From: Methanolinea sp.
GTDB lineage: Archaea > Halobacteriota > Methanomicrobia > Methanomicrobiales > Methanospirillaceae
Assembly (NCBI GenBank): GCA_030055515.1
Contig: JASFYI010000002.1
Coordinates: 313,290-377,289, forward strand
Length of the DNA stretch: 64,000 nucleotides
Direction of reading: 5' to 3'
This document shows, in pieces, positions 1-64,000 of this stretch (position 1 is the first letter of the stretch; each line of letters starts with the position of its first letter). The notes beneath the pieces were generated by a model. It was not told the DNA's origin. It made no database searches and saw only the letters and a list, made by a program, of their open reading frames with translations. A program made the position numbers and the translations under genes.

Positions 1-466
1 CCGAGCGCGAGAGCATCGCGATCCCGAACGCGATCACCCCTATCCCCCCGACCCACTGCATGAACGACCGCCAGAAGAGGAGGGTCTTAGGGACGCTCTC
101 GAGCCCGTGGATCACCGAGAAGCCCGTCCCCGTCCAGCCGGACATCGCCTCGAAGATGCTGTCCGTCCAGCTCATCCCGAGGCCGAGGACGAACGGGAAC
201 GCCCCGATGACGGCAACGGCGAGCCACGTGAGCGCGACGGCGGCGAGGGCGACGGAGAGCTGGGGGACGTACTCCCTGCGCGGGATGTGCGAGATGAGGA
301 GGCCGAGGAAGAAGAACGTGGCAGGGACGGTCGCCATCGGGAGGAGCATCCCCCACTCCGAGAAGAGGACGAGGACGAGGAGGGGGACGAGGGTGATCCC
401 GCCGAGGAACTCGAAGATGATCCCCATGTCGTGGGCGATGATGGCGAGGGTCTCGAGCCTCTTCAT
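1..466 (-). CDS. trkH: TrkH family potassium uptake protein, N-terminal part (runs off the window)
   Basis: The minus strand from the ATG at 466 encodes 155 residues of a membrane protein before the window edge. TrkH is the ion-conducting subunit of Trk potassium transporters in the cytoplasmic membrane. The reading contains MSGWTGTGFSVI, which matches the first selectivity-filter P-loop of the family, followed by WRSFMQWVGGIGVIAFG at the start of the next membrane helix. At least two hydrophobic segments precede it. The start was chosen because ATG-AAG-AGG-CTC opens the frame just before the first helix; only a weak purine run precedes it. The C-terminal two thirds lie outside the window, so a TrkA partner cannot be seen. 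Confidence 0.88.
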   Translation of the reverse strand, partial: MKRLETLAIIAHDMGIIFEFLGGITLVPLLVLVLFSEWGMLLPMATVPATFFFLGLLISHIPRREYVPQLSVALAAVALTWLAVAVIGAFPFVLGLGMSWTDSIFEAMSGWTGTGFSVIHGLESVPKTLLFWRSFMQWVGGIGVIAFGIAMLSRS

Positions 467-694
467 GGCATATCCCCGGTAGGGCGGGCGACGTTATCTT
501 CGTTCTCCCCCACGCGTTCCCGCGCTGCAGGCGGCAACGGGGGATGCCGGAGCTCCATCCCGCGTGACGTCCCGGCAGGAAAAAACAGAAAAGGAGGGTC
601 AGTGCGAGGCTGCACCCGGTGACCGGGGCTGCGGGTCAATCACCAGGCCAGCCCTTCTCCTGCCAAAAAGGCAGAAAAGGTACCATATATGAAG

Positions 695-865
695 TCACAG
701 AGGCCCGGCGCGGAGGCGCTTGAGGACATCCCGGACGTCCTCCTCCTCGAGCTTCTCGAGGAGTTTCGCGCGCAGGATGGCTCTCCCATCTTCCTGAATG
801 GCCTGGCCGAAAGGTGGCGAACGTCCAGGTCCGCGTATCGTATTGGTTTCTCTCTCCCTCTCCAT
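695..865 (-). CDS. Small hypothetical protein (56 aa)
   Basis: This short frame starts at an ATG preceded by GGAGAGG. Its C-terminal half is a charged, helix-forming stretch (GRAILRAKLLEKLEEEDVR) ending RLRAGPL. A TATA-like CATATATG lies on the same strand about 50 bp upstream, near 909-917. No family is recognised. The region is GC-rich and shadow ORFs are common, so the call rests on the start-site context and the amphipathic helix only. Confidence 0.3.
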   Translation of the reverse strand: MERERETNTIRGPGRSPPFGQAIQEDGRAILRAKLLEKLEEEDVRDVLKRLRAGPL

Positions 866-1111
866 CCATCCTCTCCGCCGGGATACCTCGCCGGTCTCCC
901 GCCGGGCCCTCATATATGGCACATTTCTGTTAAATCTCAATGTATATAAGAATTGCGCAGAATATTTTTTCTACGCGAGGGTTATCCTTCTCCCAAATTT
1001 AATCGGGCCTCTCGCGGACCTGGCAGATATCCTTCGAGAAAAAGGTGCGCAAAGATCGCGTTCCCGCGAGGGGGAAGCGTTTATCCCACCCTGCCGGTCA
1101 CATGTACAGGG

Positions 1112-1194
1112 GCGAGGGTTGCCGAGCGGTCAAAGGCGATGGATTTAGGGTCCATTCTCGGAGGAGTTCGGGGGTTCGAATCCCCTCCCTCGCA
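1112..1194 (+). tRNA. tRNA-Leu (anticodon TAG)
   Basis: The 83-nt sequence folds as a class II tRNA. The acceptor stem GCGAGGG pairs with CCCTCGC, followed by discriminator A. The D-arm contains GCCGAGCGGTCAAAGGC. The anticodon stem ATGGA/TCCAT encloses loop TTTAGGG, giving anticodon TAG. A long variable arm follows, then a T-arm with loop TTCGAAT. The long variable arm and the anticodon identify a leucine tRNA for CUN codons. CCA is not encoded. There is no intron. A weak TATA-like GTTTATCC lies about 30 bp upstream. Confidence 0.95.
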
Positions 1195-1294
1195 CGTCAC
1201 GTTCCCCCCTGTTCATCCCCGCGGGACCGGCGCGAGATGGGCAGTTTCCCGCGCAGTGATATCCGCGCGAACCGGAAAAAGGATGAGAGGATTG

Positions 1295-3314
1295 TCAGGA
1301 GTGGATCTGGACCGATCCACCCCCGGGGGTCATCGACGGGGAGGCACCCTCCGGTGCACCCGGCTGGGTGTCGAAGAGGACTTCGCCCGTCGCGCGGTCC
1401 CAGATCTCCACGCGGAACCTGTCGACACCCCCTCCGCCCGGTTTCCGCCCGTCGATCGCGGAGAGGATGAAGTCAAATCCGCCGCGACCGTTGACAGTGC
1501 CGGATCCCCTGATGTGGGCGCAGGGGCCGGAGATGACGAGGTACCTGAGTTCCGTGCTCCTGAAGTCGATGTTTCCGGCCTTGTACCTGAAGTTGACCTT
1601 CCCCGCCGGCGTGGTTGCCCCCTTCTGGTACCTCGCCTCGAATTCGCAGTGGGCCTTGTCCGGGGTGAGGTTCGTGCGGCCCGCGGAGAACGGGCACACC
1701 AGGGGTTCGATCCACAACCCGCCGGTCACGAAACCGCCGTTCGGATCGTACACCACGATGTACCGATACTCGGACTGGCCGACGCCGCCATCGTCGTCGG
1801 TGACCACGAGCGTGACGGTGTAGATGCCGGCAGTTGCATAGGCATGGGTTGCGCTGACCGGACCCTCGGCTACCGGGACCGTCCCGGATGACCCGTCACC
1901 CCAGTCCCACGTCGCGGTGTGGGTATCGTCTCCCGGGTCACTGAAGGAAGATTCCACGCTGACCACCGCGTTAACGGGAACGGGTGCAGCCGGCCCGGAT
2001 ACAGGGCCGACCTCCGGCGCGACGTTGCGCACCGCGATCGCGAGCGTCTCTACGGATGTCGCGCCGTCCTTGTCGGTGGCGGTGAGGGTCACGGTGTAGA
2101 GGCCGTTGTCCGCGTAGGTGTGGGAGGGGGAAAGGGTGTCGGAAACGGCCGGGGACCCGTCGCCGAAGTCCCAGGCGAACGTCGGGTCATCGTGGATGCC
2201 CGCATCGGTGGCAGTCCCGGTGAACGAGACGCTGCCCCCCTCGTCGATCTCGGTTGCATCCGCACCGATGGTCACGACCGGCGCGGTGTTCGAGACGGAA
2301 ACGACGATCGACTTCCGAGCAGTTGCCCCATCGTCATCGGTGACGGTAACGACGACCGTGTAATCCCCGTCGTCCGCGTAGGTGTGGGTGGGGAATTCCC
2401 CCGTCCCGGAGCTCCCGTCCCCGAAGTCCCACGCGACCGAGGCGATGGTATCCTCGGATCCCGGGTCAGTGCAGGTGACGGAGAACTGCACGGGGGCTCC
2501 TTCCGCGACCGTTGGGCTCCCCACGGTCACGGTATTGATTGTCGGTGGCTGGTTCGAGATTGCAACCGGGGCAGAGGCAGATCTCACCGACGTTCCATCG
2601 GATACCTCGACGGTGACCGAACCGCTCCAGTCGTCGGTCCAGGTGTGCGTGAGGGTCGGCGAGGAAGACCATGCGGTGTCGAACGAACCGTCCCCGTCAA
2701 GGTCCCAGCGGTACGTGAGCGGGATCCCCTCGGGATCAAACGATCCCGCCGCGTTCAGCGTCAGCGGCGTCCCCTCGGATCCCGCGTAGGGACCACCCGC
2801 GCTCGCGACGGGGGGATCGTTGGTCGACGGGTAATCGATGACGAGGTTTCCGGAGACGACCAGCTCGACATCGTTGTAGTCCCGGTCACCCCCGCCGGGG
2901 AGGTCCTCGAACCCGAGCCACCAGCGCTGGTTGCCCAGGTAGGTGACCGCCGCGTGGACGACGCCGTCAGAGTTGCGGGAACCGGGGCCGGTGTACCACG
3001 TGCGCCCACTGTCGTAGTGGATGTCGTAGAAGACGAGCTCGGTCCCCGCGGGGTAACGCCCGATGTTCCACGTCGTCCCCACGGGGGTCTGGTGGATGAG
3101 CCCGAGCGGAATCCTCTGGGGACTCGCGAGGCCGAATGCATTCTCGGACCCCGCGTCCGATTTGTAGTACTGGACCGTGACGTCGCAGTCCTCGGAGAGC
3201 ACGATTGATGCGGGCCTCCGGGTAAATCGCGGCGGTCACGGGGAGCACGAGGCCTCCGGCGAGAAGGAGCGAGCAGAGGCCTGCCATTACGATACCAATC
3301 GAATTTCGTCTCAT
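1295..3314 (-). CDS. Secreted DUF4114/PKD-repeat protein, split by a frameshift after its signal peptide
   Basis: The main frame (3202 down to 1295, 635 aa) lacks an N-terminus. A signal peptide (MRRNSIGIVMAGLCSLLLAG...) is encoded in another frame from the ATG at 3314. Removing one base from the G-run at 3212-3214 (CCC on the coding strand) joins the two as ...YPEAASIVLSEDC.... After the signal comes a DUF4114-like domain (WWLGFEDLPGGGDRDYNDVELVV). Four to five PKD domains follow, with repeated WDFGDGS and HTYADDG motifs. A C-terminal beta domain (GGFVTGGLWIEP...) of the type often seen behind archaeal PKD repeats ends the protein. It is probably a cell-surface protein for adhesion or matrix contact. 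Either this is a pseudogene or phase variant, or the assembly has one extra base. Confidence 0.8.
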
Positions 3315-3356
3315 GGATCCCCTCCGGGAGAGGATTGAAAGTCCTCTCCGCGGGAG

Positions 3357-3370
3357 GGTATATAAAAAAG
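3357..3370 (-). promoter_or_regulatory. TATA-box promoter of the PKD protein gene
   Basis: The minus strand reads TTTTTTATATACCC about 45-55 bp upstream of the ATG at 3314. This fits an archaeal TATA box with a short 5' leader. That the promoter sits upstream of the signal-peptide start supports treating the two frames as one gene. Confidence 0.55.
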
Positions 3371-3483
3371 TGCACGGCAAACGCAGGATTGGAATTTGCC
3401 GAAATTACCCTGTATCACGCCTTTATCTCACATTTTCCCACCTCTCCTCTCCATTCCAAATGCTCCCGCTTCCCGGGGGACTC

Positions 3484-3837
3484 TCACTCCAAGAGTGCCC
3501 TGAGCTTCTTCTCGATGTGGGAGGAGACGCGGTAGGAGCCCGGGTCGGCCGCGCCCCCCGTCCAGTACCGGACCGCGAGCTCGAGGTCTTCGTCGGAGAT
3601 CCCGTGCGCCTCGTGCGGGACGACCTCTGTCAGCCAGGGTCTCCCCGCGCAGCCCTTCGTCCGGCAGAGAGCGACGGTTTTCCCGTCGGAGTAGAGGAAG
3701 TACTCCCAGCCGCCGATCATGACCCTCTCCTGCTCTCTCTCCCTCTCGCTCACCCTCTCGAAGTAGTCGTCGATCCCGTTCCTGTCGCCGGGTTCGATCC
3801 ACAGCCACTGCATCCGTCCGCCGGATTTCGCATGCAT
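3484..3837 (-). CDS. Hypothetical protein (117 aa)
   Basis: The protein starts at the first ATG of ATG-CAT-GCG, preceded by GGTGA at a usable distance; a second in-frame ATG (MQWLWIEPG) lies eight codons later. It is charged, with a run SEREREQERV around residue 30-38. Four aromatic-rich segments (WLWIEPG, GGWEYFLYSDGK, WLTEVVPHE, RYWTGG) suggest a small folded cytosolic domain. Only two cysteines are present (CRTKGC), so a zinc site is unlikely. No family is recognised. Codon use matches the GC-rich neighbours. Confidence 0.6.
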   Translation of the reverse strand: MHAKSGGRMQWLWIEPGDRNGIDDYFERVSEREREQERVMIGGWEYFLYSDGKTVALCRTKGCAGRPWLTEVVPHEAHGISDEDLELAVRYWTGGAADPGSYRVSSHIEKKLRALLE

Positions 3838-3914
3838 GCGTCCTTCACCATCCTTTTTCCCGTCTCTCCCCGAGCCCGGTCGTGCCCTCCCGCGGGCGCG
3901 GCAGGAGGGGGAAA

Positions 3915-4080
3915 CTTAATATAATGTATGGTATAGAAGGAAATAGCTTTCCTATAATATATATAATTTACTATTCTTATATAATATAAATATATCTCAC
4001 GCGGGGACTGTCCACGACCTCCCGGCTCCCTCCCGCGGGGGACGGGGGATGGTCCCCCACGCTCCCCTTTAATAAGCGGG
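3915..4080 (+). promoter_or_regulatory. AT-rich promoter region upstream of the PAPS-reductase-like gene
   Basis: A block at 3918-3998 is almost pure A/T with several TATATA runs, in sharp contrast to its surroundings, and contains an imperfect hairpin (ATAGAAGGAAA ... CTTTCCTAT). A second candidate TATA element, CCTTTAATAAG, lies near 4066-4076, about 30 bp before the ATG at 4103, so the downstream gene may be transcribed with almost no leader. The distal AT block may hold divergent promoters for both flanking genes. Confidence 0.5.
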
Positions 4081-4102
4081 GAGACCCACCTTTCCCCACA
4101 CG

Positions 4103-5497
4103 ATGCGCGAGCCCCCCGTGAAGAAGACCCTCTACTGGTGCGACGCGTGCGGCGTCCCCCTCCTCGCGAAGACCTGCGTGTGTGGCGGGACGGGGAGGGC
4201 GATCCCCCTCCCCGAGCCCTACGACGTCCGCCCCGCGCTCCGGCACGACCGGGAGGTCCTCTCGGCCCTCCTGCGGGAGAGGTTCGGCGACGTCCCGCTC
4301 CCCCGGATCGTCCTCCTCAGCAAGGCGGGGGGGCCTGACCGGACCGAGCTCGTCATCGCCCGCGGGGAACGGTTCGGGTGGCTCTCGTTCGACCCGGTCG
4401 CCCGGGAGTTCCGGTTCGACATCGCGGCCGGCGGGATCCCCTCCGTCCTCCCGCACGCGACGCGCGGGGTGGTCACGCTCGAGGACGCGGTCGCGCCGGG
4501 GAGCGCGCTCCCCGCGGGGAGGCTCGGGGGCAAGAGGGTCAGGGTCCGGACGGACGAGCCCGACGGGACGGTCATCGTGCGGTACAGGGGGCGTGCGGGG
4601 ACGGGCGTCCTCCGGGAGGGGTACCTCAGGGTGAGGGAGCTCCTCCCCCTCCGCGGCCCGCCCGCCCCGGACCCCCCGTGGGAGGAGGCGGTCCGGAGGA
4701 ACGCGCACCACCTGCGGAACCTCGAGCGGCACGCGGTCCGCGCGATCCGGCAGCACGCCCGCGACCGGCCGCACGTGAACGTCTCGTTCTCCGGCGGGAA
4801 GGACAGCACCGCCGTCCTCGCGCTCGCCCGGAAGGCGGGGGTCACGGACGCGTTCTTCATCGACACGGGCCTTGAGTTCCCCGAGACCCTCGCGTTCGTG
4901 AGACAGCAGGGGATCCGGACGGTCCTCCGAGGCGGGGACTTCTGGAGCGCCGCCGAGAGGGACGGGCCCCCCACGAAGGACCGGCGGTGGTGCTGCGACC
5001 TCCTCAAGCAGGCGCCCCTCCGCGAGTACATCGCCCGGCAGGGCCCGACCCTCACGGTGCAGGGCAACAGGTGGTACGAGTCGAGGAACAGGGCGGAGCT
5101 CGCGCTCGTCCGCGAGAACCCCGCGATCCCCCTCCAGTGCACCCTCTCGCCGATCCGGAACTGGAGGGCCCTTGAGGTCTTCATGTACCTCTGGTGGCGC
5201 GAAATCCCGTACAACCCCCTCTACGACCTCGGGTTCGAGAGGATCGGGTGCTACGTCTGCCCCGCGATGCTGGAAGCAGAGGCCGAGCGCCTCGCCGAGG
5301 TCCACCCCGACCTCTCCGCCCGGTGGACCCGGTTCCTCGAGCGGTGGGCACGTTCCCGCGGGCTCCCCCCCGCCTACGTCCGCTGCGGCCTGTGGCGGTG
5401 GGAGACGCTCCCGCCCAAGATGCGGGAGCTCTGCAGGGTGCACGGGATCGCGGGGGGCAGGACACCCCGGGCGGCGCCCGCCCGGCAGGGAGGATGA
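4103..5497 (+). CDS. PAPS reductase-family PP-loop protein with N-terminal zinc ribbon
   Basis: 464 aa. The N-terminus has a zinc-ribbon pattern (WCDACGV...TCVCGG, residues about 12-30). A middle region around 140-190 looks PUA-like. The C-terminal half is an adenine-nucleotide alpha-hydrolase of the PAPS reductase family, with PP-loop VSFSGGKDSTAV near residue 229, RRWCCDLLK, and a terminal GCYVCPA. Archaeal members are larger than bacterial CysH and their substrate is unsettled. Adenylation-dependent sulfur transfer is more likely here than plain sulfate reduction, an inference from the zinc ribbon and the neighbours. Its stop codon overlaps the first of several ATG codons of the cysteine desulfurase gene, so the two are probably translated together. 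Confidence 0.85.
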   Translation: MREPPVKKTLYWCDACGVPLLAKTCVCGGTGRAIPLPEPYDVRPALRHDREVLSALLRERFGDVPLPRIVLLSKAGGPDRTELVIARGERFGWLSFDPVAREFRFDIAAGGIPSVLPHATRGVVTLEDAVAPGSALPAGRLGGKRVRVRTDEPDGTVIVRYRGRAGTGVLREGYLRVRELLPLRGPPAPDPPWEEAVRRNAHHLRNLERHAVRAIRQHARDRPHVNVSFSGGKDSTAVLALARKAGVTDAFFIDTGLEFPETLAFVRQQGIRTVLRGGDFWSAAERDGPPTKDRRWCCDLLKQAPLREYIARQGPTLTVQGNRWYESRNRAELALVRENPAIPLQCTLSPIRNWRALEVFMYLWWREIPYNPLYDLGFERIGCYVCPAMLEAEAERLAEVHPDLSARWTRFLERWARSRGLPPAYVRCGLWRWETLPPKMRELCRVHGIAGGRTPRAAPARQGG

Positions 5498-5502
5498 TGC
5501 GA

Positions 5503-6684
5503 ATGGACACGGAAAGGATCCGGAAGGATTTCCCCCTCGTCTCGGAGGCGATCTACCTTGACAGCGCGTCGACCAGCCTCTCGCCCGAGCCCGTCCTCGC
5601 GGCGATGCTCGCGTTCGAGCGGCACTACCGGGCAAACGTCGGCCGTGGCGTCCACAGGCTTTGCCGCCGCGCGACGGAGGAGTATGCCGCTGCCCACGAG
5701 AAGGTCGCCCGCTTCATCCGGGGCGAGGGCGGGGTCACGGTCTTCACCAAGAACACGACAGAGGCGATCAACGCAGTCGCCCGGGGCCTCGGGTTCGGGG
5801 CGGGCGACCGCGTCGTGACGACCATCCTCGAGCACCACTCCAACCTCCTCCCCTGGATGCGGTTGCGGGAGCGGGGGGTCGATCTCAGGATCGTCGGGCT
5901 CCGGGAGGACTACACCCCCGACCTTGACGCCCTCGCGGAGGAGGTCTCCCGCGGCGCGCGGCTCGTCGCCATCACGCACGCCTCGAACGTGCTCGGGGTC
6001 ATCACCCCCGTCGAGGAGGTGGCGCGGATCTGCAAAGAGGCGGGGGCGCTCCTCCTCGTCGACGGGTCGCAGTCGGTCCCGCACCTCCCGGTCGACGCCC
6101 GGCGGCTCGGCGCGGATTTCCTCTGCTTCTCCGGGCACAAGATGCTCGGGCCGACGGGGACGGGCGTCCTCTGGATGCGCGAGCCGACCATCCCCCCCTC
6201 GGACGTCGGGGGCGGGATCGTCGAGACGGTGACGGAGGAAGGGTACACGCTCGCCGGGGGATACGCGCGGTACGAGGCCGGGACGCCGCACATCGCCGGC
6301 GGGATCGGCCTTGGGGCGGCAGTCGACTACCTCGAGCGGGCCGGCAGGGATGCCGCGAGGGAGCACGAGGAGAGGCTCGCGACCCGGCTGATCGGGGGGC
6401 TCTCCCGCCTCCCGGGCGTCCGGGTCTACGCACCCCCTGACCCCGCGCGGCGGATCGGGGTCGTCTCGTTCACGGTCGAGGGCGTCCACCCGCACGAGGT
6501 CGCACGGCGCCTCGACGCGGAGGGAAATATCATGGTCCGGTCCGGGCACCACTGCTGCATGCCGCTCATGACCCGGCTCGGCCTCCGCGACGGGACGGTC
6601 CGGGCGAGCCTGTACATCTACAACACGGCAGGAGAGGTGGACGCCCTCGTCGAGGCGGTCGGGAGGATCGCGGGGAGAGCCTGA
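5503..6684 (+). CDS. Cysteine desulfurase, SufS/class V aminotransferase type
   Basis: 393 aa, the normal length for the family. It is a PLP enzyme that removes sulfur from cysteine as a persulfide for Fe-S clusters and thio-cofactors. LCFSGHKMLGPTGTG contains the PLP-binding lysine. RSGHHCCMPLM near the C-terminus contains the active-site cysteine in the SufS-type context. GVHRLCRRATEEY and KNTTEAIN are further family blocks. Three in-frame ATGs cluster at 5494, 5497 and 5503. The last is preferred because GGGAGG at 5488-5493 then sits nine bases away; the first would overlap the upstream stop. Together with the PP-loop gene before it and NadA (an Fe-S enzyme) after it, it probably supplies sulfur locally. 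Confidence 0.9.
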   Translation: MDTERIRKDFPLVSEAIYLDSASTSLSPEPVLAAMLAFERHYRANVGRGVHRLCRRATEEYAAAHEKVARFIRGEGGVTVFTKNTTEAINAVARGLGFGAGDRVVTTILEHHSNLLPWMRLRERGVDLRIVGLREDYTPDLDALAEEVSRGARLVAITHASNVLGVITPVEEVARICKEAGALLLVDGSQSVPHLPVDARRLGADFLCFSGHKMLGPTGTGVLWMREPTIPPSDVGGGIVETVTEEGYTLAGGYARYEAGTPHIAGGIGLGAAVDYLERAGRDAAREHEERLATRLIGGLSRLPGVRVYAPPDPARRIGVVSFTVEGVHPHEVARRLDAEGNIMVRSGHHCCMPLMTRLGLRDGTVRASLYIYNTAGEVDALVEAVGRIAGRA

Positions 6685-6799
6685 ACCGGCGCGTGCGCGC
6701 CGACCGGAATCCTTACCAGCCCTGACTCTATATTCTCTAGGCAACCTCCACGGCGACCCCGGGGCCTTGATCCGGCCCGCGGGGCGGGAGGGACGCCCC

Positions 6800-7711
6800 A
6801 TGACCGCCGACCGCTCGATACGGGACGAGATCTCGGCACTCAAGGAGGAACGCGGCGCCGTCATCCTCGCGCACAACTACCAGGTCCCCGAGGTCCAGGA
6901 CATCGCCGACCTCGTCGGGGACTCGCTCGAGCTCGCGCGGGCCGCGGTCTCGATGGACTGCGAGGCGATCGTCTTCTGCGGCGTCGACTTCATGGCAGAG
7001 ACCGCGGCCATCCTCTCGCCGGGAAAGACCGTCCTCCACCCCGTCCGCGACGCCTGCTGCCCGATGGCCGCGATGGTCACCGCGGACGCTCTCTCCCGGT
7101 TCGCCGCGCGGTACCCGGGGGCGGCGGTCGTCGCCTACGTGAACACGACGGCGGAGGTGAAGGCGGCAAGCGACATCTGCTGCACCTCGGCGAACGCCGT
7201 CCGCGTCGTCCGGTCCCTCCCGCACGAGAGGGTCATCTTCGTCCCCGACAGGAACCTCGCGGCCTGGGTCGCCCGGCACACGGACAAGGAGATCATCCCC
7301 TGGGACGGGTACTGCATCGTCCACGAGCAGTACACCGCGGCCGACGTCCTGCGGGAGAAGGCCCTCCACCCGCACGCAGAGGTCCTCGTCCACCCGGAGT
7401 GCAGGCCCGAGGTGATCGACCTCTCCGACCACGTCCTCTCGACGTCCGGGATCATCCGGCACGTCTGCGCGAAAGGGCAGGGCGAGTACATCATCGGGAC
7501 GGAGACGGGGATCATCCACCAGGTGGAGAGGCGGTGCCCGGGCGCCCGGTGCATCCCCCTCTCCCGCACCGCCGTCTGCGAGAACATGAAGAAGATCACG
7601 CTCCGGCACGTCCGCGACGCCCTCGCCCGGATGGAGCCGCGGGTCACGGTCCCGCCGGACGTCGCGTCCCGCGCGCGGCGGGCGATCGAGCGGATGCTCG
7701 CGGTCGGCTGA
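6800..7711 (+). CDS. nadA: Quinolinate synthase NadA
   Basis: 303 aa, the usual archaeal length. NadA condenses iminoaspartate with dihydroxyacetone phosphate to quinolinate in NAD synthesis, using a [4Fe-4S] cluster. Family blocks seen are ILAHNYQVPEVQDIADLVGDS at the N-terminus, VFCGVDFMAETA, YVNTTAEVKA, FVPDRNLA, HPEC and the cysteine-rich RCPGARCIPLSRTAVCENMKK. The ATG at 6800 is preferred to upstream TTG codons because GGGAGGGA lies about eight bases before it. A TATA-like CTCTATATTC at about 6727-6736 suggests its own promoter. NadB/aspartate dehydrogenase and NadC are not in the window. Confidence 0.95.
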   Translation: MTADRSIRDEISALKEERGAVILAHNYQVPEVQDIADLVGDSLELARAAVSMDCEAIVFCGVDFMAETAAILSPGKTVLHPVRDACCPMAAMVTADALSRFAARYPGAAVVAYVNTTAEVKAASDICCTSANAVRVVRSLPHERVIFVPDRNLAAWVARHTDKEIIPWDGYCIVHEQYTAADVLREKALHPHAEVLVHPECRPEVIDLSDHVLSTSGIIRHVCAKGQGEYIIGTETGIIHQVERRCPGARCIPLSRTAVCENMKKITLRHVRDALARMEPRVTVPPDVASRARRAIERMLAVG

Positions 7712-7717
7712 TTCCCC

Positions 7718-8629
7718 TCACGTGCCGCGGCGCGCCCTCTTCTGCCTTCCCGCCTTCCTCTCTCCCTCCCCGCCGAGGACCTCGTCCATGCTCCCCGACC
7801 GGAAGCCCGCAAGGTCGAGCGTGACGTACGGGATCCCGAGGTCCCGGAGCCTCGCCGCGACCTCCCCCGCCCGGGCGGCGAGCCGCGGGATCTCCCCCTC
7901 CCCCACCTCTATCCGCGCGAGGGGCCCGTGCAGCCTCACGCGGACGGGGGAGAACCCCTCGCCCCGGAGGATCTCCTCGGCCGCCTCGATGGTCCGGAGC
8001 CTCTCCTCGGTGATCTCCTCGCCGTAGGGGATGCGCGTCGCGAGGCAGGAGTCGGAGGGCATGTCCCAGAAGGAGTAGCCCCTCTCCCGCGCGAGAGCCC
8101 TCACGTCCTCCTTCGCGAGCCCCGCCTCGGCGAGCGGGTGGACGATCCCCGCCTCGTCCGCGGCCCGGATCCCCGGCCGGCGCGCGGAGAGGTCCGAGAC
8201 CGTGACGCCGTCGGCGACCGTCGGGATCCCGAGCTCCCTCGCCCGGTCAAGGAGGATCCGGGCGTCCTCCCTCCTGCAGAGGTAGCACCTGTCCGGCGGG
8301 TTGGACGCGATCGCGGGGGGGATCCCGCTCTTCGTGACGACCTCGAGCGAAAGGGAGAGCTCCCGGGCGAGGCGGAGGGCGGTTTCCCCCGCGTGCCGGG
8401 GGACGAGGGGGCTCTCGATGAAGACGCACCGCGCGTTCTTCCCGAGGACCTCCGTCGCGACCGCCGCGAGGAAGGCGCTGTCCACTCCCCCCGAGTAGGA
8501 GACGAGCATCGCGCCCCTCTCCCGGATCTTCTCGCAGAGGGCGCGGTACTTCCTCCGGAGCCCCCTCGGCAGCCCCGCGCCCTCCCCCTTCACGCCGCTC
8601 CCCGTGCCGGCGCCTTCGCCTGCGTCCAC
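7718..8629 (-). CDS. larE: LarE-type ATP-dependent sulfur transferase (three-cysteine form)
   Basis: 303 aa, starting at a GTG with GGGAGG upstream. The N-type PP-loop SGGVDS is at residues 46-51. C115 and C118 (RCYLCRRED) and C195 (SDSCLATRIPYG) are the family's cysteines. In the single-cysteine type the protein gives up its own cysteine sulfur to the nickel-pincer cofactor precursor. Members with all three cysteines bind a [4Fe-4S] cluster and are thought to use an external sulfur atom. This one has all three. LarA, LarB and LarC are not seen nearby, so the real acceptor may differ. It converges on nadA with only six bases between the stops. Confidence 0.88.
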   Translation of the reverse strand: MDAGEGAGTGSGVKGEGAGLPRGLRRKYRALCEKIRERGAMLVSYSGGVDSAFLAAVATEVLGKNARCVFIESPLVPRHAGETALRLARELSLSLEVVTKSGIPPAIASNPPDRCYLCRREDARILLDRARELGIPTVADGVTVSDLSARRPGIRAADEAGIVHPLAEAGLAKEDVRALARERGYSFWDMPSDSCLATRIPYGEEITEERLRTIEAAEEILRGEGFSPVRVRLHGPLARIEVGEGEIPRLAARAGEVAARLRDLGIPYVTLDLAGFRSGSMDEVLGGEGERKAGRQKRARRGT

Positions 8630-8754
8630 TCCCGTCCCTCCCCTGCCGCTCTCACAATCGTGGATCGCCCGCGGGACGGGAAAAAGGTTCGTTTCCGCCG
8701 GCGGGCACCCTTAAATCCCCGCACGATAATACGCAACCATAGGAGTGGCGACCC

Positions 8755-8886
8755 GTGTGCCTCACGTCCCTGATCTCGCGGCTCCTCGGGCGGAAGGAGG
8801 GCCCTCCACGCGGGAGGGAGAGGGGAGAAGAGGAGGATGAGGAGGAAGAGGAGCTCCAGGAGCTCGTCGCGCTCGAGATCGTGTGA
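8755..8886 (+). CDS. Small acidic protein (43 aa)
   Basis: GTG-TGC-CTC opens a 43-codon frame behind AGGAG at 8741-8745. A TATA-like TTAAAT at 8711-8716 lies about 40 bp upstream. The product begins MCLTSLISRLLGRKEG and continues with an almost uninterrupted run of glutamates, ending ELQELVALEIV. No family is recognised. The promoter and ribosome-site context argue for a real gene. The low-complexity acidic run argues for caution. Confidence 0.45.
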   Translation: MCLTSLISRLLGRKEGPPRGRERGEEEDEEEEELQELVALEIV

Positions 8887-8977
8887 GGGGGGTGGATTGG
8901 GGAGAATGTTGCAGTCTTCCTCCTAGAGAGAAACCGAAAGGGAAAATCCGTACCGGTGCGGGTTTCCTCTCCCGGTG

Positions 8978-9004
8978 TTAAATATTTGGGTAATTTTTAT
9001 AAGA
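8978..9004 (+). promoter_or_regulatory. TATA-box promoter in front of the helicase cassette
   Basis: An AT-rich patch contains TAAATATTTGGG and TTTTTATAAG (8991-9000), the only such patch between 8900 and 9140. It would start transcription near 9025 and leave a leader of about 115 nt before the GTG at 9143. Two short frames (MSRRIGMPLVVR from 9022 and a 29-codon frame from 9057) lie in that leader. Confidence 0.45.
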
Positions 9005-9142
9005 ATCCGGTCCTACCGACTATGAGCAGGCGAATCGGAATGCCTTTGGTCGTTCGATGAGGTGGAATACTCAAAAATATCCTATCCGTGCCCCACTTTC
9101 AGGGGAAGAGTGGGGTACCGGCCACTTTTTCCGGCGTGACGG

Positions 9143-12082
9143 GTGATCCTTTTGGTCCTCGGGAGGGAGGCCCCGGAGATCGCAGCGCTGTTCTCACTCC
9201 TTGAGAAAAGGAATCTCAACGCATTCTTTGAACTCTTCCCTCGCGCCCTCGCGGAACACGGGCGTGACCTCCTTTGCGGGGAGGCAGGGAGGGAACTTGC
9301 AAATTCCATAGTCCCCCACTTCAGGGGCGAGAACGGGAAGGACGTACAGGAGGCCTTCATCGAGATCCTCTCGCGGGGAGTCCCGGACACTGCAGAACGT
9401 ATCGCCTTCTACGAGATCATCGCCGGTGCCCTCGGTGCGTCTGACGCGGGCGGGAAGGATGAGTTCCTCGCCACGCTCTGCCTCGTCGAGCAGTCTCGGG
9501 AGATCGTGCGGTTCGCGTACCGTCTCGCGGATCCCTTCGGGGTAGCCCACTACCTCGCCGTCTTCTCTTTCACGACGGGGATCATCCCTGCGCGCCGCGG
9601 GGATCACGGGGACCCACGCGACGCGTTACGCAGGCCGCGCGTCACATTCACCGCGGGGAGGGAGGTCCGCCTGGTAATCCCCCCGCAATTCTTCACTTCA
9701 CACCCGGACAATGGGGAGGTCCGCGTGACTCTCCTCTCCGGCTCTCATGTCCACGCGGAGAGCTTTACACTCGACCTGTACGCGGCAGGTGGCGGGGTTG
9801 TGACAGGGATGCGGGAGGTGGAGATCCCCCCGTGGGAAGGGACTCTCTCCGTGCAGCTTGAGCATGCATGCGGTGTCCTGCGCGCGTGGGAGATTCCCGG
9901 CATGACGGAAAAGAGACCGTTCCTCGCCTTCAGGGCACGCCGGCGCACCCTCGTCACCGATTCCGAGATCCCAAGGAAGGAGACATGGATTGTCTCCCCG
10001 TACCCTGTTCTGTACGCGGAAGGTCTCCTCGAGAGGGGAAGAGTCGCAGGTCTCTGGAGAGACTTTCAGTTTTCCCTCATCCAACCCCTCCCGCACTGCG
10101 AGTATTACCTCTCTTTCGCGAATGGCGGGATGTGCCGGATACCCTTCAAGTCAGCAGGGCGGTCCCCGTCCCTCGCCGGGACATTGGTGGAGTACGCCAT
10201 ATTCGATCCCCCACTCCCGTGGTACACCGATGTCCCCCGCCTCATCGTCCCCATGGCCCCCTATCCCGATGAAGCGGCGGGGACGATCGAGATATTCCGG
10301 GAGTATGGGACGGGGGTCGAAGAACCTCTCGCGTCGTTCTCCACGGGCACCGCGGGGGAATACGCCCGCATGGACGACCGGATCAATGCCCTCGTCATCG
10401 ATCTCTCCCACGGTGACCTCCTCGGGACGTCTGCCGCGGGCCTTTACATCGCCCGGTTCTCCGCGTGGGAGGCTCCCCTCCGGTTCGGCATCGCCCCGGG
10501 CCTTCGGGTCTTCTTCCACCCCCCGGTGTTCCTGCCCGGCGGGGAGAATCGCTCGCTCGAGGTGGAGGTGGAGGGACCGGACATCGTCGAGCCGCTCTCC
10601 CCCTGCGAGGTGGTGAGGGAGGGACTCTTCCGCCTCCCTGCCCCGACGGATCCCAATCCCGCCGCGTCGACGGTGGCGTTCCGACTCGTGTACCGGGACG
10701 CGCAACGGGGGTCTCCCACAAGCCTCACTGTCCGCATCAAGCTACCCATCGTGCGCTGCACCCTCGCGGGTCTCTCCGGGGGTCACGAACCCATTCCCCT
10801 CGGAGGAGGTGTAACACTCATGAGGGAGACGCTTGAGGATGCCCTCGGGACCGCAGAAGTCATCGTCGAGCGACCAAGGGAGCTTTTGGGCAACTGGATA
10901 CTCTCGGTCGGTGAGCAGGAATCGCGCCGGAACACCGTCGACGACGAGGGGAACCTCCATTTCCCCCTCGAGGTGTTCAGGGAAGTCATCCTCGCGCACC
11001 GAAACGGCACGCTCCCTGTCACCCTCGCGCACGAGGGCATAAACGACGGTGTCCGGACCCAGGTCGACATCCTGTCCCTCGTTGACTGGACAGTGGAGTA
11101 CACGGACTCCTCTGTGGAATTCCGCGAGGGTAGGGTGACCGTCACTGTCTCGTGGAGGGAGCGGGGGAGGTCAGGGGAGGCAACGTTCGTCCTCACCCGG
11201 AATGAGTTAGGGATACCCTCCGGGGAAGAACTGAGCGAGGGGGTACGCGTCGAGCCTTCGGGGACCCAGTGGAAGGAGTACTCGGCCAGTTTCACGTTTC
11301 CCTTCGCCGACACCCAGATCGAGTACACGATGGGATTTGCCCGCGGGGATTCGGGGGAGGGGGAGTGGGCTCTCACGCGCGCACTGCAGTTTCCCCAGAA
11401 GATCCGCGTCGGGTCGGATCCCCTCGCGATCGCAGAGTGGTATTATAGGCGCGGGGATATTCTTGCATCCTTGAAATGGCTCAAGAATGTCTGCCGTGAT
11501 CACCCGCGGTATGCAGATGCCCTCGTCCTGCGCGCGCGCTGCCTCTCCTCCCTCGCCGACGGTGCACCGACTCAAGAGGAGGTGAAGGGGAGACTCACGG
11601 AGGCGATCGGGGTCCTCGCAGATGCACTCGCGACGGGGGCCGATGGCTCGGCCCGCGTCCTCAAGGCGCACCTGCACAACAGGCTCGGCATCCTCGGGGA
11701 CGGTGATTGCACCCCGTTCCGCAAGGCAGAGGAGATTCTCGGGGAACTCCTCGGCAGGAACCCCCACGATATCCCGGCTCTCGCCGAGTACGGCATCGCG
11801 CTCGCGGGGATGGGGAGGATCCTCGAGGCAGCACACATCTCCCGGTACCTCGATTACCTTGACCCCGGGGAGACGATTCCAGAGACCGCGTACGCGAAGG
11901 CGGTGATACTCAGGCTCTTTGCGGAACGGGTGAAGGGAAAGGTAAGTGAAAGGGATCAAAAGGAGATCGGGAGACTCCTCGCGAGGGCCCGTGAACTCGG
12001 GGGGTGCGGTACAGTCCGGACGTCGGCACCCGCGGGAGCGAGGGAGTGCGCCGGAGAATCTGACCAGCGGGAACCAAAGTGA
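9143..12082 (+). CDS. Large protein of unknown function, first gene of the helicase cassette
   Basis: 979 aa. No family was recognised. Residues 1-150 look helical (ALFSLLEKRNLNAFFELFPRALAEHG). Residues about 165-750 look mostly beta-stranded with Ig-like alternation. Residues about 755-960 form a helical, TPR-like solenoid (DPLAIAEWYYRRGDILASLKWLKNVCRDHPRYADALVLRARCL...). No nuclease, ATPase or membrane motif is visible. The GTG at 9143 is the first start after an in-frame stop and lacks a good ribosome site; GTGA overlaps the stop of a 29-codon frame upstream, so the true 5' end is uncertain. It is followed 15 bp later by the first helicase gene. Its place suggests a sensor or scaffold for the two helicases, by analogy with the large accessory proteins of Druantia systems (inference). 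Confidence 0.75.
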   Translation: MILLVLGREAPEIAALFSLLEKRNLNAFFELFPRALAEHGRDLLCGEAGRELANSIVPHFRGENGKDVQEAFIEILSRGVPDTAERIAFYEIIAGALGASDAGGKDEFLATLCLVEQSREIVRFAYRLADPFGVAHYLAVFSFTTGIIPARRGDHGDPRDALRRPRVTFTAGREVRLVIPPQFFTSHPDNGEVRVTLLSGSHVHAESFTLDLYAAGGGVVTGMREVEIPPWEGTLSVQLEHACGVLRAWEIPGMTEKRPFLAFRARRRTLVTDSEIPRKETWIVSPYPVLYAEGLLERGRVAGLWRDFQFSLIQPLPHCEYYLSFANGGMCRIPFKSAGRSPSLAGTLVEYAIFDPPLPWYTDVPRLIVPMAPYPDEAAGTIEIFREYGTGVEEPLASFSTGTAGEYARMDDRINALVIDLSHGDLLGTSAAGLYIARFSAWEAPLRFGIAPGLRVFFHPPVFLPGGENRSLEVEVEGPDIVEPLSPCEVVREGLFRLPAPTDPNPAASTVAFRLVYRDAQRGSPTSLTVRIKLPIVRCTLAGLSGGHEPIPLGGGVTLMRETLEDALGTAEVIVERPRELLGNWILSVGEQESRRNTVDDEGNLHFPLEVFREVILAHRNGTLPVTLAHEGINDGVRTQVDILSLVDWTVEYTDSSVEFREGRVTVTVSWRERGRSGEATFVLTRNELGIPSGEELSEGVRVEPSGTQWKEYSASFTFPFADTQIEYTMGFARGDSGEGEWALTRALQFPQKIRVGSDPLAIAEWYYRRGDILASLKWLKNVCRDHPRYADALVLRARCLSSLADGAPTQEEVKGRLTEAIGVLADALATGADGSARVLKAHLHNRLGILGDGDCTPFRKAEEILGELLGRNPHDIPALAEYGIALAGMGRILEAAHISRYLDYLDPGETIPETAYAKAVILRLFAERVKGKVSERDQKEIGRLLARARELGGCGTVRTSAPAGARECAGESDQREPK

Positions 12083-12097
12083 CGTCGGAGGTGGTCC

Positions 12098-14617
12098 ATG
12101 GAGGGGCTGTGTGATTACTCGTTTGTCCGGTGGAAGAATGGCTTTGCGACGTTTGAACAGGCGACGAACCCCTCCGGTTTCGAGCCGTACGAGCACCAGG
12201 TGGAAGTCTGGAAGGAGATGGACAATTACTTCAAAAAGTCAAGGTACGGGATTCTCTGGGTGCCGACCGGAGGGGGCAAGACGGTCATCGCCGCGAAGTG
12301 GCTCCTCGAGGAGAGAATCGACAAGGGCTACAAGGTGATATGGTTCGCGCACATGGGCATCCTCCTCAAACAGGCGGCAGAGACCTTCCGCGCCGTCCTC
12401 CAGAAGTACCCTGCCCTGAAGGGGAAGAGATCGATCCGGTGTGCCCTCGTCCTCTCGCGTAATGTTGGGGGGACCGGGTGGAGGGAGGTCGCGAAGGACT
12501 CCTGCGACGTCGTGTTCGCCTCACCGTTCTCCTCGGCGCGGTACATGAACGACATCGCATCCTTCGTGAAGACGGCGGAGAAGGGCGTGTTCGTGGTCGT
12601 GGACGAGGTCCAGCACGCGTACGCGCCCACGTACAGGAAGATCCTCGAGAACCTCAGGCAGATGGAGAAGGTGTTCTTCCTCGGGATGAGCGCGACGCCC
12701 TACCGGATGGCAAAGGACGAGTCGGTCGGCCTGTGGAAGTTGTTCGACGCGTACGACCAGAAGTCGGGGAAGATGAAGGTGATCGCGCGCGTGCGGCAGG
12801 AGACCCTCATCGAGAAGAATATCCTCGCTAAACCGCAATTCCACGACCGCCACACGGAGATCGAGCCCGAGGTCCCCGGGGATGAGCAGCTCCTCGACAG
12901 GTTCCACGAGCTCTCGAGCGCGGCACTCCAGTCCCTCTCCGAGAACGAGGCGAGGAACAGGCTGATCTGCGAGGAGTACCTCAGGAACTACAGGGAGAAG
13001 AAGGATATCGATATCGAGAGGTACGGGAAGACGCTCATCTTCACGCCCACGATCGAGGGGAACAGGAGACTCTACGAGGTGTTCACCCGGATGCTCCGGG
13101 AGAACGGCTACCACAATGTCATCCGCGTCGCTTACATCGACAGCACCGTCCCGGAGAGCGAGAGAGCGCGCATCATCGAGAAATTCCGCACCCCGTGGTC
13201 TAAGAACTCCCACGACTCCATTGACATCCTCATCAACGTGGAGATGTGCACCGAGGGGTTCGATGCCCCCCTCACGAGGACGGTCTTCCTCGCACGCCCG
13301 ACGAGCTCGGACTCCCTCGTCCGCCAGATGATAGGGAGGGCAATGCGGGGACCCCGGGCCGGGGGTAACGCGGTCTGCCACGTCGTCCGGTTCGTGGACC
13401 GTCTCCCCGAGGGATACGACCTGATAGACCCCGAGCAGGTGATAGAGGAGGAGAGGAGGGAGGAACCGCCATTCAGCCTCGTCCCGCGCGAGGTCCTCAA
13501 AGTGTTCCGGACGGCAGTACAATCCCTCGCAGGGAGGGTCTCGTCCCTCCTCCCGTTCAGGTTCAGCTACATCCCGATAGGCTGGTACTACCTGCAGCCC
13601 GATTCCGCTCGTTCTGACGGGAACTACGGGGAGGGCAGAGAGGACGACGAGGCAGGCATCGACGGTGTCTACATCGCCGTCCTCCCCCACCAAAAGAGGG
13701 GATTCTCGAGACTCTTTTCTTCCATTGCACACAACGGCCCAGAAATCTTTAGGGAGAGAAAGTACGGGGATCTCGTGAGGAACTACTTTTACGATTGCCC
13801 CGACCCCCTCCCTGACGAGGACACGCTCAAAGAATTCATCGCCGCTTTCCCCTCCAAGAAGAAATCGAGAGCTTTCGCCAGCGAGGAAGAAATCTTCGTC
13901 CAGTTCAAAGACAGGAGTGCCATCTCCCCGTGGGCCCTCGCCAGGGAAGACGGGTGTTCCCCTCCTGACGCATCGCGGTTCTACGAGAAATACCCCTTCT
14001 TAAAAGAGTTCTACCCCCGCGACGCGGAACTCCTCCACGACATTGCCCTCTGCGGGCTGTATAGGACGTTGGATGAGCGCACTCCCCCCGGGATCGATCC
14101 CGGGAAGTGCGAGGAATTCGTCAAGGCCAGCATCCACGAGGAGAGGGTGATCCCCATGAAGGAGATCCTCGATGACCTCGCGAAGGAATCCCCTGACATT
14201 GCGAGACTTCCCGGTGCCGCGTTGGTCTCCCCGGTCGAGTTCCGGTGGGACAAAGAGGGTTTGCCCCCCGCGCCCCTCGGGTTCTGCCGATTCTCAGACG
14301 GCAAGGTGGAGCTCCACCTCGCCGACGTGCTCCAGAAAAAGGCAGTCCCCCGGGCGGTAAGGGAGTACGCGATCTCCCACCTCCTCGCCCACGCCGCGGC
14401 CCCCTACGCGCACTACGGCCCCGTCCACTCCGCGAGGGAGCGGCAGTTCCGGCCGACGAGGACCGCGGCGAGGCAATTCCTCAGCCTCCCCGTGTGGGAG
14501 GACAGGGAGGTCGTCGCGGAGGACGGCGCGTGGGCGAGGGTGTGCCGCGCGTACCTCACCCTCGTGCTCCGCGTTGCCATGGAAGTGGAGACCCCGATTC
14601 TCGACGAGTTCCTATGA
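12098..14617 (+). CDS. SF2 helicase, type III restriction-subunit-like, with a degenerate metallopeptidase-like C-terminus
   Basis: 839 aa. The ATG at 12098 has GGAGGTGG in front. An N-terminal YEHQVEVW acts as Q-motif region. Walker A is WVPTGGGKTVIAA (about 54-66), motif II DEVQHAYAP (169-177), motif III GMSATPYRM (about 196-204), and motif VI RQMIGRAMRGP. This is the two-RecA-domain core of restriction-type translocases. Near the C-terminus, HLLAH at 761-765 followed by H772 and H777 resembles the HExxH...H zinc site of SprT/YgjP-like peptidases, but with Leu in place of the catalytic Glu, so it is probably inactive. It sits between the 979-aa protein and the DUF1998 helicase (43 bp to the next start), an arrangement typical of a defence operon. 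Confidence 0.85.
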   Translation: MEGLCDYSFVRWKNGFATFEQATNPSGFEPYEHQVEVWKEMDNYFKKSRYGILWVPTGGGKTVIAAKWLLEERIDKGYKVIWFAHMGILLKQAAETFRAVLQKYPALKGKRSIRCALVLSRNVGGTGWREVAKDSCDVVFASPFSSARYMNDIASFVKTAEKGVFVVVDEVQHAYAPTYRKILENLRQMEKVFFLGMSATPYRMAKDESVGLWKLFDAYDQKSGKMKVIARVRQETLIEKNILAKPQFHDRHTEIEPEVPGDEQLLDRFHELSSAALQSLSENEARNRLICEEYLRNYREKKDIDIERYGKTLIFTPTIEGNRRLYEVFTRMLRENGYHNVIRVAYIDSTVPESERARIIEKFRTPWSKNSHDSIDILINVEMCTEGFDAPLTRTVFLARPTSSDSLVRQMIGRAMRGPRAGGNAVCHVVRFVDRLPEGYDLIDPEQVIEEERREEPPFSLVPREVLKVFRTAVQSLAGRVSSLLPFRFSYIPIGWYYLQPDSARSDGNYGEGREDDEAGIDGVYIAVLPHQKRGFSRLFSSIAHNGPEIFRERKYGDLVRNYFYDCPDPLPDEDTLKEFIAAFPSKKKSRAFASEEEIFVQFKDRSAISPWALAREDGCSPPDASRFYEKYPFLKEFYPRDAELLHDIALCGLYRTLDERTPPGIDPGKCEEFVKASIHEERVIPMKEILDDLAKESPDIARLPGAALVSPVEFRWDKEGLPPAPLGFCRFSDGKVELHLADVLQKKAVPRAVREYAISHLLAHAAAPYAHYGPVHSARERQFRPTRTAARQFLSLPVWEDREVVAEDGAWARVCRAYLTLVLRVAMEVETPILDEFL

Positions 14618-14660
14618 AGGGACCCATGAGAGATCCAATCCCGCACACGGATGGTGGATA

Positions 14661-17600
14661 ATGTCACTCGACCCGTTCACAACATCCTCTGACCTTTCCC
14701 GCCGGTACATCTCGTACATGAAGAGCACGTTCTTCATCAGGGAGAAAAAAATACGGGAGCAGTTTGAAGATGCCCTTTCTAAGGCAAGATTCGTGAAGGG
14801 GCCGCTCCTCGAGGTTACCCCTCCATTTACGAAGGGGGCTTCATTGACATCCCTCATCGCGGAGGGTGTCCTCAGCCGTGAGTTCGAAGTTCTCGGCCTT
14901 GAGAAACTCCCCCGCACGCTCTACGCCCACCAGGAGAGGGCGATCCGCCGCCTCGTCACCGGGAAGAGGAACGCCATCGTCGCGACGGGGACAGGGAGCG
15001 GAAAGACCGAGACATTCCTCATCCCCATCCTCAATGCGCTCATGAGGGAGAGAGAGAACGGGACCCTTGGCCCCGGAGTCCGGGCCCTCCTCCTCTACCC
15101 CATGAATGCCCTCGTCAACGACCAGGTGCAGAGGTTGCGGGAGCTCCTCGCGGGATACCCGCACATCACCTTCGGGCAGTATACCGGGGATACCCCGGAA
15201 GAGGAGGAACAAGCGAGGGAGAATTACATTCACGAGCACGGGTCCCACCCCCTCCCTCACGAGCTCATCTCCCGGGAGCGGATGAGGAGGACTCCCCCCC
15301 ACATCCTCCTCACGAACTACGCGATGCTCGAGTACCTCCTGTTGAGGCCAAGTGACATGGACCTCTTTGAGGGGGAGCACGCGGGGAAGTGGGCATTCAT
15401 CGTTCTGGATGAGGCCCATACCTACACAGGTGCGAAAGGGATCGAGATCGCGATGCTCCTGCGGAGGCTGAAGAACAGGGTCCTGCGGGACGGGCGGAGG
15501 CTCCAGTGTATCGGGACGAGCGCGACGCTCGCCCGTGGGGCATCCGACTTCCCGGGGATCGTCCGGTTTGCCCGTGACCTCTTCGGCGAGCCGTTCGAAC
15601 CCGAGGACATCATCCTCGGGGAGAGAGTCGATCCCCCTGTCCCGGCGGTGACAATCTCGCTCCGGCCGGAACGGATCCTGGAGTGGGCGAGGGAGATCGA
15701 GTCGGGCACGGAACCGGACATTGCCACGGCACGGAGGGTTCTCGAACAGGACGGGATCCCCCCCGGTCTCCTCGGAGAATGGGCAAAGTCGTCGGGGGGT
15801 TCGTTCCGCGCCTTCCTCTCCCACGTGCTCACGCACGAGTCGACTATCGTCACGCTCCGGGAATTCCTGCGTACAAATGATACCCCCGCCCTCGAGGACG
15901 TCGCGGCGCACCTCTTCCCCGGTGATCCGCGCCAAAACGAACTCACGAGATCCCTCCTCTCCCTCGCGGTCCGTGCGAGGGAGTCGGGCACGGAAAACCC
16001 GCTGATCCCAGCACGGTACCACTTCTTCGTGAGGGCGATCGAGGGATCGTTCATCGCGTTCACGCCGGACCCCATCGTCCAGATCGAGCCTGTCCAGGAC
16101 GTGAAGACACCGGCAGGGACGTTCCGCGCATTCGAGATGGCCGTCTGTGAGAATTGCGGTGCCGTGTATCTCGTCGGGAACAGGAGCAACGATGTCCTCA
16201 CGCACCCCCACCCGATATTCTATGACTATGCCCCCGCCGAGTACTATCTGCTCTCCCCCGCGACCACGCTCGGAGGGGAGGACGAGGACGAAGAGGCCCT
16301 CGCCGCGGCTCGCCTGAGCACCGGCGAAGAGTGGATCCTCTGCGCGAGGTGCGGCAAGATCAAGAACGCGAAGATCCTCAAGGACTCCTGCCCGTGCATC
16401 CAGTCGCACGCCATCCATCTCACCAAGGTGAACGCGAGGGAGAGGGGTGTGCACACCTGCCTTGCGTGCGGAAAGACCAATTCGGCCCGCCCGATCGTCC
16501 GGAGGGTCGTCACCGGGAGCGACGCCATGGGATCGGTCCTCGTGACCGAACTCTTCGCGCACATCCCCCTCCGCGAGATCAGGGTGAAGAAGGAGCCGCG
16601 CGTGGCCGACCCCGAGTGGGGTGTTGTGACAGCGGAGGGGGCAGATGAACCGCGCACGGCGAGGAGAGCGAGGAAACTGCTCGTCTTCTCGGACAGCCGG
16701 CAGGACGCTGCCTTCTTCGCGCCATACCTCATGAGGACGTACCACCAGATTCAAAAGAGGGCCCTCCTCCTCCAGATTCTCAAGAAATACCAAAAGAGCA
16801 TCATTGCGAACCAGTGGTCTTTGAATGATTTCGTATTGTCGCTCGTGCTCGAGATAAAAACCCTCTCCCTCTGCGATCACGACCGTTCCAACCAGGAGAT
16901 CGAGAACATCGCGTGGAAGTGGCTGCTCGACGAGTTCTTCTCGTTCGAGGACCGCATCAGCCTTGCGCAGCTTGGTCTCCTCGACTTCATGCCAGTGAGA
17001 CCACCCGGTATCGGCATGTTCAGAATCCCGCTCAAGGAGAGCCCATGGAACCTCTCTGACGACGAGATCTGGACCCTTCTTGCCATCCTCCTCACCACGC
17101 TCAAGAAGAAGAGAGCCTTCCACTTGCCTGAGACGGTGCGCGGGGACCGCGACATCCTCGGACCAAGCGGGGCACCCGCCTATGTCCGGCTCAAAACACG
17201 GGGGACGCGGACACAGATTTCCACGTGGGTGCCTCAGGGCCAGAAAACGAACCAGAGGCTTGACTTCATCACCCGCCTCGCCGCGCGGCTCGGGGTTACC
17301 CTCCCCGAATCGGGGGCGGGGAGCGCGCGGGACATCCTCGAAAAACTCTGGACACACGTCCTTTCGCCGGGAAGTCCCGGATCGCATTTCGAGAGGTTCT
17401 TTACGGACCAGAACCTCGGGACCGAGGGGATCGCGTACCAGCTCTCTCTCTCCCCGTGGGTTGCTCGCTCCCCCCTCCTCGACAGTGAGACGGTGTGGTA
17501 CAGGTGCGACACGTGCCACAAGGTCACCCCCCACAACCTCCGCGGGGTCTGCCCGACGTTCCGGTGCCCGGGGGCCCTCCAAAAGATAAACCCCTCGGAG

Positions 17601-19508
17601 GTATTCGGGGAGAACCACTACTTCCAGCTCTACACGGGGACCACGCCGAAACGGTTCCTCGCGAGGGAGCACACGGCCCAGCTCGCGCGGTCCTACGCGA
17701 CGAAGGTCCAGTCCGACTTCATCAACGGCGAGGTGGACGTCCTCTCGTGCTCGACGACGTTCGAGCTTGGCGTGGACGTCGGGGAGTTAGAATCGGTCTT
17801 CTTACGCAACATGCCCCCCCGGCCCGCAAACTACATCCAGAGGGCGGGGAGGGCCGGGAGGAGGACGGACTCGACCGCGTTCTGCCTCACGTTCTGCCAG
17901 CTCAAGTCCCACGACTTCCACTACTTTCAGGATCCGGCACAGATGGTCCGGGGGAAGGTATCCCCGCCGTTCTTCGATATCAGGAACGAGAAGATCGTGC
18001 GGCGCCACATGCTCGCAATGGCCCTCTCCGCGTTCTGGAGGGCCCCGGAGTACACGCGTTTCTTCGGGACGGTGAACGAGTTCTTCTTCGGCGAGGGTCC
18101 GACTGGCCCCGAGCTCTTCCGGGAGTTCCTCAGGAAAAAACCGGCGGCGCTCCTCTCCGCGTTCCGCGAGGTGGTCCCCGAGGGCCTCGCGTACCTCCTC
18201 GACGACGCGGACGGGGAGTGGCGGTTCGCCGCGGAGATGTTCGACCCGGAGAGGGGGCCGTTCTCCCTCGCGACGAGGGAGATCCGCAGTGACATCGAGG
18301 CGCTCGGGAGGGCCAGGAGAGACCTCTTCCAGAAGGGCAAGAAGACCGACCACATCCTCAACATCCAGAACATGCTCCTTGGCAAGCGGGTCATCGACTA
18401 CCTCGCGTCGCGCAACGTCCTGCCGAAGTACGGGTTCCCCGTGGACGTCGTCGAGCTCGCGGTCTACTCCCGCGAAGGGGCCAACCTCGACCTCACGCGC
18501 GACATGAAGATCGCCCTCTCGGAGTACGCGCCCGGAGGCGAGGTGGTCGCGGACGGGAAACTGTGGAAATCCCGGTACGTGAAGAGGCTGACCCGTTTCG
18601 AAATGGATCTCGAGCAGAAGTACTACGTCATCTGCCAGAATTGCAGCTGGTACAAGACGTCGTTTAAAGAGGAGGACATCCCGGATGTCTGCGAGGCGTG
18701 CGAGACCCCCCTCAATCTCCCACGCAGGCTGATCAAGCCTGCTTTCGGTTTCATCGCGGACTGGGATGGTTCGTCCCCTGTGGGGATGAAGAGACCGGAG
18801 AGGACGTACTCAACGAGGGTCTTCTACACGGGGGAGAGCGAGGAGAAGGTCACTATCCCCCTCCCCCTCCCCGACGGCCGAACCCGCCTGATCGCAACGA
18901 ACGCGGAGAACGGGCGCTTTGGGATCCTCAATTTCGGGAAGAACCGGGCCGGTTTCAAGATCTGTAGCCTCTGCGGGTACACGGTGCCGGGCGACAAGGA
19001 CGTGCCAAAGACGCACAAGACGCCGTTTGGCGAGCAGTGTCGCGGCGGCGTGTTCGAGACGTTCGACCTCGGCCACGAGTACCTGACGGACATGGTCAAG
19101 CTGGTCTTTGAGAATTACGACCCCGCCGTCCCGAACGCGGAGGGGATCGGGTTCTGGCAGTCCCTCCTCTACGGCATCCTCGACGGCGTCTCCGACTGCC
19201 TCGACATCGAGAGGAACGACATCGACGGCTGCATCTACTTCGAGAGGGGGAGGAGGACGGCACTCGTCCTCTTCGACGCGGTGCCGGGCGGCGCGGGGCA
19301 CGTCCAGAGGATCGCAAACGAGGGCAGGCTCATCGAGGTGCTCGAGAGGACCCTTTGGAACCTCTCGCGGTGCGCGTGCGGGGGCGAGGAGGGCGATGCG
19401 AGCTGCTACGGGTGCCTGCGGAACTACGAGAACCAGTACTGCCACCCGAACCTGAAGAGGGCCCCTGTCATCCGGTTTCTCGCCCGTTGCCTGGAGAAGA
19501 CGACGTAG
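14661..19508 (+). CDS. Giant DEAD/DEAH helicase with C-terminal DUF1998 (DruE/DrmA-like)
   Basis: 1615 aa. The frame is open further upstream, but ATG-TCA-CTC at 14661 has GGTGGA seven bases before it and gives the usual family N-terminus MSLDPFTTSSDLSRRY. Walker A is ATGTGSGKTE at 108-117, then LYPMNALVNDQ, TNYAMLEYLLLRP, DEAHTYTGAKG near 248, GTSATLA near 283, SDSRQDAAFF, ELGVDVG, and YIQRAGRAGRR near 1060. Several CxxC pairs lie in the middle insert. The C-terminal DUF1998 has DAVPGGAGHVQRI and the cysteine cluster CACGG...SCYGCLRNYENQYCH. This domain order is that of Druantia DruE and related DISARM helicases. It probably loads on and remodels invader DNA; no nuclease domain is seen. Confidence 0.88.
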   Translation: MSLDPFTTSSDLSRRYISYMKSTFFIREKKIREQFEDALSKARFVKGPLLEVTPPFTKGASLTSLIAEGVLSREFEVLGLEKLPRTLYAHQERAIRRLVTGKRNAIVATGTGSGKTETFLIPILNALMRERENGTLGPGVRALLLYPMNALVNDQVQRLRELLAGYPHITFGQYTGDTPEEEEQARENYIHEHGSHPLPHELISRERMRRTPPHILLTNYAMLEYLLLRPSDMDLFEGEHAGKWAFIVLDEAHTYTGAKGIEIAMLLRRLKNRVLRDGRRLQCIGTSATLARGASDFPGIVRFARDLFGEPFEPEDIILGERVDPPVPAVTISLRPERILEWAREIESGTEPDIATARRVLEQDGIPPGLLGEWAKSSGGSFRAFLSHVLTHESTIVTLREFLRTNDTPALEDVAAHLFPGDPRQNELTRSLLSLAVRARESGTENPLIPARYHFFVRAIEGSFIAFTPDPIVQIEPVQDVKTPAGTFRAFEMAVCENCGAVYLVGNRSNDVLTHPHPIFYDYAPAEYYLLSPATTLGGEDEDEEALAAARLSTGEEWILCARCGKIKNAKILKDSCPCIQSHAIHLTKVNARERGVHTCLACGKTNSARPIVRRVVTGSDAMGSVLVTELFAHIPLREIRVKKEPRVADPEWGVVTAEGADEPRTARRARKLLVFSDSRQDAAFFAPYLMRTYHQIQKRALLLQILKKYQKSIIANQWSLNDFVLSLVLEIKTLSLCDHDRSNQEIENIAWKWLLDEFFSFEDRISLAQLGLLDFMPVRPPGIGMFRIPLKESPWNLSDDEIWTLLAILLTTLKKKRAFHLPETVRGDRDILGPSGAPAYVRLKTRGTRTQISTWVPQGQKTNQRLDFITRLAARLGVTLPESGAGSARDILEKLWTHVLSPGSPGSHFERFFTDQNLGTEGIAYQLSLSPWVARSPLLDSETVWYRCDTCHKVTPHNLRGVCPTFRCPGALQKINPSEVFGENHYFQLYTGTTPKRFLAREHTAQLARSYATKVQSDFINGEVDVLSCSTTFELGVDVGELESVFLRNMPPRPANYIQRAGRAGRRTDSTAFCLTFCQLKSHDFHYFQDPAQMVRGKVSPPFFDIRNEKIVRRHMLAMALSAFWRAPEYTRFFGTVNEFFFGEGPTGPELFREFLRKKPAALLSAFREVVPEGLAYLLDDADGEWRFAAEMFDPERGPFSLATREIRSDIEALGRARRDLFQKGKKTDHILNIQNMLLGKRVIDYLASRNVLPKYGFPVDVVELAVYSREGANLDLTRDMKIALSEYAPGGEVVADGKLWKSRYVKRLTRFEMDLEQKYYVICQNCSWYKTSFKEEDIPDVCEACETPLNLPRRLIKPAFGFIADWDGSSPVGMKRPERTYSTRVFYTGESEEKVTIPLPLPDGRTRLIATNAENGRFGILNFGKNRAGFKICSLCGYTVPGDKDVPKTHKTPFGEQCRGGVFETFDLGHEYLTDMVKLVFENYDPAVPNAEGIGFWQSLLYGILDGVSDCLDIERNDIDGCIYFERGRRTALVLFDAVPGGAGHVQRIANEGRLIEVLERTLWNLSRCACGGEEGDASCYGCLRNYENQYCHPNLKRAPVIRFLARCLEKTT

Positions 19509-19591
19509 ACATCCGATGAAAGGAAAGAGGTCCGCCCTCCCGCGGATCGTTTCCGCACGGTTTTTCCCCGCCGGCGGCGATAATTCCCGCG

Positions 19592-20989
19592 ATGTTCCCG
19601 CGGAGAGCCGCCGCCCTGTGCCTCGCCTGCCTCTTTCTCTCCCTCCCTGCCGCCGCGGCGACCGGGCCCGGGTGGACGTTCTCTCCCCCCCGCGGGAAGA
19701 TCTCGGGGTTCGCGGTCTCGGGCGACGGCGCGTACACCGCGGTCGGGACGACGATGGGCCGGCTCGTCCTCCTCGACGGATCAGGCGCGGTCCTCTGGGA
19801 GAAGCAGTTCGCAGGACCGCTCGCGGTCGCCCTCGACGGGGCGGGGACGATGGTGGTCGCGGCGGAATCGGAGTCCCGCGAGAAGATGAAGGGCACGCTC
19901 CGGGGCTTTACCACGGGCGGCGCCCCCCTCTGGGTCACCCACCCGGGGTACATCTGCGGCTTTGCGGCCGCGGCGGACCTCTCGCGCACCGCCGTCGGGA
20001 CATCACAGGGGGAGGTCGTGGTCTACGACCGCGAGGGGTGTGTCGCGTGGCGCGAGGCCGACCTCTTCAAGCCGTGGAGCACAAGCTGCGTCGCCCTCTC
20101 CCCCGACGGGAAGTTCCTCGCCTACGCGCTCCACGAGGCGACGCCCGCCCTGTACCTCGTCGACCTCTCGTCCCACAGGAAGAAGGCACTCAAGGTGCAC
20201 TCCGCGACGTACGGGAGCCCGATCCGGGCCGCGCGGTTCTCTGCCGACGGTAAGACCCTCCTCTGCGTCCAGGGCGAGGGGAGCACGGACACGGTCGCGC
20301 TCTTCTCGACGGGGGGCACGCTCCTCTGGAAACGGTCCCTCCCGCGCGTGACCGCCGCGGAGTTCGCGGACGCGGGCGAGGCGATCGTCGCCGGGTCGGC
20401 AGACGGGACCGTGCGCGTCCTCGACAAGGGGGGCAACGTCACCCTCTCGCGGGACGTGGGGAGCCCTGTCCTCTCCCTCGCGGTCACGCCGGACGGGGCC
20501 GCGATCCTCGCGGGGACGGAGAGGGACGGGATCGTCGCCCTCTCCCGCGGGAACGAGACGCTCTGGCAGTGTGTCCCCGACCGGTTCCCGTGGGCCGCGG
20601 TCACCGCCCTCGCCGTCGCGGGGAACGGCACGCGGGTCGTCGCGGTCGTGAACGGGAACGAGGTGATCGCGCTCTCGCGGGAGAACGACGCGGGACGCGG
20701 GGGCGACCCGGCCGGAGGCACGGGGAGCGGGGAGGAGGAGGGATCGCCCGCTAAGAAGGACAACGTGGCGGCGCGAGAACCGGTCCCGTCCGGGGATGGC
20801 GGGGAAGTCACGAACGCGACGGGGACACCGTCCCCGGGCCCGGGGGTCGGCGCGGGGGAGAGGAGGGGGTGTCTGCTCCCCGGACTCCCGGGGATCACGA
20901 GGGATACACCCGCAAACAGGAGTGACCTCTTCGCAACCCTCGTCGCGGGGCTCGAGGGGGGACTCGGCGGCCGCCCGCGGGGGAACTGA
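19592..20989 (+). CDS. Secreted beta-propeller (WD40/PQQ-like) protein
   Basis: 465 aa. It starts with a classical signal peptide (MFPRRAAALCLACLFLSLPAAAAT). Residues about 25-365 contain seven to eight blade repeats of the form 'DG..LLAGT..G.V.VL...G...W', for example SPDGKFLAYALHE, SADGKTLLCVQGE and TPDGAAILAGTERDG. The C-terminal hundred residues are low-complexity Gly/Ser/Pro/Glu linker. Such extracytoplasmic propellers are common in Methanomicrobia; their ligands are mostly unknown. The start is the first ATG that gives the signal peptide. It lies 83 bp behind the helicase cassette on the same strand but shows no functional link. Confidence 0.82.
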   Translation: MFPRRAAALCLACLFLSLPAAAATGPGWTFSPPRGKISGFAVSGDGAYTAVGTTMGRLVLLDGSGAVLWEKQFAGPLAVALDGAGTMVVAAESESREKMKGTLRGFTTGGAPLWVTHPGYICGFAAAADLSRTAVGTSQGEVVVYDREGCVAWREADLFKPWSTSCVALSPDGKFLAYALHEATPALYLVDLSSHRKKALKVHSATYGSPIRAARFSADGKTLLCVQGEGSTDTVALFSTGGTLLWKRSLPRVTAAEFADAGEAIVAGSADGTVRVLDKGGNVTLSRDVGSPVLSLAVTPDGAAILAGTERDGIVALSRGNETLWQCVPDRFPWAAVTALAVAGNGTRVVAVVNGNEVIALSRENDAGRGGDPAGGTGSGEEEGSPAKKDNVAAREPVPSGDGGEVTNATGTPSPGPGVGAGERRGCLLPGLPGITRDTPANRSDLFATLVAGLEGGLGGRPRGN

Positions 20990-21407
20990 CCAGCCGCGGG
21001 GAGGACGGTCGGGGGATCCCTTCGTTTTCGCCCGAACGGGGGAAAGGTGCATCATGCCCCCGCGCGGGAGACCCGCCGGTTTGCCCGGGAGTTGCCGCGG
21101 TGCGACAGGGAGGGGGGTTTGGCGAAAAAACGCGGGCGGCGGGGGCATACGCCGTCCCGTTGCCGCGGTAGTCGGCTGCAGAATTGTTGGGGAGCGGGGA
21201 AGGAGGGGGACAGTCCTGCCCTTCCCCGTCGCACGGCGAGAACATGGTGCCCTTGAGAGATCTGCCGGCCCTGTTATTGCGTCCCCTCAGGGTCTCATCC
21301 CTCCGTGCGGTTCCGGGGGAGGTCTCACGTTTATCCCCGGCAGGGCCTGCCTTGCACCGAGCGCCCCACGGGGGATTGCACGGCGGTGCCCGCCCAGAAT
21401 CGCGCCC
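20990..21407. other. Intergenic region without recognisable features
   Basis: This GC-rich stretch separates a plus-strand and a minus-strand gene whose stop codons face each other. The frames on both strands lack start-site context and show no family features. I see no clear terminator hairpin or repeat here. Confidence 0.5.
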
Positions 21408-22334
21408 TCAGAGGAAGATCGCGAAGAAGAACGCCGAGAGTGTCCCGATGACGAAGAGCACGATGACGACGTACGCGAGGTTCTGCACCATCTCCGAGAG
21501 CCGCGCGGTCTCCCCCAGGCCCTTGGCGAGGCGGTCCTCGAGGCGCGAGATCCGCGCGGAGATCTCCCCCTGCTGCGCCGCCACTTCCCGGACCAGCGAG
21601 AGCCGGGAGTCGAGCCCCGCGACCTTCCCCGAGAGCTCCCGCATCTCCCCTCGGAGCGCGGCGAGTTCCCCAGGCAGGGGGTTCGTGGCAGAGAGGATCG
21701 CGTCCTCGCGGTCGGCGAGCCGCTGGATTTGTTCAGAGAACGTGCCGGTGTCGGGGATCGCGTCGACCCTCTCGCGGAGCGAATCGATGTGCCCCTCCAC
21801 GCGCGAGAGGAACGTGGACACCTCCTGATGCTGCCGCTCTCCCCTCTCCCGGAGGTGTCCCAGCGAGGTGGAGATCTCCCTGATATTCTCCCCGATATTT
21901 TTCCCTACCTCCTGTGCCTCCCCACGGAGTGCCTTAAGATCTTCCGAGAGATGTGCGAGGGAGGAGACCGCTTCCACGTCCCGGTGGATCTCCCCGCCCA
22001 TCTGCCCGAGCATGGAGAGGAGGGTATCTGCTTTCACTGAAAGGCCGGAGAGCCCGCGGGAGAGCGCGTCGAGCCGCCCGAGGACCTCGGCCGCGTCCGC
22101 GCCCTTCCTTGACTGGCTCTCCTCGAGCCCGCGGAGTGCCTCCCGGCATTCTCCCATCTCCCTTGCCAGCTGCTCGAGCCGCGCCTGCAGCGACGATAGT
22201 TCGTCGATCTTCTCCTCAAGCCCGGCGACAGCCTCCTCGAACACGTCCACTTTCTTCGAAAAGGATGCCAACTTCTCTTCCGCGTCGAGAATGATCCTCT
22301 TCTGTTCCTCGGGGGGTAGGAGCACGGGGCCCAT
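21408..22334 (-). CDS. Coiled-coil protein with C-terminal membrane anchor
   Basis: 308 aa. Nearly the whole chain up to residue about 280 is heptad-rich coiled coil (DAEEKLASFSKKVDVFEEAVAGLEEKIDEL..., ...LREVAAQQGEISARISRLEDRLAKGL in spirit). It ends with one hydrophobic helix, LAYVVIVLFVIGTLSAFFFAIFL, so it is tail-anchored with the coil in the cytosol. It resembles archaeal SMC-like or methyl-accepting helper proteins in pattern only; no enzymatic motif is present. The ATG at 22334 is preceded on the coding strand by AATACCGGGGAGGGAGAATC, a good ribosome site. It stands alone between two gene-poor regions. Confidence 0.75.
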   Translation of the reverse strand: MGPVLLPPEEQKRIILDAEEKLASFSKKVDVFEEAVAGLEEKIDELSSLQARLEQLAREMGECREALRGLEESQSRKGADAAEVLGRLDALSRGLSGLSVKADTLLSMLGQMGGEIHRDVEAVSSLAHLSEDLKALRGEAQEVGKNIGENIREISTSLGHLRERGERQHQEVSTFLSRVEGHIDSLRERVDAIPDTGTFSEQIQRLADREDAILSATNPLPGELAALRGEMRELSGKVAGLDSRLSLVREVAAQQGEISARISRLEDRLAKGLGETARLSEMVQNLAYVVIVLFVIGTLSAFFFAIFL

Positions 22335-22895
22335 TGCGCACCGATGTGTGATTCTCCCTCCCCGGTATTAAATGGTGGGTGAATTTCACGGCCCGCAACG
22401 GCCGCGGAATCCCGGGGAGGACCCGCGCCGGTCAGCGGTGTGCCCTCCCGCCTGCCGGGCGATCCCGCTGTGCCCGCCGGTAGACCGGGTCGCGCCGGGG
22501 AGATGGAAGCCTGTTCCCGCGGTCCGCCGGGGGAACCGGGGATCCTGCCATCGCGTCCCCCGCTGCGCGCAAGCCCGTGTGCGGTCCGCCGGGGCGAGGT
22601 CGCGGTGGCCCCCTGTTCGGCATCCCCGCGGTTGCCTGACGACCCTGGATGCTCGTTCCACGGGACCCGCGTTTCCGGTTCCACGCCGCGCCACGAACCT
22701 TTCCGGCGTGCCCGGGATAGTATCTGCCCGGCGCCTGGAAACCGTGCCGGCAAAACGGGTGAACCACCCGTAAACCTCTCCATGCTATACGAACGGACGG
22801 TGGATCTGCAGGCCGGGACGGGCGGGGGGTCTCCGCACGGAAAAACACCTGTCCGCAAGAGCCGCCCGCTAGGTCGCGGTCTCAAAGTCTCCCCG
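22335..22895. other. GC-rich region without a supported gene
   Basis: About 560 bp between the coiled-coil gene and the decayed repeats. Several overlapping frames are open on both strands, as expected in such GC-rich DNA, but none has start-site context, family motifs or a plausible composition. The region looks like degraded sequence. Confidence 0.45.
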
Positions 22896-22897
22896 CC

Positions 22898-23235
22898 GTT
22901 CCCCCACATTCACGCGATAAACTCCAGGAGAGTCCAGGAGAGCCTATCTTCCGAGTCCCTGTTCCCCGGCGTATCACGGGATCGTCGGTCCTCGCATATA
23001 CAGCCCGGAGACGGCCGGAGTGGCCCCCGTGCACGCGGTGCGCCGACTTCCCCCGGTGTGAGGGGGGCCTGGGTGATCGAGTGGCCGCCGCGCACGCGGT
23101 GCGCCGGGTTTCGATGGCCCGGCTGGCGCCCCGGTCCGCCCGTGTCCCCCATGCGCATACGATGCACCGTGATATACCCGAATGCTCCCATGATGCTTCC
23201 AACGAGGTCCCCCTTGCACGCCCCATGCCGGGGAA
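22898..23235 (+). repeat. Probable decayed CRISPR array (type I-E-like repeats)
   Basis: Repeat-like units start near 22898, 22961, 23022, 23083, 23144 and 23207, spaced 61-63 bp, the same period as the intact I-E array next door. The clearest is GTTCCCCGGCGTATCACGGG at 22961, continuing ATCGTCGG. Others share the core CGCACGCGGTGCGCC (23091-23105) or GCACGCGGTGCGCC (23031). The ends resemble the GTTCCCC...GGGATGAACC ends of I-E repeats, read on the plus strand, which is opposite to the intact array. No unit matches exactly, so all are presumably dead. Confidence 0.42.
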
Positions 23236-23462
23236 TCACACTTCCCTTTTCGCGGGGGACCGCGGCCTAGATACCCCGGAGGTACGAGTGCCCGCAGGGG
23301 AACGCGGGTTTAATCTATTTTTCCCGGGAATTACCTTCGTTTCCATGCGCATTCCCCGGGGAATTTCCCCGGGGATGATTGGGGCGGGAGTTCCGATCCG
23401 TGGGTCCCGCAAGGACGCGGGAGGGTGGTTCCCCCGGGACAGGGGCCGGGACGCCTCCCAAA

Positions 23463-23474
23463 ATCTATTTATTC
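23463..23474 (+). promoter_or_regulatory. TATA box of the 83-aa protein gene
   Basis: TCTATTTATTCC lies about 28-35 bp before the ATG at 23498, which would place the transcription start almost at the start codon (leaderless). Confidence 0.5.
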
Positions 23475-23497
23475 CCGGTGGACGAGGCTCGATTGGC

Positions 23498-23749
23498 ATG
23501 TGGAAGTACATGGCTTCATATGACAAGACGGCACTTGTCCGCGCAATCCCGGAGAAGGGGATCTACGAGATGTATCGTGGATTCGGGAAATGGAAGACGG
23601 ATCCCTATGGGTATACGCTCTGGTCCGGCTGGTCGAGCTTGAACCTCAACTATGACGAGATCGAGGAGGACCAAATAAAGGAGGTGATGGAGAACATCGA
23701 CAAGACCATCATCGAGTTCATGAAGCAACAGAAAGAGGAGAACTCCTGA
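23498..23749 (+). CDS. Hypothetical protein (83 aa)
   Basis: ATG-TGG-AAG opens the frame; an in-frame ATG four codons later (MASYDKTALV) is an alternative. The product has an aromatic middle (MYRGFGKWKTDPYGYTLWSGWSSLNLNYDEIEE) and a charged helical C-terminus (IKEVMENIDKTIIEFMKQQKEENS). GC content is lower than in the flanking DNA, and the TATA box just upstream supports expression. It ends about 160 bp before the I-E array. No family is recognised. A T-rich tract (CCTTTTTTCCTGTTTTCC) right after the stop is a plausible terminator. Confidence 0.65.
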   Translation: MWKYMASYDKTALVRAIPEKGIYEMYRGFGKWKTDPYGYTLWSGWSSLNLNYDEIEEDQIKEVMENIDKTIIEFMKQQKEENS

Positions 23750-23751
23750 TC

Positions 23752-23769
23752 CTTTTTTCCTGTTTTCCT
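23752..23769 (+). terminator. T-rich terminator tract
   Basis: CCTTTTTTCCTGTTTTCC directly follows the stop of the 83-aa gene; archaeal termination commonly occurs at such T-tracts. It also separates that gene from the old end of the I-E array. Confidence 0.4.
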
Positions 23770-23909
23770 TGTGCGATACCCCCTCGGGCGCGAAACCCGG
23801 GGTATATTCATGGTGCACCCTTTTTCCAGCAGTGCACGGGGAGAGGGGGCGGTCCCCGGGTTCGCGGGGGGTCCCGGAGAGTGAATGCGCAAGAGAGGAT
23901 TGGAGAGTA

Positions 23910-26900
23910 GGTTCATCCCCACGCACGTGGGGAACTCGTTGCCATGTGCGGGACACTGCACAACGGGATTGGTTCATCCCCACGCACGTGGGGAACTCAA
24001 CGACGTCGAGCTGATGAAAGAAGGGTCGATCGGTTCATCCCCACGCACGTGGGGAACTCGCTGTTTTGTGTAGTCTGCCAGGGCATCCTCATGGTTCATC
24101 CCCACGCACGTGGGGAACTCCTTGATAAGGTCGCTGGCCATCCGCAGCAGCTCGGTTCATCCCCACGCACGTGGGGAACTCTTTTGTTCCAGATTCCTGG
24201 CGACATCTATGGTGCGGTTCATCCCCACGCACGTGGGGAACTCACACTCGTGCATGATTAACCAACCGAGAGAATAGGTTCATCCCCACGCACGTGGGGA
24301 ACTCAAGGCTAACCTCGCGCGAGAGGGAGCGACTGTTGGTTCATCCCCACGCACGTGGGGAACTCGAGAACCTCCCGGCGGCGAGTCGGGCGGCTATCGG
24401 TTCATCCCCACGCACGTGGGGAACTCGCCGTCAGGGTAGGGGGGAGAGGGCCATGCTCCGGTTCATCCCCACGCACGTGGGGAACTCGTGGTACAAGAAT
24501 GGAGATAACACCGTACAGTCGGTTCATCCCCACGCACGTGGGGAACTCCCGGACGCCATGCGCACCGATATACGCGGTGTGGGTTCATCCCCACGCACGT
24601 GGGGAATTCAAGCCCTTCACCGAGGAAGATATAAATGGAGAAGGTTCATCCCCACGCACGTGGGGAACTCCTGTTGTTCCTGCGGAGTGGGCGAGAGAAC
24701 GGCGGTTCATCCCCACGCACGTGGGGAACTCAATGTAGGCGTGTTTCCGGTTCTGAGCGATGGCCGGTTCATCCCCACGCACGTGGGGAACTCGGACGAT
24801 TCTGTGATCCGGTATTCCCTGCCGACGGTTCATCCCCACGCACGTGGGGAACTCTCCACTCTTTACTCTGCCATCGTCTATTCAGTTGGTTCATCCCCAC
24901 GCACGTGGGGAACTCGGGAACAGGGAAGCACTAAAGCGCAAACCAACAGGTTCATCCCCACGCACGTGGGGAACTCAGATTTAAAAATGGTGTTGGATTG
25001 AATGATTTGGGTTCATCCCCACGCACGTGGGGAACTCGTACATCCCTCTGGGAACGTGCAGACGACGACAGGTTCATCCCCACGCACGTGGGGAACTCCG
25101 GCGCGGAAAGAGACAAAATCCGGAATAGATTGGTTCATCCCCACGCACGTGGGGAACTCATCCTCGCGCCTGAATTCCCTTAACTCCAGCGTGGTTCATC
25201 CCCACGCACGTGGGGAACTCAGCTGTATAGAATGGGAGACTCCAGAATGGCTCGGTTCATCCCCACGCACGTGGGGAACTCATCCTCGCGCCTGAATTCC
25301 CTTAACTCCAGCGTGGTTCATCCCCACGCACGTGGGGAACTCGATTCGGTAACACGCTTTGCGAGCATGCAGAACGGTTCATCCCCACGCACGTGGGGAA
25401 CTCCCAGCCGGCGTAGGCACCGAGCATCACAATGATGGTTCATCCCCACGCACGTGGGGAACTCCCAAACGTGCCACCCAGTTTGTTGTGAACGGTCGGT
25501 TCATCCCCACGCACGTGGGGAACTCTTTGTAAAGTCTCCTTTACATACCCCAAAAAATGGTTCATCCCCACGCACGTGGGGAACTCATGGTGATACCAAC
25601 CTGTACTGTCCAATGTCCCGGTTCATCCCCACGCACGTGGGGAACTCGGGAGAACCCACCCCCCCTCTTCCGTAACGTACGGTTCATCCCCACGCACGTG
25701 GGGAACTCAAACGGTATCGTTGCGGCCGCCGGGGGCATTGTGGTTCATCCCCACGCACGTGGGGAACTCACAGAGGTCCGATGCGACGGTCAGGAGGCGA
25801 CGGTTCATCCCCACGCACGTGGGGAACTCTCCTGTTCCCCGCCGCCTGGAAACGGATCCGTTGGTTCATCCCCACGCACGTGGGGAACTCAATCCATATT
25901 ACCCGGCAGGAAGGGCCACAGTAGGTTCTTCCCCACGCACGTGGGGAACTCGTATGTTGTCCAAATACAGCACCAGGTCATGTAGGTTCATCCCCACGCA
26001 CGTGGGGAACTCGATAGCGTGGCCGGTGGAGGTGTATGCACCTCCGGTTCATCCCCACGCACGTGGGGAACTCGTGGCCGGGAATCGTGGCAGGGGGCGC
26101 ACCCACGGTTCATCCCCACGCACGTGGGGAACCCGTTTGCACTCATGGTTCTCCACCGAATACCTAAGGTTCATCCCCACGCACGTGGGGAACTCGACCT
26201 GGCGGAACTGCTGCCATGGCACCATGAGGGTTCATCCCCACGCACGTGGGGAACTCTTGCGAGTTCTGCCCTTAAATGCCCGTCAATCAGGTTCATCCCC
26301 ACGCACGTGGGGAACTCACGAGAATTCGTGGAAAAAACGATGATTTGGTAGGTTCATCCCCACGCACGTGGGGAACTCCGCGCCACAGGCATCGCCACCG
26401 CGGTTTCTTCTGGTTCATCCCCACGCACGTGGGGAACTCTAGGAATAGTACGTTGCCAGCACTTCATAACACGGTTCATCCCCACGCACGTGGGGAACTC
26501 CACATTACGAGGTCCTCGACGACTCGCCGGTTTGGTTCATCCCCACGCACGTGGGGAACTCGAAGGCCCTGGAACTTAGAAAGGCGGGGTACACGGTTCA
26601 TCCCCACGCACGTGGGGAACTCATTTGTGATCTCCACATTGTGCGATATGCTTACGGTTCATCCCCACGCACGTGGGGAACTCAATCGAAGCAATCATCG
26701 CAACACCTATCATCACGGTTCATCCCCACGCACGTGGGGAACTCGAATCGGTTATCCGCCGGGGGAAGGCGCCCGTATGGTTCATCCCCACGCACGTGGG
26801 GAACTCTCCTGTATCTCGTTGCCATGTTCTCACCTTATAGGTTCATCCCCACGCACGTGGGGAACTCGTCCTCTCAGTTACTCTGAGTTTCTCGGCGCAC

Positions 26901-29900
26901 GGTTCATCCCCACGCACGTGGGGAACTCGCGTATGCTCCGCTCCGCTCGATAAAAACTCTTGGTTCATCCCCACGCACGTGGGGAACTCTGTTGCGCGGC
27001 GGATACCCGTCGTTTTGACGTTGGTTCATCCCCACGCACGTGGGGAACTCGTGGAAACGCCAGAAATCGTAATTTCAAAAGATTGGTTCATCCCCACGCA
27101 CGTGGGGAACTCAAGAGGTGAAAAACATGGCAGAAATCTGGTACCGGTTCATCCCCACGCACGTGGGGAACTCGTCGTTCGGACACGCGGGCACAGGGCG
27201 AATTCCGGTTCATCCCCACGCACGTGGGGAACTCGATAATACGCTATATATGGGTGAAAGAGCACACGGTTCATCCCCACGCACGTGGGGAACTCGTGTA
27301 CAAACACGATGATGTACACTCCATGGAAGGTTCATCCCCACGCACGTGGGGAACTCCTCGGGTGTGGGACCAATCGAGCCGGGTCCTCAAGGTTCATCCC
27401 CACGCACGTGGGGAACTCGCGGGCATCGGTTACGTATTGCAATATCGTGTTGGTTCATCCCCACGCACGTGGGGAACTCGGAAATACGCCTCTTCATATT
27501 TAAATATTTCTTGGTTCATCCCCACGCACGTGGGGAACTCGACATATCTTCTCCTCATTGCTCCAGTTCTTTCGGTTCATCCCCACGCACGTGGGGAACT
27601 CAAGCCCTTCACCGAGGAAGATATAAAAGGAGAAGGTTCATCCCCACGCACGTGGGGAACTCGATGTAGTGGCGTTTCCCCTCTAATTCTGCCTCGGTTC
27701 ATCCCCACGCACGTGGGGAACTCATCCAGACAATCTCCTTCCCGCAGTACTTACACGGTTCATCCCCACGCACGTGGGGAACTCTCCTAAATGTGTTAGT
27801 GTATTGGTCATTCAGTCGGTTCATCCCCACGCACGTGGGGAACTCTTCTTCTCCCGTGCACACATCTCCTGCACACGCGGTTCATCCCCACGCACGTGGG
27901 GAACTCGTGCACCCGCATTGTCTGTGAGTAGAACGAGCCGGTTCATCCCCACGCACGTGGGGAACTCAGTGACATGAGTGACAATCCACTAATTGACGAT
28001 GGTTCATCCCCACGCACGTGGGGAACTCATAGGGGCCACCACCCCACGGAAGGGGCACCTCGGTTCATCCCCACGCACGTGGGGAACTCTATTCTCCACC
28101 AGATACCATTCAGTCATTTCCCGGTTCATCCCCACGCACGTGGGGAACTCGAATTCCACAGATGGTATAGTCGTGTTGTACAAGGTTCATCCCCACGCAC
28201 GTGGGGAACTCTAATGGTGGCCTGTAACCCGTTCATGCCCACACGGTTCATCCCCACGCACGTGGGGAACTCGACCACCTCTGGCACACCGCCGTGAGGT
28301 ACACGGGTTCATCCCCACGCACGTGGGGAACTCCGGTATTCCCTGCCGACCTTCACGGCCCGGATCGGTTCATCCCCACGCACGTGGGGAACTCGAGAGC
28401 GCTACCTGGTTCAGCGCGTTCTCTAATGGTTCATCCCCACGCACGTGGGGAACTCCCGTTTGCGTCTGTGAGCGGGATGCCAAGCTCCGGTTCATCCCCA
28501 CGCACGTGGGGAACTCCTGCAATGTCGAGATCGAATGGTCCGAATAGTTGGTTCATCCCCACGCACGTGGGGAACTCACTCGAGCGATGACGCACGTTTG
28601 CCGTTTCGTTGGTTCATCCCCACGCACGTGGGGAACTCGAATTCCACAGATGGTATAGTCGTGTTGTACAAGGTTCATCCCCACGCACGTGGGGAACTCG
28701 GAGCAGTTCCTCCCGATCTAACCGGGCTCGGCGGTTCATCCCCACGCACGTGGGGAACTCTACACATGGGGATACGGAACGAACGACTACATAGGTTCAT
28801 CCCCACGCACGTGGGGAACTCGAGAGTGGAATATCGAAGAGAGTGACGGTTCAAGGTTCATCCCCACGCACGTGGGGAACTCGTGGGCCGGTCGCGTTTG
28901 TGTTTGCACCGCTCTCGTTTCATCCCCACGCACGTGGGGAACTCGAACCCAATGCCGTCAGGGTTATTACGCTCACAGGTTCATCCCCACGCACGTGGGG
29001 AACTCTCCGATGCGAACCTTATATCACTGTAATCAGATGGTTCATCCCCACGCACGTGGGGAACTCGACAGATTCCTTCGGAGGTTAACATGAATTTCTG
29101 GTTCATCCCCACGCACGTGGGGAACTCGTATGACAGTCCTCGAGAACGTAACACAGGGTAGGTTCATCCCCACGCACGTGGGGAACTCCATCGGGTGATG
29201 ATGACATGGCCGCCTCCAGACGGTTCATCCCCACGCACGTGGGGAACTCCCATGTACCCTGTCATTGCCATGCCAAGTACCAGGTTCATCCCCACGCACG
29301 TGGGGAACTCGAAGGAGAGTATAGCAAACCGATCCAAGATATAGGTTCATCCCCACGCACGTGGGGAACTCGGAGTGCAGTCGATTTTCGCTTTCCCCTC
29401 AATAGGTTCATCCCCACGCACGTGGGGAACTCGGTGCCACGGCGCGCTTCATAAGGGACGGAACAGGTTCATCCCCACGCACGTGGGGAACTCTAGTTCG
29501 CCGTACCTCGAAAAGATATTGAGAATGGTTCATCCCCACGCACGTGGGGAACTCTCAAACTTTAGCCGGATTTTACCGGTTCCACAAGGTTCATCCCCAC
29601 GCACGTGGGGAACTCATCTGCGGCGTCCTTGAACGGTTTCGCCATATAGGTTCATCCCCACGCACGTGGGGAACTCCCTCGTGGAGACGCATTTCATATT
29701 CGCAACAGTGGTTCATCCCCACGCACGTGGGGAACTCCCACTCCTGGAGGGGATTCTCGTCGCGGCGATAGGTTCATCCCCACGCACGTGGGGAACTCCA
29801 TTCTCCCCGTCCTCTGGTTTATAATGATGTCGGTTCATCCCCACGCACGTGGGGAACTCATCTCTATAGCCTCGAGGACTTCTGGATGTGATGGTTCATC

Positions 29901-30897
29901 CCCACGCACGTGGGGAACTCGTGACAAGGGATAAATATGATAGTGGAGCATACGGTTCATCCCCACGCACGTGGGGAACTCCCTTGTGCAACCCCCTCCC
30001 AATACCCACATTTTGGTTCATCCCCACGCACGTGGGGAACTCTAACCTTTGAACATCGGCGTGTCGACAATACATGGTTCATCCCCACGCACGTGGGGAA
30101 CTCTACGTCAAGGGGATTGTCGGGACACCGAAACACGGTTCATCCCCACGCACGTGGGGAACTCGTCGTAGGTCTGTTTCTCTGTCGTTACAATCTCGGT
30201 TCATCCCCACGCACGTGGGGAACTCTATTCCGTTCCCTGAGTGAAGAACATCGGAACCGGTTCATCCCCACGCACGTGGGGAACTCGTACCCCGTGATGC
30301 GCCCATACTCGTCGTACTCGGTTCATCCCCACGCACGTGGGGAACTCGGGGGCGGTATAGACTCTCCAAGGGACGTTTACGGTTCATCCCCACGCACGTG
30401 GGGAACTCATAGACGTCGCAATCCGAAGCCACAGGCATAATGGTTCATCCCCACGCACGTGGGGAACTCGCCATGGTACGTAATCACGTCCTCACCATGT
30501 ACGGTTCATCCCCACGCACGTGGGGAACTCATTTGTATGGATTTAATGTTACGTAATGATGTTGGTTCATCCCCACGCACGTGGGGAACTCCCGGTTATG
30601 AGCATTTGCGTGTTTATCTTCATTGGTTCATCCCCACGCACGTGGGGAACTCACTAGAAGTAATGTTCCCATCCACGCGATAGACGGTTCATCCCCACGC
30701 ACGTGGGGAACTCGTACCCGGCTTTTCGGAGTTCCAGGGCCTTGTTGGTTCATCCCCACGCACGTGGGGAACTCTTCCCGAGTGTGAGTAGTTTTGTTTC
30801 ATCCATTGGTTCATCCCCACGCACGTGGGGAACTCGAGGTCACTCGACCGCGTCCACCCAGGAAAATCCGGTTCATCCCCACGCACGTGGGGAACTC
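23910..30897 (-). CRISPR. Type I-E CRISPR array, 115 repeats and 114 spacers
   Basis: The 28-bp repeat reads on the plus strand GGTTCATCCCC... with palindromic core CCCCACGCACGTGGGG and end GGGGAACTC. Spacers are 33 bp (six of 34, one of about 32), giving a 61-bp period. I counted 114 spacers. The transcribed orientation is minus (GAGTTCCCC...GATGAACC), with cas2 and the leader at the right end, so new spacers enter near 30897. Four internal repeats carry one change: 24582-24609 (GAATTC end), 25924-25951 (GTTCTT), 26107-26134 (GAACCC end) and 28917-28944 (GTTTCAT). Identical spacer pairs: 25160/25282 and 28151/28639. A one-mismatch pair is 24610/27602. Cas6e would cut each repeat at its hairpin to give the crRNAs. 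Confidence 0.99.
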
Positions 30898-30932
30898 TCT
30901 TCAATTTATATACACCAAAAAGAAGGTATATA
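30898..30932 (-). promoter_or_regulatory. Very short AT-rich leader between cas2e and the I-E array
   Basis: Only 35 bp separate the stop codon of cas2e from the first repeat. The minus strand reads TATATACCTTC... and then GTGTATATAAATTG, which looks like a TATA box about 10-18 bp before the repeat. A start 25 bp downstream would fall inside the first repeat, so transcription may instead begin inside cas2e or read through from the cas operon. Confidence 0.6.
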
Positions 30933-32173
<1,241 letters not shown>

Positions 32174-32186
32174 CTCCCGCCGCCCT

Positions 32187-32882
32187 TCACGCGGGCTTGA
32201 CCATCAGCATCCCGCAGCCGAACCCCTTCGCCGGACCAATCCCCTCCGAAAGCGCCTTCCTGAAGAGGTCGGGATCCGTGACCCGGAGCAGGCCGGTAAA
32301 GTCCACCGTGCTGATCCTCACCTCCCTGTTCTCCTTTCCCTGCCGGAACTGGAGCTGCCGGTAGCCGCCCGCGACCACGCTCCCCTCATTCACCGAAAAG
32401 CCGTGTTTCCCGGCCCTCTCCGCGAGCCACCTCACTGCCTCGGACTGGATCAGGTCTGCCATCCGGACGGGGGGAGCGCCCTCTCCCTGCGCGGCGCGGA
32501 CAACGCGTTTTGCGTCCATCACGACGTCGTGCCTCTTGTGGACACGCCGGCCCTGCTCGTCCGGGGGTGTCCACCGCGTCCTCACGGGGTTTGCCCGGAG
32601 GGAGAACCAGAGCCGCTGGCCGGGGAAGAGGACGGGGTTGTACTCCTTCGTCTCCACCATCCAGATCCTCCGCGTGCAGACCGGCTTCCTCTGCGAGACC
32701 GTGTAGATCACGGGCCGGCCGCGGACCGAGTCGACCCTGTACAGGAAATCCCTCTCCCGCGTCTCCCCGTCGGAGAAGAGGTCCCAGACCATCGCGTGGA
32801 TCTGGTACGGTCCCGTCGCGATCTCCCAGAACTCCGGGGAGAAAGTGGCGCCGGGCCGAATCTGGACCCTGCTGAAGTACAT
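32187..32882 (-). CDS. cas6e: Cascade crRNA endoribonuclease Cas6e (CasE/Cse3)
   Basis: 231 aa. Cas6e cuts the pre-crRNA at the base of each repeat hairpin and stays bound to it in Cascade. MYFSRVQIRPG begins a first ferredoxin-like fold; Y26 and H29 in GPYQIHAMVWDLF match the catalytic His/Tyr region of E. coli CasE. KPVCTRRIWMVETKEYNP and the glycine-rich end GIGPAKGFGCGMLMVKPA are family features. The start is one base after the cas5e stop. A separate, unrelated Cas6 serves the III-A repeats at 56.5 kb. Confidence 0.96.
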   Translation of the reverse strand: MYFSRVQIRPGATFSPEFWEIATGPYQIHAMVWDLFSDGETRERDFLYRVDSVRGRPVIYTVSQRKPVCTRRIWMVETKEYNPVLFPGQRLWFSLRANPVRTRWTPPDEQGRRVHKRHDVVMDAKRVVRAAQGEGAPPVRMADLIQSEAVRWLAERAGKHGFSVNEGSVVAGGYRQLQFRQGKENREVRISTVDFTGLLRVTDPDLFRKALSEGIGPAKGFGCGMLMVKPA

Positions 32883-32883
32883 C

Positions 32884-33639
32884 CTACGCCTCCCCCGCGC
32901 TCCCGAGGTCGACGACCCCGTAGTGCTCCATCCGGTTCAGGAACGTCCACCTCCTCCTGCTCTCGACCGCGTCCCGCCGGACCGTCGTGTGCCGCGCCTC
33001 GATCCCCGGGGTCCCGCCGGGCTCCCAGTAGAGTGCGGCGTGCGGGGGGAACCTGAACCTGCGGAGGATCTCGGCGTGGGCCTCCTCCGCGGCACGGACC
33101 GCGTCGAGGATCGTCTGGGCCTCGACCACCCTCGCGTGCACCGGGAGCCCCGGTGGGCACGACTTCCTCCCGAGGTACGGGACGAACCGCGGCCTGTTCA
33201 GGGCAGACGCGATCTCCTGCAGCGACCAGGGGAGATCTTCCGTTTTTGCCCACAGGCAGACGTGGACGAACGTGTCGCACCTGTACTCGCGGCGGGACTC
33301 TATCGTGTTGAGGACGTCGCGGCCAACCGAGAGTTCGTCCTTCCTCGTCCGGAAGTACCGGGCAGACTTCACGGCAGAGGCGGGCGGTGTCTGGACCGTG
33401 TGGTAGTCCGTGACGGCAGCCCCCGGGTCCCGCACGAGGCACGCGACCCCGAGCGACCCGGAGAGACGCGCGTGGGCCTCCTCCTCGTCGCGCCGGAGAC
33501 CGAGTGCTGCCCCCAGAAGCCCGATGACCGCGGACTTCGAGGGGTGGTCGGCAGAGTGCCTGTTCTCCCCGACCGCGATCTCCCCCCACGACGCCATGGG
33601 GCCGTACAGCGAGAACACGCAGTACTGCACCATACTCAC
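32884..33639 (-). CDS. cas5e: Cascade subunit Cas5e (CasD)
   Basis: 251 aa. Cas5e caps the 5' handle of the crRNA in Cascade. LYGPMASWGEIAVGENRHSADHPSKSAVIGLLGAALG is the characteristic N-terminal RAMP signature; DYHTVQTPP and SRREYRCDTFVHVCLW follow. The GTG at 33639 overlaps the cas7e stop as GTGA; an ATG two codons later (MVQYC) is the alternative. The length is slightly above the E. coli protein (224 aa). Confidence 0.95.
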   Translation of the reverse strand: MSMVQYCVFSLYGPMASWGEIAVGENRHSADHPSKSAVIGLLGAALGLRRDEEEAHARLSGSLGVACLVRDPGAAVTDYHTVQTPPASAVKSARYFRTRKDELSVGRDVLNTIESRREYRCDTFVHVCLWAKTEDLPWSLQEIASALNRPRFVPYLGRKSCPPGLPVHARVVEAQTILDAVRAAEEAHAEILRRFRFPPHAALYWEPGGTPGIEARHTTVRRDAVESRRRWTFLNRMEHYGVVDLGSAGEA

Positions 33640-34727
33640 TTCGCCACGAATGCGAGGACGGAATCCAGCGTCCCCTCGCCCGTGACCGCGTTGAACCTGG
33701 CCGCGTCGTCACAGCACTTCCCGTACACCCTCTCGATCTTTGTCCGGGTATCCTCAAGCGCGTGGATTGCGCTGGAGAGGAGGTCTTCTCCCCTCACCGG
33801 CTTGACGAATGCGACAGCGAGCGACCGTGGCTGCTGCGAACCCCTCTCGGCGAGCAAGTACGACGCGTACGCCCGGGACGCGAACGATGCCTGTTTTCCT
33901 GCCGGCGCGACCTTCGCGCAGGCCTCCGTGAGCGCGGCGATCGCCCGGGAGGCAAGCGCCGTGTCCCCCCCGAGGTTCTCGACGAGGAGGTCCCGGTCGA
34001 TGCAGATGTAGATGTAGTACAGCCCCGCCGCGAACTCGAGGACACCGATGTGGGCAGACCCGGTCTCGGACCCGAGCCGGTTGAGGTCGTCGACGGCCGT
34101 GAAGTAATCGTCCTCCACGACGACGTCGTGCACGGTGATCGCGTGGGAGACCTGGACGGCGGCCTCGGTGTTGAACTCGGGCGAGGCTGCGAGCATCCTC
34201 CCGAACATCGCGATGTCCACCGCCGCGTGCGTCTTCCGCAGGAGCTCAAGGTCACTATCCTCCGGTCCCTTCCCCGAGGCAGCGCACCTCTCGAGGAGGG
34301 CATCGATCGCGGAGATCTCCTCGGGGGAATAGTGGACGATCTGCTCGGTCTTCAGGTCCTTCTCCCTCCCCGCGACCTTGCCGAACCGCTCGGCTATCTT
34401 CTTTGCCCACTCGAGCGCGTTCCTCTCGGCGACGGGCTTCCTCGACGGCGGCGTCTCCTTCCCGGAGAGGACATCTTTCAGGGTCCGCCCCGAGACGAGG
34501 GCCTCGACGATCTTGTTGCCCATCTCCCGCGTCCTGATCCCGATGTGCCCGGCGAGCGCAGACTGGAAGAGTTCCGACTGCCTCCACGCGCGCTTGAGGC
34601 TCTGGGACGAGATGCGGAGCCTCTGGGTGTTTCCGAGGATCGCGGTCTTCGGCCTGCCGAGATCGTCCCTGTTTAAGTTCGATGGCGGATACGATGCGAG
34701 TATGTGCAGCTGGATGAATTCGGTCAT
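33636..34727 (-). CDS. cas7e: Cascade backbone subunit Cas7e (CasC/Cse4)
   Basis: 363 aa, the normal size. Six copies form the Cascade backbone along the crRNA spacer. The start MTEFIQLHILASYPPSNLNRDDLGRPKTAILGNTQRLRISSQSLKRAWR is the family signature almost unchanged. HIGVLEFAAGLYYIYICIDRDLL is the second conserved block. A strong ribosome site (GAGGTGATAA) precedes the ATG. Confidence 0.98.
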   Translation of the reverse strand: MTEFIQLHILASYPPSNLNRDDLGRPKTAILGNTQRLRISSQSLKRAWRQSELFQSALAGHIGIRTREMGNKIVEALVSGRTLKDVLSGKETPPSRKPVAERNALEWAKKIAERFGKVAGREKDLKTEQIVHYSPEEISAIDALLERCAASGKGPEDSDLELLRKTHAAVDIAMFGRMLAASPEFNTEAAVQVSHAITVHDVVVEDDYFTAVDDLNRLGSETGSAHIGVLEFAAGLYYIYICIDRDLLVENLGGDTALASRAIAALTEACAKVAPAGKQASFASRAYASYLLAERGSQQPRSLAVAFVKPVRGEDLLSSAIHALEDTRTKIERVYGKCCDDAARFNAVTGEGTLDSVLAFVAK

Positions 34728-34738
34728 GGATTATCACC

Positions 34739-35239
34739 TCACGCGATTTTCTCAAAGTATTCGAACGTCCATTTCTTCCTCGTCTCGGGGGTCCACCAGT
34801 AGAGACCCTGGGCGAGGTCCGTGATGTTCACGATTCCGTCGAGGATCCGGACTGCCCTGATCGCCTCCCTGTAGAGGAGCTCGGGATCCCGGATCGAGAT
34901 GAACCTCCGGAACCGGAGTTCGCTCATCAGGGGAGCATCCCTCCCCGGCGGTATCCTCGCGAGCTGTGCAGCGAAGGACCCGGACCCGTCGTTCTCCCGC
35001 ACGTGGGAGAGGACTCCCGCGACGGTGCAGAGCGACCGGTCGTTCACCTCCCCGAGGGGGAGAAGCGCCTTGCGCAGGCGGTGGTACGCGGGGACGAAGG
35101 CGACGTCCTCGGTGGTCTTGCAGCGCCGGAGGTCAGCCCTCTCGCCGCGGTTCTGGTCTAGTGTCCCCCACCATTCGAGGAGGATCTCGGATACGCGGGG
35201 ATTCGTGAACTGGAGCCATCTTCTCTGTTCGGACATCAT
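34739..35239 (-). CDS. cse2: Cascade small subunit Cse2 (Cas11e, CasB)
   Basis: 166 aa. Two copies line the belly of Cascade and stabilise the displaced strand. WWGTLDQNRGERADLRRCKTTEDVAFVPAYHRL and RFRRFISIRDPELLYREAIRAVRIL match the family's two helical blocks. The first of two adjacent ATGs (35239) overlaps the cse1 stop. Confidence 0.95.
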   Translation of the reverse strand: MMSEQRRWLQFTNPRVSEILLEWWGTLDQNRGERADLRRCKTTEDVAFVPAYHRLRKALLPLGEVNDRSLCTVAGVLSHVRENDGSGSFAAQLARIPPGRDAPLMSELRFRRFISIRDPELLYREAIRAVRILDGIVNITDLAQGLYWWTPETRKKWTFEYFEKIA

Positions 35240-36876
35240 GTCTCTGCCTCACGTGGTAATGCGAGAATCTTCGCGATATTCTTGGCCCCGGGCGCGACCA
35301 TCATCGCGAGGCGTTTGCGCGCGCCCGCGACGGCCTTCGGCCTGTTCGAGTCGATGTAGTCGAACTGGGCGTAGAAGTCGTAGAGGGAGAGTACGGTTCT
35401 CCTCACGTCCTTCACCCAGCCGACCTTCACGGGCTCGACGGGTTCTCCGGCCTCGAGTGCATCCTTGATCCTCCCGAGAGTCCGGTAGAAGAGCGGTTCG
35501 GTCTCTGACCAGAACCTCGCCCTCACGGTGGGGATATTCTTGGGTGCACTGTCCGGGACCTGCGGCCTGCCCTGCTTTCCGTCCCCCTGCTCGGTCGCGT
35601 AGAGGGCTTCCCTGACCGCATGGTGGAGGACATCGCTCACGTACTGGGCAGCGCGGACGATCTGCGCCGTGCTCGATTCGTAACTCTCCCTGATTCCTTT
35701 GCTCACCAAGACGAGCGGCATGGTGCTGTCGTACCAGCAGCGGGCCTTCACCTTCTCGAAATCGTACCCGAATGCCCAGATGCGGGGATTCCTGGGAAGG
35801 AGGCCCCAGACGAGCCCCCCGACGCGGTGGAACCTCTGGATCACGCGGGCGATCTCGCGCCCCTCTTCAGGGTCGTTCTGGACGATCCCGAGCCAGTGGC
35901 GGTACGTGATCCCCTCCGGGCTGAGGTGGACGGGCAGCATCGCGTCGCTCTTCTTGTCTCTCCGGTACGGCGTGAGGACATGACGCCAGCTCTCATCGTA
36001 CTGGATCCCGTATGGCTTTGTCCTGTACGCCCCGATCCCCGTATCGGTCTCCTCGCCGCAGACGTCGCAGTTTGCTCTCTGTGTCTTCTCCGTGTCGAGT
36101 AGGATCCTCCGGCCCATCCCCCAGAACATCTGGAGCTGGCTCGCGTTCGAGATCCCCGTCTTCTGCCCGCGCCTTTCTCTCTCGCTCGTCCTTATCGGTC
36201 CCATCCAGGGGAATATATCGTGGATCTCCTCTTTCCGGTCGGACTTCAGTCCGAGGAAGAACTCGTCTTCCGGGAGCACGTTCAGCCACACCGTCTCCCC
36301 GAGGGTTCCCCCGAGGACGAGTGTCGTCAGCGGCCCCCCGCCGCGGAGGCCGGTCATGTGCCCTTTCCCACCCTGCGGGCCGTTTATCTGGAGCGTCATG
36401 AGGGCCAGCGCGGCGCACGCGGGGCAGAGGTTCTTCACGGACCCCCTCTTGTTGAACAAGTCCCGGTTCTCTCTCAGGGTATTGTCCCCCGGCATCCCGA
36501 TGACGAGGGACTCGATGGGAATCTTCTCTCCGTCGGCGCAGGTTGGGTCCTGCATGAACCGCAGCCCCTCTCCCCCGAGGTTGAAGGCATGGGCAACGGA
36601 CGCGAACGCTCCCCTCACGCGGGAGGGGTCCGGGGGTTCTTCGAGTGCCTCTGTCCACTCGGCGTCGTCACGGGGCGGCATCGTCGTCTGGACAAGGCCA
36701 ATAAGGAACTGGACGATCGATCCTTGGAAATCGGGGCGGACAGTTGCGAGCGATGCAGGCCCAAGGTCATCCCAGTGCTCAAAGACCTGCCACGGCGCGA
36801 GCGTGAGCCGCTCCCCTTTCTCTGTGAGGCAGGGGATCCACGGGTCTTCGACGAGGTTGAGTAATCTGTCAGGAAT
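35236..36876 (-). CDS. cse1: Cascade large subunit Cse1 (Cas8e, CasA), apparent ATT start
   Basis: 546 aa if started at 36876. Cse1 reads the PAM and recruits Cas3. The first ATG in frame (36681) would remove 65 residues that clearly belong to the protein: RLLNLVEDPWIPCLTEKG and FLIGLVQTTMPPRDDAEW match E. coli MNLLIDNWIP... and the LVCIGQIIAPAKDDVEF block. Between an in-frame TGA and 36681 there is no ATG, GTG or TTG. A perfect Shine-Dalgarno GGAGGTGATC (plus-strand 36881-36890) is followed by CACC and ATT, so ATT is the likely initiation codon. Further family features are NKRGSVKNLCPACAALALM and a C-terminal four-helix bundle. Confidence 0.93.
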   Translation of the reverse strand: MPDRLLNLVEDPWIPCLTEKGERLTLAPWQVFEHWDDLGPASLATVRPDFQGSIVQFLIGLVQTTMPPRDDAEWTEALEEPPDPSRVRGAFASVAHAFNLGGEGLRFMQDPTCADGEKIPIESLVIGMPGDNTLRENRDLFNKRGSVKNLCPACAALALMTLQINGPQGGKGHMTGLRGGGPLTTLVLGGTLGETVWLNVLPEDEFFLGLKSDRKEEIHDIFPWMGPIRTSERERRGQKTGISNASQLQMFWGMGRRILLDTEKTQRANCDVCGEETDTGIGAYRTKPYGIQYDESWRHVLTPYRRDKKSDAMLPVHLSPEGITYRHWLGIVQNDPEEGREIARVIQRFHRVGGLVWGLLPRNPRIWAFGYDFEKVKARCWYDSTMPLVLVSKGIRESYESSTAQIVRAAQYVSDVLHHAVREALYATEQGDGKQGRPQVPDSAPKNIPTVRARFWSETEPLFYRTLGRIKDALEAGEPVEPVKVGWVKDVRRTVLSLYDFYAQFDYIDSNRPKAVAGARKRLAMMVAPGAKNIAKILALPREAET

Positions 36877-36950
36877 GGTGGATCACCTCCGGGTGACCTG
36901 CCACGTGTCTCCCGAGGAGGACATCTCCCCGGGGAGGTCCTCTCTCCATC

Positions 36951-39632
36951 TCACGATTCATCGATGAGTAATCCCTCCTCTCTCGTGTACTGAATGCGGA
37001 GTTGCTTCCCGTCATTCCGCGGGAATGTGTTCTCCCAGTGGTTGTCTGAACGCTGCACGAGGGGCACGAGGATGCACCCCCTCCCCTTGTCCCGCATGGT
37101 TGCCCGTGCGGATTCTATGAGTTCTCCCAATTCTCTCACATCACCGATCCCTCCACCGATCTCTGCGCGGCGGACCGATACCTGGCTCATCTCCCACGAG
37201 TACTCGCCCGCATCGAAGAGCGGCCTGACCGTCTCCCCCTCCCGGTCGACGGTGCCGAGCCTGAGGGTCACCTGCGGTTCGGCGAGGCGCGTGGGAACGT
37301 CCTCGTCGTCGGGCCACGGGGACGTGTCCCGGGTGTAACCCCGGGTGAAATTGATCACGTTCGTCATCGCCACCCCGCGGTCCCTCGCCTCGCGGTCGAA
37401 TTCCCTGTCCCTCGCCGCGAGCGCCGCCGGGATGCGACTGTCTGCGCCCACCCCGTAGACACCCTCGACGAGCTCCCGGGCCTCCCCCGGGATCCGTATC
37501 GCACCCTTCTCCCGGAGGATCCTCATGGTGAGCCAGAGCTCGCCGTGCTTTGCGTAGACACGCGCGGCGGCCGGGAATTTCGACGCGTACCAGTCCGGCC
37601 CCGGGTTCTCGTCCCACGGCGGGGCGTGGATCCCGAGGACCGGTTTCCCCCTCTCCCCCCTCGGGTGCCGGTGGAGCCTCCCCGACCTCTGGATCACGAG
37701 GTCGATCGGGGCGAGATCCGTCACCATCACATCAAAGTCGATGTCGAGCGACTGTTCGACGACCTGCGTCGCGACGAGGATCCTCCCGGACCTCTCCCCC
37801 GGCGTGCTCTCCTTGCCGAAAAGGCGGAGGACTTCGTTCTCCACCTCGAGCCTGTGGCCGAGGATGTACCGCGCGTGGAAGAGGTGCGTCCGAAAGGGAT
37901 CCGCGCCGCGGTTCGCGAGCGCCCTGTACGCCCCGATCGCGTCCCGGACGGTGTTCCGGATCCAGCAGGCGCACCTCCCCGATTGCGCGGCGGAGAGGAG
38001 GTGGGCGATGACATCCTCCTCGTCCTCGGAGAATACGACGGGGACCTCCCTTTCTGTCCCGGGCCTTGCCCGTAGCGGGATCTCCTCGCAGCCGTCGCGC
38101 GAGACGTGCGTGACGAGCGGGTACGGGCCCGGTTCCCGCGCTGTGCACGGGATCCCCGCACCGTCGCAGAATGCCCGCACGAGCTCGTTGCGCGTGGATA
38201 CGGGCAGAGTCGCCGAGAGGAGGATGGTGCTCCCCCCGATGCGGGCGTGGTCAGAGACGAGGTTTCGCAAGAACTCGTTCACGTACGGGTCGTAGGCGTG
38301 GACCTCGTCGACGACGAGGACATTCCGCCAGAGCCCAAAGAGGCGGAGGGACTGGTGCCGCCGGGGGAGGACCGCGGCGAGGGCCTGGTCCACCGTCCCG
38401 ACCCCAAGTGCCGCGAGGAGCGCCTTCTTCCGGTTGTCCGCGAGCCAGAGCGAGACGTCCTCCTCGTCTCTCTCCCCTGTGACGCCCTCTGTCCCGGCAT
38501 GCGCCCGGAGGTACAGGGGCAGGAGTTGCCGGGCGCTGTGGGCGAGGATGACGGGGACAACCCTCCCGCCCGCAAAGAACCTCCCCCTCACGTCCCGTAT
38601 CCTCCCGTACATCGCGTTCGAGGTTGCCATCGTGGGGAGGGCAAAGTAGAGCCCGTGGCCGCAGCCGTCGGCGGCGAGGTGGTGCGCGAGCGTGATTGCG
38701 GCCTCCGTCTTCCCGCTCCCGGTCGTGTCCTCGATGATGTAGAGGTGGGGGCCCGGGCCGGGTCGCGCCCGGGAGGCGTACTCCTGCAGGTCGGAGGGCG
38801 TGTACCGGCCGGTTGCAAAGGCCGGGAAGAGGTGGCCGATGTCCCGTTCCCCCGCGGGAGGGAGCGGGAGGACCGAGAGGCGCCAAAGAGCCTTTTCCGC
38901 CCGGGTAAGCGCAGTCTCCACCCAGTACTGCCCGAGGGGAACCCTCCCTGACAAGAAGGGGAAGAGCTCGTGGTTGGACGCGATCCAGTCGGCGAGGACA
39001 CAGAGACCGGCGAGCGGCCACGAGAATACCCTCACCGAGTCCGTTCTCGCTCTCTCCCCGAGGATCCTCAGGAGGTACCCGTCCACGGAGAAGAGGCCGG
39101 CCACCCGCGAGACGAACTCGCCCGCGCACCGGAGGTCGTCCGCGGAAAAAAGGTTGCTCGCATCTTCCGGCCCCGGCGGTCTCCCGTGGTGGCCGATCAC
39201 CGCGGAAAAGAGGGGTGAGAGGGCGAGGTTGAGGGCACGGAGGGTCTTTTTCTCCTCTCCCGGCAGGAGCCTGCAGAGGAAGGCATCGCGGGAGATGTGA
39301 CGTTCCCACATCCAGCTGCCGATCGTGTCGTGGCCGACATCCCTGCGCGCCCCCGCATCCCTCCCCCGCAGGAGACGGAAGAGCGCGGGGACTTTACTCT
39401 GGAAGTTTTCAGAGAACTTCCCGATGTCGTGGAGGGAGAGGAGGAAGGCGATGGTATCCGGGACCCGTGCTGCCTCGATCCCGAGGAGATTTGCGGTCCT
39501 CTGGCAGAGGAGTTCGTCGTGGCGGAGGTACGCGTGCCCGACGGCCGCGACGTCGAGGCAGTGGTAGGGCAGGAGGTGCCACGCGGAGAGATCGCGCGCG
39601 GCCTTGCCCCAGTACGCGTAGATTCCCTCCAT
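36951..39632 (-). CDS. cas3: CRISPR nuclease-helicase Cas3 (type I-E)
   Basis: 893 aa. Cas3 unwinds and degrades the target strand after Cascade binding. The N-terminal HD nuclease has H68-D69 in LLSLHDIGKF, plus GHDTIGSW and VIGHHGRPPG. The SF2 helicase has Walker A DTTGSGKTEAA near residue 300, DEVHAYDPY near 438, LLSATLPV, QVVEQSLDIDFD and QRSGRLHRH. The ATG at 39632 is preferred because AGGTGA lies five bases before it; the GTG at 39641 is in frame. It is the first gene of the cas operon, 74 bp before cse1. Confidence 0.98.
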   Translation of the reverse strand: MEGIYAYWGKAARDLSAWHLLPYHCLDVAAVGHAYLRHDELLCQRTANLLGIEAARVPDTIAFLLSLHDIGKFSENFQSKVPALFRLLRGRDAGARRDVGHDTIGSWMWERHISRDAFLCRLLPGEEKKTLRALNLALSPLFSAVIGHHGRPPGPEDASNLFSADDLRCAGEFVSRVAGLFSVDGYLLRILGERARTDSVRVFSWPLAGLCVLADWIASNHELFPFLSGRVPLGQYWVETALTRAEKALWRLSVLPLPPAGERDIGHLFPAFATGRYTPSDLQEYASRARPGPGPHLYIIEDTTGSGKTEAAITLAHHLAADGCGHGLYFALPTMATSNAMYGRIRDVRGRFFAGGRVVPVILAHSARQLLPLYLRAHAGTEGVTGERDEEDVSLWLADNRKKALLAALGVGTVDQALAAVLPRRHQSLRLFGLWRNVLVVDEVHAYDPYVNEFLRNLVSDHARIGGSTILLSATLPVSTRNELVRAFCDGAGIPCTAREPGPYPLVTHVSRDGCEEIPLRARPGTEREVPVVFSEDEEDVIAHLLSAAQSGRCACWIRNTVRDAIGAYRALANRGADPFRTHLFHARYILGHRLEVENEVLRLFGKESTPGERSGRILVATQVVEQSLDIDFDVMVTDLAPIDLVIQRSGRLHRHPRGERGKPVLGIHAPPWDENPGPDWYASKFPAAARVYAKHGELWLTMRILREKGAIRIPGEARELVEGVYGVGADSRIPAALAARDREFDREARDRGVAMTNVINFTRGYTRDTSPWPDDEDVPTRLAEPQVTLRLGTVDREGETVRPLFDAGEYSWEMSQVSVRRAEIGGGIGDVRELGELIESARATMRDKGRGCILVPLVQRSDNHWENTFPRNDGKQLRIQYTREEGLLIDES

Positions 39633-39671
39633 CCCGGTCACCTGTCGAAGGGGAACCCGGCAGGCCGGGAT

Positions 39672-39684
39672 TCTCTATATAAAA
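39672..39684 (-). promoter_or_regulatory. TATA-box promoter of the I-E cas operon
   Basis: The minus strand carries TTTTATATAG at 39675-39684, about 45 bp before the cas3 start. No other good TATA element lies between cas3 and cas2e except the one in the leader, so the eight genes probably form one transcript. Confidence 0.6.
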
Positions 39685-39765
39685 CCGATTCAATTCTATA
39701 TGCAAACATGAATACATCCCTCATGTAAGGATTTAAAATTGGCAAGTATATACACGGCACCCCCC

Positions 39766-40470
39766 TCACCCCCCCGCCGCGCACACCTTCGCAAAGAGCC
39801 TCCCGAGGGGCGAGAGCGAGAGCACGACCTGCTTTCCCGCCTTCTCCCTCGTCACGAGGCCGAGCTCCTCGATCCTCTTCACGTGGTGCGAGACCCTGCT
39901 GCGCTCCCGGGCCATCTCCTCCGCCGACTCCCCCGCCCGCGGGTTCACCCTCGCGACGACCTCCTCGAACGTTTCGCTCCCGCCCGCGATCGCCGCGAGG
40001 ACCTCGGCCTGGTCCTTCCGCGGGAACTGGACCGGGATCCGGGGAAGCTCGATGATCTCCTCGACGCCGACCTCGCGGTCCTCCTCGTCGTACCGGGGGA
40101 TCGAGGTGATCATCGGCGAGCCCGTGATGCAGCCCGCGATGTACGCCGCGATCGCGAACGTCCGGAGCGAGCCGCTCATGTTCAGGATGCACCGTGCCCC
40201 CGCCCTCTTCTCCTTGAGGATCATGTCCACGAGCTGGGACGCGGCGCGGACCACGTCGCGCTTGTCCACGGTCGCCATCGAGACCGCGTAGAGCGGCGCA
40301 AGCTCGGCCTTCACGCGGGAGGCGACGTTGCGCGAGATCCGCTCCCCGCTCGTGTCGTCCTCCCCGAGGACGAGGATGACCCGTTCGACCGGGTACTTCC
40401 GCAGGCTCCTTATGGACTCCATCAGACGCTCCTTGTGGTGGCCGACGAAGACGATGTGGGTGTACGTCAT
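39766..40470 (-). CDS. csa3: Csa3-like CARF-wHTH regulator
   Basis: 234 aa. The N-terminal half is a CARF Rossmann domain: MTYTHIVFVGHHKERLMESIRSL begins strand 1 and the ligand loop ILNMSGSLRTFAIAAYIAG replaces the usual TGG-K motif. The C-terminal 90 residues are a winged helix (SAEEMARERSRVSHHVKRIEELGLVTREKAGKQVVLSLSPLGRLF). Csa3 proteins bind cyclic oligoadenylates or related ligands and control adaptation or interference genes in archaea. It stands 125 bp upstream of cas3, on the same strand with its own promoter. Linking it to the III-A signal made elsewhere in this window is inference. Confidence 0.85.
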   Translation of the reverse strand: MTYTHIVFVGHHKERLMESIRSLRKYPVERVILVLGEDDTSGERISRNVASRVKAELAPLYAVSMATVDKRDVVRAASQLVDMILKEKRAGARCILNMSGSLRTFAIAAYIAGCITGSPMITSIPRYDEEDREVGVEEIIELPRIPVQFPRKDQAEVLAAIAGGSETFEEVVARVNPRAGESAEEMARERSRVSHHVKRIEELGLVTREKAGKQVVLSLSPLGRLFAKVCAAGG

Positions 40471-40483
40471 CGATTCGAAAATT

Positions 40484-40510
40484 AAATTCTATGGATAATA
40501 AATTTTTTTA
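40484..40510 (-). promoter_or_regulatory. TATA promoter of the Csa3-like gene
   Basis: On the minus strand AAATTTATTATCC (about 40495-40507) lies 25-35 bp before the ATG at 40470, so the mRNA is probably leaderless. Confidence 0.5.
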
Positions 40511-40548
40511 TCTCGAAATTTTTTATTTGCAAAATTCGGGCACCCCCT

Positions 40549-40583
40549 ATTTCGCCACATTAAAATGAATAATGCGGCGAAAT
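40549..40583. promoter_or_regulatory. 14-bp inverted repeat, candidate operator
   Basis: ATTTCGCCACATTA at 40549-40562 pairs with TAATGCGGCGAAAT at 40570-40583 with one mismatch and a 7-bp centre. The palindrome lies in an AT-rich intergenic region upstream of the Csa3-like gene and is the only long dyad there, so it is a good candidate for autoregulatory binding by the wHTH protein. Confidence 0.55.
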
Positions 40584-40898
40584 TCAATTTTTAAACGCTA
40601 TCTTCCCACGGCACATTGTTAATTATAATTCATGCACAAAAAATTTTTTTATGTATTAAAATTATTATTATGCATGGCAGGCGGCCCCGGCCTCCTGCCA
40701 GGAGGACTGTGGGGGAGGGGGGAGAGAGTGCCCGGCGGTGACGACGGGCGGGGGGGAAGTGCCCTCCATCACGTGGGGGATCGCGTGCCGGCGGCCCCCG
40801 GGAGTGGTCCCCCAACCCTCCCGCGGCACCGGCAGGACACCGGGATCCCCGCGGTCCCGGGATACAACTTGGGAAACAATGGAGAAAGGTGGTAAGAG
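40584..40898 (+). other. Upstream region of the ARPP-1 operon
   Basis: The first 90 bp are very AT-rich (AAAAAATTTTTTTATGTATT...), followed by GC-rich DNA with frames lacking support. The AT patch could hold a plus-strand promoter, which would leave a leader of about 200 nt before the ATG at 40899; a ribosome site GGTGG lies just before that ATG. Confidence 0.4.
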
Positions 40899-41939
40899 AT
40901 GGATTCAATCGTCGCATCGTGCCTCGCATCGCTCCGCCTTGAGGGCGGGAACGTCTTTGGGCGGATGGAGGTCATCCCGGTCTTCGCCGGCCCCGCCGGC
41001 GACGGGGAGTACATCTCCCTCTCCCGGGCACTCGCGGAGGGCCTCCTGCGCGTCACGGAGGTAGGGAAGGAGGGGACGGTCCCCGAGCTCTCGGTCCGGA
41101 ACAAGGGCAGGGTCCCCGTCCTCCTCGTCGACGGCGAGGAGCTCGCCGGCGCAAAGCAGAACAGGGTCCTCAACACGACGATCCTCGTCCCCGGCGAGTC
41201 AGAGATCGTGATCCCGGTCAGCTGCACCGAGCAGGGGCGCTGGTCCTACACCTCGCCCCACTTCGAGGATTCGCGGACCGTGATGGCCTACAAGGTCCGG
41301 ACAAAGAAGATGGCGTATGTCGCGATGTCCATGAAGAGGGGGATGAGCCGCAGGTCGGACCAGTCCGAGATATGGGACGAGATTAAGGAGCTAGGGGACA
41401 AGATGCACATCGCCTCCCGGACCGGCGCGATGAGGGACATCTTCTCCGCCTACGAGGAGAAGATGCGGGAATACGTGGACGCGTTCCCCCTCGTCCCCGG
41501 CCAGCAGGGGATCCTCGTGTACATCGACGGGCGGCCCGCGGGCCTCGAGCTCGTCTCCCGGCCCGACGTCTACGCCGACCTCCACGGGAAACTCGTGAAG
41601 AGCTACGTGATCGAGGTCCTCGCCGACGGGGACGCGCCGCCCGAAAAATCCCCCGCGGGGGAGAGGCCCGCGGACTTCCTCCGGCGGGTCGCATCCCTCC
41701 CGGGCGACGCGTACCCCGGCGTCGGGCTCGGGACCGAGCACAGGTTCGGAGGGGACGGGCTCGTCGGCTCGGCGCTCGTCCACTGGGACGCGGTCGTCCA
41801 CCTCGCGTGTTTCGCCGGGGAGCCCGGGCCCACCCCGCGCGACGGGGGCCGCATCGCGGGGTACAGGGCACGCCGGGCGCACGCCGCGCGGGGGCGCGGG
41901 ACGCGGGGCGGCCCTGGCGATGGGGTGATCATCCATTGA
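40899..41939 (+). CDS. ARPP-1 domain protein
   Basis: 346 aa. Residues about 45-115 carry the ARPP-1 family signature VTEVGKEGTVPELSVRNKGRVPVLLVDGEELAGAKQNRVLNTTILVP, then EIVIPVSCTEQGRWSY. The family is named for association with ADP-ribosylglycohydrolase and rhodanese-phosphatase genes; a role in NAD/ADP-ribose-linked stress processes has been proposed but no reaction is known. The last 60 residues are low-complexity Arg/Gly. The stop overlaps the next start (TTGA), so it opens a tightly coupled operon that runs to the PIN and HAD genes. Confidence 0.82.
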   Translation: MDSIVASCLASLRLEGGNVFGRMEVIPVFAGPAGDGEYISLSRALAEGLLRVTEVGKEGTVPELSVRNKGRVPVLLVDGEELAGAKQNRVLNTTILVPGESEIVIPVSCTEQGRWSYTSPHFEDSRTVMAYKVRTKKMAYVAMSMKRGMSRRSDQSEIWDEIKELGDKMHIASRTGAMRDIFSAYEEKMREYVDAFPLVPGQQGILVYIDGRPAGLELVSRPDVYADLHGKLVKSYVIEVLADGDAPPEKSPAGERPADFLRRVASLPGDAYPGVGLGTEHRFGGDGLVGSALVHWDAVVHLACFAGEPGPTPRDGGRIAGYRARRAHAARGRGTRGGPGDGVIIH

Positions 41940-42706
41940 CGACCCGCGCGGGGACCGGGTTTTCCGCCCGGGAACGGTTCGCCATCGTCTGGGCGATCGG
42001 GGAGATGCGCGACCTCTCGTTCGGGTACCGGGTCGAGATGCTCGACCGGCTCCTCGGCGGCTGCATCTTCCCGGAAGACGGCGCGGTGATGCGGCGGCGG
42101 GCAGAGTCCGTTCCGGCCGCGTTCCTCGGGAGGCTCGTCTTCCACGTCTCGCGGATGCCCGGGCTGGACCCGCCTGTCCGCCGCGCCCTGATGGCAAAGC
42201 TCGTGGCGACCGGGGCGGGGACCTCCCCTCCCGCGCCGCCACCGCGGGGGATCCTCCGTGCCATCCCCGGGAGGATCGCGGCCCTCCTCTCCGCGGCGTT
42301 CCCCGCGGGGGGATCGCCCCCGCCGCCTGCCCGGTCCCGCGGGTCTTTTCCGCCCGGCCGCGAGATCCCGTGGGACGGGGTCCTCGGATCGGTCGGTGAC
42401 GCGGCGCGCGAGGTCCGGGCGCTCGCCGACAGCCTCGCGGACCCGGGCACGTTTCCGGGCGGCCTCCCGGACGCGGGGGACATCCTCTCGGCGCTCAAGG
42501 ACGCGGGTGACAGGGACTTTCCTGGGGATGCACCGCGGGCGCGCGGGTCCCGTTCCCGCGGCGGGGAGAAACCGAAAGGTTCCCGTCCCCGCGGGGGAGA
42601 TGATCCCCTAGGGACATGGTGGGGGGAGGACGATGACCCGACCGCCGGGCAGCGCGGGGGGACCACGTTCTGCTCGTGGGAGGACTTCCCTGACGGGTGG
42701 TGGTGA
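41936..42706 (+). CDS. Unknown protein with Pro/Arg-rich middle (256 aa)
   Basis: The TTG at 41936 overlaps the preceding stop as TTGA, and GGGGTGATC lies just before it; no ATG gives a better start. Residues 1-90 form a compact helical domain (FAIVWAIGEMRDLSFGYRVEMLDRLLGGCIFPEDGAVMRRRAE). The remainder is proline-, glycine- and arginine-rich with predicted disorder, ending with an acidic-aromatic tail (TWWGEDDDPT...FCSWEDFPDGWW). No family is recognised. The gene before it and the beta-CASP gene after it are in phase with close spacing (3 bp), so it may be a partner of the latter. Confidence 0.65.
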   Translation: MTTRAGTGFSARERFAIVWAIGEMRDLSFGYRVEMLDRLLGGCIFPEDGAVMRRRAESVPAAFLGRLVFHVSRMPGLDPPVRRALMAKLVATGAGTSPPAPPPRGILRAIPGRIAALLSAAFPAGGSPPPPARSRGSFPPGREIPWDGVLGSVGDAAREVRALADSLADPGTFPGGLPDAGDILSALKDAGDRDFPGDAPRARGSRSRGGEKPKGSRPRGGDDPLGTWWGEDDDPTAGQRGGTTFCSWEDFPDGWW

Positions 42707-42709
42707 GGG

Positions 42710-44266
42710 GTGACCGCGATCACCGTGCACGACGGCGCCATGGGGATCGGCGGGAACAAGATCCTCGTCGAGGAGGGGGACGCAGCCGTCTTCCTCGACT
42801 TCGGGAAGAACTTCGGGAAGTACGGGTACTACTTCGAGGAGTTCCTCACGAACAGGGACACGCGCGGGATCCACGACCTCTACCACCTCGACCTCGTCCC
42901 GCGGCTGAACGTCTACCGCGCAGACCTCGTCCCCTCCGACCTCCGGCTGGACGGCCACCCTTCCCCCCGCGTGAAGGCCGTCCTCGCGAGCCACGCCCAC
43001 GCCGACCACGTGGGGAACGTCGGGCTCCTCGACCTCTCGATCCCGGTCGCGGGATCGCCCCTCACCCTCGCCATCATGAAGGCGATGCAGGACACCTCGC
43101 AGAACGCGGGCATCAAGGCCGAGGCCTGCTACGTCTCGCCGAGGGACGCCGCGGACGGATCCGGCCTCGTCCTCCGCGCCGCGAGTAACCGCCCGCACAG
43201 GGCCCGGGTGGCCGCCTGCACCGCCCCTCCCCGCGGGGCGCTCGTCGAATTCCTCTCGCGGCGGCCCGGGCAGGACGCGCCGAAGGCAAAGAGATTCGAG
43301 CCCGCGGACTGCCTCCCGCTCGACGCGCTCGCCCTCCCCTTCGACGTCGCCGCGCACGAGGTGGACCACTCGATCTACGGGGCGACCGCGTACGTCCTCC
43401 GCGGCGACGTCACCGTCGCGTACACGGGCGACATCCGGCTCCACGGGGCGCACGGGGAGAAGACCCGCGACTTCGCCTCCCGGGCGCGGGACGCGACCGT
43501 CCTCGTCATCGAGGGGACGCGGGCGGGCCGCGGGGAGGACCCCGGCGGGGAGGGGGGATCCCGCACGGGCGAGCGGGACGTGCACGAGACCTGCAGGGCC
43601 GCCTGCGAGGATGCCCGCGGCCTCGTCATCGCGGACTTCTCGCCGAGGAACTTCGAGCGGCTCGAGACCTTCCTCCGGATCGCACGCGAGACGGGGCGCA
43701 GCCTCGTCGTCACCCCCAAGGACATCTACCTCCTCCGCGCGATGGAGTGCGCCGACGGGATCCCGCGGACGGGATCGCTCCTCGTCTACGACGAGCTCTC
43801 CGACGGGAAGAACAGGAAGTGGGAGTCGGAGGTCGTCGTGCCGCTCGCGGGCGACCGGTACGTCGGCCCCGGCACGATCCGCGCCGACCCGGACGGCTAC
43901 ATCCTCTGCTTCTCGTTCTTCGACGTAAAGCATCTCCTCGACATCAAGCCGGAGGGCGGGCTGTACATCTACTCGGCGTGCGAGGCGTTCTCCGAGGAGA
44001 TGGAGATCGACTTTTGGCGGCTGTGGAACTGGATCCGGCGGTTCGGGATGGAGGCGAGGGGATTTTCCGTCGGAAAGGACGGGAAGCCCACGTTCGAGCC
44101 GGGGTTCCACGCCTCGGGCCACGCGCCGCCGCGGGACCTCGCGTGGATCATCGACCGGGTCGACCCCGACGTCCTCGTCCCGGTCCACACGACGAACCAC
44201 GCGTGGTTTTCGGAGAACTTCGGGAGCACGAGGATCGTGCGGGACGGGGAGAGGCTTGAGTTCTAG
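42710..44266 (+). CDS. Metallo-beta-lactamase fold protein, beta-CASP/RNase J-like
   Basis: 518 aa, GTG start 3 bp after the upstream stop. The MBL metal site appears as VLASHAHADHVGNVGLL (HxHxDH, residues about 94-99). VDHSIYGATAYVLRGDVTVAYTGDIRLHG supplies the next ligands (D-H and TGD). A beta-CASP-type insert lies in the middle (VIADFSPRNFERLETFLRIARETGRSLVVTPKDIYLL). The C-terminus HASGHAPPRDLAWIIDRVDPDVLVPVHTTN matches the SGHA...PVH block of RNase J/CPSF nucleases. A role in RNA processing or decay is likely; the substrate is unknown. Its stop overlaps the CARF-like gene by 11 bp. Confidence 0.82.
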   Translation: MTAITVHDGAMGIGGNKILVEEGDAAVFLDFGKNFGKYGYYFEEFLTNRDTRGIHDLYHLDLVPRLNVYRADLVPSDLRLDGHPSPRVKAVLASHAHADHVGNVGLLDLSIPVAGSPLTLAIMKAMQDTSQNAGIKAEACYVSPRDAADGSGLVLRAASNRPHRARVAACTAPPRGALVEFLSRRPGQDAPKAKRFEPADCLPLDALALPFDVAAHEVDHSIYGATAYVLRGDVTVAYTGDIRLHGAHGEKTRDFASRARDATVLVIEGTRAGRGEDPGGEGGSRTGERDVHETCRAACEDARGLVIADFSPRNFERLETFLRIARETGRSLVVTPKDIYLLRAMECADGIPRTGSLLVYDELSDGKNRKWESEVVVPLAGDRYVGPGTIRADPDGYILCFSFFDVKHLLDIKPEGGLYIYSACEAFSEEMEIDFWRLWNWIRRFGMEARGFSVGKDGKPTFEPGFHASGHAPPRDLAWIIDRVDPDVLVPVHTTNHAWFSENFGSTRIVRDGERLEF

Positions 44267-44753
44267 GCGGACCTACGTGACGCTGCTCGGGCGCTCGTCC
44301 TGGGCGCTCCTCAACGCGTACTACGCGGTCTGCAGGGAGGCCCGCTACTTCCCAGACGAGGTCGCGGTCGTCGCGGAGGAACCGTTCCGCGACCAGGAGG
44401 GGCCGGTCACCGGGGGCATCCGGGCAATCTCGGAACACTTCGGGTTCTCGCCGGAGGTCGGGTGCATCCCGGTCGCGCGGGGGGACATGGTCGACGCGTT
44501 CCGCAGGGTCCACGGGCTCGTCACCGCGAGGAAAGGGGAGGGCTGCGAGGTCGCGATCGACATCACGCCGGGGAGGAAGGCGGTGGTCGCGGCGCTCCTC
44601 CTCCCGGTCACGCTGCGGGACGTCGACCACGTCTTCTACCTCGAGATCGCGACGACCCGGGACGCCGCGAGGCCCTACCAGATGATCCCCCGGCAGTTCC
44701 ACAGGCTCCACGACTTCTCGGCCGAGGCGCGGGAGGCGGCACATGGGAAGTGA
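44256..44753 (+). CDS. Small CARF-like protein
   Basis: 165 aa. The product has the layout of a lone CARF Rossmann domain. TYVTLLGRSSWALLNAYYAV opens strand 1 and helix 1, PDEVAVVAEEPF the next strand. CEVAIDITPGRKAVVAALLLPV matches the D-x-T-x-G-x-K ligand loop and helix of CARF proteins (usually TGGTK), and DHVFYLEIAT follows as the next strand. There is no effector domain. The TTG at 44256 overlaps the beta-CASP stop; a GTG at 44274 is the alternative. Translation runs directly into the PIN gene (11-bp overlap), so the two products are probably made in fixed ratio. CARF assignment is by motif and needs a profile search. Confidence 0.65.
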   Translation: MSSRRTYVTLLGRSSWALLNAYYAVCREARYFPDEVAVVAEEPFRDQEGPVTGGIRAISEHFGFSPEVGCIPVARGDMVDAFRRVHGLVTARKGEGCEVAIDITPGRKAVVAALLLPVTLRDVDHVFYLEIATTRDAARPYQMIPRQFHRLHDFSAEAREAAHGK

Positions 44754-45753
44754 CGTGATCATCGACGCCGCCGAGGTTCAGGTCGTCCTCAACCTCCTCC
44801 CGGGGAGGGTCGAGGTGAAGTACCCGCTCTACGGCTTTCCCCTCCTCGTGCTCCGGGAGACGCAGGCCGGGTACTCGCTCTCCTGCCCCTGCACCCGGGA
44901 GGACTTCGAGCGGGCCCGGGAACCGTTCGGCGAGTGTGCGCCCGAGCTCCCGTCCTACGCCGACCTCGTCCAGTCGGTGCTCGCCGCCGGGATCGCCCGG
45001 TTCGCAAACGAGGAGGCGTTTGCCCGCCTGAAGGAGTCTGTCCCGCTCATGAACAGGGAGGCCCTCTTCTCGCCCGACACGAACATGTTCTACCTCGGGT
45101 TCCCCTCGCGGGCGGGCATCCCGCGGGACCGGTACGTCGTCGTGCACACCGTCCTTGACGAGATCGAGGCCGCCCTGAACGAGAAGTACTCCCCCGGGGA
45201 GATATCCCGGGCAAAGAGGGCGGCCCGGTTCGGCGGGAGGGTGCTGGACGAGCTCGTCAACCAGAAGACGAAGCGCTCGCGGCTCGCCGCGTACAACGCG
45301 CTCACGGAGTTAGAGAGGATCCGGGACGGGGCGCGGCTCGTCCGCGGCAGGGGGGAGGGGAGCTCGGACAGGGAGGGAAACGACCTCCTCATCGTGAAGG
45401 CGCTCTCGGAGTTCCAGAGGGACGCGTACTGCACGGTCGTCCACCTCACCGCGGACAAGAACGTCGCGGACCTCTGCAGGGCGGAGGGCATCGCCCACTT
45501 CCTCTTCGAGTACCCTCACGAGCTGAGCGCGCGGGAATGCACGCCGGCGGCCGCGGTCGAGTGTATCTTCCGCCTCGCGGTCGCGTGCGGGGTCGTGAAG
45601 GTCGGCCCCGTCCTCCTCTACGGGGAGTTCCGCGGGAAGGGGACGGCGAGGCGGAGCCTCAAGATGGTGACCGAGAACGAGGCCCTCGCGGAGGAAGCAG
45701 GGAGGGAGATATCGCTGTGCAGGAAGCTGTCCGCGCTGCCCCTCTCCGGGTGA
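44743..45753 (+). CDS. PIN-domain nuclease-like protein
   Basis: 336 aa. A PIN domain occupies residues about 108-255. The acidic residues D112 (FSPDTNMFYLGF), E140/E142 (VLDEIEAAL), D214 (GNDLLIVKAL) and D238 (LTADKNVADLC) are placed as in PIN RNases. The N-terminal 105 residues (VIIDAAEVQVVLNLLPGRVEVKYPLYGFPLLVLRE) and the C-terminal 80 residues are not recognised. PIN domains are metal-dependent RNases found in toxins and rRNA/mRNA decay. Directly behind a CARF-like gene it could be a ligand-controlled RNase (inference). Start ATG-GGA overlaps the upstream gene by 11 bp. Confidence 0.8.
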   Translation: MGSDVIIDAAEVQVVLNLLPGRVEVKYPLYGFPLLVLRETQAGYSLSCPCTREDFERAREPFGECAPELPSYADLVQSVLAAGIARFANEEAFARLKESVPLMNREALFSPDTNMFYLGFPSRAGIPRDRYVVVHTVLDEIEAALNEKYSPGEISRAKRAARFGGRVLDELVNQKTKRSRLAAYNALTELERIRDGARLVRGRGEGSSDREGNDLLIVKALSEFQRDAYCTVVHLTADKNVADLCRAEGIAHFLFEYPHELSARECTPAAAVECIFRLAVACGVVKVGPVLLYGEFRGKGTARRSLKMVTENEALAEEAGREISLCRKLSALPLSG

Positions 45754-46511
45754 GCGCCGTCCTCTTCGACATGGACAACACGCTCCTCGATTTTTCCGGG
45801 GCGATGCGAACCGCGTGCGAAGCGGTGTGCGGGCTGCTTGGGACCGGCCGGGCAGGGGACCTGTACGCGCTCTTCCTGCGGGACGGCGGGAGGTCGATCG
45901 AGGACCACGAGGTCCACGTCCGGGAATTCGCGGGAGGACACGGTGTTTCCTCTGCCGGGCTCCTCGCCACGGCCTGCAGGCTCTACGAGGAGGTGCTGCT
46001 CGGGAGCCTCGCCCCGTACCCCGGTGTGCGGGAGACGCTCCGGGCGCTGCGGGAGAGGGGTCTCTTTCTCTCGGTCGTGACCGACGCGCGCCGAAAGAAC
46101 GCGGAAGCCCGGCTGGAGAGGGCGGGGCTTTCGGGGTTCTTCCCCCTCGTCGTGACGGCGGAGGATGCCGGTGCCCGCAAACCAAACCCCGCGATCTTCT
46201 CCCACGCGGTCCGGCTGCTCTCCGTCCCCCCGTCGCGGGTCCTCGTGGTGGGCGACAGCCTCCGGCGGGACATCGCGCCGGCGAAGGCGATAGGGGCGCG
46301 GACGGCGCACGCGAGGTACGGCGACCGGAACGCCCACGAGGACGGCGGCGGGGTCACGGCGGACGTGACGCTCTCGGACATCCGGGACCTCCTCGCGGTG
46401 GTCGCGGGGGTGGGGGAGGGAGAGGGGGGTGGAAGCATGGTCCCGGTAGGGATACCGGGATGCGGGTCGAGGGTGGGCACCGTGCCGCGAGACGACCGAC
46501 GCGCGGGGTGA
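45750..46511 (+). CDS. HAD-superfamily phosphatase
   Basis: 253 aa from the GTG at 45750, which overlaps the PIN stop as GTGA; the frame is open further upstream but only inside the PIN gene. Motif I is VLFDMDNTLLDF (nucleophile D and D+2), motif II SVVTDA, motif III the KPNP lysine (GARKPNPAIF), and motif IV VLVVGDSLRRDIAPAKAIG. The cap is of the helical C1 type. It resembles phosphoglycolate phosphatase/haloacid dehalogenase-like enzymes; the substrate is unknown. The last 45 residues are low-complexity. Confidence 0.85.
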   Translation: MSAVLFDMDNTLLDFSGAMRTACEAVCGLLGTGRAGDLYALFLRDGGRSIEDHEVHVREFAGGHGVSSAGLLATACRLYEEVLLGSLAPYPGVRETLRALRERGLFLSVVTDARRKNAEARLERAGLSGFFPLVVTAEDAGARKPNPAIFSHAVRLLSVPPSRVLVVGDSLRRDIAPAKAIGARTAHARYGDRNAHEDGGGVTADVTLSDIRDLLAVVAGVGEGEGGGSMVPVGIPGCGSRVGTVPRDDRRAG

Positions 46512-46517
46512 CCCGGG

Positions 46518-47558
46518 GTGGCCCGCGGGAGATCCCGGCGCGACGCCCACGCCGCCTCGAAGGCCCTGCTCGCGGTATCGCTCCTCGTCCTTTCGTGCGC
46601 GTTCCTCGTCCCGCTCCCGCCCGCGTTCTCCACCGCCGGCCTCGCCGGGATCGTCGCCTCGTTCTTCCTCTTCGGGATCGAGGGGTACTCCCGCGCACCC
46701 CCGGGGTACCGGAGCCCGCCCCGTCTCGCCGCGTGGCTCCTCGTCCCGGCCCTCGCGGCACTGTTCGCCTATTCCCGCGGGAGCGACTGGACGGTCCTTG
46801 GCGCGCATCTCTCCTCCCTCGCGGTGCTCGGCCTCCTCGCGTGCGCTGCCGCCTCCGTCTCCTTCCACAGGCGGAGGCCATCCCGGGCGCTCGCGATCGC
46901 GGCCTTCGTCGCGGTGTCCGCCCTCTCGGCTTTCACCCTCGCGGCGGCGATCTCCCCGCAATCCCCGCTCCCGCCGACGGGGATGCCGGGCGACGGCAAG
47001 AGTCCCGTCCCTCCGACCCTGCCACCCCCGGGAACGACGGCCCGCACGCCCCCGCGGACGCCCTCGCCCGTCCCCCCGCCCCGCGTGGACACTCCCGCGG
47101 ACACGGCCAAAATCGAGCAGGAGATCTACCGGCTGGCGAACGCCGAGAGGGCAAAGGCGGGGCTCCCCGCGCTCGCGTGGGACGGGCGGCTCGCGGAGGT
47201 CGCCCGGGAGCACAGCAGGGACATGGCCGCGGGCGGGTACTTCTCGCACACGAACCCCCGCGGCGAGGGGCCGGACGAGCGGGCGGCACGGCACGGATAC
47301 CCCACGCGCAAGCCCCTCCCGGGCGGCGCGTACATGGTCGGGATCGGGGAGAACATCGGGAAGATGCCGACCGGAAAGGTCCTCGGGATCGGGTACGTCC
47401 CGCCCGACGCGGGGAGCATCGCCCGCGCCCAGGTGCAGTCGTGGATGGCGAGCCCGGGCCACAGGGCAAACATCCTCGACCCGGATTACACCGTCACCGG
47501 CGTCGGCGTCGCGTATGACGGGAGCCTGTACTACGTCTCGACGCAGGACTTCCAGTGA
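46518..47558 (+). CDS. Membrane-anchored CAP (SCP/PR1-like) domain protein
   Basis: 346 aa. Four to five hydrophobic helices fill residues about 18-155. A proline/threonine-rich linker (TPPRTPSPVPPPRVDTP) follows, then a C-terminal CAP domain: IYRLANAERAKAGLPALAWDGRLAEVAREHSRDMAAGGYFSHTNPRGEGP and ARAQVQSWMASPGHRANILDPDYTVTGVGVA. The two histidines and acidic residues of the CAP cavity are present. The domain is expected outside the cell. The GTG at 46518 is six bases after the HAD stop. Confidence 0.87.
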   Translation: MARGRSRRDAHAASKALLAVSLLVLSCAFLVPLPPAFSTAGLAGIVASFFLFGIEGYSRAPPGYRSPPRLAAWLLVPALAALFAYSRGSDWTVLGAHLSSLAVLGLLACAAASVSFHRRRPSRALAIAAFVAVSALSAFTLAAAISPQSPLPPTGMPGDGKSPVPPTLPPPGTTARTPPRTPSPVPPPRVDTPADTAKIEQEIYRLANAERAKAGLPALAWDGRLAEVAREHSRDMAAGGYFSHTNPRGEGPDERAARHGYPTRKPLPGGAYMVGIGENIGKMPTGKVLGIGYVPPDAGSIARAQVQSWMASPGHRANILDPDYTVTGVGVAYDGSLYYVSTQDFQ

Positions 47559-47654
47559 GCGTCGGGGTGGGGGGTGCAGTCGTTGTTCCCGCGGGAAAAA
47601 AAGGGGGACCCCTCACGAGAGCAGTGAGAGCCGAATTCGAAAGGTAATGTGAAT

Positions 47655-47665
47655 TTAGCTCCCTC
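47655..47665 (+). repeat. Left terminal inverted repeat of the IS
   Basis: TTAGCTCCCTC, the exact inverse of the copy at 48898-48908. Confidence 0.8.
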
Positions 47666-47671
47666 CCCAAA

Positions 47672-48500
47672 TCACCACTCAGCCAACCGCTGTAATCGAA
47701 TCTCATCGCCAAATCCCAGAGAAATAACGAGCCCGGGTAAAAGTACATTCAGGCAGACCGTCTTTTTCACAGGTCGCGTCGTATACTTGTGGATCCTCTT
47801 CAAACCGAATGCATTTTTCGCCGTTTTGAAGACATCCTCGATGAGGGATCTCTTCTCCCCGAGTTGGATCTCGTCGCGGAGGTACATCACCAACCGGCGT
47901 GCAGGGAAGTGTATCTCTGGAGGAGCTGTTTCGTATCAGACCTCCCGGAAATCCAGAGGGGAAAATTGAGTTTCCTGAGCAGTTTGGACAATGAAAAGTT
48001 CTTCCTTGCAAAAATCATCGGGACGATGCTGAACGCGAAGATTCCCTCCACGTAGTTATCGTACGCGCAGCATCCCTTATCGAAAACGACTGTATCTCCA
48101 ATCTGAACGATTCTGCGCCTTTTCAATTCACTTACGATCTCGCGGAAAATGACAGAATCGTGGGGAGATCCCGAATGGAGAAGAAACAGAACGGCTGCAG
48201 GGAATGCGCGTCGAGTGCGAGAGTAAGTTTGTCGCCGATATAGTGGCCTTGGGTGGGACAATACCCCCACGCGTAGTCCCCGTTCTCCCGCTGTTTCTTC
48301 GTATACTTTTTCCTGAACCAGTTCAAATCGAGGGTAAGCGTGGTTGCATCCACGATACACATGTCCTTCCCCCGTCTCCTCCTCCTCGTGCAACAGGAAT
48401 TGAGGATCCCGTTCACGAGGGGAATGAACTGGGTTTCATCGAACCTGCCCAGTGTTTTAGAGACTGGAATCGACCGTGGGAACCGTGTGAATGTCCAGGA
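47672..48500 (-). pseudogene. Transposase pseudogene (IS4-type DDE)
   Basis: Three adjacent frames together rebuild a transposase. From about 48416, GKDMCIVDATTLTLDLNWFRKKY holds the first Asp. A second frame has VVFDKGCCAYDNYVEGIFAFSIVPMIFARKN with the second Asp. A third frame, 47893 to 47672, has EKRSLIEDVFKTAKNAFGLKRIHKY with the R-x3-E-x6-K signature. Frame changes fall near 48190 and 47900, and another break near 48455, so no active protein can be made. The N-terminus is not complete. Confidence 0.85.
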
Positions 48501-48897
48501 ATTTGCGGAATCTCCCGCGATTCACCAATTCCTGGATGACAAAGGGACAATCACAAGAGAAACACATCGCGGTGTGAACGATCACGATTGCATCTAAGGT
48601 TGCGGGAACGGGCTCAATCTCGTTTTTCGCAGATACCTGTTGGGCGGGACGCCTGGAGACCAGTTCATGTACTCATTCGAGGAGAAACAATTTGGAACCT
48701 TGCAATTTACTGCCAGGAGGGATGCATTTTATTACCAAATACGTATTCTCCTCCGAGTACAATCAATTTTACAATTTATTCTCACGTATTTTCCGATTTA
48801 GGATTTTTTTCACATTGTACTATTGCACCAGGCGCTTGAATCTCTTGTGTATTGGTAATTGAGGAGATTATCATAGGTATCTTGGGTGATAGAATTA

Positions 48898-48908
48898 GAG
48901 GGAGCTAA
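48898..48908 (+). repeat. Right terminal inverted repeat of the IS
   Basis: GAGGGAGCTAA, the exact inverse of the copy at 47655-47665. A TATA-like CTATTATAG follows directly and could drive the next gene. Confidence 0.8.
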
Positions 48909-48931
48909 CACTATTATAGCGTGAGGAGAGA

Positions 48932-49093
48932 GTGAGTATCGTGATTTTGAAATGCACGAACAAAGCCTCTTCTCACGTGTGGGATTACCGAGGGGGCTCG
49001 CGATTCTATTTCACGTGTCCCCAGTGTTACCGCAAAGTGAGAATCCAGAAAGCCAAACTGAAGGAGTTGGACCAACATGATTCAGAAGTATAA
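48932..49093 (+). CDS. Small zinc-ribbon protein (53 aa)
   Basis: GTG-AGT-ATC opens the frame behind GAGGAG. The product begins MSIVILKCTNKASSHVWDYRGGSRFYFTCPQCYRKVRIQKAKLKEL; the C...CPQC pattern with aromatic and basic residues fits a short zinc ribbon, though only three cysteines are present. The following gene begins inside its 3' end (17-bp overlap), so the two are probably one translation unit. AT-rich composition suggests arrival with or near the IS. Confidence 0.6.
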   Translation: MSIVILKCTNKASSHVWDYRGGSRFYFTCPQCYRKVRIQKAKLKELDQHDSEV

Positions 49094-49508
49094 CATTGCC
49101 GAGTTGCTCATGATCACAAAGGAGGATGTTCATCTCCACGAACTCGTATGCATACCCCCTTATAACGACGAGGGCGAGATCTTCGATCTCCTGGATGAAC
49201 TCTCGGAAAGTATAAAAGACAAAATGAAGCCAAAAATGACGGTGAAAGAGATAAAGAGCATCATATCGGAGTGGATTGACAAAAAAAATCGAAGAGAAAC
49301 GCGCGAAACTCTAGGTCGCGGAGATTCCCGGAAGCGGTGCGTGAGTGGAGACGACGAGTATCCGGATGTGAGCCTCGCGAGGAACGAGGCGGAGCGCTTC
49401 GAGCCCGAGAAGCGCCGGATCAAGTGGGTCCGACGGCACGGATTTCGAATGCTGGATGAAGAGGGCTCCTGTACGTTGATCCATGCCCTAGGAGGCCCGC
49501 CCAAGTGA
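49077..49508 (+). CDS. Hypothetical protein (143 aa) paired with the zinc-ribbon gene
   Basis: ATG-ATT-CAG at 49077 overlaps the upstream small gene. Residues 1-75 are helical and lysine-rich (DEGEIFDLLDELSESIKDKMKPKMTVKEIKSIISEWIDKKN) and could be a winged-helix-like fold. Residues 76-143 are arginine-rich, and the DNA becomes GC-rich from about 49310, so the 3' part may be a later fusion or read-through into flanking sequence. No family is recognised. It ends about 60 bp before the relic III-A array. Confidence 0.55.
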   Translation: MIQKYNIAELLMITKEDVHLHELVCIPPYNDEGEIFDLLDELSESIKDKMKPKMTVKEIKSIISEWIDKKNRRETRETLGRGDSRKRCVSGDDEYPDVSLARNEAERFEPEKRRIKWVRRHGFRMLDEEGSCTLIHALGGPPK

Positions 49509-49571
49509 AAAAACGGGAGTGAAGGGAACGGCACGGTGGTATTTCGTCCGCGACGGGAAAGAGGTCGTGGA

Positions 49572-49682
49572 GTTGCAGTCCTCGTTTTTGTGGAACCATT
49601 TGTGCAACTCCTCCCGCGGAGGATGCGGCATCTCCCAATATATCGTTGCAGTCCTTGTTTTTTGGAGAACCATTTGTGCAAC
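49572..49682 (-). CRISPR. Relic III-A CRISPR array (two degenerate repeats)
   Basis: Repeats at 49572-49608 and 49645-49682 are variants of the 37-bp III-A repeat (GTTGCAGTCC...GTGCAAC). Both have CATTTGTGCAAC in place of CCCTTGTGCAAC, and the second is one base longer. They flank a single 36-bp spacer. The sequence just to the right copies the leader of the large array, which shows that this was once a full array transcribed leftward. Confidence 0.85.
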
Positions 49683-49760
49683 AGCGGAAATTTTGCCCTT
49701 TTTGCCGGGATCTCCCTGTAAACTTACATCTTTCCGAAACCTTTAAGTCCGGCACGGGCC
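49683..49760 (-). promoter_or_regulatory. Leader copy A beside the relic array
   Basis: AGCGGAAATTTTGCCC, then GATCTCC, CATCTTTCCGAAACCTTTAAG and TCCGG recur in the same order at 52933-53012. The minus strand holds GGACTTAAAGG, a TATA-like element (CTTAAAGG) with a possible BRE, which would drive leftward transcription. The leader is well kept although the array is nearly gone. Confidence 0.75.
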
Positions 49761-49862
49761 CTCGGGGCCTCCCCGATACCTTGGACCCAGGCACGATAAG
49801 CGTTTTCCCTCCGTGGTGCAGGGTGAGCACCGGGAGAGGAGCCGAACGGCTCCCACCCCTCC

Positions 49863-49888
49863 CGCAGCTCTCCCGCGGGAAAAAAAAC
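49863..49888 (-). terminator. Terminator of the M23 peptidase gene
   Basis: The minus strand reads a run of eight T next to CCCGCGGGAGAGC just after the stop of the peptidase gene, giving a short GC palindrome and a T-tract. Confidence 0.45.
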
Positions 49889-49912
49889 GGGGACCCGCCG
49901 CCCCCGGGGCGG

Positions 49913-51142
49913 TCAGGGGAACCGCACGACGACGTTGTTCTCCGGGAGGCGGTTCTCCTGGGGGACGGGCTCCCCGAGGAACGCGACGAAACTCCCGAAC
50001 TCCTCCATCGCCCGCGCCGCCGAATAGCCGGGCTCGGAAAGCCTCTCCTCGAGCATCGACATGTTCACGGTGCCGATCACGTCGAAAGAACGGTACACGT
50101 GGGGGTATCCCTCGGAACCGAGGAACGAGGGACTGCCCGTCACGACCTGGAAGTGGAGGTGCGGGATGTCAGAGTTCCCGCTGTTGCCCATGAGGCCGAT
50201 GACCTGCCCCTCCGCCACGGCGTCACCCCTCTCCACCCTCACGGACCCGTTCGCGAGGTGGGCGTAGCAGGCGTACTTCCCGCCCCCGAGGTCGAGGATC
50301 ACGTAATTCCCCGACATCGTCGCGACGGTCGCCGGGGGAGCGGAGAAGACGCCCGGGATGTCCGGCAGGCCGTCGAGTGCGTCTGCGACCGTGCCGTTCC
50401 CGACCGCGAGGATCTCCCTGCCGAACCCGAGATAGTCCCTCGCGTCCGTCGCATTGTCCCCCGCGATCCTGCCCGTCGCCGGGTCGACGTAGATCCAGTC
50501 CTGCGCGTACCGCTGGGGGACGCGGGTCGTCCCGTTCACGGTCACCTGTGCCCTGAAGTGGTGCGTGGAGGGCGACGTCGTCTCCGTGGCGACCCAGCCG
50601 GGACCGCGCACCGGCGCACCGACGACAACGGGCACAAGGTCTTTCCTCACGGCCACCTCCCCGGTGGCAACGACCGCGGATGGAGCCCCGGCAGCGGGAG
50701 TCACGTCCAGGACGACGCGGTGGGAGAGGCGGTCAGGGACGGGGCCCGGGGGGAGGACGAGCCAGAGGGAGATCCGGGGGACCGTGAGTTTCGCGGTGCC
50801 GTTCTCGCGCTCGGACTCCGCGGGGGGAGGGACGGATGCGGGGTGGAAGAGCGCCGCGAGCACGTCGCCCTCCGCCGCAAACAGCGTCTTTCCCGTCGCG
50901 GGGTCGACTACCTCGACGGACTGCGGCACGGCGGTCACGCCCTCAGGGACGCGGAGTTCGAGCTCGTAGGCGAGGTTGGTCCCGTTCATGCTCCCGACGG
51001 GCACGGGGGGGAAGGGGACCGCGAGGGCCACGGTGCCGGTCACGGGCGCGTTCTGCCCGGCGGCGGGGGCCTGCGTGCACCCCGCGGAGAGGACGAGGGC
51101 GATTGCGAGGAGGACTGCGGGGAGGACGGGGGAGAATCGCAT
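49913..51142 (-). CDS. M23-family peptidase-like lipoprotein
   Basis: 409 aa from the ATG at 51142; the frame is open further upstream but only here does a lipoprotein signal (MRFSPVLPAVLLAIALVLSAGCTQ) begin the protein. The C-terminal third is an M23/LytM-like domain: GGGKYACYAHLANGSVRVERGDAVAEGQVIGLMGNSGNSDIPHLHFQV. The HxH of HLHF and the upstream H of AHL are kept. Archaea without murein still carry such domains; the substrate is unknown. The middle part is beta-rich. It lies between two III-A arrays although it has no CRISPR role that I can see. Confidence 0.85.
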   Translation of the reverse strand: MRFSPVLPAVLLAIALVLSAGCTQAPAAGQNAPVTGTVALAVPFPPVPVGSMNGTNLAYELELRVPEGVTAVPQSVEVVDPATGKTLFAAEGDVLAALFHPASVPPPAESERENGTAKLTVPRISLWLVLPPGPVPDRLSHRVVLDVTPAAGAPSAVVATGEVAVRKDLVPVVVGAPVRGPGWVATETTSPSTHHFRAQVTVNGTTRVPQRYAQDWIYVDPATGRIAGDNATDARDYLGFGREILAVGNGTVADALDGLPDIPGVFSAPPATVATMSGNYVILDLGGGKYACYAHLANGSVRVERGDAVAEGQVIGLMGNSGNSDIPHLHFQVVTGSPSFLGSEGYPHVYRSFDVIGTVNMSMLEERLSEPGYSAARAMEEFGSFVAFLGEPVPQENRLPENNVVVRFP

Positions 51143-51399
51143 GGGAAACACGGGGAGAGCTCGGCGCGGGGGACGATAAAGGGAACCTGTCGCCCGGGGG
51201 GAGACGGGGGGATCCCGGCATTCGGAACGCGGCAGGGCACGGGGGATTGGGGAGGCCCCGCACGCCCGGCCCAAGGACCGGCCGGCAGGTGATCCGGGGA
51301 CGGATCCCCGCGAACCCGGGGCGGCGCGCACAACCTGCCCGGATACCGCGAGGCAGGGATGCCGGGTGCGTGATGGGGCGCCGGGTGAGGAGCCGCACG

Positions 51400-52932
51400 G
51401 CTGCGGTCCTTGTTTTTGTGGAACGCCGTGTGCAACCGATCCAAATGGGAAGTAAAACGTTCTCCATTAGAGGAGTTGCAGTCCTTGTTTTTGTGGAACC
51501 CCTTGTGCAACATCATCCGGAGGCTTGATGATGGTGGCACCTGGCAGTTGCAGTCCTTGTTTTTGTGGAACGCCGTGTGCAACCGATCCAAATGGGAAGT
51601 AAAACGTTCTCCATTAGAGGAGTTGCAGTCCTTGTTTTTGTGGAACCCCTTGTGCAACATTACAGTGGATGCAACATGACATTTTTCACGACAATTGTTG
51701 CAGTCCTTGTTTTTGTGGAACCCCTTGTGCAACAGGAGAGGTTGCTCTCCCTCTCGCGTCGGATTGAAGAGGTTGCAGTCCTTGTTTTTGTGGAACCCCT
51801 TGTGCAACAAGATCACCAGAATCGCTTGAAATGTGGGCAAAGAGGTAGTTGCAGTCCTTGTTTTTGTGGAACCCCTTGTGCAACAGAATGGGGAATGGGA
51901 CGAAGAGGGATTCAATTATTAGTTGCAGTCCTTGTTTTTGTGGAACCCCTTGTGCAACACCGTCGAGGTGTGGAGGCAAAGGGAGGATTATTTAATGTTG
52001 CAGTCCTTGTTTTTGTGGAACCCCTTGTGCAACGGCTTGGAGGCGGGCTCGTTGGGAACGTGCTCGCGGGGGTTGCAGTCCTTGTTTTTGTGGAACCCCT
52101 TGTGCAACTCTATAACGGTCGAGACAGATGACTGGTATGAGGAGAGGTTGCAGTCCTTGTTTTTGTGGAACCCCTTGTGCAACCCCCGCAGACCCGGCCC
52201 CGCAGACCCCGCGAATCCGCGAGTTGCAGTCCTTGTTTTTGTGGAACCCCTTGTGCAACAAGAATTCCCACCTCTTGGGTTGTATTCCATAATAATCTAT
52301 GTTGCAGTCCTTGTTTTTGTGGAACCCCTTGTGCAACTTTAGAAAGGAAAGCCTCCCAATTAGAAGAGGCGGGGTTGCAGTCCTTGTTTTTGTGGAACCC
52401 CTTGTGCAACTGGGAAGGATGGTTATGTTTGGGCGGCCCCAATGAAGGCGTTGCAGTCCTTGTTTTTGTGGAACCCCTTGTGCAACGATGGCCTTCTTGT
52501 CAGCAAATTGGTCACAAAAGATATTGTTGCAGTCCTTGTTTTTGTGGAACCCCTTGTGCAACTTTCAAGAAGTTTTCTCGTTGCTGCGATGATCTTCTCT
52601 GTTGCAGTCCTTGTTTTTGTGGAACCCCTTGTGCAACAAAGGGGCTACACGATAATAATCCGGAGGCTTGAGTCGTTGCAGTCCTTGTTTTTGTGGAACC
52701 CCTTGTGCAACATGATGAACGAGTGTAGCTTCTGTGGGAATACAATTCCGTTGCAGTCCTTGTTTTTGTGGAACCCCTTGTGCAACCAAATATTAGTGTT
52801 GGTAATACTGGGGATAGGAATTGTTGCAGTCCTTGTTTTTGTGGAACCCCTTGTGCAACCGTAGAGAGTTACTACCGTCAGAAGGTAGAGTTATCGTTGC
52901 AGTCCTTGTTTTTGTGGAACCCCTTGTGCAAC
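51400..52932 (-). CRISPR. III-A CRISPR array, 21 repeats and 20 spacers
   Basis: The 37-bp repeat begins GTTGCAGTCCTTG on the plus strand and ends CCCCTTGTGCAAC; its ends form the short dyad GTTGCA/TGCAAC. Spacers are 35-41 bp. Repeat starts include 51400 (degenerate, CTGCGGTCC), 51475, 51547, 51622 ... 52823, 52896. The left end is the old end and the leader lies to the right. Repeats 51400 and 51547 share the variant CGCCGTGTGCAAC and are followed by the same 38-bp spacer, so that unit was duplicated. The array is cut by the Cas6 at 56.5 kb, presumably. Confidence 0.99.
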
Positions 52933-53012
52933 AGCGGAAATTTTGCCCCTTTTGCCGAGATCTCCACGTTTACCCCCATCTTCCCGAAACCTTTAAGTCC
53001 GGTACGAGGGGT
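52933..53012 (-). promoter_or_regulatory. Leader B of the III-A array
   Basis: This is the copy of leader A, directly after the last repeat: AGCGGAAATTTTGCCCC, GAGATCTCC, ATCTTCCCGAAACC, TTTAAGTCCGG. The minus-strand TATA-like CTTAAAGG sits about 60 bp from the repeat; transcription would start about 35 bp from it. Confidence 0.75.
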
Positions 53013-53041
53013 ATGCGGTGGGACACGGAGCTGGTGGGGGT

Positions 53042-53067
53042 GCAGGGGAGATAATCGTTTCCCCTGC
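53042..53067 (-). terminator. Hairpin terminator between cas2 and the leader
   Basis: GCAGGGGA at 53042-53049 pairs with TCCCCTGC at 53060-53067 around a 10-bp loop. It follows the cas2 stop and would insulate the leader promoter from the csm-cas transcript. Confidence 0.5.
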
Positions 53068-53100
53068 GGGACCGCGGTCCTGTAATCCCGCATCACCTCT

Positions 53101-53412
53101 TCACCCGATGATCACGAGCCGCGGGTACCGGACGTCCTCCGGGGAGAACGGCCTTCCCGCCGAGGTGACGTTCGCGAGGCATTTCTCGCAGACGGTCAGG
53201 AAGAGGACGGATCGCACTCCCCCGTCCCCCTCCTCCCCCGGCTCCGCGAGGATCTCCCGCACCTTCTCTTCCAGTTCCCTGAGGGTGGAGGGGGAGATCT
53301 CCCCGCAGAAGACACTCTTCTGGACCCTCACGAGGCCGTGGTTGAGGCACTGGGACGCGACCCTGCTGCGCGCGTGGTCCTCCCCGATGTCGTAGAATAC
53401 CCACGCCATCAT
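53101..53412 (-). CDS. cas2: CRISPR protein Cas2 (III-A locus)
   Basis: 103 aa. The start ATG at 53412 overlaps the cas1 stop as ATGA, and a second ATG follows directly. MMAWVFYDIGEDHARSRVASQCLNHGLVRVQKSVFCGEIS is the Cas2 pattern with the conserved Asp (YDI) and the strand-helix-strand of the ferredoxin-like fold. It is clearly different from Cas2e. It partners the Cas1 next to it in adaptation at the III-A arrays. Confidence 0.95.
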   Translation of the reverse strand: MMAWVFYDIGEDHARSRVASQCLNHGLVRVQKSVFCGEISPSTLRELEEKVREILAEPGEEGDGGVRSVLFLTVCEKCLANVTSAGRPFSPEDVRYPRLVIIG

Positions 53413-54413
53413 CTCCCGTACCCCCACCGGAACGCGGTATAAGGCGATCCCTCCCGCAGGGACCTCGCGAGGGAGTGGATGTTCTCCCCGATGGCAGCCC
53501 GGAACGACGCCTCCCTCCCGTCGATGGGACGCGCATCGTCGAGCCGGGAGAAGACAGCGACCGTCACGGTCCGCTTCGCGTCGGGCGAGAGGTATCCCCT
53601 CCCGTCCATGTCGCCGGCCGAGATTTCACCGCGGACGGCGAGGGAGAGGATTGCCCGGTCGACGACGGGCTGCCGGAACTGCTCGATGAGGTCGTACACG
53701 AGGGAGAGATGCCCGTACCGGTCGGCGTGCAGGAACCCGGCGTGCGGGTCGAGGCCGGCGAGGATGCACGCCCTCTCGACCTCCGCGTACAGGATCCCGT
53801 AGCCGTAGTTGAGGCACGCGTTGAAGGCATCTGCCGCCGGGTGCCGTGTCCTCGTCCCGAGGTAGAGCGGAGGGGGGATGACGCGGGCGAGTGCCGCAAA
53901 GTAATGCCGCGAGGCATTCCCCTCGGCACCCCGGAGGAGAGGCGCATCGCGGGGGAGGATCCCGGCCTGCGGGACTGACGGGACCGCGGCGAGGATTCTC
54001 TCTCCCTCTGCCCTGAGCGTCTCGTCGCCTCTCCTCCTCCCGAGTGCGGCGAGGAGGTGCCCCATGTTGTGCACCTTCGCGCGGGTCACCTCCGCGACGA
54101 GGGCATAGCCCTCCGGCCGGTTCGCGGCGAGGAGCTGCGCCCGCCGCGTCTCCGCTATCCCCTTCCCGTGGCAGGGGACGACCCTGCAGGACGGGGCACC
54201 GTGCGGCAGGCAGAAGACGACGTCGATCCCCTCCTCCGCGGCGAGGCGGAGCGCGGCGGACGTGACCGTCGCCTCCCCGGAGACGAGGATCTGCCGGACG
54301 ACTCCCGCGGGAAACTCCCTCGTCTCACCCTCGTGGGCGAGGACGAACCTGTTCTCCTTCTTCCGCAGGGACGCCCCGTATCCCTGCACGACGATATCTG
54401 TCGATCTCTCCAT
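53409..54413 (-). CDS. cas1: CRISPR integrase Cas1 (III-A locus)
   Basis: 334 aa from the ATG at 54413 (GGGGGTG just before it); a GTG at 54431 is also in frame. MERSTDIVVQGYGASLRKKENRFVL opens the N-terminal beta domain. The metal ligands are the Glu of GAEGNASRHYF, the His of AGFLHADRYGHLSLVYD and the Asp of LIEQFRQPVVD. It is of the subtype linked to I-B/III systems and is unlike Cas1e, so the window has two independent spacer integrases. Confidence 0.97.
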   Translation of the reverse strand: MERSTDIVVQGYGASLRKKENRFVLAHEGETREFPAGVVRQILVSGEATVTSAALRLAAEEGIDVVFCLPHGAPSCRVVPCHGKGIAETRRAQLLAANRPEGYALVAEVTRAKVHNMGHLLAALGRRRGDETLRAEGERILAAVPSVPQAGILPRDAPLLRGAEGNASRHYFAALARVIPPPLYLGTRTRHPAADAFNACLNYGYGILYAEVERACILAGLDPHAGFLHADRYGHLSLVYDLIEQFRQPVVDRAILSLAVRGEISAGDMDGRGYLSPDAKRTVTVAVFSRLDDARPIDGREASFRAAIGENIHSLARSLREGSPYTAFRWGYGR

Positions 54414-54483
54414 GCGCACCCCCTCGGTCACCCGGGGGAAAAATGCGCCGCGGGGATGTGGTAAATCCCCGCGGCCGGGAGAT

Positions 54484-55719
54484 TCACGCGCGGGGAGGGA
54501 GGAAGAGTGTCTCCAGCTCTTCGAGGATCCCCGGGATCTCCCCGATCTCCTGCACGCTGTTCCTCGACTTCTTTGGGGTTTTGTTCATCCCGCAGTGCGC
54601 GATGTCGTTGCGGATATTCGCGATCCTGTTCCAGGCATCGACAAGCGACTTTCCCGCGGTGTGCCGGGCGACCCAGTCGTAGTACTCGGTGGGCTTGAAT
54701 TTCTCCCCCCTCTTCTCCTTCAAGTGGGCATTGAGTCCTTGCTCGGCGGCCTCGCGCACCTCTTTCTCGAGCCACCCCTCCCCCTCCCCTCGCGCGACGA
54801 TGGCGAGCGAGACGATCCACTCCCGGGCGAGCGTGACCGCCTGCATGTAGAGGCCCCTCTCGACTTGGTACCCGACCAGCCGCCGCTGGGCCTGCAGGTG
54901 GGGGATTCCGATCTCTCCCCCTCCTCCCGGGTAGTCTGCCGCGAGGTCCCCGATAGCCTCGACCCGGTCGAGGATGCAGCCGAGGGGCGGCGCGAGCCTC
55001 GCGGCCTCGCCGCGGGCACCGGGGAGGAGATCGCGGATCCTCCCCGCGAAATTCCCCGCCTCCACAGGCCTTGACATCCGCGCCGCGAGCGTGAACGCCT
55101 CGAGGCGAGCAGCGAATTCCCGGAGACTCGCGAGCCCCCGGTCTCCCCTCTCCTCCCGGAACTCCCGGGCGACGCTCTCGTCCACGATCCCCCTGATCCC
55201 GGACGCGTCCCCGTGGACCGCGAACGACCGCACCGCGCCCATCCAGTCGAGGATGCGCACGAAGGGCGTCAGGTCAAAGACAGGCGTCTTGTCCCCCTCC
55301 CGCGCCTCCAACGCGCCGTAGACCACGGCCTCGAGACGTGCCCCCCGGACCTCCCGGATGTACGCCGACGAGAGGAACGCGATGAACGGGAGCGACCGGA
55401 ACCCGTGGGTGATGTCGAACACGATCGCGTCCTCCTCGCCGACCGTTCCCGCGACCGTCGAGAAGATTTCCCAGAGCTCGGGCTCGGATCGGCCGGAGGG
55501 GATCCTCACCTCCTCGCACGCCGGGACCCGCCGGGCGACCTCCGGCAGGTTCTTTTGGGACGCTTCCGCCGTCGAGAAGAGGACAACCCTCCCCGGGGAG
55601 AAGAACTCGGCGAGCGCCTCCTGGATCACGGGTGTCGTGACCTCGCGGCCTTGCCACGCGTAGACCGTCGGGACGAGCGGTCCGGCGCCCACGAAGGAGA
55701 GGAGCGTCCTCCTGCTCAT
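54484..55719 (-). CDS. CARF-HEPN ancillary RNase (Csx2/Csx1-like, DxTHG family)
   Basis: 411 aa from the ATG at 55719 (ATGA overlap with the upstream stop). The N-terminal CARF half has MSRRTLLSFVGAGPLVPTVYAWQG and IVFDITHGFRSLPFIAFLSSA, the DxTHGxR motif. The C-terminal HEPN domain has RIANIRNDIAHC, the R-x4-H active site. Such proteins are activated by cyclic oligoadenylate made by Cas10 and then cut RNA non-specifically. The GGDD cyclase of Cas10 in this operon is intact, so the pathway is probably working. Confidence 0.88.
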   Translation of the reverse strand: MSRRTLLSFVGAGPLVPTVYAWQGREVTTPVIQEALAEFFSPGRVVLFSTAEASQKNLPEVARRVPACEEVRIPSGRSEPELWEIFSTVAGTVGEEDAIVFDITHGFRSLPFIAFLSSAYIREVRGARLEAVVYGALEAREGDKTPVFDLTPFVRILDWMGAVRSFAVHGDASGIRGIVDESVAREFREERGDRGLASLREFAARLEAFTLAARMSRPVEAGNFAGRIRDLLPGARGEAARLAPPLGCILDRVEAIGDLAADYPGGGGEIGIPHLQAQRRLVGYQVERGLYMQAVTLAREWIVSLAIVARGEGEGWLEKEVREAAEQGLNAHLKEKRGEKFKPTEYYDWVARHTAGKSLVDAWNRIANIRNDIAHCGMNKTPKKSRNSVQEIGEIPGILEELETLFLPPRA

Positions 55720-56462
55720 CGGGAGAAAATCACCTCGAGGAACCGTTCCCCGTGGGGGCTGATCGCGTACGTGTTCCCGGTCCTCTCCATGAGGCCGTGG
55801 CGGCAGAGGAGCTCCTTGTCCTCGGCCGTGAGATTTTCGCCCTTCCCGCGGATCCCCGCGAGGAGGTACGCGAGGTAATCCCCCGGGTAGGGGAGCGTCG
55901 GGATCCGGACGATCCTGTACGACTGGCGCGGGGGGAACATGAGGGGTTCGAGCTCTGCCCTGTTCTCCTCGTAGAGGGCGGCGTGGGCAGCGGGTTCGTT
56001 GCTCTCCCCGAACCGCGCGATGAGCCGCCGGTTCCTCTCCAGCCTCTGGTTCATGATGTCCACGTCCGGGTTGACGACGTGGAAGACCCCGTCGACAGAG
56101 AGGAGCTGCCCCAGCAGGGCGAGGGTGATGCACATGTTCTTCCTCCCGCCCGCGACATTGAGGTACACCCTCTCGCAGTGGTACCGCTCGCGCTCCTCGC
56201 GGATCGTGGCTCCCGCCCGCCGCATGAAGTCGAAGTTCTGCTCCTCCGTGGAGATGTCATCGTAGGGCAGCTCGACCTCGTGGACGCGGATCCAGTGGAA
56301 CCGCGAGGCGAGGGCAGCCCTCGCGAGGTGTGCGCCCGCGATGACCATGGGATGCGCTGTCGTGAAGAGGATCACGTCGGACACCGGCTCTCCAATCCCG
56401 TCGACGAACTCCGTGATGACCGGCGGGCTGAGGCCGATCGGACCAATCACTGCAGTTTTCAT
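55716..56462 (-). CDS. CARF-wHTH protein (Csx14/Csa3-like)
   Basis: 248 aa. The CARF domain begins MKTAVIGPIGLSPPVITEFVDGIGEPVSDVILFTTAHPM and has the ligand motif LNVAGGRKNMCITLALLGQ. The C-terminus is a winged helix (LTAEDKELLCRHGLMERTGNTYAISPHGERFLEVI). No nuclease motif is present, so it may bind DNA in response to cyclic oligoadenylate, or act as a ring nuclease; the sequence alone does not decide. It overlaps the CARF-HEPN gene and follows cas6 in the same operon. Confidence 0.78.
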   Translation of the reverse strand: MKTAVIGPIGLSPPVITEFVDGIGEPVSDVILFTTAHPMVIAGAHLARAALASRFHWIRVHEVELPYDDISTEEQNFDFMRRAGATIREERERYHCERVYLNVAGGRKNMCITLALLGQLLSVDGVFHVVNPDVDIMNQRLERNRRLIARFGESNEPAAHAALYEENRAELEPLMFPPRQSYRIVRIPTLPYPGDYLAYLLAGIRGKGENLTAEDKELLCRHGLMERTGNTYAISPHGERFLEVIFSR

Positions 56463-56468
56463 GGAAAA

Positions 56469-57242
56469 TCACCTTGCGTGCTTCTCACCTACCGCGGCGG
56501 GATGGCGGGGGGATTCTCCTGCACCGGCCGGGGCATACTGCTTCTCCCCGCTCTTCTCCCCGCGGGCACCCCGTTTACCCCCCGCACCTTCCGCCACCCT
56601 CCTGACCGTCCCGAACCCCTGCGAGACGCCCTTGCCGATCCCGAGGTAGTCAGGCATGGAGAGGTTCACCCGGAACGACCCGAGGAACCCCGTCATCTCG
56701 ACGCCCTTGTACCGTGTCCTGACCTTCTCGAGGTGACTGTGGACGGAGAGCCTCTCCCCGACCACGACGTTCAGGCCCTTTGCCATGGAGAGGAGGTTCC
56801 CCGTGAGGATCGCGTTGAGGAGATTTTTCTTCTCCCTCCAGTCACGCAGATCCCTCCACCTCTGGTAATTCTCCTGGTTCAGGCCGAGCCACGGGCTCAC
56901 GAACCGGTACTCGACCATCTCCCTCTGGGGGACGAGGGGAACCTGCTGGTCGTACGTGACCTTCGCCGTGATCCTGTACTTCTTCCCCGCGAGGACGAGC
57001 TCGTCGATGCTGTCGGTGATCTCCCAGAGAACCCTCGCGCCCTCGAGGATCCCGAGGATCGAGGGCGTCCCGCCGATGACCTTGTACTGGACCATCGGGT
57101 AGGCGTAGAGCGGCCGGTCGAGGTGGTGGTGGAGGAGGGGGTACTGCGGGAATCTCCCCGCGATGTACCCCCGGAGGTTCGTCCCCGTCTCGGTGACCGG
57201 CCGGTCCGTGTGGAGGACGAGGTACCGGAGGGGGATCCGCAT
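56469..57242 (-). CDS. cas6: crRNA endoribonuclease Cas6 (III-A locus)
   Basis: 257 aa from the ATG at 57242; an ATG at 57254 overlaps the csm5 stop. MRIPLRYLVLHTDRPVTETGTNLRGYIAGRFPQYPLLHHHLD opens the protein. Other features are YPMVQYKVIGGTPSILGILEG and the RAMP glycine-rich loop GIGKGVSQGFGTVRRV near residue 215. The family cuts CRISPR repeats; here it would serve the 37-bp repeats, while Cas6e serves the 28-bp repeats. The last 35 residues are low-complexity and variable. Confidence 0.82.
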   Translation of the reverse strand: MRIPLRYLVLHTDRPVTETGTNLRGYIAGRFPQYPLLHHHLDRPLYAYPMVQYKVIGGTPSILGILEGARVLWEITDSIDELVLAGKKYRITAKVTYDQQVPLVPQREMVEYRFVSPWLGLNQENYQRWRDLRDWREKKNLLNAILTGNLLSMAKGLNVVVGERLSVHSHLEKVRTRYKGVEMTGFLGSFRVNLSMPDYLGIGKGVSQGFGTVRRVAEGAGGKRGARGEKSGEKQYAPAGAGESPRHPAAVGEKHAR

Positions 57243-57250
57243 CCCGCCCC

Positions 57251-58432
57251 TCATCCTCCCTCCAGCGCGAGGCTTGCCCACCCGAGCGGCTGGCCCGTGA
57301 CCGAGAACTCGAGGGACTTCGGGTACGGCGGTTCAAGGCCACTCGCTGTTGCCTTGCGTGTCACGCCCCGCCTGAGCCTGCACTTCGTGATGATATTTTC
57401 TGCGAGATCCCGGTCCTTCTCCTCGACGAGCCCTATCAGCGTCTGGTAGAGCGTCCCCGACGCGAACCCGAGCCGGACGAGGGGACCCTCCGAGAGCCAC
57501 GACTGGACCTGCGAGAGGACGTCCGCGAATGCCCCGTCGCTGTCCCTGCGGGCGAGGGCCACCTCCTTCCCGAGGCACCACTGGCTCCACATGGTGAGCA
57601 CCCGGCCGAGGTGGCGGGGGACGTCCCGCGTCTCCCCCGACGGGCTCACCCCAAGGAGCCTCCTTGACTTCTCCGGAAGGAACGGGAGGTCGTCTCCCTT
57701 CTCGAGGAGAGCGCCGATGGTCCCGAGCCCCCCGATCGACCCGGAGAACGTCCCCGAGACGCACTCGGCGTAAATCGTGTAGTTTTTCTCCTCGAGCCGG
57801 TCCCCGTGGAGGGAGTACGTCTTTATCCCCTCGCAGGTGAGCCGGTAATTCCCCGGCATGCAGTCGGAGACCTGGAGGAACCGGAGGAGGTCGTACTGGG
57901 CGTTGTACCTCCCCCTCTCGGGCTTCTTGAGCGCGAAGACCGAGGCAACGTACTCCATCCCTATTTTTTTCGGGTCGCACCGCTCCGCGCGTTCGAATTC
58001 CCTCCGGATGGCCGCCGGGAAATCCTGGTCCTCCCTCGCGTGCCACCAGAGGAGCGCCGTGCGGATCGCGCCCTTGAGGCTGCTTCCCGGGATGCAGGGG
58101 ACCCCGCCGGTCTTCGCGCACTCCCGCACCTCCCCGGGATTCTCCTCGCCGCTCCGGTTCGTGACCCTGTAGAGGAGGTGGGGGCGCAGGTCGAGATGGT
58201 GATCTTTGATGAATTTCCCGAGGCTGAATTTCGAGGGGTCTTCCCGGGACTCGATCTCCTGTGCGAACTTCTCCGCGACGTCCGGCCCGGCGTCCCGGAG
58301 GAGGGAGGGGAGACTCACCCGCCAGAGGACCTGCTCGTTTCCCTCCCCCCGCATCTTCACGTACTCCGCGGGCAGGTACACGTTCCCGGTCCCCACGTGG
58401 ACCGGGGTCCTCGTCGATACCTCGATCCTCAT
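57251..58432 (-). CDS. csm5: Type III-A RAMP protein Csm5
   Basis: 393 aa. The ATG at 58432 overlaps the csm4 stop (ATGA) and has GAGGTG in front. MRIEVSTRTPVHVGTGNVYLP is the Csm5 N-terminus, and VPCIPGSSLKGAIRTALL the RAMP loop. Csm5 caps the 3' end of the crRNA in the Csm complex and helps its trimming. A C-terminal RLRRG...ATASGLEPPYPKSLEF block follows. Confidence 0.92.
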   Translation of the reverse strand: MRIEVSTRTPVHVGTGNVYLPAEYVKMRGEGNEQVLWRVSLPSLLRDAGPDVAEKFAQEIESREDPSKFSLGKFIKDHHLDLRPHLLYRVTNRSGEENPGEVRECAKTGGVPCIPGSSLKGAIRTALLWWHAREDQDFPAAIRREFERAERCDPKKIGMEYVASVFALKKPERGRYNAQYDLLRFLQVSDCMPGNYRLTCEGIKTYSLHGDRLEEKNYTIYAECVSGTFSGSIGGLGTIGALLEKGDDLPFLPEKSRRLLGVSPSGETRDVPRHLGRVLTMWSQWCLGKEVALARRDSDGAFADVLSQVQSWLSEGPLVRLGFASGTLYQTLIGLVEEKDRDLAENIITKCRLRRGVTRKATASGLEPPYPKSLEFSVTGQPLGWASLALEGG

Positions 58433-59352
58433 CCCACGCACCTCATCCCGACCGGGAACGCGATCCCGTACTCGACCATCGGGGGATTCTCCCGCACCCG
58501 GGCGATCTCGCCGTAGAACGGTCTGCCGGTGTTCCGGAAGACCGACCCCTCCGAGAGCATGATGACACGCCTCTTCGCAAACCCGTCCCGTGTCCTCCCG
58601 CGGACGGCAACGAGGTCGTACCAGATCTCCCCGCCGTACGCGGAGAGTGGGCCCGGGATGAACCGCGAGAGCGTCGCGAAGTATGGGGCATCGCGGGACG
58701 GGAGATCGGTCTTCTCAACCGACAGCCGGAACGCCCCCTGCCCCGTCGACCTCCGCGGGCCTATCCCCTCGTCCTCGAGGAGGCGGAGGGCTGCCATGAC
58801 GGGAGCCTCCCACGAGGAGTCCCGGATGTCGAGGAGGAACCAGAGGCCTCCCCCTCCAAAGTGCATCCCCCTCGCGTGGTAGAACTCGAGGGACGCGGAC
58901 GAGAGCCTGCTGATCACGTTGTGGGGGATATCGACCGCTGCAAAGGACCCCGCGGCGGCCCGGGACGAGAGGATCCCCGCCCGGGAATCGAGCCGAAACG
59001 ACGAGATGTCCCGCACGAGCCCCTGGAGCGTGATCTTCCCCCCCGCGAGGCCATGGAATACCTCCCTGTCGACCCACCGTACCTTCCGGAGCTCCTTGTA
59101 CACGTCGGATTTCACGCTGCCTGCAGCGTGGAAGGGGAGGATGGGCATCGGGAAGAGGTACACGCGCTCCTCCCCGCCGACGAACGGGAAGCAGGAGCTC
59201 ACGTAGAGCGGCGGGGAGTCCGCGTACGCGTCGACGAGGGCCCCCGGGTCCTCGCCGAGTTCCGCCATCGCCCTGCAGATCGCGCCAAACAGCGTGTGCG
59301 ACGGGAAAGACTCGGGGAACGTGGACCGCGGGGTCATCGAGACCGCGAGCAT
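58429..59352 (-). CDS. csm4: Type III-A RAMP protein Csm4
   Basis: 307 aa from the ATG at 59352 (GAGAGGGG nine bases before). TFPESFPSHTLFGAICRAMAELG matches the Csm4 N-terminal block. GARG-type loops appear as ARGMHFGGGGLWFLLDI and EDEGIGPRRSTGQGAFRLSVEK. Csm4 binds the crRNA 5' tag and contacts Cas10. The first beta strand is shorter than usual, so a few N-terminal residues may be missing or divergent. Confidence 0.9.
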   Translation of the reverse strand: MLAVSMTPRSTFPESFPSHTLFGAICRAMAELGEDPGALVDAYADSPPLYVSSCFPFVGGEERVYLFPMPILPFHAAGSVKSDVYKELRKVRWVDREVFHGLAGGKITLQGLVRDISSFRLDSRAGILSSRAAAGSFAAVDIPHNVISRLSSASLEFYHARGMHFGGGGLWFLLDIRDSSWEAPVMAALRLLEDEGIGPRRSTGQGAFRLSVEKTDLPSRDAPYFATLSRFIPGPLSAYGGEIWYDLVAVRGRTRDGFAKRRVIMLSEGSVFRNTGRPFYGEIARVRENPPMVEYGIAFPVGMRCVG

Positions 59353-59367
59353 GCGCGTGCCCCTCTC

Positions 59368-60108
59368 TCACAGCCTGCCGAGGATCTCGCGGGGGGTTCT
59401 CGCGCCCTCCGTCCGGGCGACGGGCCGCCAGTCGGCCCCGGTCCTGTAGTCCTCGGCGAGCTTCTCCCGGAGGGTGACGTCCCTGAACGAGACTTTCCCC
59501 GACCCCCTGCTCCCGTATCCCCCGAGGTAGTTGTCCTCGAGGAGGACCATCCCCTCGAAGAGGAGCCGCAGCCGCTCCTCGTCTTTTGGCTCGTACACCG
59601 AGAAGACCATCTCGCACGTGAACTCCGAGCCCGCGGGGACCCGCTCGACGAACCGCGGGTCTGCACGCGACGTGATCCGGTTGATGTAGTTCTCGCCCTT
59701 GATCTCGGTCCCGTGGAGGATGTCGTCCTTCTCGTCCCACGCCTCGATGGTCTTCTCCGTGGGGAAGCTGTCCCTCACGACGAGGCGGGTGGGACCTGCC
59801 TCGATCTCCTTTGCCGCTCCCCTCCCGAACGCGATGCACAGGTCGCACTCCGGGTCCTCGCAGTTGTGGGGTTTGCCATCATTCGAGAGCCATTTCCTGC
59901 CGTGCTTGAGCTCGAGGAGAGAGCGCATCTTGCCCTTGATCGAGGATCCCGGGATGTAGGGGTAGCCGGTTATCCTGTTCATGATGACGGGGGAGTCCGT
60001 CCCCCCGATCTTGAGGGACTCTGCAACGCCGCCGATGTGCAGCCCGGTCTCGAGCCGGATGGTCCCACTGACGAGGTAATTCCTGATGAGCGTGAGATCT
60101 TTTCCCAT
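59368..60108 (-). CDS. csm3: Type III-A backbone protein and target-RNA nuclease Csm3
   Basis: 246 aa. SGTIRLETGLHIGGVAESLKIGGTDSPVIMN holds the catalytic Asp (D38 here), which cuts target RNA in the bound complex. YPYIPGSSIKGKMRSLLEL is the RAMP loop. C83, C88 and C91 (NCEDPECDLC) form the usual zinc site. The glycine-rich GGYGSRGSGKVSF follows near residue 205. Several copies form the backbone of the Csm filament. Confidence 0.97.
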   Translation of the reverse strand: MGKDLTLIRNYLVSGTIRLETGLHIGGVAESLKIGGTDSPVIMNRITGYPYIPGSSIKGKMRSLLELKHGRKWLSNDGKPHNCEDPECDLCIAFGRGAAKEIEAGPTRLVVRDSFPTEKTIEAWDEKDDILHGTEIKGENYINRITSRADPRFVERVPAGSEFTCEMVFSVYEPKDEERLRLLFEGMVLLEDNYLGGYGSRGSGKVSFRDVTLREKLAEDYRTGADWRPVARTEGARTPREILGRL

Positions 60109-60627
60109 CTACTTGCCCCCGTGGTACTTGTGGTACGCGACGATCGACTGGAGAATGTCCACGAAGCGGTCGTAGTTCGCGCGGACCTGGTCTTCCTTCG
60201 CTCCCTCGGGCGCGATCCTCTCGAGGCACGCGGAGATGAGGTCGAAGAACTCGTCGGGGATGAGCTTGCGGCCCTTCGCGTAGGCGAGCCCCGGGCGGAT
60301 CATGTGGAAATCGGCCCTGATGCTCTCCCAGCCCTTCGTCTTGAGGATCTCCTGGTTCGTGATGATCTTGTCGAAGAATTTCCGCAGCTGCGTCGCCTTG
60401 AGCTGGTCCTTGTGCCTCTTCGCGAACCTCTCCGCGAGCCCCTCCTCCCTCGTGATCTCCTCGATCGGGAGATCGGAGAGGTTCCTGCACGCCTTTACCT
60501 TCTGGATGATCTCGTCATCATCCCCCCGCCCGGGATTGCCCCGCGGGGGAATGTGGGAGGGCTGGGAGGGATTGGTCCCCCGGCCCTGGGGGGAGTTACC
60601 GTCCCGTGGTCTCTCGATGGATGACAA
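60109..60627 (-). CDS. csm2: Type III-A small subunit Csm2
   Basis: 172 aa from a TTG at 60627 with GGAAGGTGAG just upstream; no better start exists. The first 35 residues are proline/glycine-rich. The rest is the helical Csm2 domain (KATQLRKFFDKIITNQEIL, FHMIRPGLAYAKGRKLIPDEFFDLI). It lines the groove that holds target RNA. Its start lies 4 bp after the cas10 stop. Confidence 0.92.
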   Translation of the reverse strand: MSSIERPRDGNSPQGRGTNPSQPSHIPPRGNPGRGDDDEIIQKVKACRNLSDLPIEEITREEGLAERFAKRHKDQLKATQLRKFFDKIITNQEILKTKGWESIRADFHMIRPGLAYAKGRKLIPDEFFDLISACLERIAPEGAKEDQVRANYDRFVDILQSIVAYHKYHGGK

Positions 60628-60631
60628 CTTC

Positions 60632-63082
60632 TCACCTTCCGAGTCTCTTCTCGCCGCGCAGGGAGAGGCTGGTGATGTACACCGGCAGCCTGATCCACGG
60701 GAAGGCCGGGACGACCAGTTCCTCCACTTCCCCGCGGTATCTCTCTTCGATGTTCCTCTTCACCATGTACTTGAGGAGGGGGAGGAACCTCTTTGAGGAG
60801 AGGAGCCTCTCCCGCTCCACCTTCTGCTCTCTTGGCATGCTCTTTGCCCCCTTGCCCCGGGTGGGCAGGAACGACTGCTCCCAGAGGGCGAGGAACGCGT
60901 AGATCATGTTCTTCGGGATGACCTTCCGCTCGACGAGCTCCCTCATCTTCCCGCCCAGCGCGAGGAGGGAGGAGAGATCCTTCTCCCCCGTCCCGCCCGA
61001 GAACGGGACGCACTCGTCGAAGACCGCGATACGGGCCTTGCCCTTGTGCCCCTTTGCCTCCCGCAGGAGGTCGTCGGCGATGAGCACGGCCCTCGCGACG
61101 GGCAGGTGGGGGTCCACGACGGCGATCCCTGCCGAGAGCGTGATCGCGGGATTCTCGCAGACGAATTCCCGGAAACTCCTGTCGATCGCGCAGGCGAGGC
61201 TGATCGTGTCCTCCCACGGGCCGATGACGAAGAGGTCGTCGCCGCCGGCATACGTGATGGAGAACTTCGGGACCGCGTACTTCTCCCCGCAGGAACGGCA
61301 GGGGCCGGGGTGCTCGTAAAACGTCCGCGTCCCTCCCCCGCTCCCCTCGTCCTCTGCCGTGACCTCGACCACTATCTCCCGTGTCTTTCCGGGCAGGCAG
61401 GCCTCGCAGAGGGCCGAGTAGACCACGTACCGCCGGCAGATCTCGTTGAGGTACCCGGAGAAGAAGAACTGGAGCTGGCTCGAGAGCGCGTGGATCCGCG
61501 AGATCGAGCGGAGTTTCTCGTCGATTCCCTCCGCGAATATCGCGCCGAGGTTGTCCACGTCCGCCTTGAGGTAGCCGAGGCGCGGCGCGCCGCGGGCGAG
61601 CTGTGCCACCTCCGAAAAGGTGAGGAGGTCCCTGCCGGCGAGCGGGACGGTGTTCCCCGCGAAGAGGAAACCGGATCCCCCGGGGTGGTCCGCCTGTACA
61701 TCTGTCGAGTTGAGCGCGTGGACCTCGCCCGCGAACCCTGGGGGGAGTTTCTCGACGAGGTCGTAGGAGGCGCGGAGGCCGAGGTCTGCGAAGGAGAAAC
61801 GGAGCCCGTCCCCCGCGAGGAGGAATTTTGCCCGCGCGAGCCGCGTCCCGAGGTCGAGGAACGTGCGGCAGTCCTCGCACTCGTCACCTGCCCCCTTCAC
61901 CTGCCCGCAGACGGGGCAGAGCATCGAGAGGGGGACCTCCTCTCCCGTCGGCCCGCCGGGCAGGTCGCAGCCGATGAACTTCTGCCGTTTCTTCGACGTG
62001 CCCGCGAGGGAGAGGCTCGTGCGGATGCTGGCGAACTCACGTGCCCTCTCACGGTCGGCCGCGTGCGTCGCCACGACGAGGGAGAGGCGCCCGTCCCACT
62101 TGCGCAGGAGCCCCTCGTTCACCCTCCTCTCGATGGCAGCGACCTTCCCGCGGTTTTCGGCGGTGTTCGGCGCGAGGATGAGGAAGTGGCCGCCGGTGTT
62201 CCAGAGGACGGCGGGCTCGAAGAGACCGCACTCCCGCACGATCTCGCGCGCGACGGCGTCGGAGAGGAGGGCGAGCCAGAACGACCGCGCCCTGAGGCGT
62301 TTTGCGGTCCCTTTCCGTGCCTGCTCGGGGATGACCGTCGAGAAGATGAACTTCTGGATCCCGGAGATGTCCCCCCCGACGAAGAGGAAAGGCATGTCCT
62401 TCTCCCCCGAAAGGAGGCAGTGGGCGATCGCTGCCGTGGTCTTGCAGTGGTCGTAGAGCGGGATGTCCGGCTCGTTCATGTACACCGCCGAGGGGATGCA
62501 GGAGGTGTACTTCCGCAGGAGCGAGAGGACCGTGAGGACCGGCGGGTCTCGCGGGAGGCCCGTGGCCTCGGCCTCGAAGGCCCTCCAGAGATTCCTGTAC
62601 GCATCGCTCAAATTCCACAGTCCAAGGTCCCTCTGGCGGAGGGGGAACGGGGGGTCCTCCACCGAGAGGGGTTTTAGGGGGTAGACGAGGTCCGCCGGTC
62701 CCCCCGGTCCGCTACGGGTGCCGCGGTGGACGAGGGAGAAGACCGGTTTGAGGGCTTCTTTCACGACCTTGCCCGTTTCCCCGTCCTCTCTTTCCCGCCG
62801 GTCGATCGCGGAGGATAGCCCGTCTGCCTCCTTCACGATCCGGGCGAGGGGAGGGTTCCGCGAGGCGGCGGGGTTGTGGTGGGAGAGCACGAGGTCGGCG
62901 ACGTCGGGGTCGTGGAGGACGTCCTCGATGAACTTCGCGCTCCACCGGGCGTGTGCCCCGTGCGCCCCGACGTCCCCGGCCGTCTCCCACTTCGTGCCGA
63001 GGGGCACGTTTGCCCTCTGCATGAATTTCCCGATGTCGTGGAAGAGCGATGCCAGGACCAGTTTCTTGGCAATCGTGTCCAC
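60632..63082 (-). CDS. cas10: Type III-A signature protein Cas10 (Csm1), HD and GGDD intact
   Basis: 816 aa from the GTG at 63082; the frame is open further upstream, but a TATA box at 63103-63112 places the transcript start at about 63081, so the longer form is unlikely. The HD nuclease has H15-D16 in LVLASLFHDIGKF. A zinc finger is seen in CPVCGQ...CEDC. The Palm domain has ITYAGGDDLFVIG (GGDD near residue 614), so cyclic oligoadenylate synthesis is expected. It starts the operon cas10-csm2-csm3-csm4-csm5-cas6-CARF genes-cas1-cas2. Confidence 0.97.
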   Translation of the reverse strand: MDTIAKKLVLASLFHDIGKFMQRANVPLGTKWETAGDVGAHGAHARWSAKFIEDVLHDPDVADLVLSHHNPAASRNPPLARIVKEADGLSSAIDRREREDGETGKVVKEALKPVFSLVHRGTRSGPGGPADLVYPLKPLSVEDPPFPLRQRDLGLWNLSDAYRNLWRAFEAEATGLPRDPPVLTVLSLLRKYTSCIPSAVYMNEPDIPLYDHCKTTAAIAHCLLSGEKDMPFLFVGGDISGIQKFIFSTVIPEQARKGTAKRLRARSFWLALLSDAVAREIVRECGLFEPAVLWNTGGHFLILAPNTAENRGKVAAIERRVNEGLLRKWDGRLSLVVATHAADRERAREFASIRTSLSLAGTSKKRQKFIGCDLPGGPTGEEVPLSMLCPVCGQVKGAGDECEDCRTFLDLGTRLARAKFLLAGDGLRFSFADLGLRASYDLVEKLPPGFAGEVHALNSTDVQADHPGGSGFLFAGNTVPLAGRDLLTFSEVAQLARGAPRLGYLKADVDNLGAIFAEGIDEKLRSISRIHALSSQLQFFFSGYLNEICRRYVVYSALCEACLPGKTREIVVEVTAEDEGSGGGTRTFYEHPGPCRSCGEKYAVPKFSITYAGGDDLFVIGPWEDTISLACAIDRSFREFVCENPAITLSAGIAVVDPHLPVARAVLIADDLLREAKGHKGKARIAVFDECVPFSGGTGEKDLSSLLALGGKMRELVERKVIPKNMIYAFLALWEQSFLPTRGKGAKSMPREQKVERERLLSSKRFLPLLKYMVKRNIEERYRGEVEELVVPAFPWIRLPVYITSLSLRGEKRLGR

Positions 63083-63102
63083 GGAAGAGGATTTGCCTGA
63101 TC

Positions 63103-63112
63103 TTACATAACG
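63103..63112 (-). promoter_or_regulatory. TATA box of the III-A operon
   Basis: The minus strand reads CGTTATGTAAG about 25-30 bp before the GTG at 63082, pointing to a leaderless transcript for cas10 and the genes behind it. Confidence 0.5.
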
Positions 63113-63288
63113 TTTACCAAGTGTTACCGCAGTACTACGAAATCCCCCTGCCGACTCCCCGTGTGACCGGTGGACGAGGGGCCCGCGGCACGACCGTTGC
63201 GGGAGAAGACCACAGGATAGGTTCCTCTTTCCGCGGAAGGCCGGTGGGGACCTCGAGCACGCGATACGAAGGACCGGTGCCCCGTCGG

Positions 63289-64000
63289 GTTCCCGTCCTT
63301 GTTCCCGTGGAATGACTTGTGCAACCAACGTAAGTGGTTGACTTGTTGGATAACGAATGAGTGGTTGTAGTCCTTGTTTTTGTGGAACCCCCTGTGCAAC
63401 CGATCCAAATGGGAAGTAAAACGTTCTCTATTAGAGGAGTTGCAGTCCTTGTTTTTGTGGAACCCCTTGTGCAACGTTATAAGCCTAACCCAGTTGTATA
63501 CGGCACACCAGCGTTGCAGTCCTTGTTTTTGTGGAACCCCTTGTGCAACTGCATTAAAATACGATTGGGACATGTTATGTCTGGAACTGTTGCAGTCCTT
63601 GTTTTTGTGGAACCCCTTGTGCAACCTGACTGTTTTCCTTTTTTCATTAGCACTGACTATTCCGTTGCAGTCCTTGTTTTTGTGGAACCCCTTGTGCAAC
63701 TCAATATGCGACGAGTGCTACATGTATGCAACACTGTGGTTGCAGTCCTTGTTTTTGTGGAACCCCTTGTGCAACTGTGACTTCTTCTTTGTCATCTTAC
63801 TCACCTCCTAATTGTTGCAGTCCTTGTTTTTGTGGAACCCCTTGTGCAACCTTCGTGCTCCCCGAACCGTGCCGGATTGTGGGTTGGTTGCAGTCCTTGT
63901 TTTTGTGGAACCCCTTGTGCAACAGAACGTACAGCGTATCGTGGGGTATGATGTTATCTCACGGTTGCAGTCCTTGTTTTTGTGGAACCCCTTGTGCAAC
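63289..64000 (-). CRISPR. Third III-A CRISPR array, at least 10 repeats (runs off the window)
   Basis: Ten copies of the 37-bp III-A repeat start at 63289, 63364, 63439, 63513, 63589, 63664, 63739, 63814, 63887 and 63964; the last ends exactly at the window edge. The first is degenerate (GTTCCCGTCCTTG...GACTTGTGCAAC) and the second has GTTGTAG and CCCCTG, so the old end is at the left and the leader is presumably beyond the window. The spacer at 63401-63438 is the same as two spacers of the array at 51.4 kb, with one mismatch. It lies about 200 bp upstream of cas10, on the other side of the operon from the second array. Confidence 0.99.

What the first reader, a model, noticed from the sequence alone, without database searches (positions are those of the whole stretch)
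9057..19508. Three-gene helicase cassette that may be an undescribed defence system
A 979-aa protein of unknown family is followed by a restriction-type SF2 helicase and a 1615-aa DUF1998 helicase with close spacing and one apparent promoter. Large DUF1998 helicases are the core of Druantia (DruE) and DISARM, but the other known partners (DruA-D, DruH motifs, DrmB/C, methylase, PLD nuclease) are not recognisable here. No nuclease is visible. The combination of two different SF2 helicases with a beta-rich/TPR-like protein could be a new variant.
Basis: partly seen in the sequence, partly recalled or inferred. Interest (0 to 1): 0.75.

Follow-up and report, generated by a model that had tools for sequence, protein, structure and literature searches.

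The report
Archaeal Druantia III-like cassette plus helicase
Three archaeal genes form a probable antivirus cassette: two are a hidden, divergent version of the known Druantia type III sensor-helicase pair, and the third is an extra DNA helicase slotted between them, which I found in no other such locus.

Summary
The three ORFs are real, intact and tightly spaced, but they are not an undescribed system as a whole. The 1615-aa helicase is a YprA/DruE-type protein in the nuclease-less branch that Bell et al. (PMC12458937) call 'Druantia type III-like'. The 979-aa protein belongs to a family that sits directly upstream of such helicases in 69 of 78 testable loci across bacteria and archaea (74 if a few genes may lie between). 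PADLOC does not recognise this family, but profile comparison links it to DruH, the Druantia III sensor, with a shared GG[IL]P-type N-terminal motif and an Ig-like array. Genes 1 and 3 are therefore probably a cryptic DruH-DruE pair. Gene 2, a RadD/ResIII-type helicase, is found with this pair nowhere else; its relatives are solo helicases carrying an HNH nuclease that the window copy lacks. The cassette has lower GC3 than its flanks and lies 4 kb from a large type I-E CRISPR array. Most likely mechanism (inferred from Druantia III work): the DruH-like protein senses a viral component, and the DruE-like helicase loads on viral replication DNA and blocks it; the second helicase is an accessory of untested role. 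New variant of a known kind.

The parts
8994..9003 (+). TATA-like sequence upstream of gene 1 (candidate archaeal promoter)
   Evidence: sequence, by eye; not tested
9143..12082 (+). gene 1: 979-aa divergent DruH-like protein (probable infection sensor)
   Evidence: found at E=2e-24 by a model built from 14 other members of the DruE-upstream family; the family is remotely similar to DruH
9374..9385 (+). gene 1 RGVP motif (residues 78-81), counterpart of the GG[IL]P motif of relatives and of DruH G136/G137
   Evidence: DruH G136A/G137A loses defence (PMC13192584)
9620..11347 (+). gene 1 Ig-like beta-sandwich array (about residues 160-735)
   Evidence: AlphaFold2 model and Foldseek
11405..12022 (+). 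gene 1 helical, TPR-like C-terminal region (about residues 755-960)
   Evidence: weak Pfam TPR matches; low-confidence helices
12098..14617 (+). gene 2: 839-aa RadD/ResIII-type SF2 helicase without the HNH domain of its relatives
14661..19508 (+). gene 3: 1615-aa DruE-type (YprA family) helicase, no C-terminal nuclease
   Evidence: PADLOC DruE 644 bits; Pfam DEAD, Helicase_C, MZB; tree
19176..19418 (+). gene 3 MZB/DUF1998 zinc-binding domain (residues 1506-1586), 29 residues from the C-terminus
   Evidence: cysteines intact

Best explanation
A Druantia type III-like antiviral module with an inserted accessory helicase. Gene 1 is a divergent DruH-like sensor: an N-terminal regulatory domain, an Ig-like recognition array and a helical C-terminus. 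On infection it recognises a viral component and licenses gene 3. Gene 3, a DruE-type helicase/translocase, loads on single-stranded or branched viral replication DNA and stalls or exposes it. Gene 3 has no nuclease domain, so cutting would have to come from gene 1 (E. coli DruH shows nuclease activity) or from host enzymes, or the block is by helicase action alone. Gene 2 is a later insertion, a RadD-like helicase without the HNH nuclease of its relatives; if it takes part, it most likely helps to load on or remodel the same DNA. Shown here: gene structure, family membership, pairing of genes 1 and 3 across taxa, absence of a nuclease domain, absence of gene 2 elsewhere. Inferred: the defence function, sensing, DNA target and the role of gene 2.
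For: Gene 3 matches PADLOC DruE1 at 644 bits and DruE3 at 546. In the tree it falls in a clade (support 0.998) beside Druantia I plus classical Druantia III, away from ARMADA. The gene-1 family is immediately upstream of the DruE-type gene in 69 loci and further upstream in 5; 4 of 78 testable loci lack it. Gene-1 family against DruH: E 2.4e-5 (probability 75%) for the two alignments; Marinobacter DruH alone E 9.3e-7 (probability 91%), colinear over about 470 columns; scores 57-63 against at most 25 for shuffled, reversed or unrelated controls. Shared motif near residue 135; its DruH counterpart G136/G137 is essential. DruH contains three Ig-like domains (PMC13192584); gene 1 models as an Ig-like array. 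Cassette GC3 is 0.77-0.85 against 0.96 upstream and 0.91 downstream; a type I-E CRISPR-Cas locus is adjacent.
Against: PADLOC's DruH models match neither gene 1 nor any of 29 other family members tested. Gene 1 itself is poorly conserved, its N-terminal domain is about 65 residues shorter than in relatives, and it has RGVP rather than GGIP. Five of six DruH sequences taken alone give no significant match. DruH's catalytic residues were not checked. Nothing tests function in this archaeon.
Confidence: 0.7

Rival explanations
1. The gene-1 family is not homologous to DruH; it is an unrelated Ig-array sensor that takes the same place upstream of DruE-type helicases, so the branch is a separate defence system that shares only the helicase.
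For: PADLOC DruH models miss it; single-sequence DruH comparisons are mostly insignificant; Ig-like arrays can converge.
Against: Colinear match over N-terminal domain and Ig-like region with Marinobacter DruH (E 9.3e-7) and profile E 2.4e-5, far above controls; shared GG[IL]P motif at the same position.
Confidence: 0.2
2. Gene 2 is an unrelated passenger that happened to insert between the two core genes; only genes 1 and 3 form the system.
For: No gene-2 homologue among the genes of 85 related loci; its relatives are solo HNH-helicases.
Against: Intact frame and helicase motifs, gaps of 15 and 43 nt with Shine-Dalgarno-like sites. Other Druantia III-like loci also gain genes inside the pair or just after it, and the related archaeal locus L040 has an XPB-like SF2 helicase overlapping the end of the DruE-type gene.
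Confidence: 0.5
3. A DNA-repair operon (YprA/MrfA-like and RadD-like helicases) with no antiviral role.
For: RadD and MrfA are repair helicases; gene 2 scores 71 bits to the RadD model, far below its cut-off of 720.
Against: Gene 3 sits beside Druantia in the defence branch; patchy distribution, with no gene-1 match in the 12 same-genus genomes searched; foreign composition; CRISPR-Cas neighbour.
Confidence: 0.08

Closest known systems
Druantia type III-like / III-B branch (Bell et al. 2025, PMC12458937)
   Same: DruE-type YprA helicase with fused MZB, most often without C-terminal nuclease; branch separate from classical Druantia III
   Different: an extra RadD-like helicase lies between the two genes; that paper's main text does not mention DruH or RadD, so how it describes the partner is unknown to me
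Druantia type III (DruH-DruE, E. coli; PDB 9tu7-9tuc, 9tud)
   Same: gene order sensor then helicase; DruE homology; Ig-like region and N-terminal GG[IL]P-type motif in the sensor
   Different: E. coli DruE has 2104 aa, gene 3 ends just after MZB at 1615 aa; Bell et al. report C-terminal PLD domains in type III; gene 1 is undetected by DruH models
M. smegmatis 'type III Druantia' (MSMEG_1253-1254, PMC13316683)
   Same: two genes, DruH 1132 aa + DruE 1667 aa, both without canonical nuclease
   Different: I could not obtain its sequence, so whether its DruH is in the gene-1 family is untested
Solo HNH-helicases (Deinococcus, archaeal genomes G078/G374/G410)
   Same: helicase core and the following PF..YIPxGWY region of gene 2
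   Different: they carry a C-terminal HNH domain and have no Druantia neighbours

Membership tests
Druantia type III-like (III-B branch) | DruE-type YprA helicase in the Druantia lineage | tested here: met
   identity of my clade with the published branch is inferred from position and architecture
Druantia type III-like (III-B branch) | no or variable C-terminal nuclease on the helicase | tested here: met
   MZB ends 29 residues from the C-terminus, no nuclease domain; rule
Druantia type III | DruH encoded directly upstream of DruE | tested here: inconclusive
   PADLOC DruH models not met; remote homology supported by profile comparison; gene 2 intervenes
Druantia type III | PLD nuclease domains at the DruE C-terminus | tested here: not met
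   applies to classical type III only
Druantia type III | antiviral activity requiring both proteins | not testable with these tools
   needs a host and a virus
Druantia I/II | DruA-D or DruM/F/G partners | tested here: not met
   no such PADLOC match in genes 1 and 2
DISARM | DrmA and DUF1998 protein DrmB as separate genes, with DrmC | tested here: not met
   MZB is fused to the helicase; DrmA only 59 bits
ARMADA | BrxHII-like helicase + PglX-like methylase; Vsr domain on the YprA helicase | tested here: not met
   gene 2 is RadD-like and gene 3 has no Vsr domain; no methylase among the neighbouring ORFs scanned; tree position
HNH-helicase family (gene 2) | C-terminal HNH nuclease | tested here: not met
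   absent from the protein and from all six frames of 13801-14700

The most novel reading that the evidence does not exclude
A three-component Druantia III-like system in which a nuclease-less RadD-type helicase works with a DruH-like sensor and a nuclease-less DruE-type helicase, so that viral DNA is blocked by two helicases rather than cut; more widely, the pair recruits different accessory enzymes (second helicases, Hsp70-NYN RNase fusions) in different lineages.
Probability: 0.3. Interest if true: 0.62.

Novelty: new variant of a known kind. Interest (0 to 1): 0.45.

Why it matters
It identifies the partner of the nuclease-less Druantia III-like helicases as a very divergent family, probably DruH-related, that PADLOC's models miss, so many such loci, archaeal ones included, may go unnamed by annotation. 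It gives a testable motif (GG[IL]P) shared with DruH, and it shows that this pair takes up accessory genes. If gene 2 matters, this would be a Druantia-type system acting without a recognisable nuclease domain.

Tried and rejected
A genome-contig scan with gene 1 alone found no relative; gene 1 is too divergent for short patterns. PHROGs and NCBIfam gave nothing for gene 1. Gene-2 C-terminus: I suspected a zinc-protease-like fold (HLLAH motif), but Pfam, a PDB sequence search and a single-sequence model (pLDDT 43) gave no support, so dropped. Viral-contig search with gene 2: nothing. Identifying M. smegmatis DruH by gene length and mutated-residue fingerprint failed. Of two early paper searches, the first (ZacA/ZacC) was useless; the second led to the YprA paper. 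DISARM, ARMADA and Druantia I/II were rejected by the membership tests. Foldseek of the gene-1 model against the PDB returned generic Ig/macroglobulin arrays, not diagnostic of DruH.

Full report
Observation. The window lies in G000:C2:313290-377289 of a 1.76-Mb genome whose relatives include an uncultured Methanomicrobiales archaeon (G020, same contig as CAIYHQ010000076.1). The three ORFs are present as described, with gaps of 15 and 43 nt and Shine-Dalgarno-like sites before genes 2 and 3. Helicase motifs are intact: gene 2 GGGK/DEVQ/SAT/QMIGR; gene 3 GSGKT/DEAH/SAT/QRAGRAGR and the MZB cysteines. GC3 is 0.77-0.85 in the cassette, 0.96 in the genes upstream and 0.91 in the gene downstream, which suggests acquisition. 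Genes 1, 2 and 3 each have a single match in the genome.

Gene 3. Pfam finds DEAD, Helicase_C and MZB. PADLOC's best models are DruE1 (644 bits) and DruE3 (546); after the DruE models come SngC, DpdJ, BrxH and DrmA, all at or below 105 bits. The PDB relatives are 9tu7 (E. coli-type DruE, 1.2e-73), 9wae and YprA/MrfA. A tree with reference Druantia I, Druantia III and ARMADA helicases puts it in a large clade (support 0.998) beside Druantia I plus classical Druantia III. Bell et al. describe a distinct Druantia III-like branch whose helicase most often lacks a nuclease. Gene 3 ends 29 residues after MZB.

Gene 1. No library names it. Its direct BLAST match is weak: 23% identity over 140 residues (E 4e-6) to the 1023-aa gene just upstream of the closest gene-3 relative. 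A genome-contig scan with the gene-3 family gave 80 named loci from Clostridia, Bacilli, Chloroflexi, Actinomycetota, Methanosarcinales and others. In most of these, a large gene (550-1640 aa) lies immediately upstream, often overlapping by a few bases. A profile started from the two closest archaeal proteins took in 14 members, and that model, which did not include gene 1, found gene 1 at E=2e-24. In all, 69 of 81 loci have the family adjacent, 5 have it with one to three genes between, 3 are at contig edges and 4 lack it (one contig, L040/L074, is counted twice). The pairing of genes 1 and 3 is therefore a rule, not an accident of this genome.

Is gene 1 a DruH? PADLOC recognises E. coli DruH with ten strong DruH models, but none of 30 members of the gene-1 family. 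Profile-profile comparison with six DruH sequences gives E 2.4e-5, probability 75%, over the Ig-like region. Marinobacter DruH alone gives E 9.3e-7, probability 91%, colinear from the N-terminal domain through the Ig-like region; the other five give no significant match alone. Scores of 57-63 compare with a maximum of 22.7 for 25 column shuffles, 17.8 for the reversed alignment and 25.4 for 42 unrelated proteins; three further proteins in that control set scored higher because they are themselves family members. The N-terminal domains also match (score 29 against 15.5 for 40 shuffles). 'YVTPILxHGGIP' near residue 135 of many family members lines up with 'YLHTLACEGGLP' at residue 135 of DruH, where G136A/G137A abolishes defence (PMC13192584). 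Gene 1 keeps only RGVP and has a shorter N-terminal domain. Its model is an Ig-like array between helical ends (mean pLDDT 67), and DruH too has three Ig-like domains. I read this as remote homology, likely but not proven.

Gene 2. It is a RadD/ResIII-type SF2 helicase. No homologue at E<=1e-5 occurs among the ORFs of the 85 related loci. Relatives are rare in archaea (4 of 249 relatives and 4 of 345 phylum genomes, the window's own genome included); those in Deinococcus and in G078, G374 and G410 stand alone and carry a C-terminal HNH domain (HNH by Pfam, by sequence; neighbours). The window copy has no HNH domain in any frame, and its last 200 residues match nothing. Gains of other genes in or beside the pair recur: three genes, including an Hsp70-NYN RNase fusion, in Streptosporangium and Microbispora; an XPB-like SF2 helicase and a UvrD-like helicase (the latter by reading its sequence) after gene 3 in the related archaeal locus L040; a conserved 566-625-aa gene with a Walker A motif after gene 3 in six, mostly Firmicutes, loci. 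So gene 2 fits a pattern of accessory recruitment, but whether it is needed is untested.

Mechanism. Following DruH-DruE work (PMC13192584, PMC13316683), the gene-1 product would sense a viral component and activate gene 3, which loads on ssDNA-containing viral replication DNA. Without a nuclease domain, the block would be helicase-driven or depend on nuclease activity in gene 1 or on host enzymes. The M. smegmatis system, whose DruH and DruE also lack canonical nucleases, blocks phage DNA circularisation and replication; it is a useful precedent, although its DruH sequence could not be compared here. The type I-E CRISPR array (about 111 repeats) and cas genes next door place the cassette in a small defence island.

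Verdict. Observation confirmed. Interpretation partly supported: a new variant of a known kind, with a hidden DruH-like partner and an unusual inserted helicase.

Noticed in passing
window 23889-31000: Large type I-E CRISPR array (about 111 repeats, GGTTCATCCCCACGCACGTGGGGAACTC, 61-nt period) with Cas7/CT1975, Cse1 and Cas3 genes at 33.6-39.6 kb on the minus strand; the spacer ATCCTCGCGCCTGAATTC... occurs twice, one spacer apart (about 25160 and 25282).
   Followed up: partly
L040/L074 1-12808: Related Methanomicrobiales locus: the DruH-like protein carries an N-terminal WD40 propeller, and the DruE-type gene is followed by an XPB-like helicase (overlapping) and a UvrD-like helicase.
   Followed up: partly
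L070, L090, L130 (about 2000-10000): Actinomycete loci with three genes between the DruH-like and DruE-type genes; in L070 one is an Hsp70-like ATPase fused to a NYN (Zc3h12a-like) RNase domain.
   Followed up: partly
L076, L078, L089, L093, L109, L116: Conserved 566-625-aa Walker-A protein directly after the DruE-type gene; the L078 copy has no PDB sequence relative. Possible third component.
   Followed up: partly
L048, L049, L052: Methanomicrobiales clusters with two large YprA-type helicases close together, one near ARMADA and one in the Druantia III-like clade of the tree.
   Followed up: no
L041 8921-13587: Broken (pseudogene) copy of the gene-3 homologue in a relative, split over several frames.
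   Followed up: no
window 19592-20989: WD40/PQQ-like beta-propeller protein directly downstream of gene 3, with high GC3 (0.91), so probably not part of the cassette.
   Followed up: no
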